A stretch of DNA of 64,000 nucleotides from Streptomyces formicae (GTDB taxonomy: Bacteria > Actinomycetota > Actinomycetes > Streptomycetales > Streptomycetaceae): contig NZ_CP022685.1 in the NCBI RefSeq assembly GCF_002556545.1, positions 1,302,001 through 1,366,000 of the forward strand, read 5' to 3'. Under the pieces are notes generated by a model, which was not told the origin of the DNA, ran no database searches, and saw only the letters and a program-made list of their open reading frames with translations. Shown in pieces: positions 1 to 64,000 of the stretch. The position numbers and the translations under genes are program-made. Within the stretch, counting starts at the first letter, position 1. Each line of letters opens with the position of its first letter.

Positions 1-840
1 CAGCACCTCCTTGACGCCCTTCAGACAGGAAGGCGCCTCCTCCGCGATCACGCGGAAGAGGCCCGCGGTCAGATGGACGGCGTCGGCACCGGACTCCGTG
101 ATCAGCTGAGGCAGGCGCCCGCCGTCCGCCTCTCCGCCGGGCGGCAGGACGATCTCGCCCCCCGACAGCAGGGGCACCCACACCTCGTAGGTGGAGATGT
201 CGAAGGCGTAGGGCGCGTGGAACAGGACCTTGCGGTGGGCGTCACCGTGCCAGCACGTGTCGAGCGCCAGGTCGAGGACGTTCCGGTGGGTCGCCTCGAT
301 GCCCTTGGGCTCGCCGGTCGAGCCGCTCGTGTACATCACGTACGCCAACTGCTCCCCGGTGAGTGGCGTATCGGGAGTGCCTGCGGGTGCGGACCGCCAG
401 TCGTCCGACTCCACGTCGAGGACGTACAGGCTGTCGGAGGCGAGGAACCCCCGGTAGCGGGAGTCCACGAGCAGACGGCCGGCCCCGCTCTCGGAGAGCA
501 CCTTGAGCATGCGGTCGACCGGGTAGCCGGGGTGCAACGGCACGTACGCGCAACCGGCCTTGAGGATCGCGAGGAGAGAGGCCACGAGGAGGGGCGTGTG
601 CCCCTGGAGCACGGCGACCGGCGTCTCGTTGCCGACCCCGGTGCGCAGCAGCGTCCGCGCGAGACGGTCCGAAAGGTCGTCCAACTCCTGGTAGGTGAGG
701 GTGACTTCGGGGGAGCGGACCGCGACGGCGTGCGGCGTGCGCGCGACCTGGGCGCGGAACGCCTCGGGGAGGGAATCGGGTAGGGAACCAGATAGGGACT
801 CGGGCAGGGAGGGGACAGGGTCTGGGGGCAGCGTGGGCAT
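1..840 (-). CDS. NRPS adenylation domain, N-terminal part (runs off left edge); Hpg predicted
   Basis: The open frame starts at ATG 840 and is still open at base 1, giving 280 codons. It starts directly as an adenylation domain with no condensation domain before it. Visible core motifs are A2 (LKAGCAYVPL, about residue 91), A3 (YVMYTSGSTGEPKG, about residue 166) and A4 (FDISTYEVW, about residue 214). Aligned by eye to GrsA, the pocket residues visible before the edge are D235, I236, Y239, H278 and L299. These match the start of the 4-hydroxyphenylglycine code DI(F/Y)HLGLL, which fits the Hpg-forming enzyme encoded just upstream. The gene is probably the third of an operon with the FAD enzyme (48 bp gap) and hmaS-hmo. 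Later domains lie outside the window, so a stand-alone A domain cannot be told from a full module. The family is certain; the substrate is an inference. Confidence 0.93.
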   Translation of the reverse strand, partial: MPTLPPDPVPSLPESLSGSLPDSLPEAFRAQVARTPHAVAVRSPEVTLTYQELDDLSDRLARTLLRTGVGNETPVAVLQGHTPLLVASLLAILKAGCAYVPLHPGYPVDRMLKVLSESGAGRLLVDSRYRGFLASDSLYVLDVESDDWRSAPAGTPDTPLTGEQLAYVMYTSGSTGEPKGIEATHRNVLDLALDTCWHGDAHRKVLFHAPYAFDISTYEVWVPLLSGGEIVLPPGGEADGGRLPQLITESGADAVHLTAGLFRVIAEEAPSCLKGVKEVL

Positions 841-888
841 GACGGCCCGACTCCGTTCTCTGCGATCTCTTCGTTCTCGTCGTGTGCG

Positions 889-2342
889 TCAGTGGCTCAG
901 CTCGGCCAGTTCCTGAAGGTCCCGCGCCGTCGAGGCGCCGAGCTGGAGCGCGACGTCCTTGGCCTGGTGTGCGGCGATGTAGAGGAGCGTCGCGAAGAAA
1001 AGGACCCGGACGTGGGTGGCGGCGCCGACGACCCAGATGTTCTCGGGCGGCGCTTGCGCGGACGTGCGGATACGCAGGTCCGCGCCGAGCCGGTCGACCG
1101 GGAGGGCGTGGCGCGGGGCGTGCTCCAGGTGGATGCTGTCGTCCGTGGTGTCGTGCCAGAGCACGGGCGGTTCGTAACCGCACGCGCTGACGACACGGTC
1201 GACCGTGCTCACGTCTCCGTCGGGCCACTCCACCGACCACACAGGGCCGCGACGTCGCACGCGCACCGGGTAGTCCCGCGCCAGGCGCAGCGCTCCGCGA
1301 TCGATGTGTCCGAGCAGCTTTCGGGCGTTGGGCAGGATCAAGGCCGTGGCGTATCTGCGGCCGACGGTGTGGAATGCCTTCAGGACCTTCGCCCGCGCCG
1401 GAGGCGGCAGGGTGGGTATCCATGCGGCGAGTTCCGCGCTCACGCCGACGGCGACGTCCTGCCACGCACAGGCCCCGCTCTCGGCAAGGGCTGTCTCCGC
1501 CCTGAGCCGCTGGACGGGATCAGTCGCGCCCGTCATCTGTTCGCGCAGCGGGCGGGCGTCGCACTGGCGGACCGACTCGACCATGATCCTGGTGAGCTTC
1601 CGCACCAGGCGGGGGTCCGCCGAATCGAGGGACGCGATGCCCTGGGACGCGGTGACCGATGCGGGCAGCAGCGGCGTCGCCGTACGGACCGCGGGCAGTT
1701 GGCCGGAGGGCGAGGCCATGGTGACGCGGCTGCCGTCCCCGCACAGCAGCAGGGCGGCGTCGACGGCGGACTGACGGGACCCGAGGACGAGGACCCGGGA
1801 CCCCGGCGGCACACGGCGCGCGAGGCGGTCGGCGGGGAACGGGCTCGCCAGGAAGGTCGGATCGTCCTGATGAGCGCGCATGAGCTCGGGGATGCGCGGC
1901 TTCTCGAGTCCCGCGGCGACCACCACGTCAGAGGCCCGCACCTCGGTGCCGTCGCTCAACGCCACGCGGTATCCGCCCGTGCGCTTGCCGATGCTCCGCG
2001 CCCTGGCACGGATCCGTTCGACCCGGACGCCGCGGGCGGCGGCCAGGACGGAGTACTCCTCGAAGCGGTGGGCGACGTACTCGCCGAGGAGGCGACGCTC
2101 CACGACGTCGTGCGGGGCGCGGGACAGGCCGCGGTCGCACAGATAGTCCACGAAGTCGTACGGCTCGTCCGGCACGAGGGAGTTGGCCTCGCAGGAACTG
2201 TTGGTCAGCAGGTCGGGGTGGTACTCGCCGAACGCGATGCCCCGGCCGACGTCGCGGGGGTCGACGATCCGGATGGACCGGTGACGTGCCGTGCGCACCG
2301 CGTTGACAAAGACACTCACGCCCGTCGCCCCGGCTCCGATGA

Positions 2343-2361
<19 letters not shown>
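889..2361 (-). CDS. FAD/NAD(P)-binding oxidoreductase of the Hpg/NRPS cluster
   Basis: This 490-residue protein has an N-terminal dinucleotide site (IIGAGATGVS, residues 6-15) and a second nucleotide-binding segment around LVLGSRQSAVDA in the middle. A C-terminal GAATHVRVLFFATLLY segment resembles the closing helix of flavoproteins of the PF13454 type, which are related to the ornithine/lysine N-hydroxylase fold. Its ATG overlaps the end of hmaS-hmo by 19 bp, so the two are probably translationally coupled, and the adenylation domain follows 48 bp later. The likely role is oxidation of a building block or of the assembled peptide. The substrate cannot be read from sequence, and neither N- nor C-oxidation is excluded. 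Confidence 0.85.
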
Positions 2362-4589
<2,228 letters not shown>

Positions 4590-4604
4590 GACTGGACCAC
4601 CCTT

Positions 4605-4661
4605 CGGCAGAGCTGAGGAACTGTGGCGGTACATCGGCAGAGTTGATGAACCGCTGCGGTA
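4605..4661. repeat. Two imperfect 27-bp direct repeats in the hmaS-hmo leader
   Basis: The segments 4605-4631 and 4635-4661 both begin CGGCAGAG and end GCGGTA, with about five differences between them and a period of 30 bp. They lie just upstream of the hmaS-hmo start codon, between it and the large inverted repeat at 4754-4782. They may be a duplicated leader segment or tandem regulator sites. Confidence 0.6.
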
Positions 4662-4753
4662 AAGGGGGAGGTTCTCGTGCGCCTCAGGCCAAGCGCCTTC
4701 CATAACGCTGCCAGCTTTGCCAATTCGGCCGTCGGCCGCCACCGTTCGCCCGG

Positions 4754-4782
4754 TGCAGCAACGTGCGCCGCACGTTGCTGCA
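4754..4782. promoter_or_regulatory. Cluster operator site 1 (TGCAGCAA-N13-TTGCTGCA), upstream of hmaS-hmo
   Basis: The arms TGCAGCAA (4754-4761) and TTGCTGCA (4775-4782) flank 13 bp. Here the inner bases are complementary too, so the whole 29 bp is a perfect palindrome. The same element with the same spacing occurs at 7466-7494 and, with one mismatch per arm, at 16886-16914. It lies 165 bp upstream of the hmaS-hmo start and 12 bp past the aroC stop, so this copy could also act as an intrinsic terminator for aroC. Confidence 0.75.
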
Positions 4783-4793
4783 GCGGTTCGCAC

Positions 4794-5987
4794 TCACCGG
4801 ATCTGGAGGTTTTCGAGGTACGACGTCACGTTGCGCCGGGTCTCGGTCACGCTGTCGCCGCCGAACTTCTCGGCGACGGCGTCGGCCAGGGTCAGCGCGA
4901 CCATCGCCTCGGCGACGATGCCCGCGGCCGGGACCGCGCACACGTCGGAGCGCTGGTGGTGCGCCTTGGTGGCCTCGCCGGTGGCCACGTCGACGGTGGC
5001 CAGCGCGCGCGGCACGGTCGCGATGGGCTTCATCGCGGCCCGCACACGCAGCAGTTCACCGGTGGTCAGACCGCCCTCGGTGCCGCCGGAGCGTCCCGAG
5101 GCGCGCCGGATACCGTCGTCGGTGGCAACGATCTCGTCGTGCGCCTGGGAGCCGGGCACACGCGCGAGGTCGAAGCCGTCACCGACCTCGACGCCCTTGA
5201 TCGCCTGGATACCCATCAGCGCGGCCGCCAGCCGCGCGTCGAGCCGCCGGTCCCAGTGCACGTGCGAGCCGAGGCCGACGGGCACGCCGTACGCGAGCAC
5301 CTCGACCACACCGCCCAGGGTGTCACCGTCCTTGTGGGCCTGGTCGATCTCGGCGACCATCGCCTTCGACGCGTCGGCATCGAGGCAGCGCACCGGGTCG
5401 GCGTCGAGCTTCTCGACATCGGCGGGGGTCGGGTACACGCCGTAGGGAGCCTTGGCGCTCGCCAGCTCGGTCACGTGGCTGACGATCTCGATCCCGGCCG
5501 TCTCCTTCAGGTAGGAGCGGGCCACCGCGCCGAGCGCGACGCGGGCCGCGGTCTCGCGCGCCGAGGCGCGCTCCAGGATCGGCCGGGCCTCGTCGAAGCC
5601 GTACTTCTGCATGCCGGCGAGGTCGGCGTGGCCGGGCCTCGGGCGGGTCAGCGGGGCGTTACGGGCCAGATCGGCGAGGACCGCCGGGTCGACCGGGTCG
5701 GCCGCCATGACCTGGTCCCACTTGGGCCACTCGGTGTTGCCCACCATGACCGCCACCGGCGAGCCCATGGTCAGGCCGTGCCGCACGCCACCGAGGAAGG
5801 TGACCTCGTCACGCTCGAACTTCATGCGCGCACCGCGTCCATAGCCCAGGCGGCGCCGTGCCAGATGGTCGGCCACCATCTCCGTGGTGATCGGCACGCC
5901 GGCGGGAAGTCCCTCCAGCGTCGCCACAAGTGCGGGTCCGTGGGACTCCCCAGCGGTCAGCCAGCGCAACCTGCCCATCGAGCTCAA
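4794..5987 (-). CDS. aroC: Chorismate synthase, probably a cluster-dedicated copy
   Basis: This 397-residue protein of normal length catalyses 5-enolpyruvylshikimate-3-phosphate to chorismate using reduced FMN, in the cytoplasm. It has the chorismate synthase signature GESHGP near the N-terminus, [11 protein letters not shown] near 45-55 and the RPGHAD region near 115. The start is TTG 5987, which overlaps the aroA stop (TTGA) and has an AAGGAG ribosome site 5 bases upstream; an ATG at 5978 is possible but too far from that site. Translational coupling to aroA, together with hmaS-hmo downstream, suggests a second chorismate synthase that feeds hydroxyphenylpyruvate production for Hpg. Whether a housekeeping copy exists elsewhere cannot be seen here. 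Confidence 0.96.
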
Positions 5988-7369
5988 CGGTTCTCCTTCG
6001 CCATGCCGACCGTGTTCGTCACGTCGGCCGTGTTCGTCATGTCGGTCGTGCCGACGGGAAGTTCGTACCGGGAGAACAGCCGTCGCATCTCGTTGTGGAA
6101 TCCGGGAAACGTCTTGGCGACACAGGCGGGGTCGTCCAGGGTGATCGTTCCGGGGGCCACGAGCCCGAGGACGGAGAACGCCATCGCGATCCGGTGGTCC
6201 CGGCGGCAGTTGACGCGGGCGGGACGGAGCGGGCCCGGGTGAATAGTGATCCTGTCGGCGCCTTCCCGGGTCTGGACTCCGATCGCCGCGAGGTTGGCCG
6301 CGACGGCCGCTATCCGATCGGATTCCTTCAGCCGCGCGTGGCCGATCCCCCGGATGGTGATGGGGGCGTCCACGAGTGGGGCGATGGCGGCGAGGGTCAT
6401 GAAGGTGTCCGAGATCTCGCCCATGTCGACGGTGAATCCGCCGCGGAGCGTTCCGTTCCCCGTCACGGTGGTCGCGGTCTTCCCCACCTGCACGCGGGCA
6501 CCGGCCTTCGCCAGGACCTCGACGAACCGCAGGTCACCCTGCGCGCTGTCGGTGCCGAGGCCCGGAACCGTCACGGTCTGCCCGGTCCCGGCCGCCGCTG
6601 CGAAGAAGTACGAGGCGGTGGACGCGTCCGGTTCGATCGCCACGTCGGCGGCGGCGTACGCACCGGGTTCCACGGCGAAGTCACCGTCGTCCCGCTCCTG
6701 GACCCGTGCGCCGAAGCGGCGCATGAGGGACAGCGTCATGTCGATGTAGGGGCGGCTGACCAGCCGCGCTCCCCGCAGCGTGAGTCCACGCCGCATCAGG
6801 GGCGCCGCCATCAGCAGACCGCTGAGGTACTGGCTACTCATGGACGAGTCCACGGTCACCTCGCCGCCGTCCAGGCCGTCGGCGTCGATCACCAGGGGCA
6901 GGCCGCCGCCCACACCCGCGGTTGCCCGCGCGCCGATCCTCAACAGCGCGTCGACCAGAGGCTTTTGCGGGCGCGCCCGCAGCTGTGCGGAGCCGTCGAA
7001 GAGGAAGGCGCCCTGCCCGGTGGCGGCGAAGGGAGGAAGGAACCGCCCCGCGGTCCCCGCATCGGCGCACCAGACCCTGGCAGGGCCGACCGGGCCCCTG
7101 CCGATTCCGGTCACGTCCCAGACCTCGTCCAGTGGGCTGCTCTCCCATCGGGCCCCCATGCCCGCCACCGCCGCCCGGAACGCGATGGTGTCGTCACTGA
7201 CGAGCGGGGCCAGGAGGCGGCTGACACCGGTGGCGGCAGCGGCGAGCAGGAGTGTTCTGTTGGTCAGGCTCTTCGAACCAGGTATGCGGGGGACCAACTC
7301 TGAGGAACGTGCCGTATCAAAGGACGGCCGGTCTGCTTCGGTCCGCTCGGAGCGTAATTTGGCATCCAT
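5984..7369 (-). CDS. aroA: 3-phosphoshikimate 1-carboxyvinyltransferase (EPSP synthase), cluster copy
   Basis: This 461-residue protein transfers the enolpyruvyl group from PEP to shikimate-3-phosphate. Visible motifs are PGSKSLTNR near the N-terminus (phosphate/PEP binding), [15 protein letters not shown] and [10 protein letters not shown] near the C-terminus. The start is ATG 7369 with AAGGA 7 bases upstream; a much longer open frame running back to 8125 covers low-complexity and promoter DNA and was rejected. Codon 5 is TTA (7355-7357), the rare leucine codon read by the bldA tRNA, which suggests developmental control of the whole aroA-aroC unit. The pair lies directly behind cluster operator site 2. 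In streptomycetes housekeeping aroA and aroC are normally not adjacent, which supports a specialised copy. Confidence 0.95.
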
Positions 7370-7465
7370 CAAGTAATCCTTCCCTAGGCGGATTTCCAAA
7401 GAAGGGGGCGTTCCCTGAACGCGCCGTCGCGACACTAGTCTGGACCGTCCTGGCGTGCGGAGATG

Positions 7466-7494
7466 TGCAGCAAGCTGCATCACAACTTGCTGCA
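7466..7494. promoter_or_regulatory. Cluster operator site 2 (TGCAGCAA-N13-TTGCTGCA), upstream of aroA
   Basis: The arms are exact at 7466-7473 and 7487-7494 and extend to GTGCAGCAAG / CTTGCTGCAC around 11 bp. The site lies 97 bp upstream of the aroA start. A 10-N11-10 layout resembles the geometry of StrR-type sites, although the arm sequence differs. The rest of the 7370-7784 spacer holds no gene that I can support; it contains the repeats at 7641-7720 and presumably the divergent promoters. Confidence 0.78.
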
Positions 7495-7640
7495 CGATGC
7501 GGTGATGGCGGGCCGCTCGACCGGAAGGGCAAGCTGATTTCCGTGGTTGCCATGTGACTGCTCGACTGGGTCGTTCCGGTGGAGGACGACACCGCCGCCT
7601 TTTCATCCGAACAATTCGCCGAGAACGCCGAGAACGCCGA

Positions 7641-7720
7641 CCGACGCGTCGACTCGATTCGGCTTGACTTGACTCGATTCGACTTTGATTCGACTCGATT
7701 CGGTTCGACTCGATTCGGAC
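7641..7720. repeat. Degenerate GACTCGATTCG repeat tract upstream of the alcohol dehydrogenase
   Basis: Four copies of ACTCGATTC(G) occur within about 70 bp (starting near 7652, 7672, 7693 and 7709), with related GATTCGACT fragments between them. Just before the tract, GAGAACGCC is duplicated at 7621-7638. The composition is far lower in G+C than the neighbours. The tract lies 65-145 bp upstream of the dehydrogenase start, so it may be part of its promoter or a slippage-prone junction. Confidence 0.7.
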
Positions 7721-7784
7721 GAATTGAGGAACGACGCAGCGGCGGTCCGCCCGTCCTCTCCGAGCCAAGGGAAACCGGATCACC

Positions 7785-8831
7785 ATGCCCAGCACCCTCG
7801 CGTTGTCGCTGCCCGCCAAGGGAGCAGCGTTCACACCGACCACCATCGAGCGGCGCCCACTGCGCGACGACGACGTCCGCATCGACATCAGCTTCTGCGG
7901 AATCTGCCACACCGATCTGCACTTCGGCCACGACGACTGGGGCGGCACGCTCTTCCCCTTCGTGCCCGGACACGAGATCACCGGAGTGGTCTCGGAAGTC
8001 GGCGACGCCGTCACCGCGTTCGGGGTGGGTGACCGGGTCGGCGTGGGCTGCATGGTCAACTCCTGCGGGCGGTGCGCGCCTTGCACGGCAGGCGAGGAGC
8101 AGTACTGCACCGAGGGCTTCGTCAAGACGTACTCGGCCCGTGACCACGACGGGACGGTGACCCTCGGCGGTTACAGCCAGTCCATCGTCGTCGCCGAACG
8201 CTTCGTCCTGCGCATCCCCGATGAACTCGAACTTGCCGGTGCGGCCCCCCTGTTGTGCGCGGGCGTCACCGTCTACTCGCCGCTGCGCCGGTGGGGGGCG
8301 GGTCCCGGCAAGAAGGTCGGCGTGCTCGGCATGGGCGGTCTCGGGCATCTCGGTGTGAAGATCGCCGCGGCCATGGGTGCCGAGGTCACGCTCCTCGGCC
8401 GGTCGCCGGAGAAGAGGGACGACGCGCTGGGCTTCGGTGCCGCACGGTTCGTGGACACCCGCGACAGCGCGGAACTCGCCGCGCTCGCCGGCCACTTCGA
8501 CCTGATCGTCAACACCGTGCCCGCCCTCCTCGACGTGGACACGTATCTGGGCCTGCTAGACCTCGGGGGCACCCTCGTCAATGTGGGCGCACCGGGCGAC
8601 CCGGTCGCCTCGTACAACGTCTTCTCGCTCCTGAGCGCCCGCCGCAGCATCGCGGGGTCATCCATCGGCGGCATACGCGAGACCCAGGACATGCTCGACT
8701 TCTGCACGAAGCACAAGATCACATCGGAGATCGAGATGATCCCCGCCGACCGGGTCCCCGAGGCCTGGGAGAACCTGTCCGGCGTCCGATACCGCTATGT
8801 CATCGACATCGCCACGCTCGGCGCGCCCTGA
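7785..8831 (+). CDS. Zinc-dependent NAD(P) alcohol dehydrogenase (cinnamyl-alcohol dehydrogenase type)
   Basis: This 348-residue medium-chain dehydrogenase/reductase probably oxidises or reduces an aldehyde/alcohol pair with NADP(H). The catalytic zinc site is CGICHTD (about residues 37-43) with GHE near 64. The structural zinc lobe is C-x2-C-x2-C-x7-C (CGRCAPC...C, about 88-102). The nucleotide fold carries GMGGLGHLGVK near 183. Length and layout match the YahK/CAD group. The gene is transcribed away from aroA and stands alone, convergent with the TetR gene. A role in the pathway, for example processing of a polyketide or aromatic aldehyde, is only suggested by location. Confidence 0.93.
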   Translation: MPSTLALSLPAKGAAFTPTTIERRPLRDDDVRIDISFCGICHTDLHFGHDDWGGTLFPFVPGHEITGVVSEVGDAVTAFGVGDRVGVGCMVNSCGRCAPCTAGEEQYCTEGFVKTYSARDHDGTVTLGGYSQSIVVAERFVLRIPDELELAGAAPLLCAGVTVYSPLRRWGAGPGKKVGVLGMGGLGHLGVKIAAAMGAEVTLLGRSPEKRDDALGFGAARFVDTRDSAELAALAGHFDLIVNTVPALLDVDTYLGLLDLGGTLVNVGAPGDPVASYNVFSLLSARRSIAGSSIGGIRETQDMLDFCTKHKITSEIEMIPADRVPEAWENLSGVRYRYVIDIATLGAP

Positions 8832-8855
8832 CGCCCCGTAACTGACGACGGCGGG

Positions 8856-8882
8856 GAGGCGTGAGCCCTGGGCGCACGCCTC
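8856..8882. terminator. Bidirectional intrinsic terminator
   Basis: An 8-bp perfect stem, GAGGCGTG (8856-8863) with CACGCCTC (8875-8882), lies between the convergent dehydrogenase and TetR genes. There is no U-run, as is usual in streptomycetes. Confidence 0.55.
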
Positions 8883-8922
8883 TCGCGCCACGGCTGCCAG
8901 GCCCCGATCCACCGGACGGCCC

Positions 8923-9546
8923 CTAGTGCGTCGCCGTCGTGGTCATGCCCTTGAGGAGGAGCCGCAGGATCTGCTGCAGCTCGTCGGCCAGCGGTTCGAT
9001 CTTGTCCGAAGGATCGTGGGCCCATCGGTACAGGGCTCCGAGGTAGACGTCGCGCAGCACGTTGCCGACACCGATCGGCGACATGCCCGGGCTCAGCTCG
9101 CCCTCGCGCACCCCGCTCTCGACGATCTTGGCGAACACCTCCGCGACGTGCGGCTCCTCAAGGATCGGCCGGCCCGCCTTCACCCATGCGGTGAGCATGG
9201 CGGCGGTGAGCCGCGGATCCTCCTGGTTGATGCGGACGAGGACCGCCATGCACTCCTCGAGTTGGGCGACCGAACCGGGGGTGAACACGTTGCTCGCGTC
9301 GAGGCCCGTCACGAGTGCGGCACGCCTCCTGTCTCCCCAGGCGCCGATGATGTCTTCCTTGCGCTGGAAGTAGTTGAAGAAAGTTCCACGCGCCACGTCG
9401 GCCCGCTCGGCGATCTCGTCGATGGAGGTGTGGTCGTACCCCTTCTCCACGATGAGCTTGACTGCCGCCGAGTACAGCCGTTCCCGGACTCGTTGCTTAT
9501 TGCGTTCCCGGCGGCTGACCGGCGGCGTTGCCGCACTCGCGTCCAT
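8923..9546 (-). CDS. TetR/AcrR family transcriptional regulator
   Basis: The 207-residue protein has a typical N-terminal TetR helix-turn-helix at about residues 15-60 (KGYDHTSIDEIAERADVARG then FFNYFQRKEDI) and an all-alpha ligand/dimer domain behind it. ATG 9546 was chosen because AGGAGG precedes it by six bases; an upstream in-frame ATG at 9693 lacks such a site and would include promoter DNA. The gene sits between the PKS gene, which ends 153 bp upstream, and the convergent alcohol dehydrogenase. Either neighbour could be its target. The inducer is unknown. Confidence 0.92.
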   Translation of the reverse strand: MDASAATPPVSRRERNKQRVRERLYSAAVKLIVEKGYDHTSIDEIAERADVARGTFFNYFQRKEDIIGAWGDRRRAALVTGLDASNVFTPGSVAQLEECMAVLVRINQEDPRLTAAMLTAWVKAGRPILEEPHVAEVFAKIVESGVREGELSPGMSPIGVGNVLRDVYLGALYRWAHDPSDKIEPLADELQQILRLLLKGMTTTATH

Positions 9547-9664
9547 TGAGTGCCTCCTGTGTGTGGTGAGCTCGCGAGGCCTGAGTGATGTGAGCCGACG
9601 GCAAGGGGCCACCCGGATCCAGTCGACCTGTCGGGGGCAGTGGGGCGCGCTGGCCACTGTTAAT

Positions 9665-9693
9665 CTATCGCACATTTTTATACTGGAGTGCAA
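9665..9693 (-). promoter_or_regulatory. Candidate promoter/operator of the TetR gene
   Basis: Read on the minus strand, TTGCAC (9693-9688) is followed after 17 bp by CGATAG (9670-9665), in an unusually A+T-rich pocket just beyond the PKS stop. The GCAC/GTGC arms at its edges could be part of an autoregulatory operator. A further inverted pair, CAGTGG/CCACTG, lies downstream near 9640-9660. Confidence 0.4.
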
Positions 9694-9699
9694 GTTTCC

Positions 9700-12600
9700 T
9701 TACGACTCCTGCCCGCGCATCTGGCCGAAACGCGGTGAAGCGCCGTGCGGGGCAAGGCTCTTGGCCAGACTCGCGATACTCTCCGCACCCAGGAGCCGCC
9801 CGGCGGTGACCTCGAAGCCAAGGCTGCGGCGCAGACGCTGCCGGAGCTGGGAGGCCATGAGGGAGTCGAGCCCGAGCTCCCGCAGCGACCGCCGCTCGTC
9901 GATGTCCGAAGCCGCCATGCCCAGCAGGGCCGCGGAGTGCTCGAGAAGCGCCTCGGCGGCACTTCCAGGGCCGGGAGGCAAAGCCGCGACCTCCTTAACG
10001 GATGGCGCAGGGGCGGCAGTTCGCGCCGCCGCCGGCTCCCGCTCCAGGTCCCGCTCTCGGTCCCGGTCCCGGTCGGCAGGCGGTAAGACGACCGAGCGCA
10101 GGAGGCCGGTGAGCAAGCCGCCGCCGAAGGGGCCCGTGACCTTCTTGGCCAGGCCCGCGACCGACGCCGCGCACTGCCCGGTGAGGGCCGATACGAGCGC
10201 GGGCACGTGCGCCAGGGGCCTGCCCGCCCGGGACGACGGCCGTGCGAGGCGCCGCAGGTGGATTCCGGAGAACCGCGCGAGGACCCGACGGTCCGGTGCG
10301 ATCAGGAGGACGTCGGCCCGCAGCGAGGCTCCACCGCCCTCGGTCCGCACGTCGATCAGGCTCCAGAATTCCGGTTCCAGTTCCGCGAAGAACCGGACCG
10401 AATCGATGGACACGGGGACGTACGCGAAGCCGTCGTCACCCGACACGGCTCCCGGCCTGGCCGCGAGGAGCGGCTGCAGGCCCGCCTCCCAGTCGGCGCG
10501 GGACAGGGGCCGCGGCAGCCGGACGCGGGCCACGGCCGCGCCGTCGCGCCGCCACAGGTGCTCCACGGCCCGGAACGGCTCTTGGGAGTCGCGGCCGTGG
10601 CGCTGCGCGAGTCCCTGGAGGTCCTGTGCCCCCAGGTACTCCCCGCAGCCTGCGAGCGCGGCGTCGAGAGCCTCCGAAGCCAGCGGCTCCGCGTCGTCGG
10701 CGTCCGCCCCGACGACCCGTCCCCAGGCGCAGAAGACGGGGTCGGGTACACCCTGAAGCGCGGCCTGCGCCGTGACGGTGCGGGCCGCTCCGGCTTCTGC
10801 TCCGTGCCCGTCCAGGGTCACCCGCAGGGTCGTACCGCCGGCCTCTTCGAGAGGCACGGGCGCGTCACCCAGCTTCACGTCCCGCAGCTCGAACGCCGCG
10901 GCGCGGTCGGCCTCTTGCGCGGTTTCGAGCATCGCTGCGAGATAGACGACGGGCGGCACGGGCGCGCCTGTGTGGTGGGCCGCGCCGTCGCGCCCTTCGG
11001 CGGTCCCGCTCCAGGACGCGAGGTCGAACTGCCGGACCCGGGGGACGGCCGTCCCGTGCGTGGCCACGGAGTCGGCCGACGCACGCCGGAACTGCGCCAC
11101 GTCCCACGCGTAGGTGGGCAACGACGGCACGTGCCGCGGGTCTCCGCCGTACCACCGCCGCCAGTCCACCCGCCCGCCCAGGGCGAAGATCCGTCCGGCG
11201 GCCCTGGCCAATTCGGTGGGTTCGTCCTGCCCCGCGTGCAGTGAGGCCACCGCGACATCGCCATGGTCGCCTTGGTCGCCTTGGTCGCCGCCCAGCGTGT
11301 CGTTCATGGGGGCGACGAGGACCGGATGCGGGCTGATTTCGAGGAAGACGCTCTCTGCGGCGCAACCCACTTCTCGTACGGTGTCGGCGAACTGCACGGG
11401 GCGGCGCAGGTTGTCCACCCAGTAGGCGGCCGTCAGCTCCGGACCCTTGACCTCGCAGCCGTGCACGGTGGAGATCATGCCGCTCGCGCCGGGAACCGGG
11501 GAGAGCCCGGCCAGTTCCTGTAGCAGGTCGTCGCGCAGGGAGTCCATCTGCGGCGAGTGGGACGCCACGTTCACCTTCACCGAACGGCACAGGACGTCGC
11601 GCTCCTCCAGTTCCGCCCGCAGGCGCGCGAGGGCTACGGGATCACCCGCGAGCACGGTGGTGGTGGGTGAGTTCTCGGCCGCCACGCACACCGCCCCCTC
11701 GTAGGCCGCGGTGTACTGCCGGGCCCGGGCGGCCGGGAGTTCGACGACGAGCATGGCGCCGCGACCCGCCCCGCGCTGCATCAGCCGACTGCGTCGGCAG
11801 ATCACCGCGGCCGCGTCGCCGAGTGACAAGGCGCCGAAGACATGGGCCGCCGCGACCTCACCCATGCTGTGTCCGATGCACAGATCCGGTGTCAGGCCGC
11901 GTTCGCGCCAGGCGGCGGCGAGCGCCACCTGCACCGCCCACAGGACGGGCTGAACGATGCTCACGTCCTCCGGGAAGCCCGCGTCGGAGGCCAGCCGTTC
12001 CAGAACCGACCAGCCGAGTTCCTTGGAGACGGCCCGGTCGCACGCGTCGAGTGCCGTACGGAAGGCGGGCGATGAGCGGTACAGGGACCGGGTCATGCCC
12101 GCCCACTGCGACCCCTGCCCGGAGAAGGTGAACACCAGGCGCTTGTCGCCCGACAGGCCCGCCTCCCCCGTTCCGCCGTCGGCGATCGTCTCGCCCGCGG
12201 CGAGGGCGTACAGCCGCCGCGACAGCGACGCGTGATCGTGGCCCACGACCCACAGCCGGTGCGGGTGGGCGTCGCGCCGGGTGACCGCGGCGGCGCAGAT
12301 GCCGGCGATGCGGTGCTGGCGCCCTGGCCCGGAGGGGCCCAGGTAGTCCGCGTACTTCCGGGCCAGGCGACGGAGGGATCCGGAGGTGCGCGCGCTGAGC
12401 ACCAGCAGACAGGGCCCGTCCTCGGTGGCGGGGTGGGGGATGCCGGGCGCGGGTTCGGGGACGTGGGCGCCGACGACCAGTTGGGCGTTCGTGCCGGAAA
12501 GACCGAAGGAGCTGACGCCGAGCAGGGCGCGGGCACCCGCCGGTTGCAAGGGCTGTTGGCGCGTCACCACGCGTACCGGGAAGTCGTCCTGGGCCAGCAG

Positions 12601-13764
12601 GGGGTGCGCCTCGTCGAGATGCAGCGACGCCGGTACGACTCCGTGGCGCAGCATGAGGACCGCCTTGATCAGCCCGGCCATGCCCGCTGTGGCCTCGGTG
12701 TGACCGATGTTGGTCTTGACCGATCCGGTGAGGAGCGGCCTGTCCGCCCCTCGGCCCGGGCCGACCGCCTCGGCGAGCGCCTGGAGCTCCACCCCGTCAC
12801 CGACACGCGTTCCGGTGCCGTGCGCCTCGACGTAGTCGAGTTCCGATGGCTCGATACCGGCGCTGCGACATGCCTCGCGCACCATGGCGGCCTGGCCCTC
12901 TACCGAAGGGTGGAGCAGGAGTCCGCTCGCCGCGCCGTCGTTCGTGGTCGCGCTGCCGAGCAGTACCGCATGGACGGGGTCGCCGTCCCGGAGCGCGTCG
13001 TCAAGTCGCTTGAGCACCACCGCGCCCACGCCTTCGCTGCGCACGAACCCGTCCGCGCGGGCGTCACCGAACTTGATGCGGCCTCCGGGAGAGAGCATGT
13101 CCCCCTGGGAGTAGGCGACGGCGTCGTGCGGAGACAGGATCACGTTGACGCCCGCGGCGATGCACAGATCGCTCTCGCCGGTGAGCAGACTCTGGCGCGC
13201 GGCGTGCACGGCGACCAGCGACGAGGAGCAGGCGGTGTCCAGGACGACGCTCGGCCCGCGCAGGTCGAGTGCGTAGGAGACGCGTCCGGCCGTGACGGCG
13301 CGCAGTCGGCTGCCCACCAGGCCGCGGACATCGGGGTCTTGGGGGCGAGGGTCGGTCTCCGCGTACTCCGCCGTCGCCTGCCCGACAAACACGCCGCCGC
13401 GGCTGCCCGCGAGCCGGGAGGGGCGTATCCCCGCCGACTCCAGGGCTTCCCACACCACGTGCAGCAGCAGCCGCTGCTGCGGGTCCATGGCGCGTGCCTC
13501 CACGGGCGAGATGCCGAAGAACGCCGCGTCGAAGCCGAAGGGGTCGACGAGGAAGCCGCCGTGCCGGGACACGGTCCGGCCGCGGGTCATGGGGGTGGAG
13601 TCGTAGCGGTCGCCCACGTCGAAGCGGTCGGTGGGTACCGGCGTCACGGTGTCGGTCTGCGCCTCGAGCACGTCCCACAGCTCATCGACACTCTCGATCC
13701 CCGGCAACCGGCACCCCATGCCGACTATCGCGACGGGGGGTACGTCCGACGGTTCTGTACGCAT
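9700..13764 (-). CDS. Single-module type I polyketide synthase, KS-AT-(degenerate DH)-ACP
   Basis: The protein has about 1354 residues. The ketosynthase (about 10-430) has the active cysteine in TACSSS (C179), HGTGT (H315) and NIGH (H355). The acyltransferase (about 545-830) has GHSMG (serine near 633) and the specificity motif VASH, nearer the methylmalonyl-type YASH than malonyl HAFH; the substrate is unsettled. Residues from about 910 to 1170 have a dehydratase-like double hotdog pattern, but the HxxxGxxxxP motif is shortened and the usual HPALLDA aspartate segment reads LQPLLAA, so it is probably inactive. No ketoreductase or thioesterase is present. After an Asp/Arg/Glu-rich linker the carrier protein has LGLDSL (serine near 1301). 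ATG 13764 follows GGAG by six bases; a TTG at 13776 is less likely. The divergent neighbour is the LuxR-type regulator. Confidence 0.92.
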   Translation of the reverse strand: MRTEPSDVPPVAIVGMGCRLPGIESVDELWDVLEAQTDTVTPVPTDRFDVGDRYDSTPMTRGRTVSRHGGFLVDPFGFDAAFFGISPVEARAMDPQQRLLLHVVWEALESAGIRPSRLAGSRGGVFVGQATAEYAETDPRPQDPDVRGLVGSRLRAVTAGRVSYALDLRGPSVVLDTACSSSLVAVHAARQSLLTGESDLCIAAGVNVILSPHDAVAYSQGDMLSPGGRIKFGDARADGFVRSEGVGAVVLKRLDDALRDGDPVHAVLLGSATTNDGAASGLLLHPSVEGQAAMVREACRSAGIEPSELDYVEAHGTGTRVGDGVELQALAEAVGPGRGADRPLLTGSVKTNIGHTEATAGMAGLIKAVLMLRHGVVPASLHLDEAHPLLAQDDFPVRVVTRQQPLQPAGARALLGVSSFGLSGTNAQLVVGAHVPEPAPGIPHPATEDGPCLLVLSARTSGSLRRLARKYADYLGPSGPGRQHRIAGICAAAVTRRDAHPHRLWVVGHDHASLSRRLYALAAGETIADGGTGEAGLSGDKRLVFTFSGQGSQWAGMTRSLYRSSPAFRTALDACDRAVSKELGWSVLERLASDAGFPEDVSIVQPVLWAVQVALAAAWRERGLTPDLCIGHSMGEVAAAHVFGALSLGDAAAVICRRSRLMQRGAGRGAMLVVELPAARARQYTAAYEGAVCVAAENSPTTTVLAGDPVALARLRAELEERDVLCRSVKVNVASHSPQMDSLRDDLLQELAGLSPVPGASGMISTVHGCEVKGPELTAAYWVDNLRRPVQFADTVREVGCAAESVFLEISPHPVLVAPMNDTLGGDQGDQGDHGDVAVASLHAGQDEPTELARAAGRIFALGGRVDWRRWYGGDPRHVPSLPTYAWDVAQFRRASADSVATHGTAVPRVRQFDLASWSGTAEGRDGAAHHTGAPVPPVVYLAAMLETAQEADRAAAFELRDVKLGDAPVPLEEAGGTTLRVTLDGHGAEAGAARTVTAQAALQGVPDPVFCAWGRVVGADADDAEPLASEALDAALAGCGEYLGAQDLQGLAQRHGRDSQEPFRAVEHLWRRDGAAVARVRLPRPLSRADWEAGLQPLLAARPGAVSGDDGFAYVPVSIDSVRFFAELEPEFWSLIDVRTEGGGASLRADVLLIAPDRRVLARFSGIHLRRLARPSSRAGRPLAHVPALVSALTGQCAASVAGLAKKVTGPFGGGLLTGLLRSVVLPPADRDRDRERDLEREPAAARTAAPAPSVKEVAALPPGPGSAAEALLEHSAALLGMAASDIDERRSLRELGLDSLMASQLRQRLRRSLGFEVTAGRLLGAESIASLAKSLAPHGASPRFGQMRGQES

Positions 13765-13819
13765 GCACGACTCCAAGCTTCACGGCACGGGCAGCGCTAC
13801 AGATGATCGCCAAAAACAG

Positions 13820-13954
13820 CGGTTCAAAAATACACTCGGGACCATTTTTCACCTATGTTTCGTCGGCTCTTGACGAAACCTTGGACCCAGGCGGAGAAAA
13901 GTGAACCCTTTGGCTACCTACGCCCCTTATGCACATTGACGGAAACTTGAACCG
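13820..13954. promoter_or_regulatory. Divergent TTGAACCG boxes facing the PKS and regulator genes
   Basis: TTGAACCG occurs on the minus strand at 13827-13820, reading towards the PKS gene, and on the plus strand at 13947-13954, reading towards the regulator gene. Each may be a -35-like element or a half-site of an activator. The region is clearly richer in A+T than the coding DNA. Confidence 0.4.
13857..13879. promoter_or_regulatory. Perfect inverted repeat GTTTCGTC-N7-GACGAAAC
   Basis: Arms of 8 bp at 13857-13864 and 13872-13879 are perfectly complementary around a 7-bp spacer. The element sits in the middle of the 275-bp divergent region between the PKS gene and the LuxR-type regulator gene. 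Its length and symmetry fit a dimeric regulator, possibly the adjacent one. It differs from the three cluster operators. Confidence 0.55.
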
Positions 13955-14039
13955 GCGTCAAAAAATTGTACTTGCGTCTATCTATAGCTCCGTGTTTATT
14001 CTTGGGACGTAGTCATGCCGGAGAGGTAGGGGGAAGATT

Positions 14040-15068
14040 GTGGATATCGCCCAGATCGTTCCGCTGATGGGTGATGAGGACCTGGCGGCCTATCAGTTCC
14101 TCGTCACGACCGGCGGATCCACCCTCGAGAGACTGGCGAGGAGTCTGGGCTGGGGCCCGGCACAGACGGAGCGCGTGCTGTTCAGGCTCAGAAGGATGAA
14201 GCTGGCGCGGTCCAGGGTGGAGGGCCGCGACGACTGGATCGCCGTCCATCCGGAAACCGTCAAGCGCCAGTACGCCAAGCCCCTCTCGGGCGTCATCGAC
14301 GCGTGGCAGGCGCAGTTGGACGGACTCCGCGAACAGCTCAACACGCTCTCCGGACTGCGCGCCGACGGCATGGAGGGCGGCGGCCCCAGTCCCGTGGTCA
14401 CCATCGAGGGCGCGTCCGACATCCGTGACGCGATCGAGGACCGCGCGGCACGCTGCGCCGAAGAGGTGTTCGCCGTACAGCCCCTGGGGCGGGGAACCTC
14501 GGCGCTCGCCCAGATCGTGCTCTCCCCGGACAGCGGGCCCCTCGCATCGGCGATCACCGTCCGGGTGCTGCTCCCGCACCAGTCCCGTTACGACGCGGAG
14601 GTACGCGACTGCGCCGAACGAATATCGGCGTCCGGAGGCGAGGTACGGACCACCGCAGCGTCCCTGCCCGCGCTGATCGCCTTCGACCGCTCGGTCGTGT
14701 TCCTCCTTGACGGCGATGAAGCGGGCAAGGCGCACATGGTGCGGCACGAAGCCTTAGTCGAGTTCATCCTGCACACGGTGGTGAGCGCCTGGGCGAGCAG
14801 CGCGGTCTTTCAGGGAACGGGCGGCAACAACAGGATCCCGGAGTGGCTGACGCAGGAGACGAAGACCGCGATCGTCCAACTGCTCGCCGCCGGTTACAAG
14901 GACGAAGTGGTGGCAAGGCGCCTGGGCATCGGCGTGCGGACGTGCCGGAAGTACATCGCCGAGATGTTCGGGGACCTGGGGGCGCAGAGCCGGTTCCAGG
15001 CCGGTTGGATCATTCGCGACCACATGGGCGTGTCCGGTCCCGAGAGGCCCGTGGCGAACACGGCGTGA
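14040..15068 (+). CDS. Pathway regulator with TrmB-like N-terminus and LuxR-type C-terminal HTH; contains TTA codon
   Basis: This 342-residue protein has an N-terminal winged-helix segment (about 15-65) of the TrmB type and a central domain (about 115-250) that may sense a ligand. The C-terminal LuxR-type helix-turn-helix runs from about 268 to 320 (AAGYKDEVVARRLGIGVRT). It therefore belongs to the TrmB-LuxR group common in actinobacterial specialised-metabolite clusters. The start is GTG 14040 with a GGGGGAAG ribosome site. Codon 239 is TTA (14754-14756), so translation should depend on bldA tRNA. It is divergent from the PKS gene and convergent with the monooxygenase gene, and probably activates part of the cluster. 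Confidence 0.88.
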   Translation: MDIAQIVPLMGDEDLAAYQFLVTTGGSTLERLARSLGWGPAQTERVLFRLRRMKLARSRVEGRDDWIAVHPETVKRQYAKPLSGVIDAWQAQLDGLREQLNTLSGLRADGMEGGGPSPVVTIEGASDIRDAIEDRAARCAEEVFAVQPLGRGTSALAQIVLSPDSGPLASAITVRVLLPHQSRYDAEVRDCAERISASGGEVRTTAASLPALIAFDRSVVFLLDGDEAGKAHMVRHEALVEFILHTVVSAWASSAVFQGTGGNNRIPEWLTQETKTAIVQLLAAGYKDEVVARRLGIGVRTCRKYIAEMFGDLGAQSRFQAGWIIRDHMGVSGPERPVANTA

Positions 15069-15074
15069 CCCGCG

Positions 15075-15114
15075 GCGTTGCCGCATCCGGAGGTGATCAC
15101 GGGTGCGGCAACGC
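15075..15114. terminator. Bidirectional intrinsic terminator
   Basis: An 11-bp perfect stem, GCGTTGCCGCA (15075-15085) with TGCGGCAACGC (15104-15114), fills the short gap between the convergent regulator and monooxygenase genes. Confidence 0.75.
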
Positions 15115-15119
15115 TCGGC

Positions 15120-16718
15120 TCAGCGGGTGAGGACCGCGGTGAGGGCCGTCGTGAGCTCACCCTCCGGGTCGACAGAGGACCGCTTGCCGCGCCACGCCAC
15201 GACGGCGTCGGGGCGGATCAGCGTGGCGCCGGTCGGTTCGACCCCGTAGCGGCCGCACCAGGTGCCGTCGCCGTCGGTGAGGCGATCGCCGAGCCGGTAC
15301 GCGGCCAGGGTGACGCCGAGTCGGCGGGCGACCTCTTCGGCGGCGGTGACCCACTCCGGGGCTTCGTACCCTGCCAGGAGCACGAAACCGCGGCCGAACA
15401 GGTCGTGGGTGGAGAACGTGCGCGGGCCGTCGGTGAGGACGACGTGCGGGGCCCGTCCCCCGGGTCGCCCTGTGGGGTGCCACGGATCCTCCTGGAGGCT
15501 GCCGTCGTCGTCGGCCTCGGTGCGGACCGCGGCGGAGTGGCACCGGAAGCCGAGGAACTCCTTGGCCATGGGGATGGGGGCGTTGGGGTCGGCCGGGTTG
15601 TAGCTGGCGGGCACCCGGCCCTCGGAGATCTTCGCCAGTTCGACCTCTCGCTTGAGGGTGATGTCGATGAGGGGGCGCCGCTCGGTCTCGTACGTGTCGA
15701 GCAGGCCGGCCCCGGCCTGCCCGGTGAGGACGAGGGCGAGCCGCCAGGACAGGTCGTAGGCGTCCTGGATGGCGAGGTTGCCGCCCTGGCCCCCGTTGGG
15801 CGGGCAGGCATGCGCGGAGTCACCGGCCAGGAAGACGCGGCCCTCGCGGAACCGTTCGGCCATTTTGTGGTTGATGGCGAAGAAGCGGGCGTTGACGAAG
15901 GTGACGTCGATCTCGGCGTCGCCGATGGCGTGGCGGATGCGCTCCAGGCAGCGGGCCTCGGTGAAGTCCTCCGGCGTCTCGCCCCGTTCGGGAAAGTAGT
16001 CGACCCACAGGGTGTGCCGCTCGGAGCCGTCCAGAATGAAGCTGGATCCGCTGCCCGGCATTCCGATGACCTCGACCGCGCCCTTCGCCACGTAGCGCGT
16101 CAGATCGGCCTCGAACGTGAGGATGTACATGTGGCCGATGACGCCGCTGCCCTCGACAGGGATGCCGAGCATCTCCCGGACCGGGCTCATGTTCCCGTCG
16201 GCCGCCACCATGTAGTCCGCCTCGACCACCCGTTCACGGCCGGTGGACACGTCGCGCAGCGTCGCGGTGACCTTCTCGTCGTCCTGGACGAAGGAGACCA
16301 GCTCGGTGCCGAGGCACACCTGGGCGCCGGCCTCTTCGGCGCTCGTACGGAGAATCTCTTCGACCTGGGCCTGCGACACCCACGCCAGCGGCGGCACCGA
16401 CGAGAGTTCCTGCGGGTCGGGCTGCCCGTCCAGCGGGTCGAGGTAGCGCCGCCCAGGATCGGCTATGGACGTGCCGTGGCTGATCTGGGGCCACTGCGCT
16501 TCCCCGAGGGCGGTGCGGAGTCGCTGCGCCACGCCGGGCAGCGTGTTGAGCAGTTCCTGGGAACGTGTGTTGAGCCCCCATGCCTTCGGCAGCGTGGAAG
16601 CACTCGGCCGGCGTTCCACCAGCAGAGGGCGCACACCGCGTGCGGCAAGGCTCAAAGCGGTGGTGAGCCCGGTGTAGGCGCCTCCGACGATGAGTACGGG
16701 AACTCGCGGGACTGACAT
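15120..16718 (-). CDS. FAD-dependent aromatic-ring monooxygenase (phenol hydroxylase type)
   Basis: This 532-residue protein of the p-hydroxybenzoate hydroxylase superfamily, group A, has an N-terminal FAD motif (LIVGGAYTGL, with Ala-Tyr where GGGPxG is usual) and the DG motif (MVAADGNMSPVR). The GD motif is AGDSAHACPPNGGQGGN, followed by a C-terminal thioredoxin-like domain as in TfdB and RdmE. It should hydroxylate a phenolic or polyketide substrate using NAD(P)H and O2. ATG 16718 follows GGAGG by eight bases, whereas an upstream ATG at 16760 has no good site. Cluster operator site 3 lies 168 bp upstream, which ties the gene to the Hpg cluster. Confidence 0.93.
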   Translation of the reverse strand: MSVPRVPVLIVGGAYTGLTTALSLAARGVRPLLVERRPSASTLPKAWGLNTRSQELLNTLPGVAQRLRTALGEAQWPQISHGTSIADPGRRYLDPLDGQPDPQELSSVPPLAWVSQAQVEEILRTSAEEAGAQVCLGTELVSFVQDDEKVTATLRDVSTGRERVVEADYMVAADGNMSPVREMLGIPVEGSGVIGHMYILTFEADLTRYVAKGAVEVIGMPGSGSSFILDGSERHTLWVDYFPERGETPEDFTEARCLERIRHAIGDAEIDVTFVNARFFAINHKMAERFREGRVFLAGDSAHACPPNGGQGGNLAIQDAYDLSWRLALVLTGQAGAGLLDTYETERRPLIDITLKREVELAKISEGRVPASYNPADPNAPIPMAKEFLGFRCHSAAVRTEADDDGSLQEDPWHPTGRPGGRAPHVVLTDGPRTFSTHDLFGRGFVLLAGYEAPEWVTAAEEVARRLGVTLAAYRLGDRLTDGDGTWCGRYGVEPTGATLIRPDAVVAWRGKRSSVDPEGELTTALTAVLTR

Positions 16719-16885
16719 GACATCTGCCTCCGTTGCTGCTGTGTTCAGAGCTGGGCTCATTCGCCAGAATTCCGCTCTCCGCCCGAAGAGTTCGGATGGT
16801 TAATTCGCGCATCATTTGACTTTCACGCGGCGTGGCTACGCGACCAGCTTGACGATTCACCGGGCCCCCTGCCAGCTCCGGACAG

Positions 16886-16914
16886 TGCAGCTAGTTGTCA
16901 GGCACGTTCCTGCA
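16886..16914. promoter_or_regulatory. Cluster operator site 3 (TGCAGCTA-N13-TTCCTGCA), upstream of the monooxygenase
   Basis: The arms match the sites at 4754 and 7466 at seven of eight positions each, and the two changes (A to T, G to C) fall inside the arms; the spacer is again 13 bp and the outer G...C pair is kept. It lies 168 bp upstream of the minus-strand monooxygenase. Nothing else that I can support as a gene lies in the 338-bp stretch 16719-17056. Confidence 0.65.
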
Positions 16915-17056
16915 CGACGGTTCGATCCCGTCCGCCTCAGTGACTTGCCCACCACGCGGGATTTCGCGCCATTCGGTCATTCGAGCAGGTCTACAACTCC
17001 TTATCCCGCCAGAGAACTTCCGCTGAATCCAGTTCCATGCGATTCGGCGCAGCTCG

Positions 17057-17463
17057 TCACGCCTCACCCGCCCACGCGTCGGCTCCGAAAGTGCCTTTCA
17101 CGTCTGAGGCGACGGAGGCGGCGTCGACGGTGACGTGGAGGGCGTAGACGGTTGTCTTGCGTGCGCCGCGCACGCTGAGGCGGACGGGGTTGTCGCCGGG
17201 GTGATCCGTGAGAATCGCTTCAGTTCTTTGACGGACTGTTCGGTGATGCGGTGGAAGGGGAGTTGAGCCGTACGGGAGGTTTCCCTCCGTGTTCGGCACG
17301 GGACACGTCGAGGACCGCGAGTTCCCTGCCGAAGAGGTTCACGGTTCCGTCCGGAGAGCTGGACGTCCCCGTGGGTCCTTCCCGAACCGAGCAGCTCGGC
17401 GATCAAACAGTCCCTGGCACCGGAGAGGACGTGCTCGGCTCCGTCGAGAGGCAGCCAGACATC
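17057..17463 (-). pseudogene. Frameshifted remnant of a DNA polymerase III alpha (DnaE) C-terminus
   Basis: Read on the minus strand, three frames in turn give pieces that fit the tail of an actinobacterial DnaE. They are NLFGRELAVLDVSRAEHGG and KPPVRL (about 17340-17265), then PFHRITEQSVKELK (about 17260-17219), then ILTDHPGDNPVRLSVRGARK and TTVYAL (about 17215-17138), ending GADAWAGEA at the stop (17057). Two frameshifts separate them and no start is present, so this is a decayed fragment, not a gene. The DnaE match is from memory of the family. It lies at the junction between the biosynthetic cluster and ordinary chromosome, as an insertion scar or past recombination point might. The upstream boundary is uncertain. 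Confidence 0.6.
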
Positions 17464-17570
17464 ATGCCGCCATGGAGCCGGAGATGAATCGCAAACTGTT
17501 CAGGATCAGAGCTCAGCAGCCGTGCGCAGTCAACTGTTCGCCGGAGTCCTAGGTAGAAGGCCCGCCGTGG

Positions 17571-17595
17571 GCGGCGCCCCAAGGCGGGGCGCCGC
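17571..17595 (-). terminator. Intrinsic terminator of the small membrane protein gene
   Basis: A 10-bp perfect G+C stem, GCGGCGCCCC (17571-17580) with GGGGCGCCGC (17586-17595), has a 5-nt loop and lies 23 bp past the stop at 17618. Confidence 0.7.
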
Positions 17596-17617
17596 ACTCG
17601 TGGTGGTCGGTGCGTGA

Positions 17618-17794
17618 TCAGCGACGCGTCGCGGCGCCTACGAGGGCCGCAGACGCGGCGATCCAGTCGGGGCTCAATCCGGCGTGCGCGAGCACGATCA
17701 CGGTGACGATCACCGCGATCACGACGACATGCCACTCCCGCGCGCCGTGTGCACGGCCGTCATCGGGGGCATTCACACACTGAGGTACGGTCAC
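17618..17794 (-). CDS. Small single-span membrane protein (58 aa)
   Basis: GTG 17794 is preceded by GGAAGGAG at good spacing. The protein has a charged N-terminal third, then one hydrophobic helix (WHVVVIAVIVTVIVLAHAGL, about residues 22-41) and a short Ala-rich tail ending in RR. A strong terminator follows. I do not recognise a family. The GTG start, ribosome site, transmembrane helix and terminator together argue for a real gene. Confidence 0.65.
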   Translation of the reverse strand: MTVPQCVNAPDDGRAHGAREWHVVVIAVIVTVIVLAHAGLSPDWIAASAALVGAATRR

Positions 17795-18045
17795 GTACTT
17801 CTCCTTCCAGGGTTGCCTGGTGGATGAGGCCCTCGGTGCAGGCTGGTTGGGAAGCCGGAAATCCTGCGCCGGGGGCTTCGGCTTTGTTGCCGTGGTGTGT
17901 TCATACCCCTGGGGTTGTCGAGTGGCACCCCTGCCAGCCATGACCTGACCCACGGCGCCGATGCACAGGGGGCGCACGGAACCACGGTGTCCACGTTGTG
18001 GACGCTCTCGTGTGCAGGGCATCGCTTCGCTCCTCACCCCTCGCT

Positions 18046-18579
18046 TCACGCGGGGCCACTCACCCGAAGCCACGCATCGAGCATCGCGAAGTCCCCGTCC
18101 CTGAGCCCGAGTCCGGGGTCGACGCGATGGAGCAGGCTCCGGCTCGGGTGATGCGCTGCCGTCCAAGCCCGGTCGGTGTCGGTGATCTCGTCGTCGACCC
18201 AGGCGAAGGGGCGTCCTGCCGCCCAGGCCAGGAGGGGGCGGGTCTTCCAGTGAAGGCCGCGGGGGTGCTCGTCCTCGGTGGAGGGGTCCGGCCAGGTCAC
18301 TACGGGCAGCTGCGGCAGGCCCAGCCACGGCGCCACGCATTCGTTCGCCTCGGACATCCACGTCGTGGCCCACACGAGCGTGCACGGCAGCGCGAGCAGG
18401 CGGTCGCCGAGCGCCGGGTCCAGTCGCGTGATGAGCGGGTTGGCGTCGACCGCCCGGAGAGCGGCGCGGCCCGTCCCGTACGTCGGATATCCGTCGGGGA
18501 GTTGTTCCCGCGTCGCCCCGAAGGGGATCAAGGGGCCGTCGACGTCGAGGAACAGGAGAGGCAGCGCGTTTCCGGTCAT
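18046..18579 (-). CDS. HAD-like hydrolase domain protein
   Basis: The 177-residue protein opens with the HAD motif I, LLFLDVDGPLIPFG (D12 and D14), then has a threonine segment LVWATTWMSEAN (motif II position, about 68-79) and a late acidic motif, WVDDEITDTDRAW (about 127-139). The layout matches small cytoplasmic HAD proteins frequent in streptomycetes, probably a phosphatase of unknown substrate. It lies 93 bp from the next upstream gene and seems monocistronic. Confidence 0.85.
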   Translation of the reverse strand: MTGNALPLLFLDVDGPLIPFGATREQLPDGYPTYGTGRAALRAVDANPLITRLDPALGDRLLALPCTLVWATTWMSEANECVAPWLGLPQLPVVTWPDPSTEDEHPRGLHWKTRPLLAWAAGRPFAWVDDEITDTDRAWTAAHHPSRSLLHRVDPGLGLRDGDFAMLDAWLRVSGPA

Positions 18580-18671
18580 GACGGCACGCTAGCGGGGTCT
18601 TGAGGGCTCGTACGTTGCGGGCACACATGGTGGGGATCCGGCCCAGCCCGCCGGATCCCCTCCGCCGAGCG

Positions 18672-19304
18672 CTACTTCAGCCTCCACTCCCCCGTCTTGT
18701 CCGAGAACCCCGAGTCCATCGCGAACTGGACCACGTCCGCCTTGGACGCCTTGGGGAGTTCGAAGGTGATCCAGCCGAGCGCCTTCGCGCCGGGGCGGAG
18801 CTTGACGTCGGACGACATCGACGGGCCCGCCGTGATGTCCGCGAACGTGGTCTGGAACTGCTGGCCCTGGGAGTCCGCGAGCTGCGCGCCGTTCTGCGGG
18901 CTGTCGGCGTACGCCTTCGTGCCGGTGTTGACGAGCTGGAACTGGACGGCCAGCCAGCGCTTGCCGGACTCGGGGGCGGTGAACTCGTCGCTGGACTTGG
19001 CGTTGTCGACCACCTTCACGGCCGTGACGTCGAGCTTGCTGCCCTTGTCCATCCCCGTGAGCTCGATGGTGTCGCCGACCTTCGCCACCTCGTCCTTCTT
19101 GGCGTCCTTGGCGTCCGCCTCCTGGGCGTCCGCGTCCGTCGCAGGCTGCTCGTCCGTCTTCTTCTCGTCGGCCGAGGCGTGCGCCTTCGGCTTGGTGCTC
19201 ACTTCGTCGTCGCCGCCCACGCAGGCGGTGAGGCCGGTGAGCGCGCCGAGCGCGAGGACGGCGGCGGCGACATTTCTGACACGGATGGTACGAGCGGTGC
19301 GCAT
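18672..19304 (-). CDS. DUF4352-type secreted lipoprotein
   Basis: The 210-residue protein has a Sec/lipoprotein signal peptide with lipobox LTAC (C28), then a Lys/Ala/Asp-rich low-complexity stalk (about 35-75). A beta-sandwich domain of the DUF4352 type follows (TIELTGMDKGSKLDVTAVKV through LGWITFELPK). It should be anchored to the outer face of the membrane. A three-unit PhoP-like direct repeat lies about 90-120 bp upstream. The function of the family is unknown. Confidence 0.9.
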   Translation of the reverse strand: MRTARTIRVRNVAAAVLALGALTGLTACVGGDDEVSTKPKAHASADEKKTDEQPATDADAQEADAKDAKKDEVAKVGDTIELTGMDKGSKLDVTAVKVVDNAKSSDEFTAPESGKRWLAVQFQLVNTGTKAYADSPQNGAQLADSQGQQFQTTFADITAGPSMSSDVKLRPGAKALGWITFELPKASKADVVQFAMDSGFSDKTGEWRLK

Positions 19305-19392
19305 GTTCTCCCCCAGGGATGAATGAATACACGTGGAGGACTCGTGAAGGTCCCGTGGGGTTGTACGGGAGACGGCTGGAAATCTGCCCCTG

Positions 19393-19425
19393 GTTCACCC
19401 CTGAGTCACCCCTGGGTCACCCCTC
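19393..19425 (+). promoter_or_regulatory. Candidate PHO box: three 11-bp direct repeats
   Basis: GTTCACCCCTG, AGTCACCCCTG and GGTCACCCCTC follow each other with exactly 11-bp period; a degenerate fourth unit begins at 19426. The core agrees with the streptomycete PhoP direct repeat unit G(G/T)TCAYYYR(G/C)G at its first eight positions, less well at the end. It lies upstream of the DUF4352 lipoprotein gene, in reverse orientation to it, and downstream of the MFS gene. Confidence 0.5.
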
Positions 19426-19469
19426 GTTCCCGACCCGCACCGACTCGAACCGACCCGAACCGGCAAACC

Positions 19470-20927
19470 TCAGGCCCGAGCCCTGGCCTCCTCCCCGGCC
19501 CCGCGCCCCACCCCGTCACCCTCCCCAGCACCAGCCCGTACGGCCGGAATCATCGCGGCCACCGCCGCCGCGACCAGCGCGACGCCGCAGCCGATCAACA
19601 GGCCCACGCGGAAGCCGGTCTCGGAGGGCAGCACATGGCCGCCCATCGTGATGGTGAGCTGCGCGAGGACCACACCGGCCACCGCGGCGGAGAACGAGGT
19701 GCCCAGCGAGCGCATCAGGGTGTTGAAGCTGTTCGCCGCCGCGGTCTCGGACCGGGGCACCGCGCTCATGATGAGCGCGGGCATCGCCCCGTACGCCAGG
19801 CCCACCCCGCTGTTGGCGACCAGGGACACGACGAGCAGGCCCCAGGTGGAGCCCATCAGCGGCATCGCGAGCCCGTACCCGAGCGAGATCACCAGGGCGC
19901 CGGTGACCAGCGTGAACTTGGGGCCCCGCGCGACGGTCAGCTTTCCGCCGATCGGCGACACCACCATCATCGTCAGACCCGCGGGGGCCATCCACATGCC
20001 CATGGCGAACATCGACTGCCCGAGCCCATAACCAGTGGCCTCAGGCAACTGCAACAGCTGAGGAAGGATCAGCGCCTGCGCGTACATGCCGAATCCGACG
20101 AGGACCGAGGCGACGTTGGTCAGCAGGACCCGGGGGCGGGCCGTGGTGCGCAGGTCCACCAGCGGGTCGCGGGAGCGCAGTTCCCACCAGCCCCAGGCCA
20201 GCAGCACGAGCACCGAGGCGCCGAGCAGGCCGAGCGTGGTGCCCGAACTCCAGCCCCAGTCGGCACCCTTGGAGACGCCGAGGAGCAGACAGACGAGCCC
20301 GACGCCGAGACCGAAGGCGCCGACGAAGTCGAAGCGCTGCCCCTGGGCGCCCGCGGGGGTGGCGGGCACCAGGAACCAGATCATCGCGCCGATCAGCAGC
20401 GCGAGGGCGGCCGCGCCCCAGAAGAGCACCCGCCAGCTCGCGTACTCGGCGATGCCCGCCGATACCGGCAGACCGAGACCGCCGCCGATGCCCATCGACG
20501 CACTGACCAGCGCGATGGACGAGCTGAGCTTCTCCGGCGGGACCACGTCGCGCAGCAGGCTGATGCCGAGCGGCACCACCCCCATGCCCATGCCCTGGAG
20601 CCCGCGTCCCACGATCATCGGGCCGACGGAGGAGGTGAGGGCGCAGACGACCGAGCCGATCAGCAGCGGCACGCACGACACCAGGAGCATCCGGCGCTTG
20701 CCGTAGAGGTCGCCGAGCCGACCGCTGACCGGAGTGAAGACGGCCGCCGAGAGCAGCGTCGCGGTGATCACCCAGGACGCGTTGGACGCACTGGTGTCCA
20801 GGATCCTCGGCAGCTCGCCGATGAGCGGGGTCACCAGGGTCTGCATGACCGCGGCGACGGTGCCGGCCAGCGCGAGCGTGGCGACGACGCCGCGCGGGCT
20901 GCTGGACGTCGGCTTGGGGCCGTCCAT
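19470..20927 (-). CDS. MFS drug-efflux transporter, DHA2 (14-TMS) type
   Basis: The 485-residue integral membrane protein has about 14 hydrophobic segments and the MFS motif A form GRLGDLYGKRRML near 69-81. A motif C-like antiporter segment (GGGLGLPVSAGI) lies in helix five. The length and two central extra helices fit the DHA2/EmrB group, which exports drugs using the proton gradient. The C-terminal tail is Gly/Glu/Ala-rich. It is divergent from a MarR regulator with a palindromic element between them, the usual layout of a repressor-controlled efflux pump. Confidence 0.93.
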   Translation of the reverse strand: MDGPKPTSSSPRGVVATLALAGTVAAVMQTLVTPLIGELPRILDTSASNASWVITATLLSAAVFTPVSGRLGDLYGKRRMLLVSCVPLLIGSVVCALTSSVGPMIVGRGLQGMGMGVVPLGISLLRDVVPPEKLSSSIALVSASMGIGGGLGLPVSAGIAEYASWRVLFWGAAALALLIGAMIWFLVPATPAGAQGQRFDFVGAFGLGVGLVCLLLGVSKGADWGWSSGTTLGLLGASVLVLLAWGWWELRSRDPLVDLRTTARPRVLLTNVASVLVGFGMYAQALILPQLLQLPEATGYGLGQSMFAMGMWMAPAGLTMMVVSPIGGKLTVARGPKFTLVTGALVISLGYGLAMPLMGSTWGLLVVSLVANSGVGLAYGAMPALIMSAVPRSETAAANSFNTLMRSLGTSFSAAVAGVVLAQLTITMGGHVLPSETGFRVGLLIGCGVALVAAAVAAMIPAVRAGAGEGDGVGRGAGEEARARA

Positions 20928-20977
20928 GACGGGGCTCCTCTACGGGTTCGACTGCGCGCGCCTACGGGCGCAATGGA

Positions 20978-20992
20978 TGTGCATCGTACACA
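20978..20992. promoter_or_regulatory. Candidate MarR operator in the MFS/MarR divergent region
   Basis: TGTGCATCGTACACA forms a partial palindrome (TGTG-N7-CACA). It lies in the only A+T-rich pocket of the 164-bp region, about 50 bp upstream of the transporter start. Further TGCAT/ATGCA words surround it. Confidence 0.45.
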
Positions 20993-21091
20993 CTTCATGC
21001 ATCAGGCATATTGAATGGCCCATGCACGCCGTGTGGTAGAGATGGCCGGGACCGACAACGGGGACGAACAGGACGGCGGAGGAAGAAGCAC

Positions 21092-21547
21092 ATGGGCAGG
21101 GCCACGCACCGGGTCGAGTACGAGCAGATGCTGCTCGGCCGCTACCTGCACCTGCACAAGTCGAAGGGGCGACGGGCCGACAGCACCCTGGACCGCAGCG
21201 CGTACATCCTGCTCAGCCGCATCCGCATGCAGGGCCCGATGACCATCGGCCAGCTCGGCGACGCCTTCGGCCTCGACACCTCCACGCTCAACCGGCAGAC
21301 CGCCGCCGCCGTCAGGGGCGGACTCATCGAGCGCATCCCGGACCCGGACGGCGGCATGGCCCGCAAGTTCCGCATCACCGCCGAGGGCGAGCGGCGCCTG
21401 GACGCGGAACGCGAAGGGATCACCCGCAGCCTGGACCGCATCATGGCCGAGTGGGGCGACGAGGACATCGAGGCGTTCGCCGGTTACCTCAAGCGCTTCA
21501 ACACGGACATCGAACGCATCGAAGGGCGGCCGTGGCCACGTCCGTGA
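21092..21547 (+). CDS. MarR family transcriptional regulator
   Basis: The 151-residue protein has a winged helix-turn-helix: GPMTIGQLGDAFGLDTSTLN (about 49-68) is the recognition region and GGMARKFRITAEGERRL (about 87-103) the wing. ATG 21092 follows GGAGGAAG; an upstream ATG at 21011 has no ribosome site. It is divergent from the DHA2 transporter and probably represses both until a drug binds. Confidence 0.92.
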   Translation: MGRATHRVEYEQMLLGRYLHLHKSKGRRADSTLDRSAYILLSRIRMQGPMTIGQLGDAFGLDTSTLNRQTAAAVRGGLIERIPDPDGGMARKFRITAEGERRLDAEREGITRSLDRIMAEWGDEDIEAFAGYLKRFNTDIERIEGRPWPRP

Positions 21548-21608
21548 CCCCGACCGCCCTCACGCGCGTCCGCGCTCTCCTCACAACCTGAAGTTCACGA
21601 CTCCGGAC

Positions 21609-21686
21609 TCAGGACTGCGGGCGGCTGCCGTGATTGGCCGCGTGCTTGCGGCGGGCCTTCTTCTTCCTGCGTCGCTTCGAGGACAT
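21609..21686 (-). CDS. Very small basic protein like mycobacterial ribosomal protein bL37 (25 aa)
   Basis: ATG 21686 follows AGGTGG and encodes 25 residues, half of them Arg/Lys, ending ANHGSRPQS. The length, the basic run and the ANHGxRP ending recall bL37, the roughly 24-residue large-subunit protein found in mycobacterial ribosomes, whose ending I remember as ANHGKRP. The open frame extends further upstream to 21800, but that part is unrelated in composition. The assignment rests on motif memory, not a search. Confidence 0.65.
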   Translation of the reverse strand: MSSKRRRKKKARRKHAANHGSRPQS

Positions 21687-21827
21687 CGCGCCACCTTTTG
21701 CGTCGTTCGTTCCGACTTGGCCGCTTCCTACCGTTCCATAACGGTCTGCGGACGGCGACCCGACGTCGGCCATCGCGTCATCGACCGACACGACGATCAC
21801 TTGGCGCAGGTGTGCGGTAGCTGACAG

Positions 21828-21856
21828 TTCCGATTGTCGTAGCCATCCCCTAGGGT
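21828..21856 (+). promoter_or_regulatory. Candidate leaderless promoter for the 59-aa gene
   Basis: TTCCGA (21828-21833), 17 bp, then TAGGGT (21851-21856), a good sigma-HrdB -10 element, which ends 7 bp before ATG 21864. Transcription would start at or next to the start codon, which has no ribosome site. Confidence 0.45.
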
Positions 21857-21863
21857 TGACTCC

Positions 21864-22043
21864 ATGCCCTTAACCCCACCACCCCATGGTTCCGCGCGGT
21901 CGTCCGGCGAACTGAACGAGCGGATCCGCGGCCTGTGGCTGCGCGCAGGCGGCCGCCTCTCCGCCGAACAGCGCCGGGAGTACGAGCAGTTGGTGACCGA
22001 ATGGGCCACCGCTGTCCGCGAGGAGATCGTGAAAGCCGCCTAG
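21864..22043 (+). CDS. Small hypothetical protein (59 aa), coupled to Nudix gene
   Basis: The ATG at 21864 opens a 59-residue frame with a Pro-rich start and then an amphipathic, charged helical stretch (SGELNERIRGLWLRAGG, then SAEQRREYEQLVTEWATAV). Its TAG (22041-22043) abuts the ATG of the Nudix gene, so the two are co-transcribed and translationally coupled. I do not recognise a family. It is likely helical and cytoplasmic. Confidence 0.7.
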   Translation: MPLTPPPHGSARSSGELNERIRGLWLRAGGRLSAEQRREYEQLVTEWATAVREEIVKAA

Positions 22044-22547
22044 ATGAGGCCGTTCGGCATCGACCGCGACGTCGAGGTGCCCGTGCCCGCCGAGGGTGAG
22101 ACCTGGGCCGTCGGCGCGGTGATCCTCAACGACCGGGGCGAGGCGTTCGCCCGGAAGCGCGGGCCCGACCGTCTCCTCTTCCCCGACTGCTGGGACGTCG
22201 TGGGCGGCCGTGTCGAACCGGGCGAGGGCCTCCTCGACGCCTTGGCGCGCGAGATCGAGGAGGAGACGGGGTGGCAGCTGCGGCGCGTGCGGCGGTTCCT
22301 GGGGATCGCCGTCCGCCAGGGCGACGACGGCGACGGCGTGCGGCACGAGGCCGACTACGTCGTCGAGGTCACCGGCGATCTGGCCCACCCGGCCATCGAG
22401 TGGTCCCGGCACAGTACGTACGCCTGGTTCGGCCCCGCGGAACTCCCCCTGCTCAAGGAGAACCGCGCACCCGGCGAGTGCCTGGTCCACGACCTGATCA
22501 GCCGTGCGCTCCCCCGCCACGGCACAGGACACGGCCCGTCGGCCTAG
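22044..22547 (+). CDS. Nudix hydrolase
   Basis: The 167-residue protein contains a complete Nudix box, with GRVEPGEG (about 56-63) followed by ALAREIEEETGW (about 67-78), matching Gx5Ex7REUxEExGU. It should hydrolyse a nucleoside diphosphate linked to another moiety, using Mg2+. The RKRGPDRLLFPDCWD segment before the box is typical of MutT/IPP-isomerase-like members. It starts right after the stop of the 59-residue gene. The substrate is unknown. Confidence 0.92.
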   Translation: MRPFGIDRDVEVPVPAEGETWAVGAVILNDRGEAFARKRGPDRLLFPDCWDVVGGRVEPGEGLLDALAREIEEETGWQLRRVRRFLGIAVRQGDDGDGVRHEADYVVEVTGDLAHPAIEWSRHSTYAWFGPAELPLLKENRAPGECLVHDLISRALPRHGTGHGPSA

Positions 22548-22622
22548 GCCGACGCGACTCCGGCACGTCTTGCCCCTTGCACACCCCTTGGCTCCCCACC
22601 TCCCGTACCCAACACTGAGCCG

Positions 22623-23141
22623 ATGACGCAGCGCGTGGAACTCGCCGCAGTAATGGACCGGTTGGCCATCGACGCCCTCATCACCGAGTACGCCGTGACC
22701 GTCGACGACGGCGATTGGGACGCCTACCGTCGGCTCTTCTCCCCCGGCGGGCGCGCCGACTACCGCTCCGCGGGAGGGATCGAAGGCGCGGCCGACGACG
22801 TCGCCACCTGGATGACCGAGACGCTGCGGATGTTCTCGATGCGCCAGCATCTGATCGTGAACAGGAGGCTGGAGTTCGGGACGCTGGAACAGGACGTCGG
22901 GGACACGGCACGCGTGCGTGCCGACTATGTGAACCCCATGGCGTTCGTGACGGACGGGGCGGACGGGGCGGACGCGGACGGGAAGGACGGGAAGGAACGG
23001 GCGGCGAAGGGGACTCCCGAGCCGGACTTCGTCTGCGGCGGCCGCTACTCCTTCGGACTGCTCCGTACTCACAGCGGCTGGCGGCTCCGCGAGGTCGTCG
23101 TCGCGGAGAAGTGGCGCAGGATCACGCAGCATGCGGGCTAG
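22623..23141 (+). CDS. SnoaL-like (NTF2-fold) protein
   Basis: The 172-residue protein begins with the helix pattern of NTF2-like enzymes (AIDALITEYAVTVDDGDWDA then YRRLFSP, about 14-40) and ends with the beta strands around GGRYSFGLLRTHSGWRLREV. A low-complexity Gly/Ala/Asp/Lys stretch at about 112-131 interrupts the fold as a loop. Family members are cyclases, isomerases or scaffolds; the role here is unknown. No clear ribosome site precedes ATG 22623. Confidence 0.85.
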   Translation: MTQRVELAAVMDRLAIDALITEYAVTVDDGDWDAYRRLFSPGGRADYRSAGGIEGAADDVATWMTETLRMFSMRQHLIVNRRLEFGTLEQDVGDTARVRADYVNPMAFVTDGADGADADGKDGKERAAKGTPEPDFVCGGRYSFGLLRTHSGWRLREVVVAEKWRRITQHAG

Positions 23142-23319
23142 GCCCGCGCGTCCGGCCTCCGAGCCAGGCCCGCACCTCCAGCCTCCGCCCCGGTCGGCAC
23201 GCGTCCGCCGCGCCCCCGTCACACCCCTCGGACCACGGTGAACGCCCACTGTCGTAGATCGTCCGGGGCGCGCACACTGGAACGTACGACCGGGCGTCGG
23301 GGACCGAGGGAGGCGCTGC

Positions 23320-24969
23320 ATGGATCTGATCGGCGACGGCCGATGGGGGCGGGCCGGGCGGCGCGCCCGGCAGATGCTCGCCTCGCGCTGGTGGCGCGGC
23401 GGCGCGGCCGTCCTCGCCGGGGCGCTGCCCGCGCTGGCGTTCCCCGCCCCTTCGCTGTGGTGGTTCGCGTACGTCGCCCTCGTGCCCTGGATCCTGCTGG
23501 CCCGGTCGGCTCCGACCGGGCGCCGCGCCGCGCTCGACGGCTGGCTCGGCGGCCTCGGTTTCATGGTCGCCGTCCACCACTGGCTGCTCCCCAGCCTGCA
23601 TGTCTTCACGGTCGTCATCGCCGCGCTGCTCGGCCTGTTGTGGGCGCCGTGGGGCTGGCTGGTGCGGCGGCTGTTCGGCGAAGCGCCGCCGCCCGGACGT
23701 GCCGCGGTCGCGCTCCTGGCGCTGCCTTCGGCCTGGCTGATGGTCGAACTGGTCAGGTCCTGGGAGGGGTTGGGCGGCCCCTGGGGGCTGCTCGGGTCGA
23801 GCCAGTGGCAGGTCGCGCCCGCGCTGCGGCTCGCATCCGTGGGCGGGGTGTGGCTGGTCAGCGCCCTGGTCGTGGTGGTGAACACGGCGGTCGCGCTGCT
23901 CGTGCTCGCCCTGACCGCGCGGGGCCCTGCGCCCCGAGCCGCCGTCCCCGCCGTACGAAACCCCACCGCTCCGGCCGTCGCCGGCATCGTCGCCGTCGCC
24001 GCCGTGACCACCGCCGCCTGGGCCTGGGCGCCCCGTCCGGAACCGGCGGGCGGCGTCCGCGTCGCCGTCGTGCAGCCCGGTGTCATCGACGGCATCGCGG
24101 GCCCGGAGAAGCGTCTGGCCCGCGAGGAGGCGCTGACCCGCACCTTGGCGGGCCGGGACGTCGACCTCGTCGTATGGGGCGAGAGCAGCGTCGGATTCGA
24201 CCTCGCCGACCGGCCCGACGTCGCACGCCGGATCGCCGCGCTCTCCCGCGAGGTCGGCGCGGACATCCTGGTGAACGTCGACGCGCGCCGCTCCGACAGG
24301 CCCGGCATCTTCAAGAGCTCGGTCCTGGTGGGACCGCAGGGCCCGACCGGCGACCGCTACGACAAGATGCGTCTGGTCCCCTTCGGCGAGTACATACCCG
24401 CCCGCGGCCTGCTCGGCTGGGCGACGTCGGTCGGCAAGGCCGCGGGGGAGGATCGCAGGCGCGGCGACCGGCAGGTGGTCATGGACGCGGGGCACGGCCT
24501 GTGGGTCGGCCCGCTGGTCTGCTTCGAGTCGGCGTTCCCCGACATGAGCCGCCAACTCACCCGCGACGGCGCGCGGCTGCTGCTCGCCCAGTCCGCGACC
24601 TCGTCGTTCCAGCACAGCTGGGCCCCGCAGCAGCACGCCTCGCTCGCCGCGGTGCGCGCGGCCGAGACGGGCCGCCCCATGGTGCACGCGACGCTCACCG
24701 GTGTCTCCGCGGTCTACGGCCCCGACGGTTCACGCGTCGGTGCGCCGCTCGGCACGTCGGCCAGCGCCACCGCGGTGTACGAGGTGCCGCTGGCCACGGG
24801 CGTGACGGCGTACGTGAGGTGGGGCGACTGGCCCGTACACGCCGCGCTGGTCCTCCTCGCGCTGCTGTGCGTCGCCGAGGGTGCGCGGACGCTCAGGCGG
24901 CCTGTTCCTGCGCCGCACGCACCACCCGCTCGCACAGCTCATGGGTCGCCAGTGCGTCACGGGCGCTGA
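23320..24969 (+). CDS. lnt: Apolipoprotein N-acyltransferase
   Basis: The 549-residue membrane enzyme acylates the N-terminal cysteine of lipoproteins. Residues from about 28 to 240 hold six or more hydrophobic helices; residues from about 245 to 510 form an extracytoplasmic nitrilase domain. The catalytic triad is visible: Glu in VVWGESS, Lys in YDKMRLVPFGEY and Cys in LVCFESAFP. Streptomycetes usually have two lnt genes; this is one. GGGAGG precedes ATG 23320. The last 77 bp overlap the convergent oxidoreductase gene, so the Pro/His-rich tail is encoded opposite its C-terminus. Confidence 0.95.
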   Translation: MDLIGDGRWGRAGRRARQMLASRWWRGGAAVLAGALPALAFPAPSLWWFAYVALVPWILLARSAPTGRRAALDGWLGGLGFMVAVHHWLLPSLHVFTVVIAALLGLLWAPWGWLVRRLFGEAPPPGRAAVALLALPSAWLMVELVRSWEGLGGPWGLLGSSQWQVAPALRLASVGGVWLVSALVVVVNTAVALLVLALTARGPAPRAAVPAVRNPTAPAVAGIVAVAAVTTAAWAWAPRPEPAGGVRVAVVQPGVIDGIAGPEKRLAREEALTRTLAGRDVDLVVWGESSVGFDLADRPDVARRIAALSREVGADILVNVDARRSDRPGIFKSSVLVGPQGPTGDRYDKMRLVPFGEYIPARGLLGWATSVGKAAGEDRRRGDRQVVMDAGHGLWVGPLVCFESAFPDMSRQLTRDGARLLLAQSATSSFQHSWAPQQHASLAAVRAAETGRPMVHATLTGVSAVYGPDGSRVGAPLGTSASATAVYEVPLATGVTAYVRWGDWPVHAALVLLALLCVAEGARTLRRPVPAPHAPPARTAHGSPVRHGR

Positions 24970-25801
24970 GCACCTTGCCCGCCTGCACGGCGTCGAGGAA
25001 GGCGAGCACCACCTGCTCGATGCCGCGCTGGCGGGCGACCGGCACCCAGTCGCCGCGCCGCCGCACCGTCGGCTGGCCCTTGTGGTCGATGACCTCGGCG
25101 AGGTTGAGCACCTGTCGCTTGGTGTCCTGCCCGGAGACCTCGAGGACCTCCTCGGTCGAACCGCTCAGGCGGTTCATCACGCCGAGCGCCGTGAAGCCGT
25201 CGCCGGCGAGCTGCAGCACCACGTGCTCCATCAGCCCGTCCTGGATCCGGGCGCGCACCCCGACGTGGTCGATGGCGCCGGGCGCGAGGAAGCGCAGCGT
25301 GTCCACGACGTGGATGAAGTCGTCGAGGACGAGCGTGCGCGGGTCCTCGGGAAGGCCGACGCGGTTCTTCTGCATCACGATCAGCTCGCGCGGGTGCTCG
25401 GCGCACTGGGCGTAGCCGGGCGCGAAGCGGCGGTTGAAGCCGACGGCGAGGCTGACGTCGCGCTCCTCCGCGAGCCGGACGAGCCGCTCGGAGTCGGCGA
25501 GTTCGTACGCGATGGGCTTGTCCACGTACGTCGGCACGCCCGCTTCGAGCAGCCGCGTCACGATCTCCGGGTGCACGGCGGTCGGCGCGTGCACGAAGGC
25601 CGCGTCGAGGTCCTGGGCGAGCAGCGCGTCCAGGTCGGTGTGGAGCCGCTCCTCCGGGACGTGGTGCACGCCCGCGACCCGGGCGAGGGTGGCGGGCGTA
25701 CGCGTCTGCAGGTGCAGTTCGACCCCCGGCTGGGTGGTGAGGACGGGCAGGTACGCCTTCTGCGCGATGTCACCAAGTCCGATGCAGCCGACCTTCACCA
25801 C
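24893..25801 (-). CDS. Gfo/Idh/MocA family oxidoreductase
   Basis: The protein has about 302 residues with an N-terminal Rossmann motif VGCIGLGDIAQKAYLP (about 3-18). The EAGVPTYVDKPIAYE segment (about 91-105) carries the conserved KP lysine of the family. The C-terminal half has the alpha/beta dimer domain. Substrates are typically sugars or cyclitols with NAD(P). The start is GTG 25801 or GTG 25798; GGGAG fits the second slightly better. It is convergent with lnt (77-bp overlap) and downstream of the FAD monooxygenase on the same strand (31 bp). Confidence 0.92.
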   Translation of the reverse strand: MVKVGCIGLGDIAQKAYLPVLTTQPGVELHLQTRTPATLARVAGVHHVPEERLHTDLDALLAQDLDAAFVHAPTAVHPEIVTRLLEAGVPTYVDKPIAYELADSERLVRLAEERDVSLAVGFNRRFAPGYAQCAEHPRELIVMQKNRVGLPEDPRTLVLDDFIHVVDTLRFLAPGAIDHVGVRARIQDGLMEHVVLQLAGDGFTALGVMNRLSGSTEEVLEVSGQDTKRQVLNLAEVIDHKGQPTVRRRGDWVPVARQRGIEQVVLAFLDAVQAGKVLSARDALATHELCERVVRAAQEQAA

Positions 25802-25832
25802 TGTCTCCCTACTACCGCCGTGCCACCGCGGG

Positions 25833-27074
25833 TTACCGCTGTGCTGACTCGCGCTCCGCCGCCCGCGCGGTGCGCGCGGGCCCTCCGGTCGCCGTTCCCG
25901 CAGCATACGGGGCCTGCGGAGGACGCCAGTCGGCGATGGAGGCGAAAGAGCGCAGGATGAGGTTCGGGCCGAGCCGCGACGCCGTCGCGACCAGGGTGTC
26001 GCGTACGGCGACGAGCGGGGCGCTCGTCGGGTGCGTGACCCGCGACGCGCGCGCCGCCCGCCGGACGATCTCGGTGGTGCGCGGGACGCGCGCCGCGCTG
26101 TGGGCGGCGAGGCCCGCGAAGAGGTCGGTGCCCGCCGCCGCGTGGTGGGCCAGGACGACCCCGTCCTCGATGGCCTGGTTGCCGCCCTGCCCGAGGCTCG
26201 GCGTCATGGCGTGCGCGGCGTCGCCGACCAGGACGGCGCGGCCGCGGTGGTGCTCGGCGAGCGGCGTGGCGAGATGGCGGACGTCGTTGCGCAGGATGTC
26301 CTCGGGCCGCGCGGCGGCGACGAGCTCGGGGATCGGGTCGTGCCAGTCGGCGAAGCGGCGCGCCAGTTCGGCCTGCTCGCCGTCGGGCGCCGCGCCGCCC
26401 TCGGGCACGCGGGCCGTGGCGTACACGTACACCCTGCCGTCCTTCAGCGGCTGCGTGCCCCAGACCCCGCCCCGCCCCCAGGTCTCGTGCGGGGCGACGG
26501 GATCACCCGGTGCGGGGATCACGAAGCGCCAGGCGGTGAACCCGGCGTAGACGGGCCGGGGGTGGCCGGGGAAGAGGACGTCGCGCACGGCCGAGTTGAT
26601 GCCGTCCGCGCCGACGACGAGGTCCGCCTCGACGTCACCGTCCTCGGTGGCGACGACGGCCGGGCGGTCCGCGTCGCCGGGATCCGTGAGGCGGGCGCTC
26701 GTCCCGGTGCGCAGCGCGCCCTCGGGCAGCTCGGCGACGAGCAGGTCGACGAGGGTCGCGCGGTGCAGCATCACCAGGCTTCCGCCGTACGCCCCTTCGG
26801 CCTCGGCGGCACTCGTGCGCACCAGCCAACGGCCGTTCTGCGCGCGCATGCCGCCGACTCCCTGCCAGGCGGCGAGCGACCGGACCCGGTCGCCGAGGCC
26901 GAGGACATCGAGCGCGCGCTGGGCGTTGGGCGCGAGGCCGATGCCCGCGCCGACGGGTTCCAGGGAGGCGGCGCGCTCCAGGACGGTGACGCGCCACCCC
27001 GTGCGGTGCAGGCCGATGGCGGCCGTGAGTCCGCCGATGCCGCCGCCGATGACGACCGCGTGGGGCTGCTTCAT
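25833..27074 (-). CDS. FAD-dependent monooxygenase (salicylate/zeaxanthin epoxidase-like)
   Basis: The 413-residue group A flavoprotein has VIGGGIGGLTAAIGL at the N-terminus, a DG motif in VVGADGINSAVRD and a GD motif in VLVGDAAHAMTPSLGQGGNQ. It should hydroxylate or epoxidise a small substrate with NAD(P)H and O2. ATG 27074 has GGAGG seven bases upstream; the ATG at 27098 lacks a site. Two perfect palindromes lie between it and the divergent TetR gene, so it is very probably the regulator's target. The oxidoreductase gene follows 31 bp later and may be co-transcribed. Confidence 0.93.
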   Translation of the reverse strand: MKQPHAVVIGGGIGGLTAAIGLHRTGWRVTVLERAASLEPVGAGIGLAPNAQRALDVLGLGDRVRSLAAWQGVGGMRAQNGRWLVRTSAAEAEGAYGGSLVMLHRATLVDLLVAELPEGALRTGTSARLTDPGDADRPAVVATEDGDVEADLVVGADGINSAVRDVLFPGHPRPVYAGFTAWRFVIPAPGDPVAPHETWGRGGVWGTQPLKDGRVYVYATARVPEGGAAPDGEQAELARRFADWHDPIPELVAAARPEDILRNDVRHLATPLAEHHRGRAVLVGDAAHAMTPSLGQGGNQAIEDGVVLAHHAAAGTDLFAGLAAHSAARVPRTTEIVRRAARASRVTHPTSAPLVAVRDTLVATASRLGPNLILRSFASIADWRPPQAPYAAGTATGGPARTARAAERESAQR

Positions 27075-27147
27075 GGCTACTCCTCCGTCGTGCTTCATGG
27101 TGCTCAGCAGCGCTCAGGCGTACTCAGCAGTGCTCGGGCCGCTTTTA

Positions 27148-27193
27148 ACTACACCTGTAGTGAGCGACAGGAGGAACGTACTACAGATGTAGT
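27148..27193. promoter_or_regulatory. Twin TetR operators ACTACA-N2-TGTAGT
   Basis: Two perfect 14-bp palindromes of the same type, ACTACACCTGTAGT (27148-27161) and ACTACAGATGTAGT (27180-27193), have centres 32 bp apart, about three helical turns. They lie between the divergent monooxygenase and TetR genes. The second overlaps the -35 region of a leaderless TetR promoter whose -10, TAGGGT (27203-27208), ends 6 bp before ATG 27215. Confidence 0.85.
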
Positions 27194-27214
27194 CGAGGGC
27201 GATAGGGTTCCCCC

Positions 27215-27808
27215 ATGTCCGTACGCAGCGCGGGGGCATCCCGCACCGAACTGATCGCCGACGCGGCGCTCGCCCTCCTCGCCGAGCGCGGCATGCGCGG
27301 CCTCACGCACCGGGCCGTCGACGAGGCGGCGGGGCTTCCGCAGGGCTCCACGTCCAATCACGCGCGCACCCGGCTCGCCCTCCTGGAGACGGCGGTGCGC
27401 CGCCAGGCGGAACGCGAGGCGGTGATCCTGACGCCGACCGAGATGCCGGACCCCGTCGAGGGTCGCGCCGCCCTGACCGGCGCCCTGGCCCTGGCCCTGC
27501 ACCGCTACTTGACCGGGGACTCGCGCGAACTGCTCGTATCGCGCTACGAATTGGCCCTCGAGGCGACACGCAGGCCGGAGCTCCGCGCGTACTACGACGC
27601 GGCGGGCAGGCAGTTCAGAGAGCCCCTGGAAGCGCTGCTCCGCGCGGCGGGCTCATCGGCTCCCGAACGGCACACGCTCTCCTTGGTGGCCTGGTGCGAC
27701 GGCCTGATGTTCTCGTGCGTGGCGGGTTCGTTCCACGCGGCGGTCCCGACGGAGGAGGAGCTGCGGGCGGGGCTCGACGAGTTGTTGCGGGGGATGCTGG
27801 AGAGGTGA
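27215..27808 (+). CDS. TetR family regulator of the divergent monooxygenase
   Basis: The 197-residue protein has a TetR helix-turn-helix at about residues 10-50 (GMRGLTHRAVDEAAGLPQGS); the usual Tyr-Phe after it is replaced by SNHARTR, as in the TetR_C_31-like group. The C-terminal ligand domain is all-helical. The mRNA seems leaderless because TAGGGT ends 6 bp before the ATG. Autorepression and repression of the flavoprotein gene through the twin palindromes is the simplest reading. Confidence 0.93.
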   Translation: MSVRSAGASRTELIADAALALLAERGMRGLTHRAVDEAAGLPQGSTSNHARTRLALLETAVRRQAEREAVILTPTEMPDPVEGRAALTGALALALHRYLTGDSRELLVSRYELALEATRRPELRAYYDAAGRQFREPLEALLRAAGSSAPERHTLSLVAWCDGLMFSCVAGSFHAAVPTEEELRAGLDELLRGMLER

Positions 27809-27922
27809 GGGGGGCCAGCGCCCGGCCCCGGCACGCGCCCCGTCACCGTCACCGTCACCCGTGCGGGGCAACCTCCCCCCGTTCGCACCCCGACCGGCCG
27901 CGCGCATCGCAGAGTTGGCCGG

Positions 27923-28414
27923 GTGCATCGATCGACGACCACCGCCGCGCTCCTGCTCTCCGTGGCCGTTTCGGCCACTGTCACCGGATGCGTGAGCGTC
28001 GCGCGGCCCGCCCCCACCGAACCGGCAGGGGCGACGGCGATGCCCAGCGCGGCACGGACCGACGGCAGGAGCCGTCCGCAGATCGTGCAGGCCCCCGCCA
28101 GAGAGGCGCTGGAGCGCATGGACCCGTCACCGTCCACGGAGTCCCCGGGCCCCCACACGCGCCCGACGATGAAGGCACCCCGAGCCGACGCCCCCGCCGC
28201 CGCCCCGGCCCGCGCTCCCCGCCCCGCACGTCCGGCGCCGGTCCCGGTGCGCGGGCCCGCCTCGCCCCGGCCCGACGCGGGCGCCACCCGCCCCGCTCCC
28301 GCCACCGGAGACGCCGCGCCGGGAGCGAACGCGTGCACGCTCGGCGAGACCTACGGCGGCTGGGATCCCGCCAGCCCCCAGGCGGTCATCTGCCGTGAGA
28401 CATACGGTCGCTGA
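27923..28414 (+). CDS. Pro/Ala-rich lipoprotein (163 aa)
   Basis: GTG 27923 opens a protein with a short basic N-terminus, a hydrophobic core and lipobox VTGC (C23). A long Pro/Ala/Arg-rich low-complexity segment (about 30-130) follows, then a short conserved-looking tail with two cysteines (NACTLGETYGGW and VICRETYGR). It should be exported and lipid-anchored, with the low-complexity part spanning the wall. No known domain is recognised. Confidence 0.75.
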   Translation: MHRSTTTAALLLSVAVSATVTGCVSVARPAPTEPAGATAMPSAARTDGRSRPQIVQAPAREALERMDPSPSTESPGPHTRPTMKAPRADAPAAAPARAPRPARPAPVPVRGPASPRPDAGATRPAPATGDAAPGANACTLGETYGGWDPASPQAVICRETYGR

Positions 28415-28445
28415 TGACCCGTCACCGACTCCGCGAAACTGCCGG

Positions 28446-28934
28446 TCACTCCTCCTCGCTCCCCTCCCCCACCTCCCGCTCGAGGCGCGCGATGGCCGTC
28501 TTGATGCCGTTCCCGTACTCGTCGTCCCCCAGCGAACCGACCGCCCCGCGCGCCCGGCGCAGATGGCTGCGCGCAGCACCCGGCCGCCCGAGCTTCACGT
28601 AGTCCGCGGCCAGATTGAGGTGCAGGGAGGGGTAGAACCCGCGCACGGCGAGGGATTGGTGGTGTTGGTTCAGCCGCGTGTCGGTCAGCTCGTCCGCCGC
28701 CGACAACGCCCGCAGGTCCCACGCCAGTTCGGCCGAGGGGTCCTCCTGCGTGTCCGCCATGTAGTGCGCGAGCGTGCAGCGGTGCAGCGGGTCGCCGTCC
28801 TCGCCGATCTCCCCCCACAGGACGAGGAAGCGGCCCTGCGCCTCCTCGCGGTCCCCGCCGTGATGCAGCATGACCGCCTGCCCGATGCGCGTCATCATGG
28901 CGTCCTCCGCCGTCTGCTCCCGTTGTTCCGTCAC
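28446..28934 (-). CDS. TPR-like hypothetical protein
   Basis: The protein has about 162 residues and is mostly amphipathic helices, with a tetratricopeptide-like pattern (RCTLAHYMADTQEDPSAELA, LHLNLAADYVKLGRPGAARS, HLRRARGAVGSLGDDEYGNG). It probably binds a protein partner. Start choice is awkward: GTG 28934 and ATG 28898 are both preceded by a GGAGGACGC ribosome site, a local duplication; the longer start was chosen. The open frame reaches 28991. Confidence 0.8.
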   Translation of the reverse strand: MTEQREQTAEDAMMTRIGQAVMLHHGGDREEAQGRFLVLWGEIGEDGDPLHRCTLAHYMADTQEDPSAELAWDLRALSAADELTDTRLNQHHQSLAVRGFYPSLHLNLAADYVKLGRPGAARSHLRRARGAVGSLGDDEYGNGIKTAIARLEREVGEGSEEE

Positions 28935-29022
28935 CGCGTCCTCCGCACTCGTCCGCCCGTCGCCCACGACGCTAGCGGCAGCCACTGACAATCGCGGTCA
29001 GGCACGTTCGCGGGCGGGGCGC

Positions 29023-29988
29023 TCACGCGTACCGCTGGGCCAGGCCGGTGACGCACCTCGTCATTTCCTCGCGGAGTTCCGGTGGCCCGAGCACCTCGGC
29101 CTCCAGACCCAGACGGAGGATGTCGGCCACCGCGACCCGCAGTTCCTCCACGTCGAGGTCCACCTCGGCCCAGCCGTCCGCGTCGGCCTCGCCCGCCCCG
29201 GCCACGGCCCTGTCCCCCGCCGCCCCGAACAGCGCGGGCAGCAGCCGAAGACCGGCGGGAGAGACCCTGAGCCGCGCCGTGCCGCGCAGCACCCGCGCCT
29301 CCAGGCCGCGCGACGCCTCCTCCCAGTACGCCGCGAGGTCGAAGCCTTCGGGGCGCCCGGCGGACTCCTCCTCCGTCACGGTCAGTTCGAGGAACCGCGA
29401 CACCCGATACGTCCGTACGACGCCGTCGGCGGACGCCACCAGGTACCAGTTGCCCGCCTTGAGGACGAGGCCCAGCGGATGCAGCACGCGCTGCGTCTCG
29501 CCGCCCCAGCGCCGGTAGTGCGCCCGCAGCAGCCGCCTGCGCCACACGGCGTCGGCGACCTGGGCAAGGAGCGGCGCGGGTTCGGCGGTGCGGAACCACG
29601 CGGTCGCGTCGAGGTGGAAGCGCTCCTGGATGCGCCGGGAGCGCTCGCCGAGGCCCGCGGGCAGCGCGGCGGCCAACTTGAGCTCAGCGGTGGCCAGTTC
29701 CGCGCCGAGTCCAAGCTCGGCCGCGGCCGTCGGCATGCCCGCGAGGGCGAGGGAGTCGGCCTCGTCGTCCGTGAGCCCGGTCAGCCGTGTGCGGTAGCCG
29801 TCGAGGAGCCGGAAACCGCCCGCAGGGCCGCGCTCCGCGTACACGGGCACCCCGGAGGCGGCGAGCGCCTCGGCGTCCCGGTAGACGGTCCTGACCGAGA
29901 CCTCCAGCTCCTCGGCGAGTTCGGGCGCGCTCATGCGCCCTCGGTTCTGGAGCAGCAGGAGGAGGGCGAGAAGCCGGTCGGCACGCAT
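29023..29988 (-). CDS. YafY-type HTH/WYL-domain transcriptional regulator
   Basis: The 321-residue protein has an N-terminal DeoR-like winged HTH (about 1-55; RMSAPELAEELEVSVRTVYR), a WYL domain (about 140-215) and a C-terminal WCX-like extension (about 235-315). ATG 29988 is the conserved family start; the frame upstream to 30099 covers the operator. It is divergent from a DUF3224 gene with a perfect inverted repeat between them, and probably represses it and itself. Confidence 0.93.
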   Translation of the reverse strand: MRADRLLALLLLLQNRGRMSAPELAEELEVSVRTVYRDAEALAASGVPVYAERGPAGGFRLLDGYRTRLTGLTDDEADSLALAGMPTAAAELGLGAELATAELKLAAALPAGLGERSRRIQERFHLDATAWFRTAEPAPLLAQVADAVWRRRLLRAHYRRWGGETQRVLHPLGLVLKAGNWYLVASADGVVRTYRVSRFLELTVTEEESAGRPEGFDLAAYWEEASRGLEARVLRGTARLRVSPAGLRLLPALFGAAGDRAVAGAGEADADGWAEVDLDVEELRVAVADILRLGLEAEVLGPPELREEMTRCVTGLAQRYA

Positions 29989-30005
29989 CCGCCAAGTCTG
30001 CACCG

Positions 30006-30030
30006 GTACCTGACAGAAGGTGTCAGGTAC
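30006..30030. promoter_or_regulatory. YafY-type operator GTACCTGACA-N5-TGTCAGGTAC
   Basis: The 10-bp perfect inverted arms (30006-30015 and 30021-30030) surround GAAGG. The element is 18 bp upstream of the WYL regulator start and 60 bp upstream of the DUF3224 start. A TGACA-N5-TGTCA core upstream of streptomycete YafY genes is familiar to me, though not checked here. Confidence 0.85.
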
Positions 30031-30089
30031 ACCCGCGAGGATCTTCTCCGGAGCGGCCCACCAGGGGCCCTCCACACCGAGAGGACACC

Positions 30090-30500
30090 ATGCCCACACA
30101 GATCACCGGCACGTTCACCTTCGCCCACTGGGACGAGAAGCCCGTGGCCGGAGCGGACGGGGGCGCCCGCATCGCGCACGCCGCCGTCACCAACGACTAC
30201 GCGGGCGGCATCGAGGCGACCGGCACCTCGTGCGAGTACACCATCGCGTACACGAGCGAGACGGTCGGCTCCTTCGTCGGCTACGAGTTCATCGACGGCA
30301 CGCTCGACGGCCGCACGGGGTCGTTCGTCATCGAGCAGCGCGGCGCCTTCCGTGCCGACGGCGGCATCGACTGCGCCCTCACCGTGCTGCCGGACTCGGC
30401 GACCGGCGAGCTGAAGGGGCTCACCGGCACCGGTTCGTTCACCGCGCAGGGCGGGCAGCCCACCTCCCCGTACTCCCTCGACTACGCCCTTGAGGGCTGA
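30090..30500 (+). CDS. DUF3224 domain protein
   Basis: The 136-residue protein is a single DUF3224 beta-barrel-like domain (TGTFTFAHWDEKPV at the start, EGSFVIEQRGAF-type strands, and the TGTGSFTAQGG ending). It is cytoplasmic, with no signal peptide. Members are often encoded beside YafY/WYL regulators, as here, and may bind a small molecule or act as dihydrofolate-reductase-neighbour stress proteins; no activity is established from sequence. It ends 2 bp before the convergent ung stop. Confidence 0.88.
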   Translation: MPTQITGTFTFAHWDEKPVAGADGGARIAHAAVTNDYAGGIEATGTSCEYTIAYTSETVGSFVGYEFIDGTLDGRTGSFVIEQRGAFRADGGIDCALTVLPDSATGELKGLTGTGSFTAQGGQPTSPYSLDYALEG

Positions 30501-30502
30501 GC

Positions 30503-31186
30503 TCAGCCGATGTCGGGGATCCGCCAGTCGATCGGCTCGTGCCCCTGCGCGGCCACCGCCGCGTCGATCTGCGTGAAGGGGTGCGAGCCGAAGAACTTCT
30601 TCGCGGAGAGCGGCGAGGGGTGCGCGCCCTTCACGACCACGTGCTTCTCCTCGTCGATGAGGGGGAGCTTCTTCTGCGCGTAGTTCCCCCAGAGCACGAA
30701 GACGGCCGGGTCGGGCCGCTCGGCCACCGCGCGGATCACCGCGTCCGTGAACTTCTCCCAGCCCTTGCCCTTGTGGGAATTGGCCTCTCCGGAGCGGACC
30801 GTGAGCACCGCGTTCAGGAGCAGGACGCCTTGCTGGGCCCACGGCATCAGATAGCCGTTGTCCGGCACGGGGTGGCCGAGCTCCTCCTTCATCTCCTTGT
30901 AGATGTTCCGCAGGGAGGGCGGGGTCTTCACACCGGGGCGCACGGAGAAGCAGAGACCGTGCCCCTGGCCCTCGCCGTGGTACGGGTCCTGGCCGAGGAC
31001 CAGGACCTTCACCCGGTCGTACGGCGTCGCGTCGAGAGCGGCGAAGACCTCGTCACGCGGAGGGAAGACGGGGCCCTTCGCCCGCTCCTCCTCGACGAAC
31101 TCGGTGAGCTCCTTGAAGTAGGGCTTCTGCAGCTCCTCGCCGAGGACTCCGCGCCAGGACGCGGGCAGCATGGCGATGTCGGTCAC
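30503..31186 (-). CDS. ung: Uracil-DNA glycosylase, family 1
   Basis: The 227-residue protein, normal length for Ung, has the catalytic water-activating motif GQDPYHG (Asp near 63) and the DNA-intercalating motif HPSPLSAKKF near the C-terminus. It removes uracil from DNA at the start of base excision repair. GTG 31186 follows GGAGG by eight bases; an ATG 36 bp upstream is in frame but has no ribosome site. Confidence 0.96.
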   Translation of the reverse strand: MTDIAMLPASWRGVLGEELQKPYFKELTEFVEEERAKGPVFPPRDEVFAALDATPYDRVKVLVLGQDPYHGEGQGHGLCFSVRPGVKTPPSLRNIYKEMKEELGHPVPDNGYLMPWAQQGVLLLNAVLTVRSGEANSHKGKGWEKFTDAVIRAVAERPDPAVFVLWGNYAQKKLPLIDEEKHVVVKGAHPSPLSAKKFFGSHPFTQIDAAVAAQGHEPIDWRIPDIG

Positions 31187-31304
31187 GTCAACAACCTCCG
31201 GTGTGCGGTCACTTCTCACCACAGAACCTACCGGCGCCCACTGACAATCGACCCGCTGCCCCGAACGCCCGGGCCGGTCGCACGCCGCCCACCGATCCCG
31301 GCGC

Positions 31305-32924
31305 CTACCAGCTGGTCTTCCGCTGCAACTCCCACATCATCATGATCGCCGAGGGATCCAGGGCCCGCTCGCCGCCCGCGATCTCCTCGCTGGACATGAT
31401 GTACTGCTTGCCCTGCCACAGCGGGAGCAGCCGCACGTCGTCGACGAGGATCTCCTGGGCCCGCTCGAAGTCGCCGATCACGGCGCCGCGGTCCTCCTCC
31501 CTGCGTTCGCGCGGCAGCAGCTGATCGGTGATCTCCCGGGACGGGTAGGGCGTGTTGAGCACGTTCTCGGGGCCGACGAAGGGCGCGATGTAGTTGTCCG
31601 CGTCGGGGAAGTCGGGGAACCAGCCCCGGCCAAATACGGGGTACTCGCCCTTGCTGTAGCCCTCCTGGAACTCGGTCCAGGGGCGGTTCTTGAGCGTGAT
31701 CCTGAAGAGTCCCGACGCCTCCAGCTGTCGCTTGAGTTCGGCGAACTCCTTCGCGGTCGCGGAGCCGTAGCGGTCGGACGTGTACCAGAGGGTGAGCGGG
31801 ACGGGTTCGTTGATGCCCGCCTGGGTGAGGATCCGCTTGGCCTTGGCGGCACTGGGGTTCCCGTATTCGTCGAAGAACCCGGTGGCGTGGCCGGTGAGCC
31901 CCCTGGGGACCATCGAGTACAGCGGCTCGACGGTGTCCTTGTAGATGTTGTGGGCGATCGCCCCTCGGTCGATGACCTGGGCGAAGGCGCGCCGCACGGG
32001 CAGCTTCCTGATCCACGGGTCCTTGGTGTTGAACACCAGGTAGCGGATCTCGGTGCCCGCGCCCTCCACCAGCTCGATGTCCTGCTCGCGCCGCCCCCTG
32101 CCCTGCATGGTGACGATGTCCTGCGAGTCGAGGCCGCGGAACGTCACGTCGATCTGCTTCGCCTTGAGGGCGTCGACCATCGCGGACGACTTCTTGAAGT
32201 AGCGGATGGTGACGGCGACGTTCTTGATGTCGGCCGCGCCCTTGTAGCGGTCGTTCTTGAGCAGCTCGGCCTTCTCGTTGCGCGCGTACGCCTGGAGCGT
32301 GTACGGACCGGAGCCGGTGATCTCGTTGCCCTCGCGAAGACGGTCCGCCGGATACTCCTGCGGATCGACGATCGACATGGCCGGGGTGGCGAGCACGAAC
32401 GGGAAGGTGGCGTCCGGCTTCTTGAGCCGGAAGATGACGGTCCGCTTCCCCTTGGTCTCGACCTTGTCGAGCGAGCCGAGCAGTCCCATGGGACCGCCCT
32501 TGACGATCTTCTTCTCGTCGAGGGTGCGCATGCGGTCGAAGGAGTACTTCACAGCCGCCGCGTCCAGCTCGTCGCCGTCGGAGAACCGCAGTCCCTCGCG
32601 GAGTTCGCAGGTGAAGACCGTACTGGAGGAGTCCTTGAACCCACAGGACTCGGCCGCGTCCGGCTCGGGCTCGGTGGCCCCCGAGGGGAAACTGAGGAGG
32701 GTTTGAAAAACGTTTCTGTAGAGCTCCCAGGAGCTGTCCCACGCCTTCGCGGGGTCGAGCGTGCTGGGCGCGCTCATCGTGCCGACAGTGATCCGCTCCT
32801 CCTCGTCGGACCCCTCGGAGGACAGCACCCCGCAGCCCGCCAGCAGGGATATCGACACGAGCGCCGCCACCTGGCGCCGACCCCTCATCCTCTTCGCACG
32901 GGGAATTTCACTGAACACGCGCAC
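31305..32924 (-). CDS. ABC transporter solute-binding lipoprotein, family 5 (peptide/nickel type)
   Basis: The 539-residue protein has a lipoprotein signal (basic n-region, lipobox LLAGC, C31). The whole SBP_bac_5 fold follows: the entry segment TVGTMSAPSTLDPAKAWDSS, FSDGDELDAAAVKYSFDRM, GSGPYTL, and the late YDYFPD-like GWFPDFPDADNYIAPF. It should deliver peptides or similar solutes to a permease; no permease or ATPase genes are adjacent, so it is an orphan binding protein. The start may be GTG 32924 or GTG 32918, the latter better spaced from GAGGAG. Confidence 0.92.
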   Translation of the reverse strand: MRVFSEIPRAKRMRGRRQVAALVSISLLAGCGVLSSEGSDEEERITVGTMSAPSTLDPAKAWDSSWELYRNVFQTLLSFPSGATEPEPDAAESCGFKDSSSTVFTCELREGLRFSDGDELDAAAVKYSFDRMRTLDEKKIVKGGPMGLLGSLDKVETKGKRTVIFRLKKPDATFPFVLATPAMSIVDPQEYPADRLREGNEITGSGPYTLQAYARNEKAELLKNDRYKGAADIKNVAVTIRYFKKSSAMVDALKAKQIDVTFRGLDSQDIVTMQGRGRREQDIELVEGAGTEIRYLVFNTKDPWIRKLPVRRAFAQVIDRGAIAHNIYKDTVEPLYSMVPRGLTGHATGFFDEYGNPSAAKAKRILTQAGINEPVPLTLWYTSDRYGSATAKEFAELKRQLEASGLFRITLKNRPWTEFQEGYSKGEYPVFGRGWFPDFPDADNYIAPFVGPENVLNTPYPSREITDQLLPRERREEDRGAVIGDFERAQEILVDDVRLLPLWQGKQYIMSSEEIAGGERALDPSAIMMMWELQRKTSW

Positions 32925-33074
32925 GCTCCTCGGTCGGCCATGTCAGGGGGGGGTCGGGAGACAATATCGCAGTGCCCCGTCGGGCCAACTCCGGGCGCCG
33001 ACGGGGCACTTGATGCGTGTGTACGCGCGCGTACGTCGCTTTTGGCGGCGTACTCCCCCCTTGTGCGGCCTTCG

Positions 33075-33848
33075 TCAGCCGACGCCCGCATTGAGGAAGA
33101 TGCCGCCATCGACCACGAGCGTCTGGCCCGTGATCCAGTCGGACTGCGCGGAGGTGAGGAACGCGGCGGCGCCGCCGATGTCCTCGGGCACGCCGAGCCT
33201 GCCGAGCGGGTAGGCGGCCGCCGCCTCCTCCTCGCGGCCCTCGTAGAGCGCCTGGGCGAACTTGGTCTTGACGACCGCGGGCGCGATGGAGTTCACGCGC
33301 ACCTTCGGCGCGAACTCGTGCGCAAGCTGAAGGGTGAGGTTGACCATGGCGGCCTTGCTCATCCCGTACGCCCCGATGAAGGGCGAGGGGGAGACACCGG
33401 CGACGGAGGCGATGTTCACGATCGCGCCGCCGTGCTCGCTCTGCCAGGCCCGCCAGGTCTGCTGCGCGAAGCCGAGCGCGGAGATCACATTGGTCTCGAA
33501 GACCTTGCGCGCCACGTTGAGGTCCATGTCGGCCATCGGCCCGAACACGGGATTCGTACCGGCGTTGTTGACCAGGAAGTCGACCCGGCCGAACGCCTCC
33601 ATGGCGCGCTCGACGGCGACCGCCTGGTGCGCCTCGTCGTGGGCCTTGCCCGCGACGCCGATGACCCGGTCGGAGCCGAGCCTCTCGACGGCCTCCTTCA
33701 GGGCGTCCTCGTTGCGTCCGGTGATGCAGACCCGGTCGCCGCGGGCGACCAGGGCCTCGGCGATGCCGTATCCGATGCCTCGGCTCGCACCCGTGACGAG
33801 CGCGGCCTTCCCGCTGTCCCGCACTGTCGTTCCGTCCTGCACTGCCAT
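33075..33848 (-). CDS. SDR family 3-oxoacyl-ACP reductase-like protein
   Basis: The 257-residue short-chain dehydrogenase has cofactor motif TGASRGIG (about 19-26), NNAG (about 94-97), catalytic Ser in NIASVAG and YGMSK (Tyr/Lys about 161-165). It is an NAD(P)-dependent reductase of a 3-oxoacyl group or similar. It lies 17 bp downstream of a second FabG-like gene on the same strand, so the two form an operon. The cofactor preference cannot be fixed. Confidence 0.93.
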   Translation of the reverse strand: MAVQDGTTVRDSGKAALVTGASRGIGYGIAEALVARGDRVCITGRNEDALKEAVERLGSDRVIGVAGKAHDEAHQAVAVERAMEAFGRVDFLVNNAGTNPVFGPMADMDLNVARKVFETNVISALGFAQQTWRAWQSEHGGAIVNIASVAGVSPSPFIGAYGMSKAAMVNLTLQLAHEFAPKVRVNSIAPAVVKTKFAQALYEGREEEAAAAYPLGRLGVPEDIGGAAAFLTSAQSDWITGQTLVVDGGIFLNAGVG

Positions 33849-33865
33849 GATCTCTGCCTTCCAGG

Positions 33866-34627
33866 TCAGTTGAGCGGGCCACCGGCGACGTACATGACCT
33901 GGCCCGAGACGAAGCCCGCCGCGTCGCCCGTGAAGAAGGCGATGGCGTTGGCGATGTCCTCGGGGCGGCCGACGCGCTGCACCGGGATCTGGGTGGCGGC
34001 CGCGGCCTGGAACTCCTCGAAGTCCATGCCGACGCGGTCGGCGGTGGCCTTGGTCATCTCGGTGACGATGAAGCCGGGGGCCACCGAGTTGGCGGTGACG
34101 CCGAACTTGCCGAGCTCCTTGGCGAGGGTCTTGGTGAAGCCCTGCAGACCGGCCTTGGCGGCCGCGTAGTTGACCTGGCCGCGGTTGCCGAGCGCCGAGG
34201 ACGAGGAGAGGTTGACGATCCGGCCGAACGTGGCGTCCACCATGTGCTTCTGGACGGCACGGGACATCAGGAACGCGCCGCGCAGGTGCACGTTCATGAC
34301 CGTGTCCCAGTCGCCCGCGCTCATCTTGAAGAGGAGGTTGTCGCGGAGGACACCGGCGTTGTTGACGAGGATCGTCGGCGCGCCGAGTTCCTGGGCGATG
34401 CGGGCCACGGCGGCCTCGACCTGGGCCTCGTCGGACACGTCGCAGCCGACGGCGAGCGCCTTGCCACCGGCCGCGGTGATCTGCGCGACGGCGTCCTTGC
34501 AGGCGGCCTCGTCGAGGTCGATGACGGCCACGGCACGGCCCTCGGCGGCGAGCCGTACGGCGGTCGCCGCGCCGATGCCTCGTGCGCCTCCGGTCACGAT
34601 CGCGACGCGCTGCTCAGTGCTGGACAT
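33866..34627 (-). CDS. fabG: 3-oxoacyl-ACP reductase, FabG-like
   Basis: The 253-residue SDR protein has TGGARGIG (about 12-19), DVS after strand three, NNAGVLRD (about 90-97), Ser in NLSSSSALG and YAAAK (Tyr/Lys about 154-158). It should reduce 3-oxoacyl-ACP or -CoA with NADPH. It is first in a two-gene operon with the next SDR. Streptomycetes carry several such copies, so this need not be the housekeeping FabG. Confidence 0.92.
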   Translation of the reverse strand: MSSTEQRVAIVTGGARGIGAATAVRLAAEGRAVAVIDLDEAACKDAVAQITAAGGKALAVGCDVSDEAQVEAAVARIAQELGAPTILVNNAGVLRDNLLFKMSAGDWDTVMNVHLRGAFLMSRAVQKHMVDATFGRIVNLSSSSALGNRGQVNYAAAKAGLQGFTKTLAKELGKFGVTANSVAPGFIVTEMTKATADRVGMDFEEFQAAAATQIPVQRVGRPEDIANAIAFFTGDAAGFVSGQVMYVAGGPLN

Positions 34628-34797
34628 GCTGGTTCTCCTCGCCCTTGGGGTGCGGCTCCACGGTACGCCCCGATGGTGAGCGACCGCTTAGTACCTTCAG
34701 CTGGACGAGACGCTAGAAGCCCTGGCACCGGGTGTCAACGGCTCACAGGAGGCTGTGGTGCACGCTGTGGTTCTTTCCCTGCCGCGCGGGTCGGGGC

Positions 34798-35196
34798 TCA
34801 CCTGACGAGCAGGCCGAGGAGACGGTCCGCCTCGGCCTCGGGATCCGCCGTGAGACCGGTGTGCACGGGGCCCGGCTGGACCACCGTGGAGCGCGGCGCG
34901 ATCAGCCAGCGGAAGCGGCGGCCCGCCTCGTCGCGCTCGGCCTGTCCTGCCGCCTCGCCGCCCTCGCAGATCCGCTCGACGGCGCCGAGGGCGGCCCGGA
35001 TGCCGTCCGCGTCGGCCTCGGGGTCAAGGGCCCGCAGCTTGGCCTCGTCCAGGTGCGTACGGACGCCGACGTAGGACTTGGCGCGGCAGTACACCACCAC
35101 GCCCGCGTTGAACTGCTCGCCGCGCTCGACCCTCGGCACCACGCGCACCAGCGCGTACTCGAAGACGTGGCGCTCGGGCGCGCTCTGCTCGGTCAC
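34798..35196 (-). CDS. DUF3037 protein, partner of HipA-like kinase
   Basis: The 132-residue protein of the DUF3037 family begins HVFEYALVRVVPRVERGEQF (about 10-29), followed by NAGVVVYCR, the family hallmark. It is soluble. GTG 35196 overlaps the stop of the upstream HipA-like gene (GTGA), which makes translational coupling near certain. Adjacency of DUF3037 and HipA-like genes is seen in other bacteria as I recall. The open frame continues upstream inside the kinase gene, but that part is out of frame with it. Confidence 0.88.
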   Translation of the reverse strand: MTEQSAPERHVFEYALVRVVPRVERGEQFNAGVVVYCRAKSYVGVRTHLDEAKLRALDPEADADGIRAALGAVERICEGGEAAGQAERDEAGRRFRWLIAPRSTVVQPGPVHTGLTADPEAEADRLLGLLVR

Positions 35197-35984
35197 TTCG
35201 TGGCGCCCTTCAGGTCGGTCCCCGGCAGGGTGATCCGCTCGTGGATGGTCTTGGCGCGCGGCAGCAGCGTCGCCGCGTAGGCGCGCCGCACGTCGTCCGG
35301 CGTCGCGAAGCCGGGCTCGTCCACCAGCCACGCGTCGGGCACCTGAGCGGTGACCTCGGCGAGCAGCTCCTCGGTGACCAGCGGCGCGAGGCGCTCGGCG
35401 GCGGCCGCCACGTCGGGCCGGAAGGGGGCGAGGACGTGGTCGGACGCGTCGTACGGCTTGGCGGCCGCGGTCTCGGCCGTGCGCCAGTTGTGGTGCCAGA
35501 TCATGCTCGCGCCGTGGTCGATGAGCCACAGGTCGCCCTGCCAGCGGAGCAGGTTGGGGTTGCGCCAGGACCGGTCCACGTTGTTGATCAGGGCATCGAA
35601 CCAGAGGACACGGCCCGCCTCCACCGGATCCACCGCGAAGGCGAGCGGGTCGAAGCCGAGCGCGCCCGAGAGGAACTCCATGCCGAGGTTGAGTCCGCCG
35701 CTGGCCTTGAGCAGCTCCTGCACCTGCTGGTCGGGCTCCCCGAGGCCGATCACCGGGTCGAGTTCGATCTGGACGAGCCGCGGCATCCGCAGCCCGAGCC
35801 TGCGCGCCAGCTCCCCGCAGACCACCTCGGCCACCAGCGTCTTGCGCCCCTGTCCCGCGCCGGTGAACTTCATGACGTACGTCGCGTACGCGCCCTGGTC
35901 GTCAGCGGTCTCGACGACCCCGGGCAGCGATCCGCCCTCCCGCAGGGGGGTGACGTACCGGACCGCGGTGACTTCGGTGAGCAT
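35193..35984 (-). CDS. HipA-family kinase
   Basis: The 263-residue protein, shorter than E. coli HipA (about 440), corresponds to the kinase core. Visible are a candidate ATP lysine in YVMKF (K39), a helix glutamate (E53), a catalytic loop NNVDRSWRNPN (D137, N142) and the metal-binding LIDHGAS (D156). It is therefore probably an active Ser/Thr kinase. No HipB antitoxin gene is present; the only partner is the overlapping DUF3037 gene. The target is unknown. Confidence 0.85.
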   Translation of the reverse strand: MLTEVTAVRYVTPLREGGSLPGVVETADDQGAYATYVMKFTGAGQGRKTLVAEVVCGELARRLGLRMPRLVQIELDPVIGLGEPDQQVQELLKASGGLNLGMEFLSGALGFDPLAFAVDPVEAGRVLWFDALINNVDRSWRNPNLLRWQGDLWLIDHGASMIWHHNWRTAETAAAKPYDASDHVLAPFRPDVAAAAERLAPLVTEELLAEVTAQVPDAWLVDEPGFATPDDVRRAYAATLLPRAKTIHERITLPGTDLKGATK

Positions 35985-36048
35985 GGGCTCAGATTACTGC
36001 CGGAGACACGCTGTTCGATCACCCGCCCCGCTGCCTACAGTGCCCGGC

Positions 36049-38187
36049 ATGGACTCCCCCGACCTTCCTCGCCAGTTCGCCCGCACCCGGCGCTTCTCGC
36101 TCGGCGTCCCACGGGGATTCACGGTCTCCCCGGACGGCGAGCGGGTCCTTTTCGTACGCTCCACGGCGGGCGACGATCCCGTCGGCAGGCTGTGGGTGTT
36201 CGAGGACGGGGCCGAGCGATTGCTCGTGGATCCGCTGGCTCTCGGCGGCGCGGGGCCGGTGCCCGAGGCGGAGCGGGTACGCAGGGAGCGCGCGCGGGAA
36301 GCGTCACAAGGAGTGGTGGGCTTCGCGACCGACCTCCACGCGCGCGTGGCCGCCTTCGCGCTGGGCGGTGCCCTGTGGGTGGTGGAAACGGCGGGCGGCG
36401 CACCGCGCAGGATCCGCACGGCGGGTCCCGTGGTCGACCCGCGCCCCTCGCCCGACGGGACGCTCGTCTCGTACGTCACCGGGGGCGCGCTGCGAGTGGT
36501 CGGCATCGACGGGACGGGGGACCGGGCGCTCGCCGAACCGGAGCACGAGGAGATCACGTACGGCCTCGCCGACCACGTCGCGGCCGAGTCCATGGGCAGG
36601 CAGCGGGGATTCTGGTGGTCTCCGGGGAGCGACGCGCTGCTCGTCGCCCGCGTGGACACCTCCCCCGTACAGCGCTGGTGGCTGTCGGACCCCGCTCACC
36701 CCGAACGGCCGCCGCGCGCGATCCGGTACCCGGCGGCGGGCACCGCCAACGCCGAGACGTCGCTGCATGTGCTGCGTCTGGACGGGACGCGGACCGAGGT
36801 GCGTACTCCGGAGCGGGTGTCGGAGCACCACGACGACGGCGAGTGGACGGACGACGCCTTCGAATACGTCCCGACGGCGTGCTGGGACGCCCACGGTCCG
36901 TTGGTCACCGTGCAGACCCGCGACCAGCGCTCCCTGTACGTCCTGGAGGTCGATCCGGAGACCGGCCGGGCGCGCATGGTGTCGCACCAGCGGGACCGCG
37001 TCTGGCTGGAGCTGATGCCGGGCACACCGCTGCGCCTGGCCGGCGGCCGTCTCGTGCGGCCCTGGCGCCTCCCCGGGCACACGCGCGGGCTGCGGGTGGG
37101 CAACACCTCGACGCCGCCCGGCCTCCACGTCCGTGAGGTCCTCGGCGGCACGGGCGAGCGGGTGTGGTTCACCGGCTCGTACGAGTCCACGGAGGTCCAC
37201 GTCTGGTCGCTCGACCTCGCGGACGACGCGGGCGATTCCGAAGTCCGTACCGGGACCCCGCGCCGGATCACGGAAGGGCCCGGCGTGCACACGGCCGCCG
37301 TCGGGGGCGACGCCGTGGTCCTGGACAGCAGGACACCCGAGGGGCAGAGCGTGACCGTGCTGCGCGGGGGCGAGCAGGCGGGGCGGATCGCGGTGCTCGC
37401 GGAGGAGCCGGTCGTGATGCCCCGCCCCCGGCATCTCGCCCTCGGGAAGAGGGAACTGCGCAGCACGCTGTACCTGCCGTCCTGGCACGCGCCAGGTTCC
37501 GCGAAGCTGCCCGTGCTGCTCTGCCCCTACGCGGGTCCAGGAATCCAACTCGTGGTCCACGCGCGCGGGTGGTGGACGATCGTGGCGCAGTGGTTCGCGG
37601 AGCAGGGCTACGCGGTGCTGATCACGGACGGACGCGGCACACCGGGGCGCGGCGAAGCCTGGGAGAAGGCGGTGCACGGCGACCAGTTGACTCCGGTGCT
37701 CGACGACCAGGTGGACGCGCTGCACGCCGCAGCCGAGCACTTCCCCGACGATCTCGACCTGGCGCGGGTCGGCATCCGCGGCTGGTCCTTCGGCGGGTTC
37801 CTCGCGGCGGGCGCGGTGCTGCACCGCCCCGACGTCTTCCACACGGCGGTGGCGGGCGCGGCCCCCACGGATCTGCGCCTGTACGACACGCACTGGAAGG
37901 AGCGCTACCTCGGGCACCCCGACATCCAGGCGGCCGCGTACGAGACGTGCTCACTGGTCGCGCACGCGCACCGCCTGGAGCGGCCGCTGATGCTGGTGCA
38001 CGGCCTGTCCGACGACAATGTGCTGCCGGTCCACACGCTGCGCTTCTCCGCGGCGCTGCTGGCCGCAGGACGGCCGCACACCGTGCTGCCGCTGCCCGGG
38101 GCGAGCCATCTGGTGACCCGGGAGGACGTGGCGGCGAACCTGCTGCGACTCGAACTGGACTTCCTGGGAAAGACCTTGAACGTGTGA
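36049..38187 (+). CDS. S9 family prolyl oligopeptidase / dipeptidyl peptidase IV-like
   Basis: The 712-residue protein has an N-terminal beta-propeller (about 20-430, including FWWSPGSDALLVARVDTSPV, the DPP-IV N-domain) and a C-terminal alpha/beta hydrolase. The catalytic triad is Ser580 (GWSFGG), Asp655/656 (LSDDN) and His687 (GASHLV). It cleaves dipeptides, typically after proline. No signal peptide is evident, so it is probably cytoplasmic. The start at ATG 36049 was chosen because it opens the conserved domain; the open frame runs back to 35350 through the antisense of the kinase gene. Confidence 0.94.
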   Translation: MDSPDLPRQFARTRRFSLGVPRGFTVSPDGERVLFVRSTAGDDPVGRLWVFEDGAERLLVDPLALGGAGPVPEAERVRRERAREASQGVVGFATDLHARVAAFALGGALWVVETAGGAPRRIRTAGPVVDPRPSPDGTLVSYVTGGALRVVGIDGTGDRALAEPEHEEITYGLADHVAAESMGRQRGFWWSPGSDALLVARVDTSPVQRWWLSDPAHPERPPRAIRYPAAGTANAETSLHVLRLDGTRTEVRTPERVSEHHDDGEWTDDAFEYVPTACWDAHGPLVTVQTRDQRSLYVLEVDPETGRARMVSHQRDRVWLELMPGTPLRLAGGRLVRPWRLPGHTRGLRVGNTSTPPGLHVREVLGGTGERVWFTGSYESTEVHVWSLDLADDAGDSEVRTGTPRRITEGPGVHTAAVGGDAVVLDSRTPEGQSVTVLRGGEQAGRIAVLAEEPVVMPRPRHLALGKRELRSTLYLPSWHAPGSAKLPVLLCPYAGPGIQLVVHARGWWTIVAQWFAEQGYAVLITDGRGTPGRGEAWEKAVHGDQLTPVLDDQVDALHAAAEHFPDDLDLARVGIRGWSFGGFLAAGAVLHRPDVFHTAVAGAAPTDLRLYDTHWKERYLGHPDIQAAAYETCSLVAHAHRLERPLMLVHGLSDDNVLPVHTLRFSAALLAAGRPHTVLPLPGASHLVTREDVAANLLRLELDFLGKTLNV

Positions 38188-38219
38188 ACAAAGCGGCACG
38201 TGGATGCGTACCCCTGGGC

Positions 38220-38708
38220 ATGACGACTCACGACATGCCCACCTCCGGTCACGCCACGTCCCCCTCGGGACCGTGCCGCCGCACCGTCGTGGCCACGCTC
38301 GGCGCCGCGGGGCTCGCCGCCGCACTCACCGCGTGCGGCGGCGGTGACGCCGATGACTCCGCCGAGTCCACGGGGTCGACCGCGCCCGCGAAGGGCGGTG
38401 CCGAGAAGGGCGGTGCCGGTGGGGCCGTGCTCGCCGACACCTCGGACATACCCGTGGGCGGCGGCAAGATCTTCAAGGACGAGGGCGTGGTGGTCACCCA
38501 GCCCACCAAGGGCGAGTTCAAGGCGTTCTCGAATCGCTGCACGCACAAAGGGTGCCCGGTGACGAGCGTCGAGGGCGGCACCATCAACTGCCCCTGCCAC
38601 GGCAGCAAGTTCAGCATCGCCGACGGCAGTGTGAAGCACCCGCCGGCGCCGAGTCCGTTGCCGCCCGCGGACATCTCGGTGGACGGCAAATCGATCAAGC
38701 TGGCCTGA
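38220..38708 (+). CDS. Rieske [2Fe-2S] lipoprotein, Tat-exported
   Basis: The 162-residue protein has a twin-arginine start (CRRTVVATLG, about 19-28), lipobox LTAC (C39), a Gly/Ser/Ala linker (about 40-70) and a Rieske domain. The cluster motifs are CTHKGC (about 108-113) and CPCHGSKF (about 126-133), giving the usual Cys-His/Cys-His ligands. It is an exported, membrane-anchored electron carrier of unknown partner. It lies 32 bp after the peptidase gene. No strong ribosome site precedes the ATG. Confidence 0.93.
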   Translation: MTTHDMPTSGHATSPSGPCRRTVVATLGAAGLAAALTACGGGDADDSAESTGSTAPAKGGAEKGGAGGAVLADTSDIPVGGGKIFKDEGVVVTQPTKGEFKAFSNRCTHKGCPVTSVEGGTINCPCHGSKFSIADGSVKHPPAPSPLPPADISVDGKSIKLA

Positions 38709-38748
38709 CCCGCGTGCGCGTAGCCTGACCCGCCTGCGCGTACGGGGC

Positions 38749-39384
38749 TCAGCGCGGCCGCTTCCACGCGTCGAGCACGTCCTCCGTGGTGGTGACGGTG
38801 GCGACCAGGGCGAGGGTGTTGCGGACCATCACCGGCGTGTAGTCGGCGGGCACTCCCGCGATGGCGTCGGCGGGCACGACGGCGCTGTAGCCCAGGTTCA
38901 CCGCGTCGAACACGGCGTTCGGGACGGCGACGTTGGCCGAGACTCCGGTGACGATGAGCGTGCGGCAGCCCAGGTTGCGCAGCAGCGGGTCGACGTCGGT
39001 GCCCGCGAGGGGCGAAAGCCCGTGCAGTCGGCGTACGACGAAGTCCTCGTCCGCCACCTCGATCGGCGGGACGATCCGGACGGCCTTCGTGCCGGAGAGC
39101 TGCTGCACGGGAAGGCGCGCGGCCGCGCGGAAGAGCCGGGCGTTGTGGCTGGCGCCGCGCCCGTCGGGCCGCCGCTCGGCGACGGCGTGCAGCACCTGTA
39201 CGCCGCTCCGGTGCGCCCCGGCCACCAGCCGCGCGACGTTGCCGAGCGCCCCCGACGTCCGTGCCTGCTCGGCGAGTTCCGGCAGCGCGCTCTCCGTGCC
39301 CACGACGCCCTGCTGGCACTCGACGGTCAACAGGGCCGTGGTGGCCGGGTCGAGGAGTTCCCTGAGCTGTTCGTACGACGGCAT
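38749..39384 (-). CDS. Isochorismatase-like protein lacking the catalytic triad
   Basis: The 211-residue protein has the isochorismatase-like alpha/beta fold, but the usual Asp-Lys-Cys triad reads differently. The Asp position is Glu (LTVECQQG, E22), the Lys position in the strand before SPLAGTDVD is Arg (about R119), and the Cys position is Ala (GVSANVAVPN, A153). The cis-peptide region before it is kept. It is therefore either non-catalytic or uses another mechanism. It is annotated in many streptomycetes simply as cysteine hydrolase. Convergent with the Rieske gene. Confidence 0.85.
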   Translation of the reverse strand: MPSYEQLRELLDPATTALLTVECQQGVVGTESALPELAEQARTSGALGNVARLVAGAHRSGVQVLHAVAERRPDGRGASHNARLFRAAARLPVQQLSGTKAVRIVPPIEVADEDFVVRRLHGLSPLAGTDVDPLLRNLGCRTLIVTGVSANVAVPNAVFDAVNLGYSAVVPADAIAGVPADYTPVMVRNTLALVATVTTTEDVLDAWKRPR

Positions 39385-39528
39385 GGCTTCCCCTGTCGCG
39401 GATCGCGGACGTCCGGGACATCCGGCGCCCGGAATCCGCGGAGGCTAACGGCCATTGCGCCACGAAGGAAGAGCCCGCATGATTCCCTGACGCACAGTCA
39501 GATGCCACTCGGTACGGGAGGACGACGC

Positions 39529-39996
39529 ATGGCTGTCACACAGCGCAGGGGCCGCCGCATCATGATGACGCCGGACGAGCTCGACGAATTCCTCACCACG
39601 GAGCGCACCTGCCGGGTGGCGACGGTGTCCCCCGACGGCGCGCCGCACGTCAGCACGCTCTGGTTCGTCTGGGACGGCACGTCCCTGTGGCTGTACTCGG
39701 TCACCCGCAGCAAGCGCTGGTCCGATCTCCGCCACGACCAGCGGATCGCCGTGGTGGTCGACACGGGGGTGGCGTACGAGGAGCTGCGCGGCGTCGAGCT
39801 CTCGGGCACGGTGGAGTTCGTCGGCGAGTCACCGCGCGGCGGCGAGCCGTGCCCCGAACTCGACGCCCCTGAGCGGCTGTTCGCCCAGCGGGTGTTCGGC
39901 CTCGACGCGATGCCGCACGACGGCCGCCACGCCTGGATCCGCCTGACACCGGACGCGATCGCTTCCTGGGACTTCAGAAAACTGGCGGACCTGTAG
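39529..39996 (+). CDS. PPOX-class (F420/FMN) split-barrel protein
   Basis: The 155-residue protein has the flavin/deazaflavin-binding split barrel of the pyridoxamine-phosphate-oxidase-like superfamily: CRVATVSPDGAPHVSTLWFV (about 28-47), SKRWSDLRHDQRIAVVV and the closing ASWDFRKL. Family members reduce small molecules with F420H2 or FMN. ATG 39529 follows GGGAGG. Substrate unknown. Confidence 0.9.
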   Translation: MAVTQRRGRRIMMTPDELDEFLTTERTCRVATVSPDGAPHVSTLWFVWDGTSLWLYSVTRSKRWSDLRHDQRIAVVVDTGVAYEELRGVELSGTVEFVGESPRGGEPCPELDAPERLFAQRVFGLDAMPHDGRHAWIRLTPDAIASWDFRKLADL

Positions 39997-39999
39997 CGG

Positions 40000-40070
40000 G
40001 GCACGCCCCGCAAGGGGCGCGGGGAACTGCGCGCCCATCCACAAAGCCCCCGCAGCCACCCGACAACACA
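40000..40070. repeat. Streptomycete dispersed intergenic repeat with terminator-like stem
   Basis: The core, around GGGGCGCGGGGAACTGCGCG and then CCCCCGCAGCCACCCG, is a sequence found between many genes in streptomycete genomes. Its first part folds (GGGGC/GCCCC arms) and can serve as a terminator between the split-barrel gene and the convergent LysR gene. Confidence 0.6.
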
Positions 40071-40113
40071 ACGCGGCACACCCAGACACGCAAACCCGCC
40101 CCACCCCGAAGGA

Positions 40114-41016
40114 CTACCGAAGCCCCGCCCCCGCCCCCCGCAGCGCCTCCACCGCCGCCCTGATCGACGGGCGGCGGTCGGCGTCCGCGCGCCACACCAC
40201 GTACACATGACGCCGCACCCGATGGCGCACCGGGACCGTCCGCACGCCCGCGGGCATCGGGTCGCGCCCCAACTGCGGCGCCACGCACACCCCGAGCCCC
40301 GCCGCGACCAGCGCGAGCTGGGTGTGGTGCTCCTCCGCGCGGTGCGCGATCCGGGGCTCCATGCCCTTGCCCCGCAGCGTGAACATGAGCCACTCGTGAC
40401 AGAACTCGCCCTCTCCCCAGGTGATCCACTCGTCGTTCGCGAACTCCTCCAGGTCCACCTCCGCGCGGTCCGCGAGCGGGTGCGCCGCGGGCATCGCGAC
40501 ATCGGCGGGATCGTCCAGGAGCGGGGCCTTGACGAGGCCGTCCGGGATCGGCATCGGCTTGTTGTACCAGTCGAGGACGACGGCGAGATCGATGTCGCCG
40601 CGCACCACGGCGGCGACCGCGGGCAGCGGCTCCATCTCGTGACAGCCGACGCGCAGCCCTGGGTGGTCGGCGCGCAGGGCGGACAGCGTGGCGGGCATCA
40701 GGCCGCGCATGGCCGTCGGGAAGGCCGACATGCGCAGCTCGCCGACCGCCTTGCCGCGCTGCTCCTCCAGATCGGCCTGGGCCAGCTCGACCTGCGAGAG
40801 GATCCGCGCGGCATGCTCGGCGAGCAGGCGCCCGGCGTCGGTCAGGCGCACTCCCCTGCCGTTCTTGGCGAGGAGCTGCTGCCCCACCTCGCGCTCCAGC
40901 TTGGTCATCTGCTGGGAGACCGCCGACGTCGTGACGTGCAGGCCCGCGGCGGCTCCGCTCACCGAGCCGTGCCGGGCCAGGGCGTCGAGGGTGCGCAGCC
41001 GCTCCAGGTTCAACAT
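40114..41016 (-). CDS. LysR family transcriptional regulator
   Basis: The 300-residue protein has an N-terminal HTH (about 2-60; RHGSVSGAAAGLHVTTSAVS) and a periplasmic-binding-protein-like effector domain (about 90-300). It is divergent from an EamA exporter with 74 bp between starts, the normal LysR-target layout, and probably controls it. The ligand is unknown. Confidence 0.93.
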   Translation of the reverse strand: MLNLERLRTLDALARHGSVSGAAAGLHVTTSAVSQQMTKLEREVGQQLLAKNGRGVRLTDAGRLLAEHAARILSQVELAQADLEEQRGKAVGELRMSAFPTAMRGLMPATLSALRADHPGLRVGCHEMEPLPAVAAVVRGDIDLAVVLDWYNKPMPIPDGLVKAPLLDDPADVAMPAAHPLADRAEVDLEEFANDEWITWGEGEFCHEWLMFTLRGKGMEPRIAHRAEEHHTQLALVAAGLGVCVAPQLGRDPMPAGVRTVPVRHRVRRHVYVVWRADADRRPSIRAAVEALRGAGAGLR

Positions 41017-41090
41017 GTAAGCGATGCTACGCGATACCGGGCATGAAATCTCGCTTGTGCTACGAAATCGTGGGACGCATCGTGTGACGC

Positions 41091-42116
41091 ATGAGCACCG
41101 TCACCCCGCCGCCGCCCCGACCGATCGCCCCGGCTTCCCCGACTCCCCCGACGCCCTCGACCCTCGCAGCGACCGGCCATGAGGCCACCGACACCGCCAC
41201 CGCGACGCCAGGGCGCCGCACGCTCGACTGGCGCATCCGCTTCGGCGTCCTGTCGCTGATCTGGGGCTTCAGCTTCCTGCTCATCAAGGTCGGCACGCAG
41301 GGGTACGCGCCCTTCCAAGTGACGCTGGGGCGGCTGGCGTTCGGCACGATCGTGATCGCCGCGGTGCTCGTCGCGAAGCGGCAACGGCTGCCCCGCGGCG
41401 CGCGGACCTGGGGACATCTGACCGTCGCCGCGTTCCTGCTCAATGCCCTGCCGTTCTCGCTCTTCGCGTACGCGGAGCTGACGATTCCGTCCACCCTCGC
41501 GGGCATCTGCAACGCCACGTCACCGCTCTGGGGCATGGCCCTCTCCCTGGTCGCACTCTCCGAAGACCGGCCCACGCGGCGCCGGGTGGCGGGGCTCGGC
41601 ATCGGCTTCTTCGGGGTCCTCACCGTGCTCGGCGCCTGGCAGGGCTTCAGCGGACTCGATCCTCGCGGCACGGCGATGGCGCTCCTCGCCTCGCTCAGCT
41701 ACCCGATCGGCTGGATCTACGTGCGCCGCACCCTGGCGAGGTCGGGGCACTCGACCCTCTCCTTGTCCGGCGCCCAGCTGCTCGTCGCGACGGTCGAACT
41801 GGCCGTGGTGACGCCGCTGTTCACCTCGATGCCGACGCACTTCCCCGTCGTCCCGCTGCTGGCGATCGTGGCACTCGGCGCCATCGGCACGGGGCTCGCC
41901 TTCCTGCTCCAGTACGCCCTGGTCGCCGAGATCGGCCCGACCACCGCCCAGATGGTCACGTACTTCATCCCGGTCATCGCGACCGCCGCGGGCGTCGCCG
42001 TGCTCGGCGAGTCCCTGAGCTGGTCGACGCCGGTGGGCGCGGTGATCGTCCTGGCGGGCGCGGCGCTCACCCAGTCCCGGCCGCGCCGCGCGCCGACCGC
42101 GCCCGCTCAGTCGTAA
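41091..42116 (+). CDS. EamA/DMT-superfamily transporter
   Basis: The 341-residue membrane protein has a Pro/Thr/Ala-rich cytoplasmic N-terminus (about 1-45) and ten hydrophobic helices in two EamA repeats (about 50-180 and 195-325). It carries the PTTAQMVTYFIPVIATAAGV signature of RhaT/YdcZ-like exporters. It likely exports amino acids or other metabolites. Divergent from its LysR neighbour; ends 10 bp inside the convergent MocR gene. Confidence 0.9.
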   Translation: MSTVTPPPPRPIAPASPTPPTPSTLAATGHEATDTATATPGRRTLDWRIRFGVLSLIWGFSFLLIKVGTQGYAPFQVTLGRLAFGTIVIAAVLVAKRQRLPRGARTWGHLTVAAFLLNALPFSLFAYAELTIPSTLAGICNATSPLWGMALSLVALSEDRPTRRRVAGLGIGFFGVLTVLGAWQGFSGLDPRGTAMALLASLSYPIGWIYVRRTLARSGHSTLSLSGAQLLVATVELAVVTPLFTSMPTHFPVVPLLAIVALGAIGTGLAFLLQYALVAEIGPTTAQMVTYFIPVIATAAGVAVLGESLSWSTPVGAVIVLAGAALTQSRPRRAPTAPAQS

Positions 42117-43438
42117 CGCCGCGCAGGAGCGGGCCCCGTGGCGGCGGCGACGGCCTCCGCGACCACCGGAACGTCCTCGTCGGCGAGCGCCGCCACGGTG
42201 ATCCGCACACCGGGCGGCGCACTCAGCCGGAAGCGCGCCCCCGGGGCGACCGCCCATCCGGAGTGCAGCAGTCGGGCCACCGCCCCGGTCTCGTCCGGCA
42301 CCGGGATCCACACGTTCATGCCGCTGCGCCCGTACGCAGGGACACCCCGCTCGGCGAGCGCCGCGATCAGCGCGTCCCTGCGCCGCCCGTACGAGGCGGC
42401 CACCGCGCGCGCGTCCACCGCGCCACTGGTCCACAGCCGCACCACGGCGCGCTGCTGGATCAGGCTGACCCAGCCCGGCCCGAGCCGCTGGCGCCCCTGG
42501 AGCCGGTCGACCGTGACCCGGTCCCCGGTGAGGACCGCGAGCCGCAGGTCGGGCCCGTACGCCTTGGCGGTGGAGCGGACCAGGGCCCACCCGCGGGTGA
42601 CGCCCGCCAGTGGATGCAGCGGCAGGTCGACGATGCCGTGGCCGTGGTCGTCCTCGATGAGCAGCACGTCCTTGTGCGCGGCGAACACCTCACGCAGGGC
42701 ACGCGCGCGTGCGGCGCCGATCGCGGCCCCCGTGGGGTTCTGGGCGCGGTCCGTCACGATCGCCGCGCGGGCGCCGCCCGCAAGGGCTCGTTCCACGTCG
42801 ACGGGGAGCGGCCCCTCGTCGTCCACGCCGACCGGGACCGCGCGAAGGCCGAGTGCCGACACGAGGTCGAGCAGACTGCCCCAGCCCGGATCCTCCACGG
42901 CCACCGCGTCGCCGGGCTTGAGATGGGCGGCGAGCACCCGCTCGATGGCGTCGAGCGATCCGGAGGTGACGGCGACGGGCCCGTCGGGGACACCGTCGGC
43001 GTCGAAGGCCACGCGCGCGTGACGGGCGAGGTCCGCGTCCACCGCGTCCTCTCCGTAGAGGACGGGTTCCTTGTCGCCCTGCGCCGCGGCCGCCGCGAAC
43101 ACGTCGGCGAGGGCGGGCAACAGCCGGGGGTCGGGGTTGCCCTGGGAGACGTTGCGCACGCCGGGCGGCGCGTCCACCCGGATCGCCTCACGGGCGGTCG
43201 TGGCGGGCTTGGGGCGGACGCGGCTGCCGCGCCGCCCCGATGTCTCGATCACCCCCCGTTCGCGCAGGGTGCGATAGGCGGCCGCCACGGTATTGGGATT
43301 GACCCCAAGGCGCTCCGCCAACTCCCGCATGGGAGGCAGCAGTTGCCCCGGTTCGAGGCCGCCGTCACCCACGGCCGTCTCCACGCTGGCGGCGATTTCG
43401 GCTGCGCGTCGCCCTCTGATCGGATACTCTCCTAGCAC
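42107..43438 (-). CDS. MocR-type GntR regulator with aminotransferase domain
   Basis: The protein has about 443 residues: a GntR winged HTH (about 8-70; LAERLGVNPNTVAAAYRTLR) and a fold-type I aminotransferase domain with the PLP lysine in RSTAKAYGPDLR. Such proteins sense PLP or an amine and often control a divergent gene, here a flavin-binding protein. ATG 43447 is in frame but lies within the -10 element (43451-43446) of a clear promoter. GTG 43438 lies where transcription should begin, so a leaderless start there is preferred. Confidence 0.9.
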   Translation of the reverse strand: MLGEYPIRGRRAAEIAASVETAVGDGGLEPGQLLPPMRELAERLGVNPNTVAAAYRTLRERGVIETSGRRGSRVRPKPATTAREAIRVDAPPGVRNVSQGNPDPRLLPALADVFAAAAAQGDKEPVLYGEDAVDADLARHARVAFDADGVPDGPVAVTSGSLDAIERVLAAHLKPGDAVAVEDPGWGSLLDLVSALGLRAVPVGVDDEGPLPVDVERALAGGARAAIVTDRAQNPTGAAIGAARARALREVFAAHKDVLLIEDDHGHGIVDLPLHPLAGVTRGWALVRSTAKAYGPDLRLAVLTGDRVTVDRLQGRQRLGPGWVSLIQQRAVVRLWTSGAVDARAVAASYGRRRDALIAALAERGVPAYGRSGMNVWIPVPDETGAVARLLHSGWAVAPGARFRLSAPPGVRITVAALADEDVPVVAEAVAAATGPAPARRYD

Positions 43439-43445
43439 AAACCAC

Positions 43446-43474
43446 ATTATGCACTAGTGCAATCGAAGTGCCAA
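43446..43474 (-). promoter_or_regulatory. MocR promoter with embedded palindrome TGCACTAGTGCA
   Basis: On the minus strand, TTGGCA (43474-43469), 17 bp, then CATAAT (43451-43446): one of the best promoter matches in the window. A perfect 12-bp palindrome (43450-43461) lies between and over the two hexamers, positioned for autorepression. The divergent flavin-binding gene may share it. Confidence 0.7.
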
Positions 43475-43565
43475 GTCGACGCACTGGAGCAGCGCACCAC
43501 AGCGACCACGCACCACGGCGAACACGCGGCACAGCACGCGGAGCAAGCAGCATCAGGGAGAGGCC

Positions 43566-44267
43566 ATGCAGACGACGCAGACCACCACGGACACCACTTC
43601 GCAGGGCAGCGCCGCCTACGCACCGACCGACCGCACCGTCCCCACCCGCTCGAAGGAACGCGCTTCGTACGACAAGGAGTCGGTCCACCGGATACTCGAC
43701 GAGGCCTACGTGTGCCACCTCGGCTTCGTACGCGACGGGGCGCCCGTCGTCCTGCCGACGCTCTACGGACGCGTGGGCGACCGCCTCTATGTGCACGGTT
43801 CGACGGGATCGCGACCGCTGCGCATGGCGGGCGACGGGAAGGACCAGGCGGACCCGGGCCTCCAGGTCTGCCTGACGGTGACGCACGTCGACGGCCTGGT
43901 GCTGGCCCGCTCCGCCTTCCACCACTCGATCAACTACCGCTCCGTAGTGGTGCACGGAACCGCCCACCAGGTCACGGACCCCGAGGAGAAGCGGGCCGCG
44001 CTCGACGCGCTGGTCGACCACGTGGTGCCGGGCCGCACCGCCGACTCGCGCCCCGCCAACGCCAAGGAGCTCGCGGCGACCGCCGTGCTCCGGCTCGACC
44101 TCGACGAGGTCTCGGCCAAGGCGCGCACCGGCGGCCCCAACGACGAGCCGGAGGACATGGACCTTTCGCACTGGGCCGGTGTCGTCCCGTTGCGCAAGGG
44201 CTACGACGCCCTGATCCCCGCCGCCGACCTCGCCCCCGGCATCGAGGTGCCGGACTACCTGGCCTGA
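43566..44267 (+). CDS. FMN-binding split-barrel protein (pyridoxamine 5'-phosphate oxidase family)
   Basis: The 233-residue protein has the split-barrel start (AYVCHLGFVRDGAPVVLPTL, about 47-66) and FHHSINYRSVVVHGTAHQV (about 118-136), typical of the pyridoxamine-phosphate-oxidase-related group. It is divergent from the MocR regulator; such pairs often relate to B6 or amine metabolism, but true PNPOx activity is not shown by the sequence. Confidence 0.9.
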   Translation: MQTTQTTTDTTSQGSAAYAPTDRTVPTRSKERASYDKESVHRILDEAYVCHLGFVRDGAPVVLPTLYGRVGDRLYVHGSTGSRPLRMAGDGKDQADPGLQVCLTVTHVDGLVLARSAFHHSINYRSVVVHGTAHQVTDPEEKRAALDALVDHVVPGRTADSRPANAKELAATAVLRLDLDEVSAKARTGGPNDEPEDMDLSHWAGVVPLRKGYDALIPAADLAPGIEVPDYLA

Positions 44268-44277
44268 CGGTGCTCCC

Positions 44278-44325
44278 GGTTCCAGGGGCACGTTCTCCGT
44301 AAGAAGAGAACGTGCCCCCGGAACC
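44278..44325. terminator. Strong bidirectional terminator hairpin
   Basis: Arms of 20 bp (44278-44297 and 44306-44325, GGTTCC... with ...GGAACC) pair with one mismatch around an 8-nt loop, between convergent genes. It is the longest stem in the window. Confidence 0.85.
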
Positions 44326-44368
44326 GCCCGCCACGCGCGCGTGCCCTGCGCGTGCCCCGCCGTGTCGA

Positions 44369-45337
44369 CTACGCCGGTGCCACGACCCGCCGCGCGGCCA
44401 CGGCCCCTCGCGCCTCCGCGACGGCGAGTCCCGTCACCGCGGCCAGCATCAGCACGGTGCCCGCCACGGTCGCCACCGTCAGTTCCTCGCCGAGCAGTAC
44501 GACCGCGATGACCGCGGCGCTCACCGGTTCGAGGAGCATGATCACGGAGACGGTCGCGGAGCGCACGACGGCCGCACCCGCGAAGTACAGGGCGTACGCG
44601 ACCGCTGTCGGGACGGCCGCGATGTACAGCAAGTAGACGCCCACGCGCGCCGGTTCCGCGGTGTGCGGCACGAGCCCCTCGGCCGCGGCGAGCGGCAGCA
44701 GGCAGAGCGAGACGACGGCGAACGCCCAGACCGTGGTGTCGGACGAGTCGGCGCCGCCGTCCCGCCCCCACCACCGGGTGACCAGCGTCATCGCCGCGTA
44801 GGCGGCCCCGGAGACGAGCCCCCACACCACGCCGACGGGCCGCACGGCCGCGTCACCTCCGCCGAGCACGAGCACCACCAGACCGGCGAGGGCGCCCACG
44901 ACGGCGACCACTCCGCCGCCTCCGAGCCGCTCCCCCATGGCGAATCGGGCACCGAGCGCGATGAGCACGGGCCCCGATCCCATGGTGACGACGGTGCCGA
45001 CCGCGAGGCCGGTCTCCTGCACGGCCGCGAAGTAGGCGGTCTGGAACACCGTGAGGGCCACGCCCGTCACGGCGATCCGCCGGATCCTGCGACCCAACGG
45101 CTCACCGGCGGCCGCTTTGTACGTCCTGGTCCGGCGCGAGCGCACCGTACGCGCGGCGAGCAGCAGCAGGAAGCCGCCCGCACAGCGCCAGAAGGAGAGG
45201 CTCACCGGCCCCATGTCGCTGTCCTGGAAGACCAGCGACGCGGCGGCACCTGCGGTGCCCCAGGCGATTCCGGCGACGATCAGAGAGAGGAGGCCACGCC
45301 CGACGGGCAGGCCGGGAGTGGCAATGGCGTTCGACAC
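44369..45337 (-). CDS. EamA family transporter
   Basis: The 322-residue membrane protein has ten hydrophobic helices, two EamA domains (about 15-145 and 160-305) and the typical motif [16 protein letters not shown] near the C-terminus. GTG 45337 follows GGAG by eight bases; the longer frame to 45901 overlaps the next gene and was rejected. A second EamA gene lies 152 bp upstream on the same strand; the two are only distantly alike. Substrate unknown. Confidence 0.9.
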
Positions 45338-45489
45338 GAGAAGTTCTCCGCAGAAGAGATGGGCTCTGGGCTCCGTCTGCGGGCAGCACCGTTCCGCCCG
45401 GCCACCGGCCTGGGCGTGATCCTCGAGGTGCCCCGCGCTACGCGGCGGGAGGCGGAAGAACGAGCGCTCGTGCGTGCATGAGTCGCACC

Positions 45490-46545
45490 CTAGGAGGCGT
45501 TGCCACTGCGCGACAACTCCGTTTCGGGTGCCGGAACTCCGCCTGTCTCCGAAGAGTGCGAGCTGCTCGCGAGCTCCATGGACTCCGCGGATCGCACGGG
45601 CTTCGGCGGCGCGGAGACCTGGGCGATGAACGCTCCCACCAGCACGACCGCGCCCCCGACGATCTGCGGCGCGGACAGGTGTTCCCCGAGCACGATCCAG
45701 GCCAGGGCGGTCGCCACGACGGCTTCGAGGCAGGCCACCACGCCCGCGACCTGGGGCGAGAGCCTGCGCACCGACAGCACCCCGGTGACGTAGGCGACGA
45801 CCGTCGCGACGAGCACGATCCAGCCGAGCAGCAGCCAGGCGGGGACGGTCGTGCCGTTCAGGTCGGCGTGCCCCGTGAGCACCGACCAGTCCATGCCCCA
45901 CGGGCGCGCGACGACGGTCAGCACTGCGGTGCCGACGAGCAGTCCGTACGCGATGACACCCAGCGGATCGGGGGCGTCGTCACCCGCGTCGCTGCCCTGG
46001 TCGGAGAGGATGAAGTAGCCGACCTGACAGCAGGCCGCGCCGAGCGCGAGCAGCAGCCCCACGACGTCGAAGCTCAGCCCGGACCACACCTCCACGACGC
46101 AGGCGAGCCCGCCGACCGCGAGCACCACGCCGAGGGCGGCCGCGCGGGTCACGGGCCGCCGCTGCACGAAGCGCACCCAGCCGAGGACGAGCGCCGGGGC
46201 GAGGTATTCGATGAGCAGCGCGACACCGACGGGAATGCGCGAGAGAGCGGCGAAGTAGCAGGCCTGGACGCCCGCGACGGCGAGGAGGCCGAACCCGGCG
46301 AGCAGCGCGGGCCTGCTCCGCAGGAGACCGCGGTGGCGCCAGGCCACGGGCAGCATCACCAGGGCGGCGCCCGCCACCCGCAACCACACCACGTGGAGCG
46401 GGTCGAGACCCGCTTCGATCAGCGGCTTCGCCGCGACGCCGGAGCCACCGAAGGCGATCGCCGCCACCAGGGCGAGCCCCAGTCCGACGCCTCTCCCCCG
46501 GTTCTCCACTGTCCCCTGATTCCCCTGAGCCGCTTGCACCGGCAC
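45490..46545 (-). CDS. EamA family transporter with Ser/Glu-rich tail
   Basis: The 351-residue membrane protein has ten hydrophobic helices. The second EamA repeat ends with [20 protein letters not shown], and a hydrophilic Ser/Glu/Pro tail (about 318-351) is predicted cytoplasmic. It is of the RhaT/YicL group, probably a metabolite exporter. GTG 46545 is used; no better start is near. Confidence 0.88.
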
Positions 46546-46631
46546 ATCATGGCAGGAGGCGTCATGAGCGTCACCCCTGATGGCGCCTGTCTCAATCGGC
46601 GGACGCGCACGCCTGTGCCGGGACGGGCACC

Positions 46632-46671
46632 GCTCGTGGAGTGCGGGGAAGGCTCGTGGAGTGCAGGGAAG
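46632..46671. repeat. 20-bp tandem duplication
   Basis: GCTCGTGGAGTGC followed by (G/A)GGGAAG occurs twice head to tail (46632-46651 and 46652-46671) with one difference, between the EamA gene and the Clp-N-like gene. Confidence 0.75.
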
Positions 46672-46677
46672 GGCGGG

Positions 46678-47229
46678 TCAGGAGCCCGTGCCGTACTCCT
46701 CGGCGTACTCCTGGCATCCGGCCTCGACCCGGGCCAGCAGGCGCGGCACGTCGACCCCCGCCCGTCCGAGGACCTCGACCGCACGGCACTCAGGGTCGGC
46801 GGCGAGACCCGCGAGCAGGTCGATGCCGAGGGCGCGCGGGTCGCCGCGCAGTTCGGCGCGGTCCAGGGCCATCTCCATCGCGGTGGCGGCGGCGGGCGAC
46901 CAGCCCGCCTCCTTCACCGCCGTGACCATCGGCACCGCGCCGGAGTCCTCGACGGTGCCCTGCCACTGGAGGCCGTAGCCGATGCTGCGCTGCACAAGAT
47001 AGCCGAGGAGCCGCACGACCTGTCCGCCGTCCTCGAAGACGGCGCGGACCGCCGGGTCGGATTCGAGCAGGGAATGCAGGAGGTGCGCGGTGTCGATCTG
47101 CCGGTCCCCGTCACGCACCGCGCGCCGGCGCGCGCCGGCCACCACCGACGTCAGCTCAGCACTGAGCCGGGAGTCGAGTTCTGCGCGGGGGGAGCCGGGC
47201 TCGGCGCCCGGCGGGGTACGGCTTTGCAC
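46678..47229 (-). CDS. Clp N-terminal (repeat) domain protein
   Basis: The 183-residue protein carries Clp-N-type helical repeats: QIDTAHLLHSLLESDPAVRA (about 44-63) and LGIDLLAGLAADPECRAVEV (about 134-153), as in ClpC/ClpB substrate- or adaptor-binding domains. It has no ATPase module. Stand-alone members may be adaptors or decoys of Clp proteases. Partner unknown. Confidence 0.85.
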   Translation of the reverse strand: MQSRTPPGAEPGSPRAELDSRLSAELTSVVAGARRRAVRDGDRQIDTAHLLHSLLESDPAVRAVFEDGGQVVRLLGYLVQRSIGYGLQWQGTVEDSGAVPMVTAVKEAGWSPAAATAMEMALDRAELRGDPRALGIDLLAGLAADPECRAVEVLGRAGVDVPRLLARVEAGCQEYAEEYGTGS

Positions 47230-47424
47230 TCTCCCACCACATCAACCCCCACGGGCATATGCATCGGCGGCGGGGAGCATCTTCGCGTCCGACACAAGTT
47301 GGGCACTCCTCCGTCGGTTGTCCTCCTTACGGATGAGATCCACCCGATCTTCATCCAGGGGCGCGCGCCGCCTTGCCTCACGCCCGGCGGGCAACCATCG
47401 CGCGGTGGCACTCGTCCCATAAGC

Positions 47425-47613
47425 ATGGAGAGCAGGTCCTGGATGGTCGCCCTGCCGGCGATCGACGGCAGGCAGTACGTCTACCGGGTGTACGCACCCG
47501 AGGACGCACTGCCCGCCGACCTGTTCTGGGAAGCCTGGCACTGCCATGACGAGGGCCCGTTCCCGAGGGCGTCGGACCTCTTCGACGCTGCGGAGATACG
47601 ACGGGTCGGCTGA
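47425..47613 (+). CDS. Small hypothetical protein (62 aa)
   Basis: ATG 47425 opens a 62-residue acidic protein with a high share of aromatic residues (QYVYRVYAPEDALPADLFWE, AWHCHDEG). The stop lies 12 bp before the stop of the convergent methyltransferase gene. No family is recognised. Internal ATG 47442 is a possible alternative start. The compact composition with aromatic clusters argues against a chance frame. Confidence 0.6.
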   Translation: MESRSWMVALPAIDGRQYVYRVYAPEDALPADLFWEAWHCHDEGPFPRASDLFDAAEIRRVG

Positions 47614-47625
47614 GGCCCCGCCTCG

Positions 47626-48501
47626 CTAGGGCCGGGTGCCGACGACCACTGTCGCGTACAACTCCTCGTCCTCGACCACCCGCGCCACGAGCCCCGCGCG
47701 CTCGACGGCCCCGCGCGCCGCCGCGACCTGGCCCTCGCTCGTCTCGAACAGCAGATGGCCACCGGGCGCCAGCCACTCGGCCGCCTCCGCCGTCACCCTG
47801 CGCAGCACGTCGAGGCCGTCCCTGCCGCCGTCGAGCGCCACCCGCGCCTCGTGCACGCGCGCCTCGGCGGGCAGCAGGCCGACCTCTTCGGTGGGGACGT
47901 ACGGGACGTTGGCCAGCAGGATGCCGACGCGGCCGCGGAGCGCGGCGGGCAACGGGTCGTAGAGGTCGCCCTCGTAGACCGTGCCCCCGGCGGCCGCGAC
48001 GTTGCGGCGTGCGCAGCGCACCGCCGCGGGGTCGATGTCGGCGGCGTGCAGCTCGACGGGGCCGAGGGCGGCGGCGAGCGCGGCGCCGAGCGCGCCGGAT
48101 CCGCAGCATAGATCGACGACGACGGGTCTGGGGCCGGTCCCGGCTCCCGTCCCGTCTCCGTCTCCGGCGAGCGCGATGGCCCGCTCGACGAGGAACTCGG
48201 TGCGGCGGCGCGGGACGAAGACCCCGGGGTCCACCGCGATCCGCAGTCCGCGGAACCCGGCCCAGCCAAGGACGTGTTCGAGGGGCAGTCCGCTCGCCCT
48301 GCGCTCCACCATGGCGGACAGTTCGGCCGGGGTGCGCGCCGCGGAGAGGAGCAATTCCGCCTCGTCCTCGGCGAAGACGCACCCGGCGGCACGCAACGCG
48401 GCGACGACGGCGGGGGACGACACGGACGGAGAAGCGGACGGAGAAGGGGACGAAGACGAACGAGAAACGGCCGAAGCCGGAGAAGACTCTGATACCGACA
48501 T
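47626..48501 (-). CDS. PrmC/HemK-related N5-glutamine methyltransferase-like protein
   Basis: The 291-residue protein resembles the PrmC-related methyltransferases of actinobacteria. It has a Ser/Pro-rich low-complexity start (about 5-30), a helical substrate domain (about 30-105, ending FVPRRRTEFLVE) and an SAM domain with VVDLCCGSGALG (about 127-138). The NPPY catalytic motif reads NVPY (LLANVPYVP). The changed second residue suggests a substrate other than release factor. Confidence 0.88.
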   Translation of the reverse strand: MSVSESSPASAVSRSSSSPSPSASPSVSSPAVVAALRAAGCVFAEDEAELLLSAARTPAELSAMVERRASGLPLEHVLGWAGFRGLRIAVDPGVFVPRRRTEFLVERAIALAGDGDGTGAGTGPRPVVVDLCCGSGALGAALAAALGPVELHAADIDPAAVRCARRNVAAAGGTVYEGDLYDPLPAALRGRVGILLANVPYVPTEEVGLLPAEARVHEARVALDGGRDGLDVLRRVTAEAAEWLAPGGHLLFETSEGQVAAARGAVERAGLVARVVEDEELYATVVVGTRP

Positions 48502-48781
48502 GCGAAGAAAACCTTCCGGGATCCCGATGGGGCTCCCTCGGTCACCTATGCCGGGTGAACCGCGCGGTCGCGAAAGGAGAGCACCCGACCAACTACTGCG
48601 GTAATGGGTCTCACCTCCCAGAGCCGTGGCCCGCGTCCGTCGCGGGGCAAGGGAACACTACCCCACCCCCGCACCGAATAGATCTGACGGTTCATCAGTA
48701 TTGAATGTTCCAGGCCCTGCCGCTACGTTCCGCGACACCGTAGCTGCGGCCGTCGCAGCACCCGACGGGAAGAGGTGCCGC

Positions 48782-49210
48782 ATGGCCGAAGTCAGCGCGG
48801 AAGCACGGATCGACGCCCCCGCCGAGAAGGTCTGGGCCCAACTCACCGACTTCTCCTCGTACGGCGAGTGGAACTCCACGCACACCAGCTTCCCCCAGGG
48901 CGGCCCGACCACCTTGGAAGTGGGCGGCACCTTCGCCGAGAACATGAAGCTGATGGGCTTCCCCGCCGAGGTGAACTGGACCATCGAAGAGCTGGAGACC
49001 GCTCGCACCCTGGGCATCAGGGGCAAGGGCCCGATGGGCGTCAACGTCGGCACCCGCTACACGCTCTCCCCCGAAGGAACGGCCACACTGGTCCGCATCG
49101 AAGGCGAGTTCACCGGCGCCGCCGTCTCCCTCATGGCGGGCAAGCTCAAGGACTCGGCGACCGCCGCGCTCGACGAGTCGCTGCGCAAACTGCGGGGCCT
49201 GGTCACCTGA
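48782..49210 (+). CDS. SRPBCC (polyketide cyclase/START-like) protein
   Basis: The 142-residue helix-grip protein has the family start EARIDAPAEKVWAQLTDFSSYGEWN split over strand 1, helix 1 and the turn (about 8-32), and a long C-terminal helix (SATAALDESLRKLRGL). It binds a hydrophobic ligand in its cavity; no catalytic residue can be assigned. The 280-bp spacer upstream (48502-48781) holds several G+C-rich stems but no element that I can name. Confidence 0.88.
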   Translation: MAEVSAEARIDAPAEKVWAQLTDFSSYGEWNSTHTSFPQGGPTTLEVGGTFAENMKLMGFPAEVNWTIEELETARTLGIRGKGPMGVNVGTRYTLSPEGTATLVRIEGEFTGAAVSLMAGKLKDSATAALDESLRKLRGLVT

Positions 49211-49216
49211 CGCGCA

Positions 49217-49276
49217 GCACGACGACGCACGGCACGACGAGGCACAGTACGACGACGCGCCGTACGACGAAGCGCC
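49217..49276. repeat. Four tandem 15-bp repeats
   Basis: Units GCACGACGACGCACG, GCACGACGAGGCACA, GTACGACGACGCGCC and GTACGACGAAGCGCC follow without gaps directly after the SRPBCC stop. The last overlaps a terminator stem. Confidence 0.8.
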
Positions 49277-49298
49277 CCACACCATGCGTGCGGGGCGC
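49272..49298. terminator. Bidirectional terminator stem
   Basis: GCGCCCC (49272-49278) pairs with GGGGCGC (49292-49298) between the convergent SRPBCC and PadR genes. Confidence 0.5.
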
Positions 49299-49333
49299 CT
49301 CATCTGCGGTGGGGGCCGTCGGCCCCGACCACC

Positions 49334-49963
49334 TCAGTCCTCATCGGCGAGGATCAGGTACAGCTTCTTGCGGGCGTCGTTGATGACCGTGAGCGCCTTC
49401 TCGCGCTGCTCCTTGCTGCCGGTCTTCCAGACCTGGCCGAACGCCTCCATCAGACCGAAACCGGCCTGCCGGATCTCGTTCAGCGTGTCCCAGTCGACTC
49501 CGCGTCCGGCTTCCTCCCAGGGCGCGTCGGGGCCCTCTTCGGCCGCCTCGGTCCCGGCCTCGGTGAGCGAGAAGAGCTTCTTGCCGCCCTCGCTCGCGCT
49601 GCTGATGAGGCCCTCGTCCTCCAGGAGCTGGAGGGTCGGGTAGACGGAACCGGGGCTGGGCTTCCACGCCCCGCCGCTGCGCTCGGCGATCTCCTGGATC
49701 ATTTCGTAGCCGTGCATGGGGCGGTCCTTCAGAAGCGCCAGGATCGACGCGCGTACGTCGCCGCGCCTCGCCCTGCCGCGCGGGCCGCCGCGACCGCCTC
49801 GACCGCCGCCGCCCCAAGGACCACCGGGGCCCCCGAAGCCGGGGCCGAACGGGCCGAACGCCCCGCGCCGCCCTTCGAATCCTTCTCGGCCGAAACCTTC
49901 GCGGCCCTGGGGGCCGCCGCGGCGGCCACGTCCGTGCTCGTGTTCAAAACCGTGGGAACGCAT
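49334..49963 (-). CDS. PadR family regulator with Gly/Arg-rich N-terminus
   Basis: The 209-residue protein has a PadR winged HTH at about 70-140 (ILALLKDRPMHGYEMIQEIA and GGAWKPSPGSVYPTLQLLED) and a C-terminal dimer helix. The first 65 residues are disordered, with runs of Gly, Phe, Pro and Arg (GFGGPGGPWGGGGRGG). ATG 49963 follows AAGGAG by eight bases; the frame upstream to 50113 crosses the operator. An autoregulated repressor is likely. Confidence 0.92.
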   Translation of the reverse strand: MRSHGFEHEHGRGRRGGPQGREGFGREGFEGRRGAFGPFGPGFGGPGGPWGGGGRGGRGGPRGRARRGDVRASILALLKDRPMHGYEMIQEIAERSGGAWKPSPGSVYPTLQLLEDEGLISSASEGGKKLFSLTEAGTEAAEEGPDAPWEEAGRGVDWDTLNEIRQAGFGLMEAFGQVWKTGSKEQREKALTVINDARKKLYLILADED

Positions 49964-50059
49964 AGCGATCACTCCTTGATTCTCTGCTGGGTCCACCGTG
50001 ATCCACTCACGGTGGAAGTTCGATCTTTGATCAGTCGCGAACCTGTCGCGATGTCTCAA

Positions 50060-50069
50060 CGATATATCG
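50060..50069. promoter_or_regulatory. Candidate PadR operator CGATATATCG
   Basis: A perfect 10-bp A+T-rich palindrome lies 97 bp upstream of the PadR start. PadR-type sites commonly contain ATATAT-centred dyads. TCGCGA words (50021-50052) flank it. Confidence 0.5.
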
Positions 50070-50109
50070 GAAGAGTTCGACTGACAACCCCCCGCAGAGA
50101 CGGAAGGGC

Positions 50110-50490
50110 TCACACGGCGAGGGCGCCACCCACGAAGGTGCGCTCCTGCGGTGACGCGACGAGTTCGACCATGGTCCCGGCGCGGAGGTCATCCCCGACG
50201 ACGCGCGTGATCGCGTCGGTGAGCGCGGCGCCGAGCCGCGCGGTGATCCGGGCGGCGTCAGGGCGGTCGAAGACTCCGGCGCGGACCCCCAGGACCACCG
50301 AGACATTCGTGTCCACGGCCTTGCCGCCCTGCGCGAAACGGCCTGCGGGGACTCCGGCCAGGCGGACGCTCACGAGATCGCGAGCCCATTCGCCATAGAC
50401 GCTGACGACGGCGTCGGTCAGCGCGGCGATGAGCGCGGGCTCATTCCCGGCCAGCCTGTCCTCTGCGAGGTGGGCGGTCAGATGCGGCAT
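50110..50490 (-). CDS. Tautomerase (4-oxalocrotonate tautomerase/MIF superfamily)-like protein
   Basis: The 126-residue protein begins Met-Pro-His; the proline after the initiator methionine would be the catalytic base of the tautomerase superfamily. The size is that of a fused double beta-alpha-beta (MIF-like) member. ATG 50490 follows GAGG. It is divergent from a MarR regulator with twin operators between, so it is probably its target. Substrate unknown. Confidence 0.85.
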   Translation of the reverse strand: MPHLTAHLAEDRLAGNEPALIAALTDAVVSVYGEWARDLVSVRLAGVPAGRFAQGGKAVDTNVSVVLGVRAGVFDRPDAARITARLGAALTDAITRVVGDDLRAGTMVELVASPQERTFVGGALAV

Positions 50491-50505
50491 AGTAGACCTC
50501 GTTCC

Positions 50506-50535
50506 CTTTGTAGTTAAAGCCTTTGTTTTCAAAGG
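50506..50535. promoter_or_regulatory. Twin MarR operators CTTTG-N4-(C/T)AAAG
   Basis: CTTTGTAGTTAAAG (50506-50519) and CTTTGTTTTCAAAG (50521-50534, within the perfect CCTTTG-TTTT-CAAAGG dyad 50520-50535) are 15 bp apart centre to centre, in the 64-bp gap between the divergent tautomerase and MarR genes. Confidence 0.75.
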
Positions 50536-50554
50536 TATCTGGAAGAGGTCGTTG

Positions 50555-51037
50555 ATGTCCACGGAACCGGACGGCCCAGCCGTCGACGAAGCCGTCCGTA
50601 CGCTGCTGTTGCTCATGCCACGGCTCGTCGGCCGCGCCAAGCGCCTGCCCATCCCTCCGGCGCTCCAGGGCCTCGACCTGGCGCCGCGGCATCTCGCGCT
50701 GCTGGCCCACCTGGAGTACGACGGCCCCACCAGCGTCAACGACCTGGCCGCCCGGCTTGAGGTGGCTCCGACGACCGTCAGCCTCATGGTCAGCGAGCTG
50801 TCACGGCCGGGCGTCCTGCAACGCACCGCCGACCCCACCGACCGCCGCCGCCGCATCGTCGCCATCGCCCCGGCCTACGCCGCGCCCATCGGCGAATGGC
50901 TTTCCGGCAGCGCCTCCGCCTGGGAAGGCGTCATGCGCGGTCTCGACCCCGCGGAACGCGCCACGGTCATCTCCGCCCTGCACGCCTACGAAGCCGCCTT
51001 GGAGCAGGCGGGCGACCAGCACCATCGGAACGCTTAG
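50555..51037 (+). CDS. MarR family regulator
   Basis: The 160-residue protein has a winged HTH: GPTSVNDLAARLEVAPTTVS (about 57-76) with wing DPTDRRRRIVAIAP (about 93-106). ATG 50555 follows GAGG. It is divergent from the tautomerase gene; twin palindromes between the starts suggest repression of both. Confidence 0.93.
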   Translation: MSTEPDGPAVDEAVRTLLLLMPRLVGRAKRLPIPPALQGLDLAPRHLALLAHLEYDGPTSVNDLAARLEVAPTTVSLMVSELSRPGVLQRTADPTDRRRRIVAIAPAYAAPIGEWLSGSASAWEGVMRGLDPAERATVISALHAYEAALEQAGDQHHRNA

Positions 51038-51193
51038 CCGCTCCGGCGAAACACTCGGCCGCGTGAGCGAACCGGGACTGGCGCACCGCACGAGACGCAC
51101 GCCACATCCGGCCATGTCACAACTGACCGCGCCCGCTCCGTCTATCAGGCGTACGCACCGAGAACCGCACGGCCGATACCCCAGGAGCGCAGC

Positions 51194-51667
51194 ATGGAAG
51201 CCCGTCTGAACCCCCTCGCCAGCCCGCACATGGCCAAGGCCCTCAAGCACATCATCGCGGCCCACGGCGCACTCACGGAGTCGACGCTGCCCGGCGCCAC
51301 ACAGGAGCTGGTGAAGATCCGCGCCAGCCAGATCAACGGCTGCGCGGGCTGCATCGACATGCACACCAAGGAGGCCGCGCACGCCGGGGAGACCGCGCTG
51401 CGCCTCAACCTCGTCGCCGTCTGGCGCGAGGCCACCGTGTTCACCGAGGCCGAGCGCGCCGCCCTGGAACTGGCGGAGCAGGGCACCCGCATCGCGGACG
51501 CGGCCGGTGGCGTGACCGACGAGGCGTGGGCGAACGCCGCCAAGCACTACGACGAGGACGAACTCACCGCCCTGGTCGGCATCATCGCCTTGATCAACGC
51601 CTTCAACCGCATGAACGTCATGACCCAGCAGCCCGCGGGCGACTACAAGGTGGGCCAGCACGGATAG
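51194..51667 (+). CDS. Carboxymuconolactone decarboxylase / AhpD-like protein
   Basis: The 157-residue all-helical protein has the AhpD-type motif NGCAGCIDMHTKEA (Cys-x2-Cys and His, about 48-61), typical of alkylhydroperoxidase-like antioxidant members. It probably reduces peroxides using a thiol relay. A perfect hairpin terminator follows. About 155 bp separate it from the MarR gene, so co-regulation is possible but unproven. Confidence 0.92.
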   Translation: MEARLNPLASPHMAKALKHIIAAHGALTESTLPGATQELVKIRASQINGCAGCIDMHTKEAAHAGETALRLNLVAVWREATVFTEAERAALELAEQGTRIADAAGGVTDEAWANAAKHYDEDELTALVGIIALINAFNRMNVMTQQPAGDYKVGQHG

Positions 51668-51694
51668 GCAAGGGGAAGGGAGCGGACGACACCC

Positions 51695-51729
51695 ACGCCC
51701 TGGGCGCCGAGGAGCGGTGCCCAGGGCGT
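51695..51729 (+). terminator. Intrinsic terminator
   Basis: ACGCCCTGGGC (51695-51705) pairs perfectly with GCCCAGGGCGT (51719-51729), 28 bp past the AhpD-like stop. Confidence 0.75.
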
Positions 51730-51825
51730 CGCCGTATCCCTCGCCCGCTCCCGGGCAGAGAGGGACGGCCGCTCCCAGACAAGAAGGAAGCCCCCAGAAA
51801 CAAGTCCACTAACCCTGAATTGGCC

Positions 51826-51855
51826 TTGGCCGCCGCCCCATTGGCCTCCTACCGT
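51826..51855 (+). promoter_or_regulatory. Candidate leaderless promoter of the PhzF gene
   Basis: TTGGCC (51826-51831), 18 bp, then TACCGT (51850-51855), which ends 6 bp before ATG 51862. This would explain the missing ribosome site. Confidence 0.5.
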
Positions 51856-51861
51856 CGACAC

Positions 51862-52710
51862 ATGCCGACAAACTCGCACCGCATCCGCATCGTCGACGCC
51901 TTCACCGACCGCCCCTTCGCGGGCAATCCGGCCGGAGTGCTTCTCCTCGACGCCTTCCCCGACGACGCCTGGCTGCAGCACGTGGCCAAGGAGGTCAACC
52001 ACGCGGAGACCGCCTTCGCCCACCGCCTCCCCGAGGGCGGCGACGCCGACTGGGCGCTGCGCTGGTTCACGCCCGCCACCGAAGTGGACATGTGCGGCCA
52101 TGCCACTTTGGCCACGGCCCACGTCCTGCACACCACGGGTGCCGCCCGTGCCGCCGGCGCGGACACCGGCCCCGGCCCGATCCGCTTCGCCACCCGCAGC
52201 GGCATCCTCACCGCGACCGCCCACGAGGACGGCTCCCTCACCCTCGACTTCCCGACCGCGGCCCTCGTGGCGACCGACGCGCCCGACGGCGTCGCGGAAG
52301 CGCTCGGCGCGGAGCCGCTCTCCGTGTACGACACCGGCCGCCTCATCGGCGACCTCCTCGTCGAGGTCGCCGACGAGAAGACGGTCCGCGCTCTCACCCC
52401 CGACCACAAGGCGCTCGTCCACCACTCCGAGCGCGGCGTCATCGCCACGGCCAGGACCGAAGACCCCTCGCGCGGCTACGACTTCGTCTCCCGCTGCTTC
52501 TTCCCGCGCGTCGGCATCGACGAGGACCCGGTGACGGGCAGCGCCCACACGGCCCTCGCCCCGTTCTGGTCAGAGCGCCTCGGCCGCACGGACCTGACGG
52601 GCCTGCAGGCCTCGCCCCGCACCGGCCTGGTCCGAACCCGGCTGCGCGGCGACCGCACCCTGCTGACCGGCCACGCGGTCACGGTCATCGAGGGCGATCT
52701 CCTCGCCTGA
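51862..52710 (+). CDS. PhzF family isomerase/epimerase
   Basis: The 282-residue protein is of the PhzF/diaminopimelate-epimerase-like fold: VDAFTDRPFAGNPAGV near the N-terminus, catalytic Glu in NHAETAF (about 46), MCGHATLATAHVL and the mirrored DPVTGSAHTAL in the second half. It catalyses a proton shift in a small substrate. No phenazine genes are nearby, so a general metabolic role is likely. Confidence 0.93.
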   Translation: MPTNSHRIRIVDAFTDRPFAGNPAGVLLLDAFPDDAWLQHVAKEVNHAETAFAHRLPEGGDADWALRWFTPATEVDMCGHATLATAHVLHTTGAARAAGADTGPGPIRFATRSGILTATAHEDGSLTLDFPTAALVATDAPDGVAEALGAEPLSVYDTGRLIGDLLVEVADEKTVRALTPDHKALVHHSERGVIATARTEDPSRGYDFVSRCFFPRVGIDEDPVTGSAHTALAPFWSERLGRTDLTGLQASPRTGLVRTRLRGDRTLLTGHAVTVIEGDLLA

Positions 52711-52760
52711 ACGTGCCCTACGGAGCACCTGACACCGACGTACGCAGAACCGGGCGCTGC

Positions 52761-53564
52761 CTACGAAGGCGTAGGCAGCCACCCCACCTTCCCCGCGAGC
52801 AGCCCGTACCCGACGAACGCCCCGATGTCGAGCAGGGAGTGCGCGACCACCAGCGGCCCGACCCGCCCCCACCTGCGGTAGAGCAGCGCGAAGACCACGC
52901 CCATCGCCACGTTCCCGAGGAACCCGCCGATGCCCTGATACAGGTGGTACGAGCCGCGCAACACGGAACTGCCCACCAGGGCGGCCATCGGCGTCCACCC
53001 CAACTGCCCCAGCCTGCGCAGCAGGTAGCCGACCACGATGACCTCTTCGAGGACCGCGTTCTGCACCGCGGAGAGCACCAGGACGGGGTACTTCCACCAC
53101 ACGTCGGGCAGCGCCTCGGGCACCACCGTGAGGTTGAAGCCGAGGCCGCGCGCCGCCAGGTAGAAGGCGATCCCGATGCTGCCGATCACCGCGGCGATCG
53201 CGGTGCCGCGCCCCAGGTCCGGCCACGGCCGCGTCCTGTCGAACCCGATCGCCCGGAAGCCGCTCCCCTCGCGCAGCAGGAAGTGCGCGACGAGCGCGAC
53301 CGGCACCAACGCACTGGTGATACCGAACAATTGCCACGCGAGATCGAGCCACGGGCGACCCGGCGCCGCCGAGGCGTTCATGGTGGCCGCCTGGTCCTTG
53401 AGACCGCCCGGTTTGGTGACCGATCCGACAAAGCTGATCAGCGCGGACACGCCGCTCGCGCCGAGTGAGAGCGCCAGGACGAGCAGCGTCTCGTCCCGGA
53501 GGGTCCGTCGCGAGGGCCCACCCGTGGGAAAAGAACCGGCCATCGGCCCCGGCTCCGCTTGCAC
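52761..53564 (-). CDS. CPBP family intramembrane protease-like protein
   Basis: The 267-residue membrane protein has six to eight hydrophobic helices. The CAAX/CPBP motif 1 reads EEVIVVGYL instead of the usual EExxxR-containing form, so the arginine is Val. The histidine of motif 2 (GSYHLYQG) and of motif 3 (VAHSLLDIG) are present. Activity is uncertain because of the missing arginine. GTG 53564 follows GGAGG by five bases. Confidence 0.85.
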   Translation of the reverse strand: MQAEPGPMAGSFPTGGPSRRTLRDETLLVLALSLGASGVSALISFVGSVTKPGGLKDQAATMNASAAPGRPWLDLAWQLFGITSALVPVALVAHFLLREGSGFRAIGFDRTRPWPDLGRGTAIAAVIGSIGIAFYLAARGLGFNLTVVPEALPDVWWKYPVLVLSAVQNAVLEEVIVVGYLLRRLGQLGWTPMAALVGSSVLRGSYHLYQGIGGFLGNVAMGVVFALLYRRWGRVGPLVVAHSLLDIGAFVGYGLLAGKVGWLPTPS

Positions 53565-53731
53565 TTACGCCTCCAGTTGAGTAATCCCGCCTCATCCCCA
53601 TCCTCGTCCCGCTAGGGTCTCGAAAGAAGTTACGAAGATCGTGCGCGACAGGCCGAGGGGGATGGACGCCGATTTCGGGCGTACCGCCCCCTCTTTCCTT
53701 GCTTCATCGTTCAAGGAGGGGCACCACCGCC

Positions 53732-55501
53732 ATGGGACGTCACAGCTTGCCCGATGAGGACGGGACGGGTGCGCCCGGCCCCCGACCGCGCGCTCGCGGC
53801 CGCACGGTCGCCATCGCCACGGCCCTCGTTCTCGTGGTGGCAGGCGGCACGGCGGTGGCGGCGCGCAGCGGCCTGCTCTCCTTCGGCGGCTCCTGCGACG
53901 ACGACGCGGTCCGGCTGGACGTGGTCGCCGCGCCCGATGTGACCCCCGCCCTACGCGAGGCCGCCGACGAAGTGCGCGAGAACGAGATCACCTCCGACGG
54001 GCACTGCATCGACGTGCGGGTCAGCGCCCGCGACTCGTTCGAGGTCGCCGAGGAACTCCGGTCGGGCAAGGGCGATCCGGCGTACGACGTGTGGGTGCCC
54101 GACTCCGACGTGTGGGTGCAGCGCGTCGGGCTCGGCACCAAGCAGACCAAGGTCTCCCCCGCGGGCAACATCGCCTCCTCGCCCATCGGCGTCGGCATGG
54201 TGCCGACCGCCGCCGAATCCCTTGGGTGGCCCAAGAAGACGTACGCCTGGCCGGAGTTGACCGCCGCGGCCATGAAGAGCGACGAGCTGCGCCTGGGCGC
54301 CGCCGACCCCGCGCGCAGCGCGACCGGGCTCCTCGCCCTCTCCAAGATCGGCGCGTCGGCGAAGAAGCAGGGCGGCAAAGAGGGCGACACCCAGGCCGCC
54401 GCGCTGGCCAAGGCGCTCTCCACCCGCACCACCGACAGCGAGGGCAAGCTCCTCGACACCCTGGCCCGCGACGGCTCGGGGACCGGGAAGGGCAACCGCA
54501 ATCAGGCGCTGATCGTCTCCGAACAGGCCGCGTTCGCGCACAACGCGTCGGCGGGCGAGGAGAACAGCCTCGACCTCTTCTATCCCAAGGACGGCTCGCC
54601 CCGCCTCGACTACCCCTACGCGCTGGTCGACGACGCCGGGATGTCCACGGACCTCAGCCGCGCCGCCCTGCGCTTCATGACCCTGTTCAGCGACGAGGAC
54701 GGGGAACGGATCCTGGCCAAGCACGGCTTCAGGACCGATCCCGACCAGCCGTCGGACGAGCTGGTCACGGGCGCCGGCGGCCGCACCCCGCAGCCCTACG
54801 CCGACGAGGCGAGCGAGCCGCCGTCGGACAAGGAGATCCAGGAGACCCTGGGCATGTGGACGATCACGGTCCAGAGCGCACGGCTCAACACCGTCGTCGA
54901 CGCGTCGGAGTCCATGAACCAGCTGGTGCCGGGGCGCGACCAGTCCCGTATGGAGGTCACCAAGTCCTCGCTGCTCCAGGCGCTCGCGGGCTTCACGGAC
55001 GAGGACCAGATCGGTCTCTGGGAGTTCGCCACACGCCTGGACGGCAAGCGCGACTACCGCAAGCTGCAGCCCACCGAGCGGCTCGGCGACCGCGAGGGCG
55101 GCACCACCCACCGCGACAGGCTCTCGAACGCGTTCAGCGGCCTGCAGCCCGTCCCCGGCGGTGCCACCGGCCTGTACGACACCACGCTCGCCGCCTACAA
55201 GGACGCGCAGGCGGGCTACGCGCGCGGCAAGTTCAACGCCCTGGTGATCCTCACCGACGGCGCCAACCAGGACCCCGGCAGCATCTCCCGCGGCTCCCTC
55301 ATCTCCCAGCTCGACGAGCTCTCCGACCCCGAGCGGCCGGTGCCGATCATCGCGATCGCCGTCGGCCCCGACGCGGACAAGGAGGAGGTCCAGCAAATCG
55401 CCGAGGCCAGCGGCGGCTCGGGCCACCAGGTCGACGACCCGGCGCAGATCCACGCGGTGATCCTCAAGGCCATCATGGAGGCGGGCAGCAAGCAGGGCTG
55501 A
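53732..55501 (+). CDS. Membrane-anchored solute-binding domain fused to von Willebrand factor A domain
   Basis: The protein has 589 residues: a short cytoplasmic start, one membrane helix (about 25-45), a family-11 solute-binding domain (about 60-345) and a VWA domain (about 380-585) with the MIDAS motif DASES. Exported, membrane-anchored. The combination suggests metal-dependent protein binding linked to ligand sensing at the cell surface. AAGGAGG lies 12 bases before ATG 53732, slightly far. No partner gene is adjacent. Confidence 0.9.
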   Translation: MGRHSLPDEDGTGAPGPRPRARGRTVAIATALVLVVAGGTAVAARSGLLSFGGSCDDDAVRLDVVAAPDVTPALREAADEVRENEITSDGHCIDVRVSARDSFEVAEELRSGKGDPAYDVWVPDSDVWVQRVGLGTKQTKVSPAGNIASSPIGVGMVPTAAESLGWPKKTYAWPELTAAAMKSDELRLGAADPARSATGLLALSKIGASAKKQGGKEGDTQAAALAKALSTRTTDSEGKLLDTLARDGSGTGKGNRNQALIVSEQAAFAHNASAGEENSLDLFYPKDGSPRLDYPYALVDDAGMSTDLSRAALRFMTLFSDEDGERILAKHGFRTDPDQPSDELVTGAGGRTPQPYADEASEPPSDKEIQETLGMWTITVQSARLNTVVDASESMNQLVPGRDQSRMEVTKSSLLQALAGFTDEDQIGLWEFATRLDGKRDYRKLQPTERLGDREGGTTHRDRLSNAFSGLQPVPGGATGLYDTTLAAYKDAQAGYARGKFNALVILTDGANQDPGSISRGSLISQLDELSDPERPVPIIAIAVGPDADKEEVQQIAEASGGSGHQVDDPAQIHAVILKAIMEAGSKQG

Positions 55502-55506
55502 GGGGG

Positions 55507-57027
55507 TCAGCCGAGCGGTACGGCCGGTTCCCGGAAGCCCACGGGCCAGGTGTGCACGGGCTCGCCCGCGTGCATCAGTTCGCTGTAGCGCCGGGTGGTC
55601 GCGGCGAGCGCGGACTCCCTGTCGAGGCCGCGCTCCAGCGCCCGGTGGTACGTCGCCGTCTGCCAGGACGCCCCGTTCACACGGCGCCTGCACCGCTCCT
55701 CGATCATCCCGAGGTAGAGGTCGCGGTCGGCGGGCTCGACGCCCCACGCGTCCAGGCCCGCGGCGGCCAGCGGCAGCAGTTCGTCGCGTACGAGCTGCAC
55801 GGCGGGCACTTCGGCGACGCCCCCGAGCCTGCCGCGGCGCGGCCACCGCAGCCGCGCCTCGATGCCGTGGCGGCACGCCGCGTCGAAGTTCTGCTCGGCG
55901 GCCTCGAACGGCAGCCGGGACCACACGGGCCGCGTCTCCTCGGCGAGGGCCCGCACGAGCCCGTAGTAGAAGGCGGCGTTGGCGATGACGTCGGGCACGG
56001 TGGGGCCCGCGGGCAGCACGCGGTTCTCCACGCGCAGGTGCGGGACGCCGTCGGCTATGCCGTACACCGGGCGGTTCCAGCGGTACACCGTGCCGTTGTG
56101 CAGGACGAGTTCACCGAGCTGCGGCACCCCGCCCGCGTCGATGACGCCCAGCGGGTCCTCCTGTTCCATCAGGGGCAGCAGCGCGGGGAAGTAGCGCAGG
56201 TTCTCCTCGAAGAGGTCGTAAGGACCGGTGATCCAGCGCTCCCCGAACCAGGTGCGCGGCCGCACCCCCTGGGCCCGCAGCTCGGGCGGGCGCGTGTCGG
56301 TGGACTGCAGGAACAGCGGCGGCCGCGACTCGCGCCACAGCTCGCGGCCGAACAGGAACGGCGCGTTGGCGCCGACGGCCACCTGCGCGGCGGCGACCGC
56401 CTGCGCCGCGTTCCACACGTCGGCGAACCGGCCCGGGGTGACCTGGAGGTGCAACTGCACGGACGTGCAGGCCGCTTCGGGCGCTATCGACGAGGACGTG
56501 CACGTGAGCCGCTCGACGCCCTCGATGTCGAGCGCGAAGTGCTCGCCGCGCGCCGCCACGATCTGATCGTTGAGCAGGGCGTAGCGGTCGACGTCGGAGA
56601 GGTTCGCGGAGACCAGGTCGGCACGGCCGAGCGTCGGCAGAATGCCGATCATCACGATGCCCGCGTTCAGTTCGTTCGCTTTCCTGTGGGCATAGTTGAG
56701 TCCGGTGCGAAGCTCCTCCGCGAGCTGATCGAGAACGCGCCCTCCCATACGGTGCGGGGCGATATTCACTTCCAGATTGAACATTCCGAGTTCCGTCTGG
56801 AAATCCCGACTCGCGATGCGCTCGAGAACCTGTGCGTTCAACATTCTCGGCAGCCCGTCGGGCCCTGCCAGATTCAGCTCGATCTCCATGCCCATCAGAT
56901 TCTTGGGCCGGTCGAACCGCTGCTCCGCCAGAAGCCGCTCGAGTCCCTTCAGGCACGCCAGGAGCTTCTCCCTGTACACATGCCGATCGGACAGGTCGAA
57001 CGTGCCCGCCACGACCTTCTCCCCCAT
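55507..57027 (-). CDS. Glutamate-cysteine ligase family (GCS2-type) protein
   Basis: The 506-residue protein has the ATP-grasp-like glutamate-cysteine ligase fold: MGMEIELNLAGPDGLPR (about 45-61), FNLEVNIAPH (about 82-91), TSVQLHLQVTPG and FLFGRELWRESRPPLF. In actinobacteria, relatives include EgtA (gamma-glutamylcysteine for ergothioneine) and other carboxylate-amine ligases; the exact substrate is unresolved. ATG 57027 follows GGGAGGG. Its stop is 6 bp from that of the convergent VWA gene. Confidence 0.88.
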   Translation of the reverse strand: MGEKVVAGTFDLSDRHVYREKLLACLKGLERLLAEQRFDRPKNLMGMEIELNLAGPDGLPRMLNAQVLERIASRDFQTELGMFNLEVNIAPHRMGGRVLDQLAEELRTGLNYAHRKANELNAGIVMIGILPTLGRADLVSANLSDVDRYALLNDQIVAARGEHFALDIEGVERLTCTSSSIAPEAACTSVQLHLQVTPGRFADVWNAAQAVAAAQVAVGANAPFLFGRELWRESRPPLFLQSTDTRPPELRAQGVRPRTWFGERWITGPYDLFEENLRYFPALLPLMEQEDPLGVIDAGGVPQLGELVLHNGTVYRWNRPVYGIADGVPHLRVENRVLPAGPTVPDVIANAAFYYGLVRALAEETRPVWSRLPFEAAEQNFDAACRHGIEARLRWPRRGRLGGVAEVPAVQLVRDELLPLAAAGLDAWGVEPADRDLYLGMIEERCRRRVNGASWQTATYHRALERGLDRESALAATTRRYSELMHAGEPVHTWPVGFREPAVPLG

Positions 57028-57511
57028 CGAAGCGTCCCTCCCTCGGATGGGCAGCCAAGGATCCGGCCGCTGTGTACGGGGGATGATGCCCAGTCGATGT
57101 GATCCATAACGCCCCACGGAGGACCACTGACCGCTACGCTGGACGGAGTTGCCGTACGGCACATTCACCAGGCATGCGGCATCGTGAAGATTCGCTTCCG
57201 GAGCACCTGGTCAAATATACCGGCGAAATTCAGCCGACCGCACGGACGTGATATAGCGAGGCCAGGGAAGCGGGCCCCACGCGATATCGGGAGAAATACC
57301 GCACAAGGACGGCTCATTGCCGCCTTGCCGGGAATATCTGCCACGTCTAGATGAAACACCGTCCGAACACGTCTCGTATAAACTCCGCTCCGAGACAGAG
57401 AGTTGGCGCTCGCGGTCCACTGCCCCCGCCCCTCTGGCCCAGAGCTGACAGCGCCGTCCGCATCTGTCCCCCCGCTCCACCGTGCCTGTCGTATGAGAGA
57501 GGCGACCCACC
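57028..57511. other. Gene-free spacer (484 bp)
   Basis: The region between the ligase and the next plus-strand gene is richer in A+T than its flanks (for example around 57180-57370). Open frames crossing it have no ribosome site or coding composition. It presumably carries the two divergent promoters. No repeat or RNA element was recognised. Confidence 0.6.
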
Positions 57512-58096
57512 ATGCCGCTGCATGTTCCCCCTGCCCCCGCGCCCGCCCTGCGCAGCGTCCTCGCGGCACTCGGTTCCCCCACAGCCGTACGCGAGGCCCG
57601 CACCCCCTCGCTGCGCGCGGCCAAGACCCCGGCGAGCCCCGAGCTCCCCCTGCCCGTCCACGTGCTCGACCGCATCACGCCGGAAGGCACCTCGCCCACC
57701 CGGCTGGCCGGCTGGCGCTTCCTGATCCGCTGCGGCGACCGCGCGGTGGCCGCCGCCGACACGATGCTGACCCCGGACGGCTGGGCCTTCTCGCACTTCT
57801 TCGAGGGCCCCTACATCGCCGCCACCGAGCGCGCCCTGCGGCACGCGGAGGCCATGCCGATGCCCTGCCAGCCGCGGCTGCTCTCGGTGCCCGAGCTCTA
57901 CATGCTCACCCTCTGGCTGCACCGCGACTGCACGGACGACGGCGCGGATGGCACACTGGCCGCCACCGACCTGCTGGTCCCCCTCGCACCCGCCCCGCCC
58001 GGCATCGCGGCCCACCGCCCGCACCGCGTCGCCGAACTCCTGCCGGTCCTCACCCACCGCCTGGCACCGGCACCGCTGCTCGGCTCGCCCGCCTGA
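57512..58096 (+). CDS. Conserved streptomycete hypothetical protein (194 aa)
   Basis: The protein has a Pro/Ala/Arg-rich N-terminal third (about 1-45) and a compact globular part (about 48-190) with VHVLDRITPEGTSPTRLAGW, HFFEGPYIAATERALRHAEA and a His/Pro/Leu ending. It has no signal peptide, membrane helix or known catalytic motif. Coding is supported by third-position G+C and a GAGAGG-type ribosome site. Function unknown. Confidence 0.8.
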   Translation: MPLHVPPAPAPALRSVLAALGSPTAVREARTPSLRAAKTPASPELPLPVHVLDRITPEGTSPTRLAGWRFLIRCGDRAVAAADTMLTPDGWAFSHFFEGPYIAATERALRHAEAMPMPCQPRLLSVPELYMLTLWLHRDCTDDGADGTLAATDLLVPLAPAPPGIAAHRPHRVAELLPVLTHRLAPAPLLGSPA

Positions 58097-58354
58097 CCGA
58101 CACGCCCGAGCCCGCTCGGGACCGACCCGCCGCACGTGCCCCGCCGCCACCGGCCGCGGGGCACCGCGCTGCCCACCCAAGTGGACTAGCCCGGCCGGGC
58201 CACCCCGAACCACCCGAAGAGACAGGGGAGTTGGGCTGAACCGTCCGGCCGGGTGATACGTCCTTAAGCAGTAGGAGCCGCTGCGGCAAAATCCCTGCGG
58301 ATTGACGCTCGTAGGGCAACACTGGGATCGGACCGACTACAACGGGGGGCGGTT

Positions 58355-58627
58355 ATGAACACCGCATCGAGTCACAGGACAGACGTCACAGCCATCTCAT
58401 CGCAGCGAAAGAACCCTTCCATGTGCCAGCACCAACCACCGTGCCCGACAGCCGACTCCGCCGACCGGGAAGCCGCGCTCCTCATGGCGAGCCACCCGGA
58501 GCAGGGCTGGAGCCTGCTGTGCAACGGCGTCCTGCTCTTCGAGGACACCGGTGAGTTGCTGCCGGACGGCCAGATCATCGCCCCGCACCGACCGCTGGGC
58601 ACCGACCAGATCATGACGGCCGCCTGA
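58355..58627 (+). CDS. DUF5999 family protein
   Basis: The conserved DUF5999 part starts at Met23 (MCQHQPPCP) and contains HPEQGWSLLCNGVLLFEDTG, the family signature, with three cysteines that could bind metal. ATG 58355 has a GGGGGG ribosome site five bases upstream and adds 22 Ser/Thr-rich residues; ATG 58421 matches the usual family start but has no site. Length from the first is 90, from the second 68 residues. Function unknown; widespread in streptomycetes. Confidence 0.88.
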   Translation: MNTASSHRTDVTAISSQRKNPSMCQHQPPCPTADSADREAALLMASHPEQGWSLLCNGVLLFEDTGELLPDGQIIAPHRPLGTDQIMTAA

Positions 58628-58633
58628 GCACCG

Positions 58634-58692
58634 CCGGCACATCCGCACGGCGCATCCGCACAGCGCATCCGCACAGCGCATCCGTACGACTC
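58634..58692. repeat. Four tandem 13-14-bp repeats (GCGCATCCGCACA)
   Basis: The units follow directly after the DUF5999 stop, with small differences in the first and last copy, and precede the terminator. Probably replication-slippage products. Confidence 0.7.
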
Positions 58693-58714
58693 AACCGCAC
58701 AGCGGAACGAAGAA

Positions 58715-58750
58715 GGGGCCGGCCCGGAGAGAAGTCTCCGAACCGGCCCC
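58715..58750. terminator. Bidirectional terminator with nested stems
   Basis: Outer arms GGGGCCGG/CCGGCCCC and inner arms CGGAGA/TCTCCG with a GAAG tetraloop lie between convergent DUF5999 and gcvP genes. Confidence 0.8.
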
Positions 58751-58782
58751 GACGCATGCCCGAACCGAGCGGGCCGTGCGCA

Positions 58783-61671
<2,889 letters not shown>

Positions 61672-61735
61672 TGCGGAGGCCTCCTGGTCTGCACGACCTG
61701 CGAGGGGTACCACGGCGCGGGTACCCGGACGGCCT

Positions 61736-61960
61736 CCCCCTCTGTCATCTCAACCTGAGAGCTTCACAGACCCGTCAAGTCCCGAGACAGATCTGCTTTC
61801 ACCGTCGGTGAGGAAGGGTTCCGAACGTGCCCGCCCGACGCCCGCCCTGCTTTCCAGAGTGACCTCGTCCGTGCGGTACGGGTGCCTGAGAGATTCCGGG
61901 GAGGATTTGCTCCTTCGGCGCCTCCGGAATCACCATCCGGAGAGCTCTCCCGCACGGGGT
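61736..61960 (-). promoter_or_regulatory. Glycine riboswitch (gcvT element), tandem aptamers
   Basis: Read on the minus strand, the leader has GCGGGAGAGCTC, GGCGCCGAAGGAGCAAA, AATCTCTCAGGCACC and GGTCACTCTGGAAAGCAG (first aptamer). CACCGACGGTGAAAGCAG and GAAGCTCTCAGGTTGAG (second aptamer) follow, matching the conserved cores of the tandem glycine riboswitch. It ends about 65 bp before the gcvP ATG and should switch the gene on when glycine is high. Confidence 0.92.
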
Positions 61961-62106
61961 CAGCAGCCAGCCGCCAGCCTACCAGCGAGGAAGACGGCCG
62001 TTCGTTCGAGTGGCCGCCTGCCCCGAAGTGCTCTTTCGTAGTGAGTACGAGCGATTAAAGATGAGTTACACCCATATTCGATACCCCTCGACCAGCTGGA
62101 GGGCCC

Positions 62107-62484
62107 GTGCAGACCGACATCGATCCGCGGAACCTGATCGGCCGCAAGGCGTTCGACCGGAACGGGGCGAAGATCGGCACGATCGACGAGGTCTACCTCG
62201 ACGACGCGACCGGCGTCCCCGAGTGGGCGGCCATACGCACCGGACTCTTCAGCCGCGACGCCTTCGTCCCCCTGGAACCGAGCGAACTGATCGGCGACGG
62301 CACCCTGCGCATCCCCTTCGACCGCGCCCTGATCAAGGACGCCCCCGACTTCGGCGTGGGCCGCCACCTCTCCCCCGAACAGGAACTCCAGCTCTACCAC
62401 CACTACGGCCTGGACACCACGCTGCCGACGTCACCACCCCCCGACCAGGACTTCGGCCAGATCGCAGGCTCGGAAACCTCCTGA
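62107..62484 (+). CDS. PRC-barrel domain protein
   Basis: The 125-residue protein has a PRC-barrel (about 8-75; LIGRKAFDRNGAKIGTIDEV, then PEWAAIRTGLF) and a hydrophilic C-terminal tail with SPEQELQLYHHYG. GTG 62107 follows GGAGGG. PRC-barrels in this setting are stress-related, cytoplasmic and of unknown partner. Divergent from the gcvP leader. Confidence 0.92.
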   Translation: MQTDIDPRNLIGRKAFDRNGAKIGTIDEVYLDDATGVPEWAAIRTGLFSRDAFVPLEPSELIGDGTLRIPFDRALIKDAPDFGVGRHLSPEQELQLYHHYGLDTTLPTSPPPDQDFGQIAGSETS

Positions 62485-62520
62485 CCCGGCGCCCGCACGG
62501 CCCGCGCGGCTCTCAGCGCC

Positions 62521-63975
62521 TCATTCCTGGCCCCCGGACGCCGCACACCCCCGCTCCAGCTCGGCCCACCCGCTGGGCACACCCACTCCCACCAGGGGCA
62601 GCGGCTCCGCGGGCTCAAGATCCACGTCGTCGGTCCTGAACGTCCGCACCCGTCCGGGCTCCGACCCTGGCGTCTCGAAGCGCACCGTCACCCGCCCGAG
62701 GCCGCTCCCCTGCACCCACCCGTGCCCGTACTCGGCGTGCCGCACGTCGTGCCCGGCCGCCCACCGCCGCTCGGCCCGCGCCACCGGCTCCTCGACGACC
62801 TCCGGCTGCGGCTCGCCCGAGGCGGCCTCGTCCGCCCCCGGCTCCGCCTCCGCGCCTGCCGCCTCCTCCGCCTCGACCTCGGCGGCCAGGGCTTGCGCCT
62901 GCGCCTGTGCCTGCGCGAACAGGTCCTCCTGCGTGTAGTCGGCGAGGCCCGTGACCCCCACGCCCAGCAGCCGCACCCCACCCGTGGTGTCCACCGACTC
63001 GAGAAGTCGCGCCGCGGCCTCCCGCACCACTCCGGGATCGTCCGTGGGCCCCCGCAGCGTCTCGGACCGCGTCAGCGTCGAGAAGTCGAACCGCCGCACC
63101 TTCAGCACGATGGTCCGCCCCGAGTGCCCCGCCGCCCGCAGCCGCTGCACACACCGCTCGGCTAGCCGCGCGACCTCCGTGCGGACCCGCACCCGGTCGT
63201 GGATGTCCACGTCGTACGTGTCCTCGACGCTGACCGACTTGGTGTCACGCTCCGCCACCACGGGCCGCTCGTCCAGCGCCTGCGCCATCGCGTACAGCGA
63301 GCCGCCGTGCGCCTTGCCGAGAAGCCGTACGAGCTCGTCCTCCCCGGCCTCCGCGATCTCCTCGACCGTCGTGATCCCGGCCCGCCGCAGATGGTCCCCG
63401 GTGGCGGGCCCCACCCCGGGCAACGTCCGCACCGACATGGGGCCGAGCAGGGCCCGCTCCGTCCCCGGCGCTATCAGCCGGAGCCCGTCCGGCTTGGCCT
63501 CCTCCGAGGCGATCTTCGCGAGCATCTTGGACACCGCGAGCCCCACGGAGCCGGTCAGCCCGGTGACCGCCCTGATGTCCGACCGCAGCCGCTCCCCCAC
63601 GGCCCTGGCCGACACCTCGTCATCGGCCACACCGCCCGCCTCCAGGTCCACGAACGCCTCGTCGAGGCTGAGCGGCTCCACCAGCGGCGACAGCTCCCGC
63701 AGGAGCCCCATCACCTGCTCGCTGACCTCCCGGTACAACCCGAAGCGCGGCACTAGATACGCCGCGTTCGGCGCGAGCCGCCGCGCCTGGCCCATCGGCA
63801 TCGCCGAATGCACCCCGAACCGCCGCGCCTCGTACGACGCGGTGGCCACCACTCCACGCGGCCCGAGGCCGCCCACGACCACGGCCTTCCCGCGCAGGCT
63901 CGGCTTCGCGGCCTGCTCGGCGGACGCGTAGAAGGCATCCATGTCCAGATGCAGAATCGTCGGCGCGCTTCTCAC
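62521..63975 (-). CDS. dinB: DNA polymerase IV (Y-family) with tudor-like C-terminal extension
   Basis: The 484-residue protein has catalytic motifs HLDMDAFYASAE (Asp10) and PLSLDEAFVDLE (Asp/Glu about 104-105), an HhH thumb (LPGVGPATGDHLRRAGI) and the little-finger domain. A clamp-binding motif QEDLF lies near 345. After a Glu/Ala-rich linker (about 355-395) comes an extra domain of about 60 residues with HAEYGHGWVQGSGLGRVTVR (about 414-433), like the small barrel at the C-terminus of UvrD/PcrA helicases. GTG 63975 is the start. Error-prone translesion polymerase. Confidence 0.95.
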   Translation of the reverse strand: MRSAPTILHLDMDAFYASAEQAAKPSLRGKAVVVGGLGPRGVVATASYEARRFGVHSAMPMGQARRLAPNAAYLVPRFGLYREVSEQVMGLLRELSPLVEPLSLDEAFVDLEAGGVADDEVSARAVGERLRSDIRAVTGLTGSVGLAVSKMLAKIASEEAKPDGLRLIAPGTERALLGPMSVRTLPGVGPATGDHLRRAGITTVEEIAEAGEDELVRLLGKAHGGSLYAMAQALDERPVVAERDTKSVSVEDTYDVDIHDRVRVRTEVARLAERCVQRLRAAGHSGRTIVLKVRRFDFSTLTRSETLRGPTDDPGVVREAAARLLESVDTTGGVRLLGVGVTGLADYTQEDLFAQAQAQAQALAAEVEAEEAAGAEAEPGADEAASGEPQPEVVEEPVARAERRWAAGHDVRHAEYGHGWVQGSGLGRVTVRFETPGSEPGRVRTFRTDDVDLEPAEPLPLVGVGVPSGWAELERGCAASGGQE

Positions 63976-64000
63976 CCACCCGATGCTGCCCTACGCCACT

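Follow-up and report, generated by a model that had tools for sequence, protein, structure and literature searches.

A probable palindromic operator confined to one cluster

The window analysed here, 64,000 nucleotides of the Streptomyces formicae genome, holds three copies of one palindromic element within a biosynthetic cluster, which raises the question of whether they form the operator of a pathway regulon and which protein would read it. The initial annotation had described the element as TGCAGCAA-N13-TTGCTGCA, and we found it as described, exact at 4754-4782 and 7466-7494 and with one mismatch per arm at 16886-16914. The full operator unit is a 31-bp palindrome, GTGCAGCWASNTGY-N3-RCANSTWGCTGCAC, with an inner part conserved as TGY-N3-RCA. 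The conserved inner arms had been passed over in the initial annotation. The operators and the genes around them are the following.

4753..4783: operator 1, which precedes the minus-strand hmaS-hmo fusion gene; same place in the relative G247
7465..7495: operator 2, between aroA-aroC on the minus strand and the divergently placed alcohol dehydrogenase gene on the plus strand
16885..16915: operator 3, which precedes the minus-strand FAD monooxygenase gene
C1:1285239-1285267 (L017:3239-3267), left of the window: fourth operator, preceding a DAHP synthase operon
889..2361, minus: FAD-NAD(P)-binding oxidoreductase (PF13454, 98.9 bits), in an apparent operon with hmaS-hmo
2343..4592, minus: HPPD-type domain fused to an FMN-dependent dehydrogenase, hmaS-hmo-like (TIGR01263, 336.7 bits; PF01070, 408.9 bits), target of operator 1
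4794..5987, minus: chorismate synthase, aroC (TIGR00033, 470.1 bits)
5984..7372, minus: EPSP synthase, aroA (TIGR01356, 378.5 bits), target of operator 2
7785..8831, plus: zinc alcohol dehydrogenase (PF08240 and PF00107)
9700..13776, minus: type I PKS (KS-AT-DH-ACP), divergent from the 14040 regulator gene
15120..16760, minus: FAD aromatic monooxygenase (PF01494, 282.7 bits), target of operator 3

We infer the names HmaS and Hmo for the fused gene. Each copy had been placed upstream of a separate unit, and the distances bear this out: the site edge lies 161 bp before the start codon of the hmaS-like gene, 93 bp before that of aroA and, depending on the start chosen, 125 or 167 bp before that of the monooxygenase. 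The alcohol dehydrogenase gene is a probable second target of operator 2, and the operator faces such a gene in several relatives too. Here aroA-aroC is flanked by two operators; in G247 these stand 53 bp apart. No dyad was present in the stretch separating the 14040 regulator gene from the PKS gene, so these two genes are not evident targets.

Three copies had been judged too many for chance, and the counts agree. At up to three mismatches, the degenerate pattern of the initial annotation gave six matches in the window (both strands counted), at just these three places, while 100 shuffles of the window gave a mean of 0.79 matches and a maximum of 4. The genome-wide scan that the initial annotation had suggested (9.6 Mb) returned 19 places at up to three mismatches: two exact, one with one mismatch, one with two and 15 with three. 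The last were scattered over the genome; all four places with at most two mismatches fell in the cluster, inside a single 34 kb stretch (1285239-1318914). The count of three copies was correct for the window and too low for the cluster, the fourth copy standing 16.7 kb to the left and being absent from the initial annotation because it lies outside the window. Shuffling, genome-wide confinement and co-occurrence in a blind sample (see below) rule out chance as the origin of the copies. An RNA hairpin or terminator was set aside from position and orientation, without folding, because the sites lie on the upstream side of genes and the dyad is conserved there whichever strand the gene is on. Confinement, together with conservation across genomes, strongly supports the proposal that the dyad acts as a pathway operator and marks out a regulon.

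Operator position and the sense of control

A promoter element was found downstream of the operators at a near-constant spacing of 31-33 bp.

4712..4720, minus: element GCAAAGCTG, 32 bp past operator 1
7528..7536, plus: element GGCAAGCTG, 32 bp past operator 2, on the alcohol dehydrogenase side
16845..16853, minus: element GTCAAGCTG, 31 bp past operator 3

Because the operators stand about 93-167 bp before the start codons with this element 31-33 bp downstream, the protein that binds them, for which we propose the 14040 regulator, probably activates the supply and tailoring operons of the pathway, a guess from geometry. The same protein might instead act as a repressor that comes off when its PLD-like middle domain binds a ligand, in the manner of archaeal TrmB, whose repression is released by sugars. 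Sites at least 93 bp before the biosynthetic start codons, with a conserved block at a near-fixed distance, fit activation better, and we consider repression unlikely.

The candidate regulator

The protein that we favour as the binder, already a candidate in the initial annotation, is encoded within the cluster.

14040..15068, plus: candidate operator-binding regulator, 342 aa, predicted to comprise an N-terminal TrmB-like winged HTH, a long helix, a PLD-like domain and a C-terminal LuxR-like HTH

In the structure model (mean pLDDT 62.5, pTM 0.44) the protein appears to have the TrmB-like order, with a winged HTH at the N-terminus and a PLD-like effector domain after it. It was not matched by the Pfam TrmB profile (PF01978), which one of nine paralogues passed (L122, 28.0 against a cut-off of 25.6). 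With the GerE profile (PF00196), seven of the nine paralogues pass; the 14040 protein scored 18.1, under the cut-off of 23.5, which is why its C-terminal HTH is called LuxR-like only. Structural comparison, which barely tested that domain, returned no LuxR-type entry for it.

The link between protein and dyad was examined in a blind sample of 392 genomes of the genus, searched for the refined motif and for orthologues of the 14040 regulator. An orthologue at 68% identity or more was present in only four genomes, and 12 of the 14 motif places fall in these four. One of the other two lies in a decayed cluster remnant (G294); the second, in G265, is a window-type site in a genome without an orthologue, and counts against the link. 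Of ten distinct genomes picked for carrying an orthologue, all ten had dyads (26 in total), one of which precedes the DAHP synthase operon in every case. This co-occurrence, the presence of paralogues near related dyads (next section) and the predicted architecture with two HTH domains favour the 14040 protein. Our main reading, to which we give a probability of about 0.8, is that a dimer of the 14040 regulator binds the dyad as the operator of a pathway regulon. The 31-bp site would be shared between the four heads of the dimer: two C-terminal LuxR-like heads may read the inner core, AAGYTGY-N3-RCARCTT, and two N-terminal winged helices the outer arms, TGCA/CAN.

Related regulators and variant dyads

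Distant relatives of the 14040 regulator (about 20-35% identical) occur in other clusters, often with a variant dyad next to their own gene or upstream of it. The family-level form of this dyad is CANCAAGYTGC-N3-GCARCTTGNTG, to which operator 2 is an exact match. The exact pattern, drawn in part from the very sites it finds, occurred at nine places in the 392 genomes, with a family gene within 10 kb in seven and within 22 kb in all nine. Since a genome holds 4-14 family matches (12 genomes of the genus), about 2% of random points would be expected to lie 10 kb or less from such a gene. Allowing one mismatch gave 31 places, mostly new. Of 25 examined (20 loci, the places in G024, G173, G265 and G314 and a second copy in G243), ten had a family gene within 10 kb and 15 did not, two strong palindromes, L134 and L139, being among the latter. 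The six places left out (G053, G170, G232, G065, G066 and G015) share one common sequence type, which a frame test called coding in L121 and L129.

Where site and paralogue occurred together (12 loci), the site centre was 41-277 bp upstream of the paralogue start in eight. In a separate set of 19 paralogues, selected for the likeness of their proteins, the best site in the whole 20 kb fell 26-40 bp before the start in five, against about 0.4 expected by chance on our own reckoning, and 14 had no such upstream site; some dependence among the paralogue loci must be allowed for, as several resemble one clade. Several relatives may be autoregulated, given that a site is centred some 26-277 bp ahead of the start of the regulator gene itself. 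Long dyads looked for up to 10 kb from 19 paralogue regulators turned out to be palindromes of no common sequence, and many looked like hairpins. We also sampled 360 genomes across the class (35 of the same genus, including the own genome, and many of these searched before). The only new exact match was in G414, whose contig carries a family gene 66 kb from the site; one-mismatch places turned up in 21 other genomes outside the genus, and no family gene stood within 100 kb of any of them. Searched by itself, the inner core CAASNTGYNNNRCANSTTG proved too weak a pattern genome-wide, being present in 78 of the 392 genomes with a commoner reversed control. Among the matches listed, the weakly palindromic inner-core places in G388, G096 and G190 had no regulator relative within 10 kb.

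A TetR-family protein and other candidate binders

A second regulator gene in the window belongs to the TetR family.

8923..9549, minus: TetR-family regulator (Pfam TetR_N, 55.0 bits), with its own promoter element
9676..9697, minus: conserved element AAACTTGCACNNNGGTATAAAA in the TetR promoter, candidate TetR site, with one mismatch here
13943..13982, plus: related stretch, AAACTTGAAC.., ..TTGTACTTGCGT, candidate TetR site upstream of the 14040 regulator gene, with four mismatches to the TetR-promoter element

Because its promoter element recurs before the 14040 regulator gene, the TetR protein is probably an upper tier that controls this gene; the 14040 gene would then be under TetR instead of autoregulation in this cluster. 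The TetR protein could instead bind the dyad itself and repress the regulon, given that palindromes are what such proteins bind, that its gene is present in all ten clusters examined and that L139, a strong palindrome without a regulator relative, holds a weak relative of the TetR protein (E 3.3e-6) in its 20 kb. But the TetR promoter has a different element, found with up to three mismatches in 10/10 clusters, a related stretch precedes the regulator gene in 7/10 (up to five mismatches), and none of the 12 loci with paralogue dyads had a TetR relative nearby (E up to 1e-5). Binding of the dyad by the TetR protein is thus improbable. We think it very unlikely that the binder is an XRE/MmyB-type regulator (L017:2226-3098), or another protein encoded left of the window such as an HxlR-type one (L016:18916-19377). 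The XRE gene adjoins the fourth operator and is present in 7/10 clusters, but it was not found in G378 and G393 (short contigs) or in G396 (40 kb covered), where operators are kept, and this co-occurrence pattern led us to set it aside; XRE relatives (E up to 1e-5) were likewise near paralogue dyads in 0/12 loci.

StrR-type regulators of Hpg-containing antibiotic clusters are pathway-specific and have several sites per cluster, a likeness to the system seen here, and a StrR-like protein from elsewhere in the genome might bind the dyad as in several such clusters. Site 2 had been read by the initial annotation as a 10-N11-10 dyad of the StrR layout, and the cluster has an hmaS-like gene. This layout fails because the unit is a 31-bp palindrome with conserved inner bases (TGY-N3-RCA). 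The StrR operator is GTTCGACTG-N11-CAGTCGAAC, and the present consensus differs from it in its arms and in its inner conservation, the protein architecture also being different. StrR proteins would be expected to match the Pfam family PF02195 (ParB_N), for which a profile search of the genome gave a single match, C1:4793748, 3.5 Mb distant. A StrR-like gene, for which the initial annotation had suggested looking left of the window, was absent from the 20 proteins scanned there (a subset of the open frames). A StrR-like binder has almost no likelihood.

Relation to known systems and implications

No description of an operator or regulator of this type was found in the literature searched (best-ranked titles and abstract openings, with subscription journals mostly outside). 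NarL sites have a 7-2-7 layout, which the inner 7-3-7 core of the dyad resembles. The match of the C-terminal HTH to the LuxR heads of NarL, DevR and VraR is weak and non-significant (E 0.055-0.56); unlike these proteins, the 14040 protein has no receiver domain that we could find, and its operator is longer, with outer arms. The PAS-LuxR regulators PimM and AmphRIV share with it a LuxR-type HTH, a cluster-situated gene and one palindrome repeated before several operons of the cluster, whereas their operator, CTVGGGAWWTCCCBAG, has 16 bp instead of 31 and another sequence (PMC9774167). Pfam profiles detected no PAS domain in the 14040 protein, for which the model predicts a PLD-like domain and, at the N-terminus, a winged helix. 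In predicted order of winged HTH, long helix and PLD-like domain the protein agrees with archaeal TrmB and TrmBL2 (PDB 3qph, 2f5t, 5bpd), but it is bacterial, carries an extra C-terminal LuxR-like HTH and has other targets.

On our main reading, a single switch would turn on DAHP synthase, EPSP synthase, chorismate synthase and the tailoring genes jointly, matching aromatic precursor supply to product formation; genes of primary metabolism would thus stand under the switch of the product pathway in this cluster. With slightly less than even confidence, we suggest that the regulator belongs to a large and largely undescribed two-headed family of Streptomyces, with a PLD-like sensor between the heads, whose dimers read four grooves in one operator, the LuxR-like heads a shared core (family-wide AAGYTGC-N3-GCARCTT) and the winged helices clade-specific arms. 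If this is true, the operator grammar would pair these regulators with their clusters from sequence alone. With such a rule linking regulator and site, silent biosynthetic clusters could be assigned to their switch, one gel shift or overexpression strain serving as the test.

Distribution and shape of the operator

A pattern search of the window confirmed the dyad at 4754-4782, 7466-7494 and 16886-16914, where the initial annotation had proposed three operators of one regulon. Across the organism's own genome, a single contig of 9,611,874 bases in which the window occupies 1302001-1366000, the strict pattern TGCAGCAA-N13-TTGCTGCA matched 19 places with up to three mismatches. The four with at most two mismatches all fell within 1285239-1318914, so that the proposed scan found the confinement expected of a cluster operator. 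The other 15, with three mismatches, were scattered over the genome, and since the reversed pattern gave 59 places at the same tolerance they carry no meaning. The regulon of spaced operators is real, and the count of three was too low: there are at least four. The search detected no further dyad elsewhere in the 64 kb at 1262001-1326000, and none between the PKS and 14040 regulator genes. The additional copy is:

L017:3239-3267 (locus extracted around the cluster), fourth dyad copy, 16.7 kb left of the window, 5' of a DAHP synthase gene (PF00793)

Upstream dyads mark the operons of DAHP synthase and hmaS-hmo, the divergent aroA-aroC/ADH units and the monooxygenase gene. The gene order, from left to right, is:

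L017:3404-14986, conserved left operon combining DAHP synthase, LuxC-like reductase, AMP-binding protein, alpha-alpha toroid protein (Prenyltrans), small protein, ACP, unknown protein, SDR, AMP-binding protein, aromatic amino acid lyase and AOC-like protein
window's left edge, minus strand, genes for a FAD protein, an NRPS-type protein and then a FAD-NAD protein
2343-4592, minus strand, HPPD-type domain fused to an FMN-dependent dehydrogenase (one 749-residue protein)
next in order, aroC-aroA, ADH (plus), TetR (minus), type I PKS (minus), 14040 regulator (plus), FAD monooxygenase (minus)

The reductase matched the Aldedh profile and appears LuxC-like; the 749-residue fusion looks like HmaS and Hmo in a single chain. 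From translation, we take the two minus-strand proteins at the window's left edge to be the FAD and NRPS-type proteins. In genome G247 (locus L057) hmaS and ADH are separated by a pair of operators with 53 bp between them; the window has aroC-aroA placed between its two operators (4754-7494), as if these genes had been inserted here or lost in G247.

Alignment of 27 sites (26 from ten clusters and one from a remnant, identical sites counted once) gave the consensus GTGCAGCWASNTGY-N3-RCANSTWGCTGCAC. The outer TGCA and the TG at -4/-3 are near-invariant, spaced by about one helical turn. Conservation is equally strong at inner and outer positions, and the StrR-like 10-N11-10 layout initially suggested was therefore not borne out.

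Related clusters in other genomes

Orthologues of the 14040 regulator, a 342-residue protein with two predicted HTH domains, were found in three of 391 other genus genomes (68-87% identity), where all other matches were at most 39% identical. A second genome set yielded seven with orthologues at 65-87% identity, one shared with the first, and ten distinct genomes, the window's own included, were compared. As these were picked by the regulator, its presence there holds by construction. All ten also carry the DAHP synthase operon, monooxygenase, PKS and TetR genes, together with two to four dyads each (26 in total), one of which always lies 5' of the DAHP synthase operon. The refined motif TGCARMWASNTGYNNNRCANSTWKYTGCA, with at most one mismatch, matched in 6/392 genomes (reversed control, 1/392), four of which carry the cluster; the motif was derived from these same sites, which leaves its absence elsewhere as the sole independent evidence. 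The other two are G294 and G265. G294 holds a decayed remnant (L085, C1 about 28434-29141) in which DAHP synthase, LuxC and XRE genes survive as fragments; it retains an operator matching the refined motif exactly and has no orthologue of the 14040 regulator (best relative 28% identical). Contig G265:C29 (L086-L088) presents a different, biosynthetic-looking locus with one window-type and two CATCAAG-type dyads, 13-30 kb from a relative of the regulator.

Pairing of the dyad with the regulator family

A search with the inner core only returned a recurrent variant, CAAG[CT]TGC-N3-GCAGCTTG, and six loci bearing it each contain a distant relative of the 14040 regulator. The family pattern CANCAASYTGYNNNRCARSTTGNTG, drawn from those six loci, occurred with at most one mismatch at 40 places in 392 genomes, nine of them exact (in seven genomes) and 31 with one mismatch. 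A regulator-family gene lay within 10 kb of seven of the nine exact places and within 22 kb of all nine. Among the 25 one-mismatch places examined of the 31, ten had a family gene within 10 kb (six from 20 loci, one each in G024 and G173, one in the orthologous cluster of G314, and a second G243 copy adjoining a truncated family gene) and 15, including the third site of G265 and two strong palindromes in L134 and L139, had none. With 4-14 family matches per genome (12 genus genomes), proximity within 10 kb would arise by chance in about 2% of cases. The palindromes of L134 and L139, of the form CA[CG]CAAGTTG-N5-CAACTTGGTG, had no relative of the regulator in 20 kb; L139 holds a weak TetR relative.

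Twelve loci have both a site and a paralogue. In eight of them the distance from the site centre down to the family gene is 41, 46, 54, 55, 112, 134, 135 or 277 bp; in two (G171, G024) the site is about 0.1-0.2 kb beyond the gene's end, in G265 it is 13 kb away, and in G082 8.5 kb away, in a type of sequence that a frame test called coding in two other genomes. A further 19 paralogue loci of 20 kb were picked solely by protein similarity; in five of them the top-scoring site was 26-40 bp ahead of the family gene, and in the remaining 14 it was not. Relatives of the cluster's TetR or of the XRE protein adjoining the fourth operator (E up to 1e-5) were found in none of these 12 or 19 loci. Several paralogue loci look like a single clade, which reduces the independent cases to perhaps six to eight. 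Beyond the genus, the one exact match (G414) has a family gene 66 kb away, and in the 21 genomes with one-mismatch places no family gene occurred within 100 kb of those. Judged from these sequence associations, the 14040 regulator is most likely the protein that binds the dyad.

Predicted architecture of the regulator

An AlphaFold model computed from eight orthologues (mean pLDDT 62.5, pTM 0.44) comprised:

residues 12-68, winged HTH, confident (pLDDT near 85)
residues 71-105, long helix
residues 119-252, alpha/beta domain
residues 268-331, four-helix C-terminal HTH, lower confidence

TrmBL2 and TrmB ranked top in Foldseek, and VIA-align matched TrmBL2 over residues 1-256 and the NucT/Nuc PLD folds to residues 116-259. 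In sequence, the C-terminal HTH matched NarL/DevR only weakly. This HTH is the most conserved part across the family; seven of nine paralogues, though not the window protein, passed the GerE Pfam cut-off. The outer arms of the dyad vary by clade, from GTGCAG to CAT, CAC or CAG. It is plausible that the conserved C-terminal HTH reads the conserved inner core and the diverged winged helix the outer arms.

Promoter context and proposed mode of action

We located the best match to an element chosen by eye, GGCAAGCTG, on the operator sides that face DAHP synthase, ADH, monooxygenase and hmaS; in 23 of the 26 sequences it begins 31-33 bp beyond the operator's edge. Many single matches, above all those 5' of DAHP synthase, were no better than in shuffled sequence, so that the evidence lies in their constant position. 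Beyond the operator, gapless alignment of the DAHP synthase promoters extends for about 65 bp; on the opposite side of this site, nothing was seen at the distance of the element in two sequences inspected. Towards aroA/aroC, five of five sequences show a TAGTRT or TAGGAT box 23-27 bp beyond the operator; a sixth, with an aroA remnant, lacks it. Such fixed distances would fit an upstream activator.

The TetR promoter bears a different element, AAACTTGCACNNNGGTATAAAA, present in all ten clusters at up to three mismatches, and a related, less exact stretch precedes the regulator gene in seven of ten (up to five mismatches):

9676-9697, minus strand, TetR-promoter element
13943-13982, plus strand, related stretch 5' of the 14040 regulator gene

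This recurrence suggests a two-tier cascade in which TetR would govern the 14040 regulator, itself governing the pathway. The larger result is the pairing, at the level of the family, of a two-headed type of regulator with the dyad, and it is directly testable.
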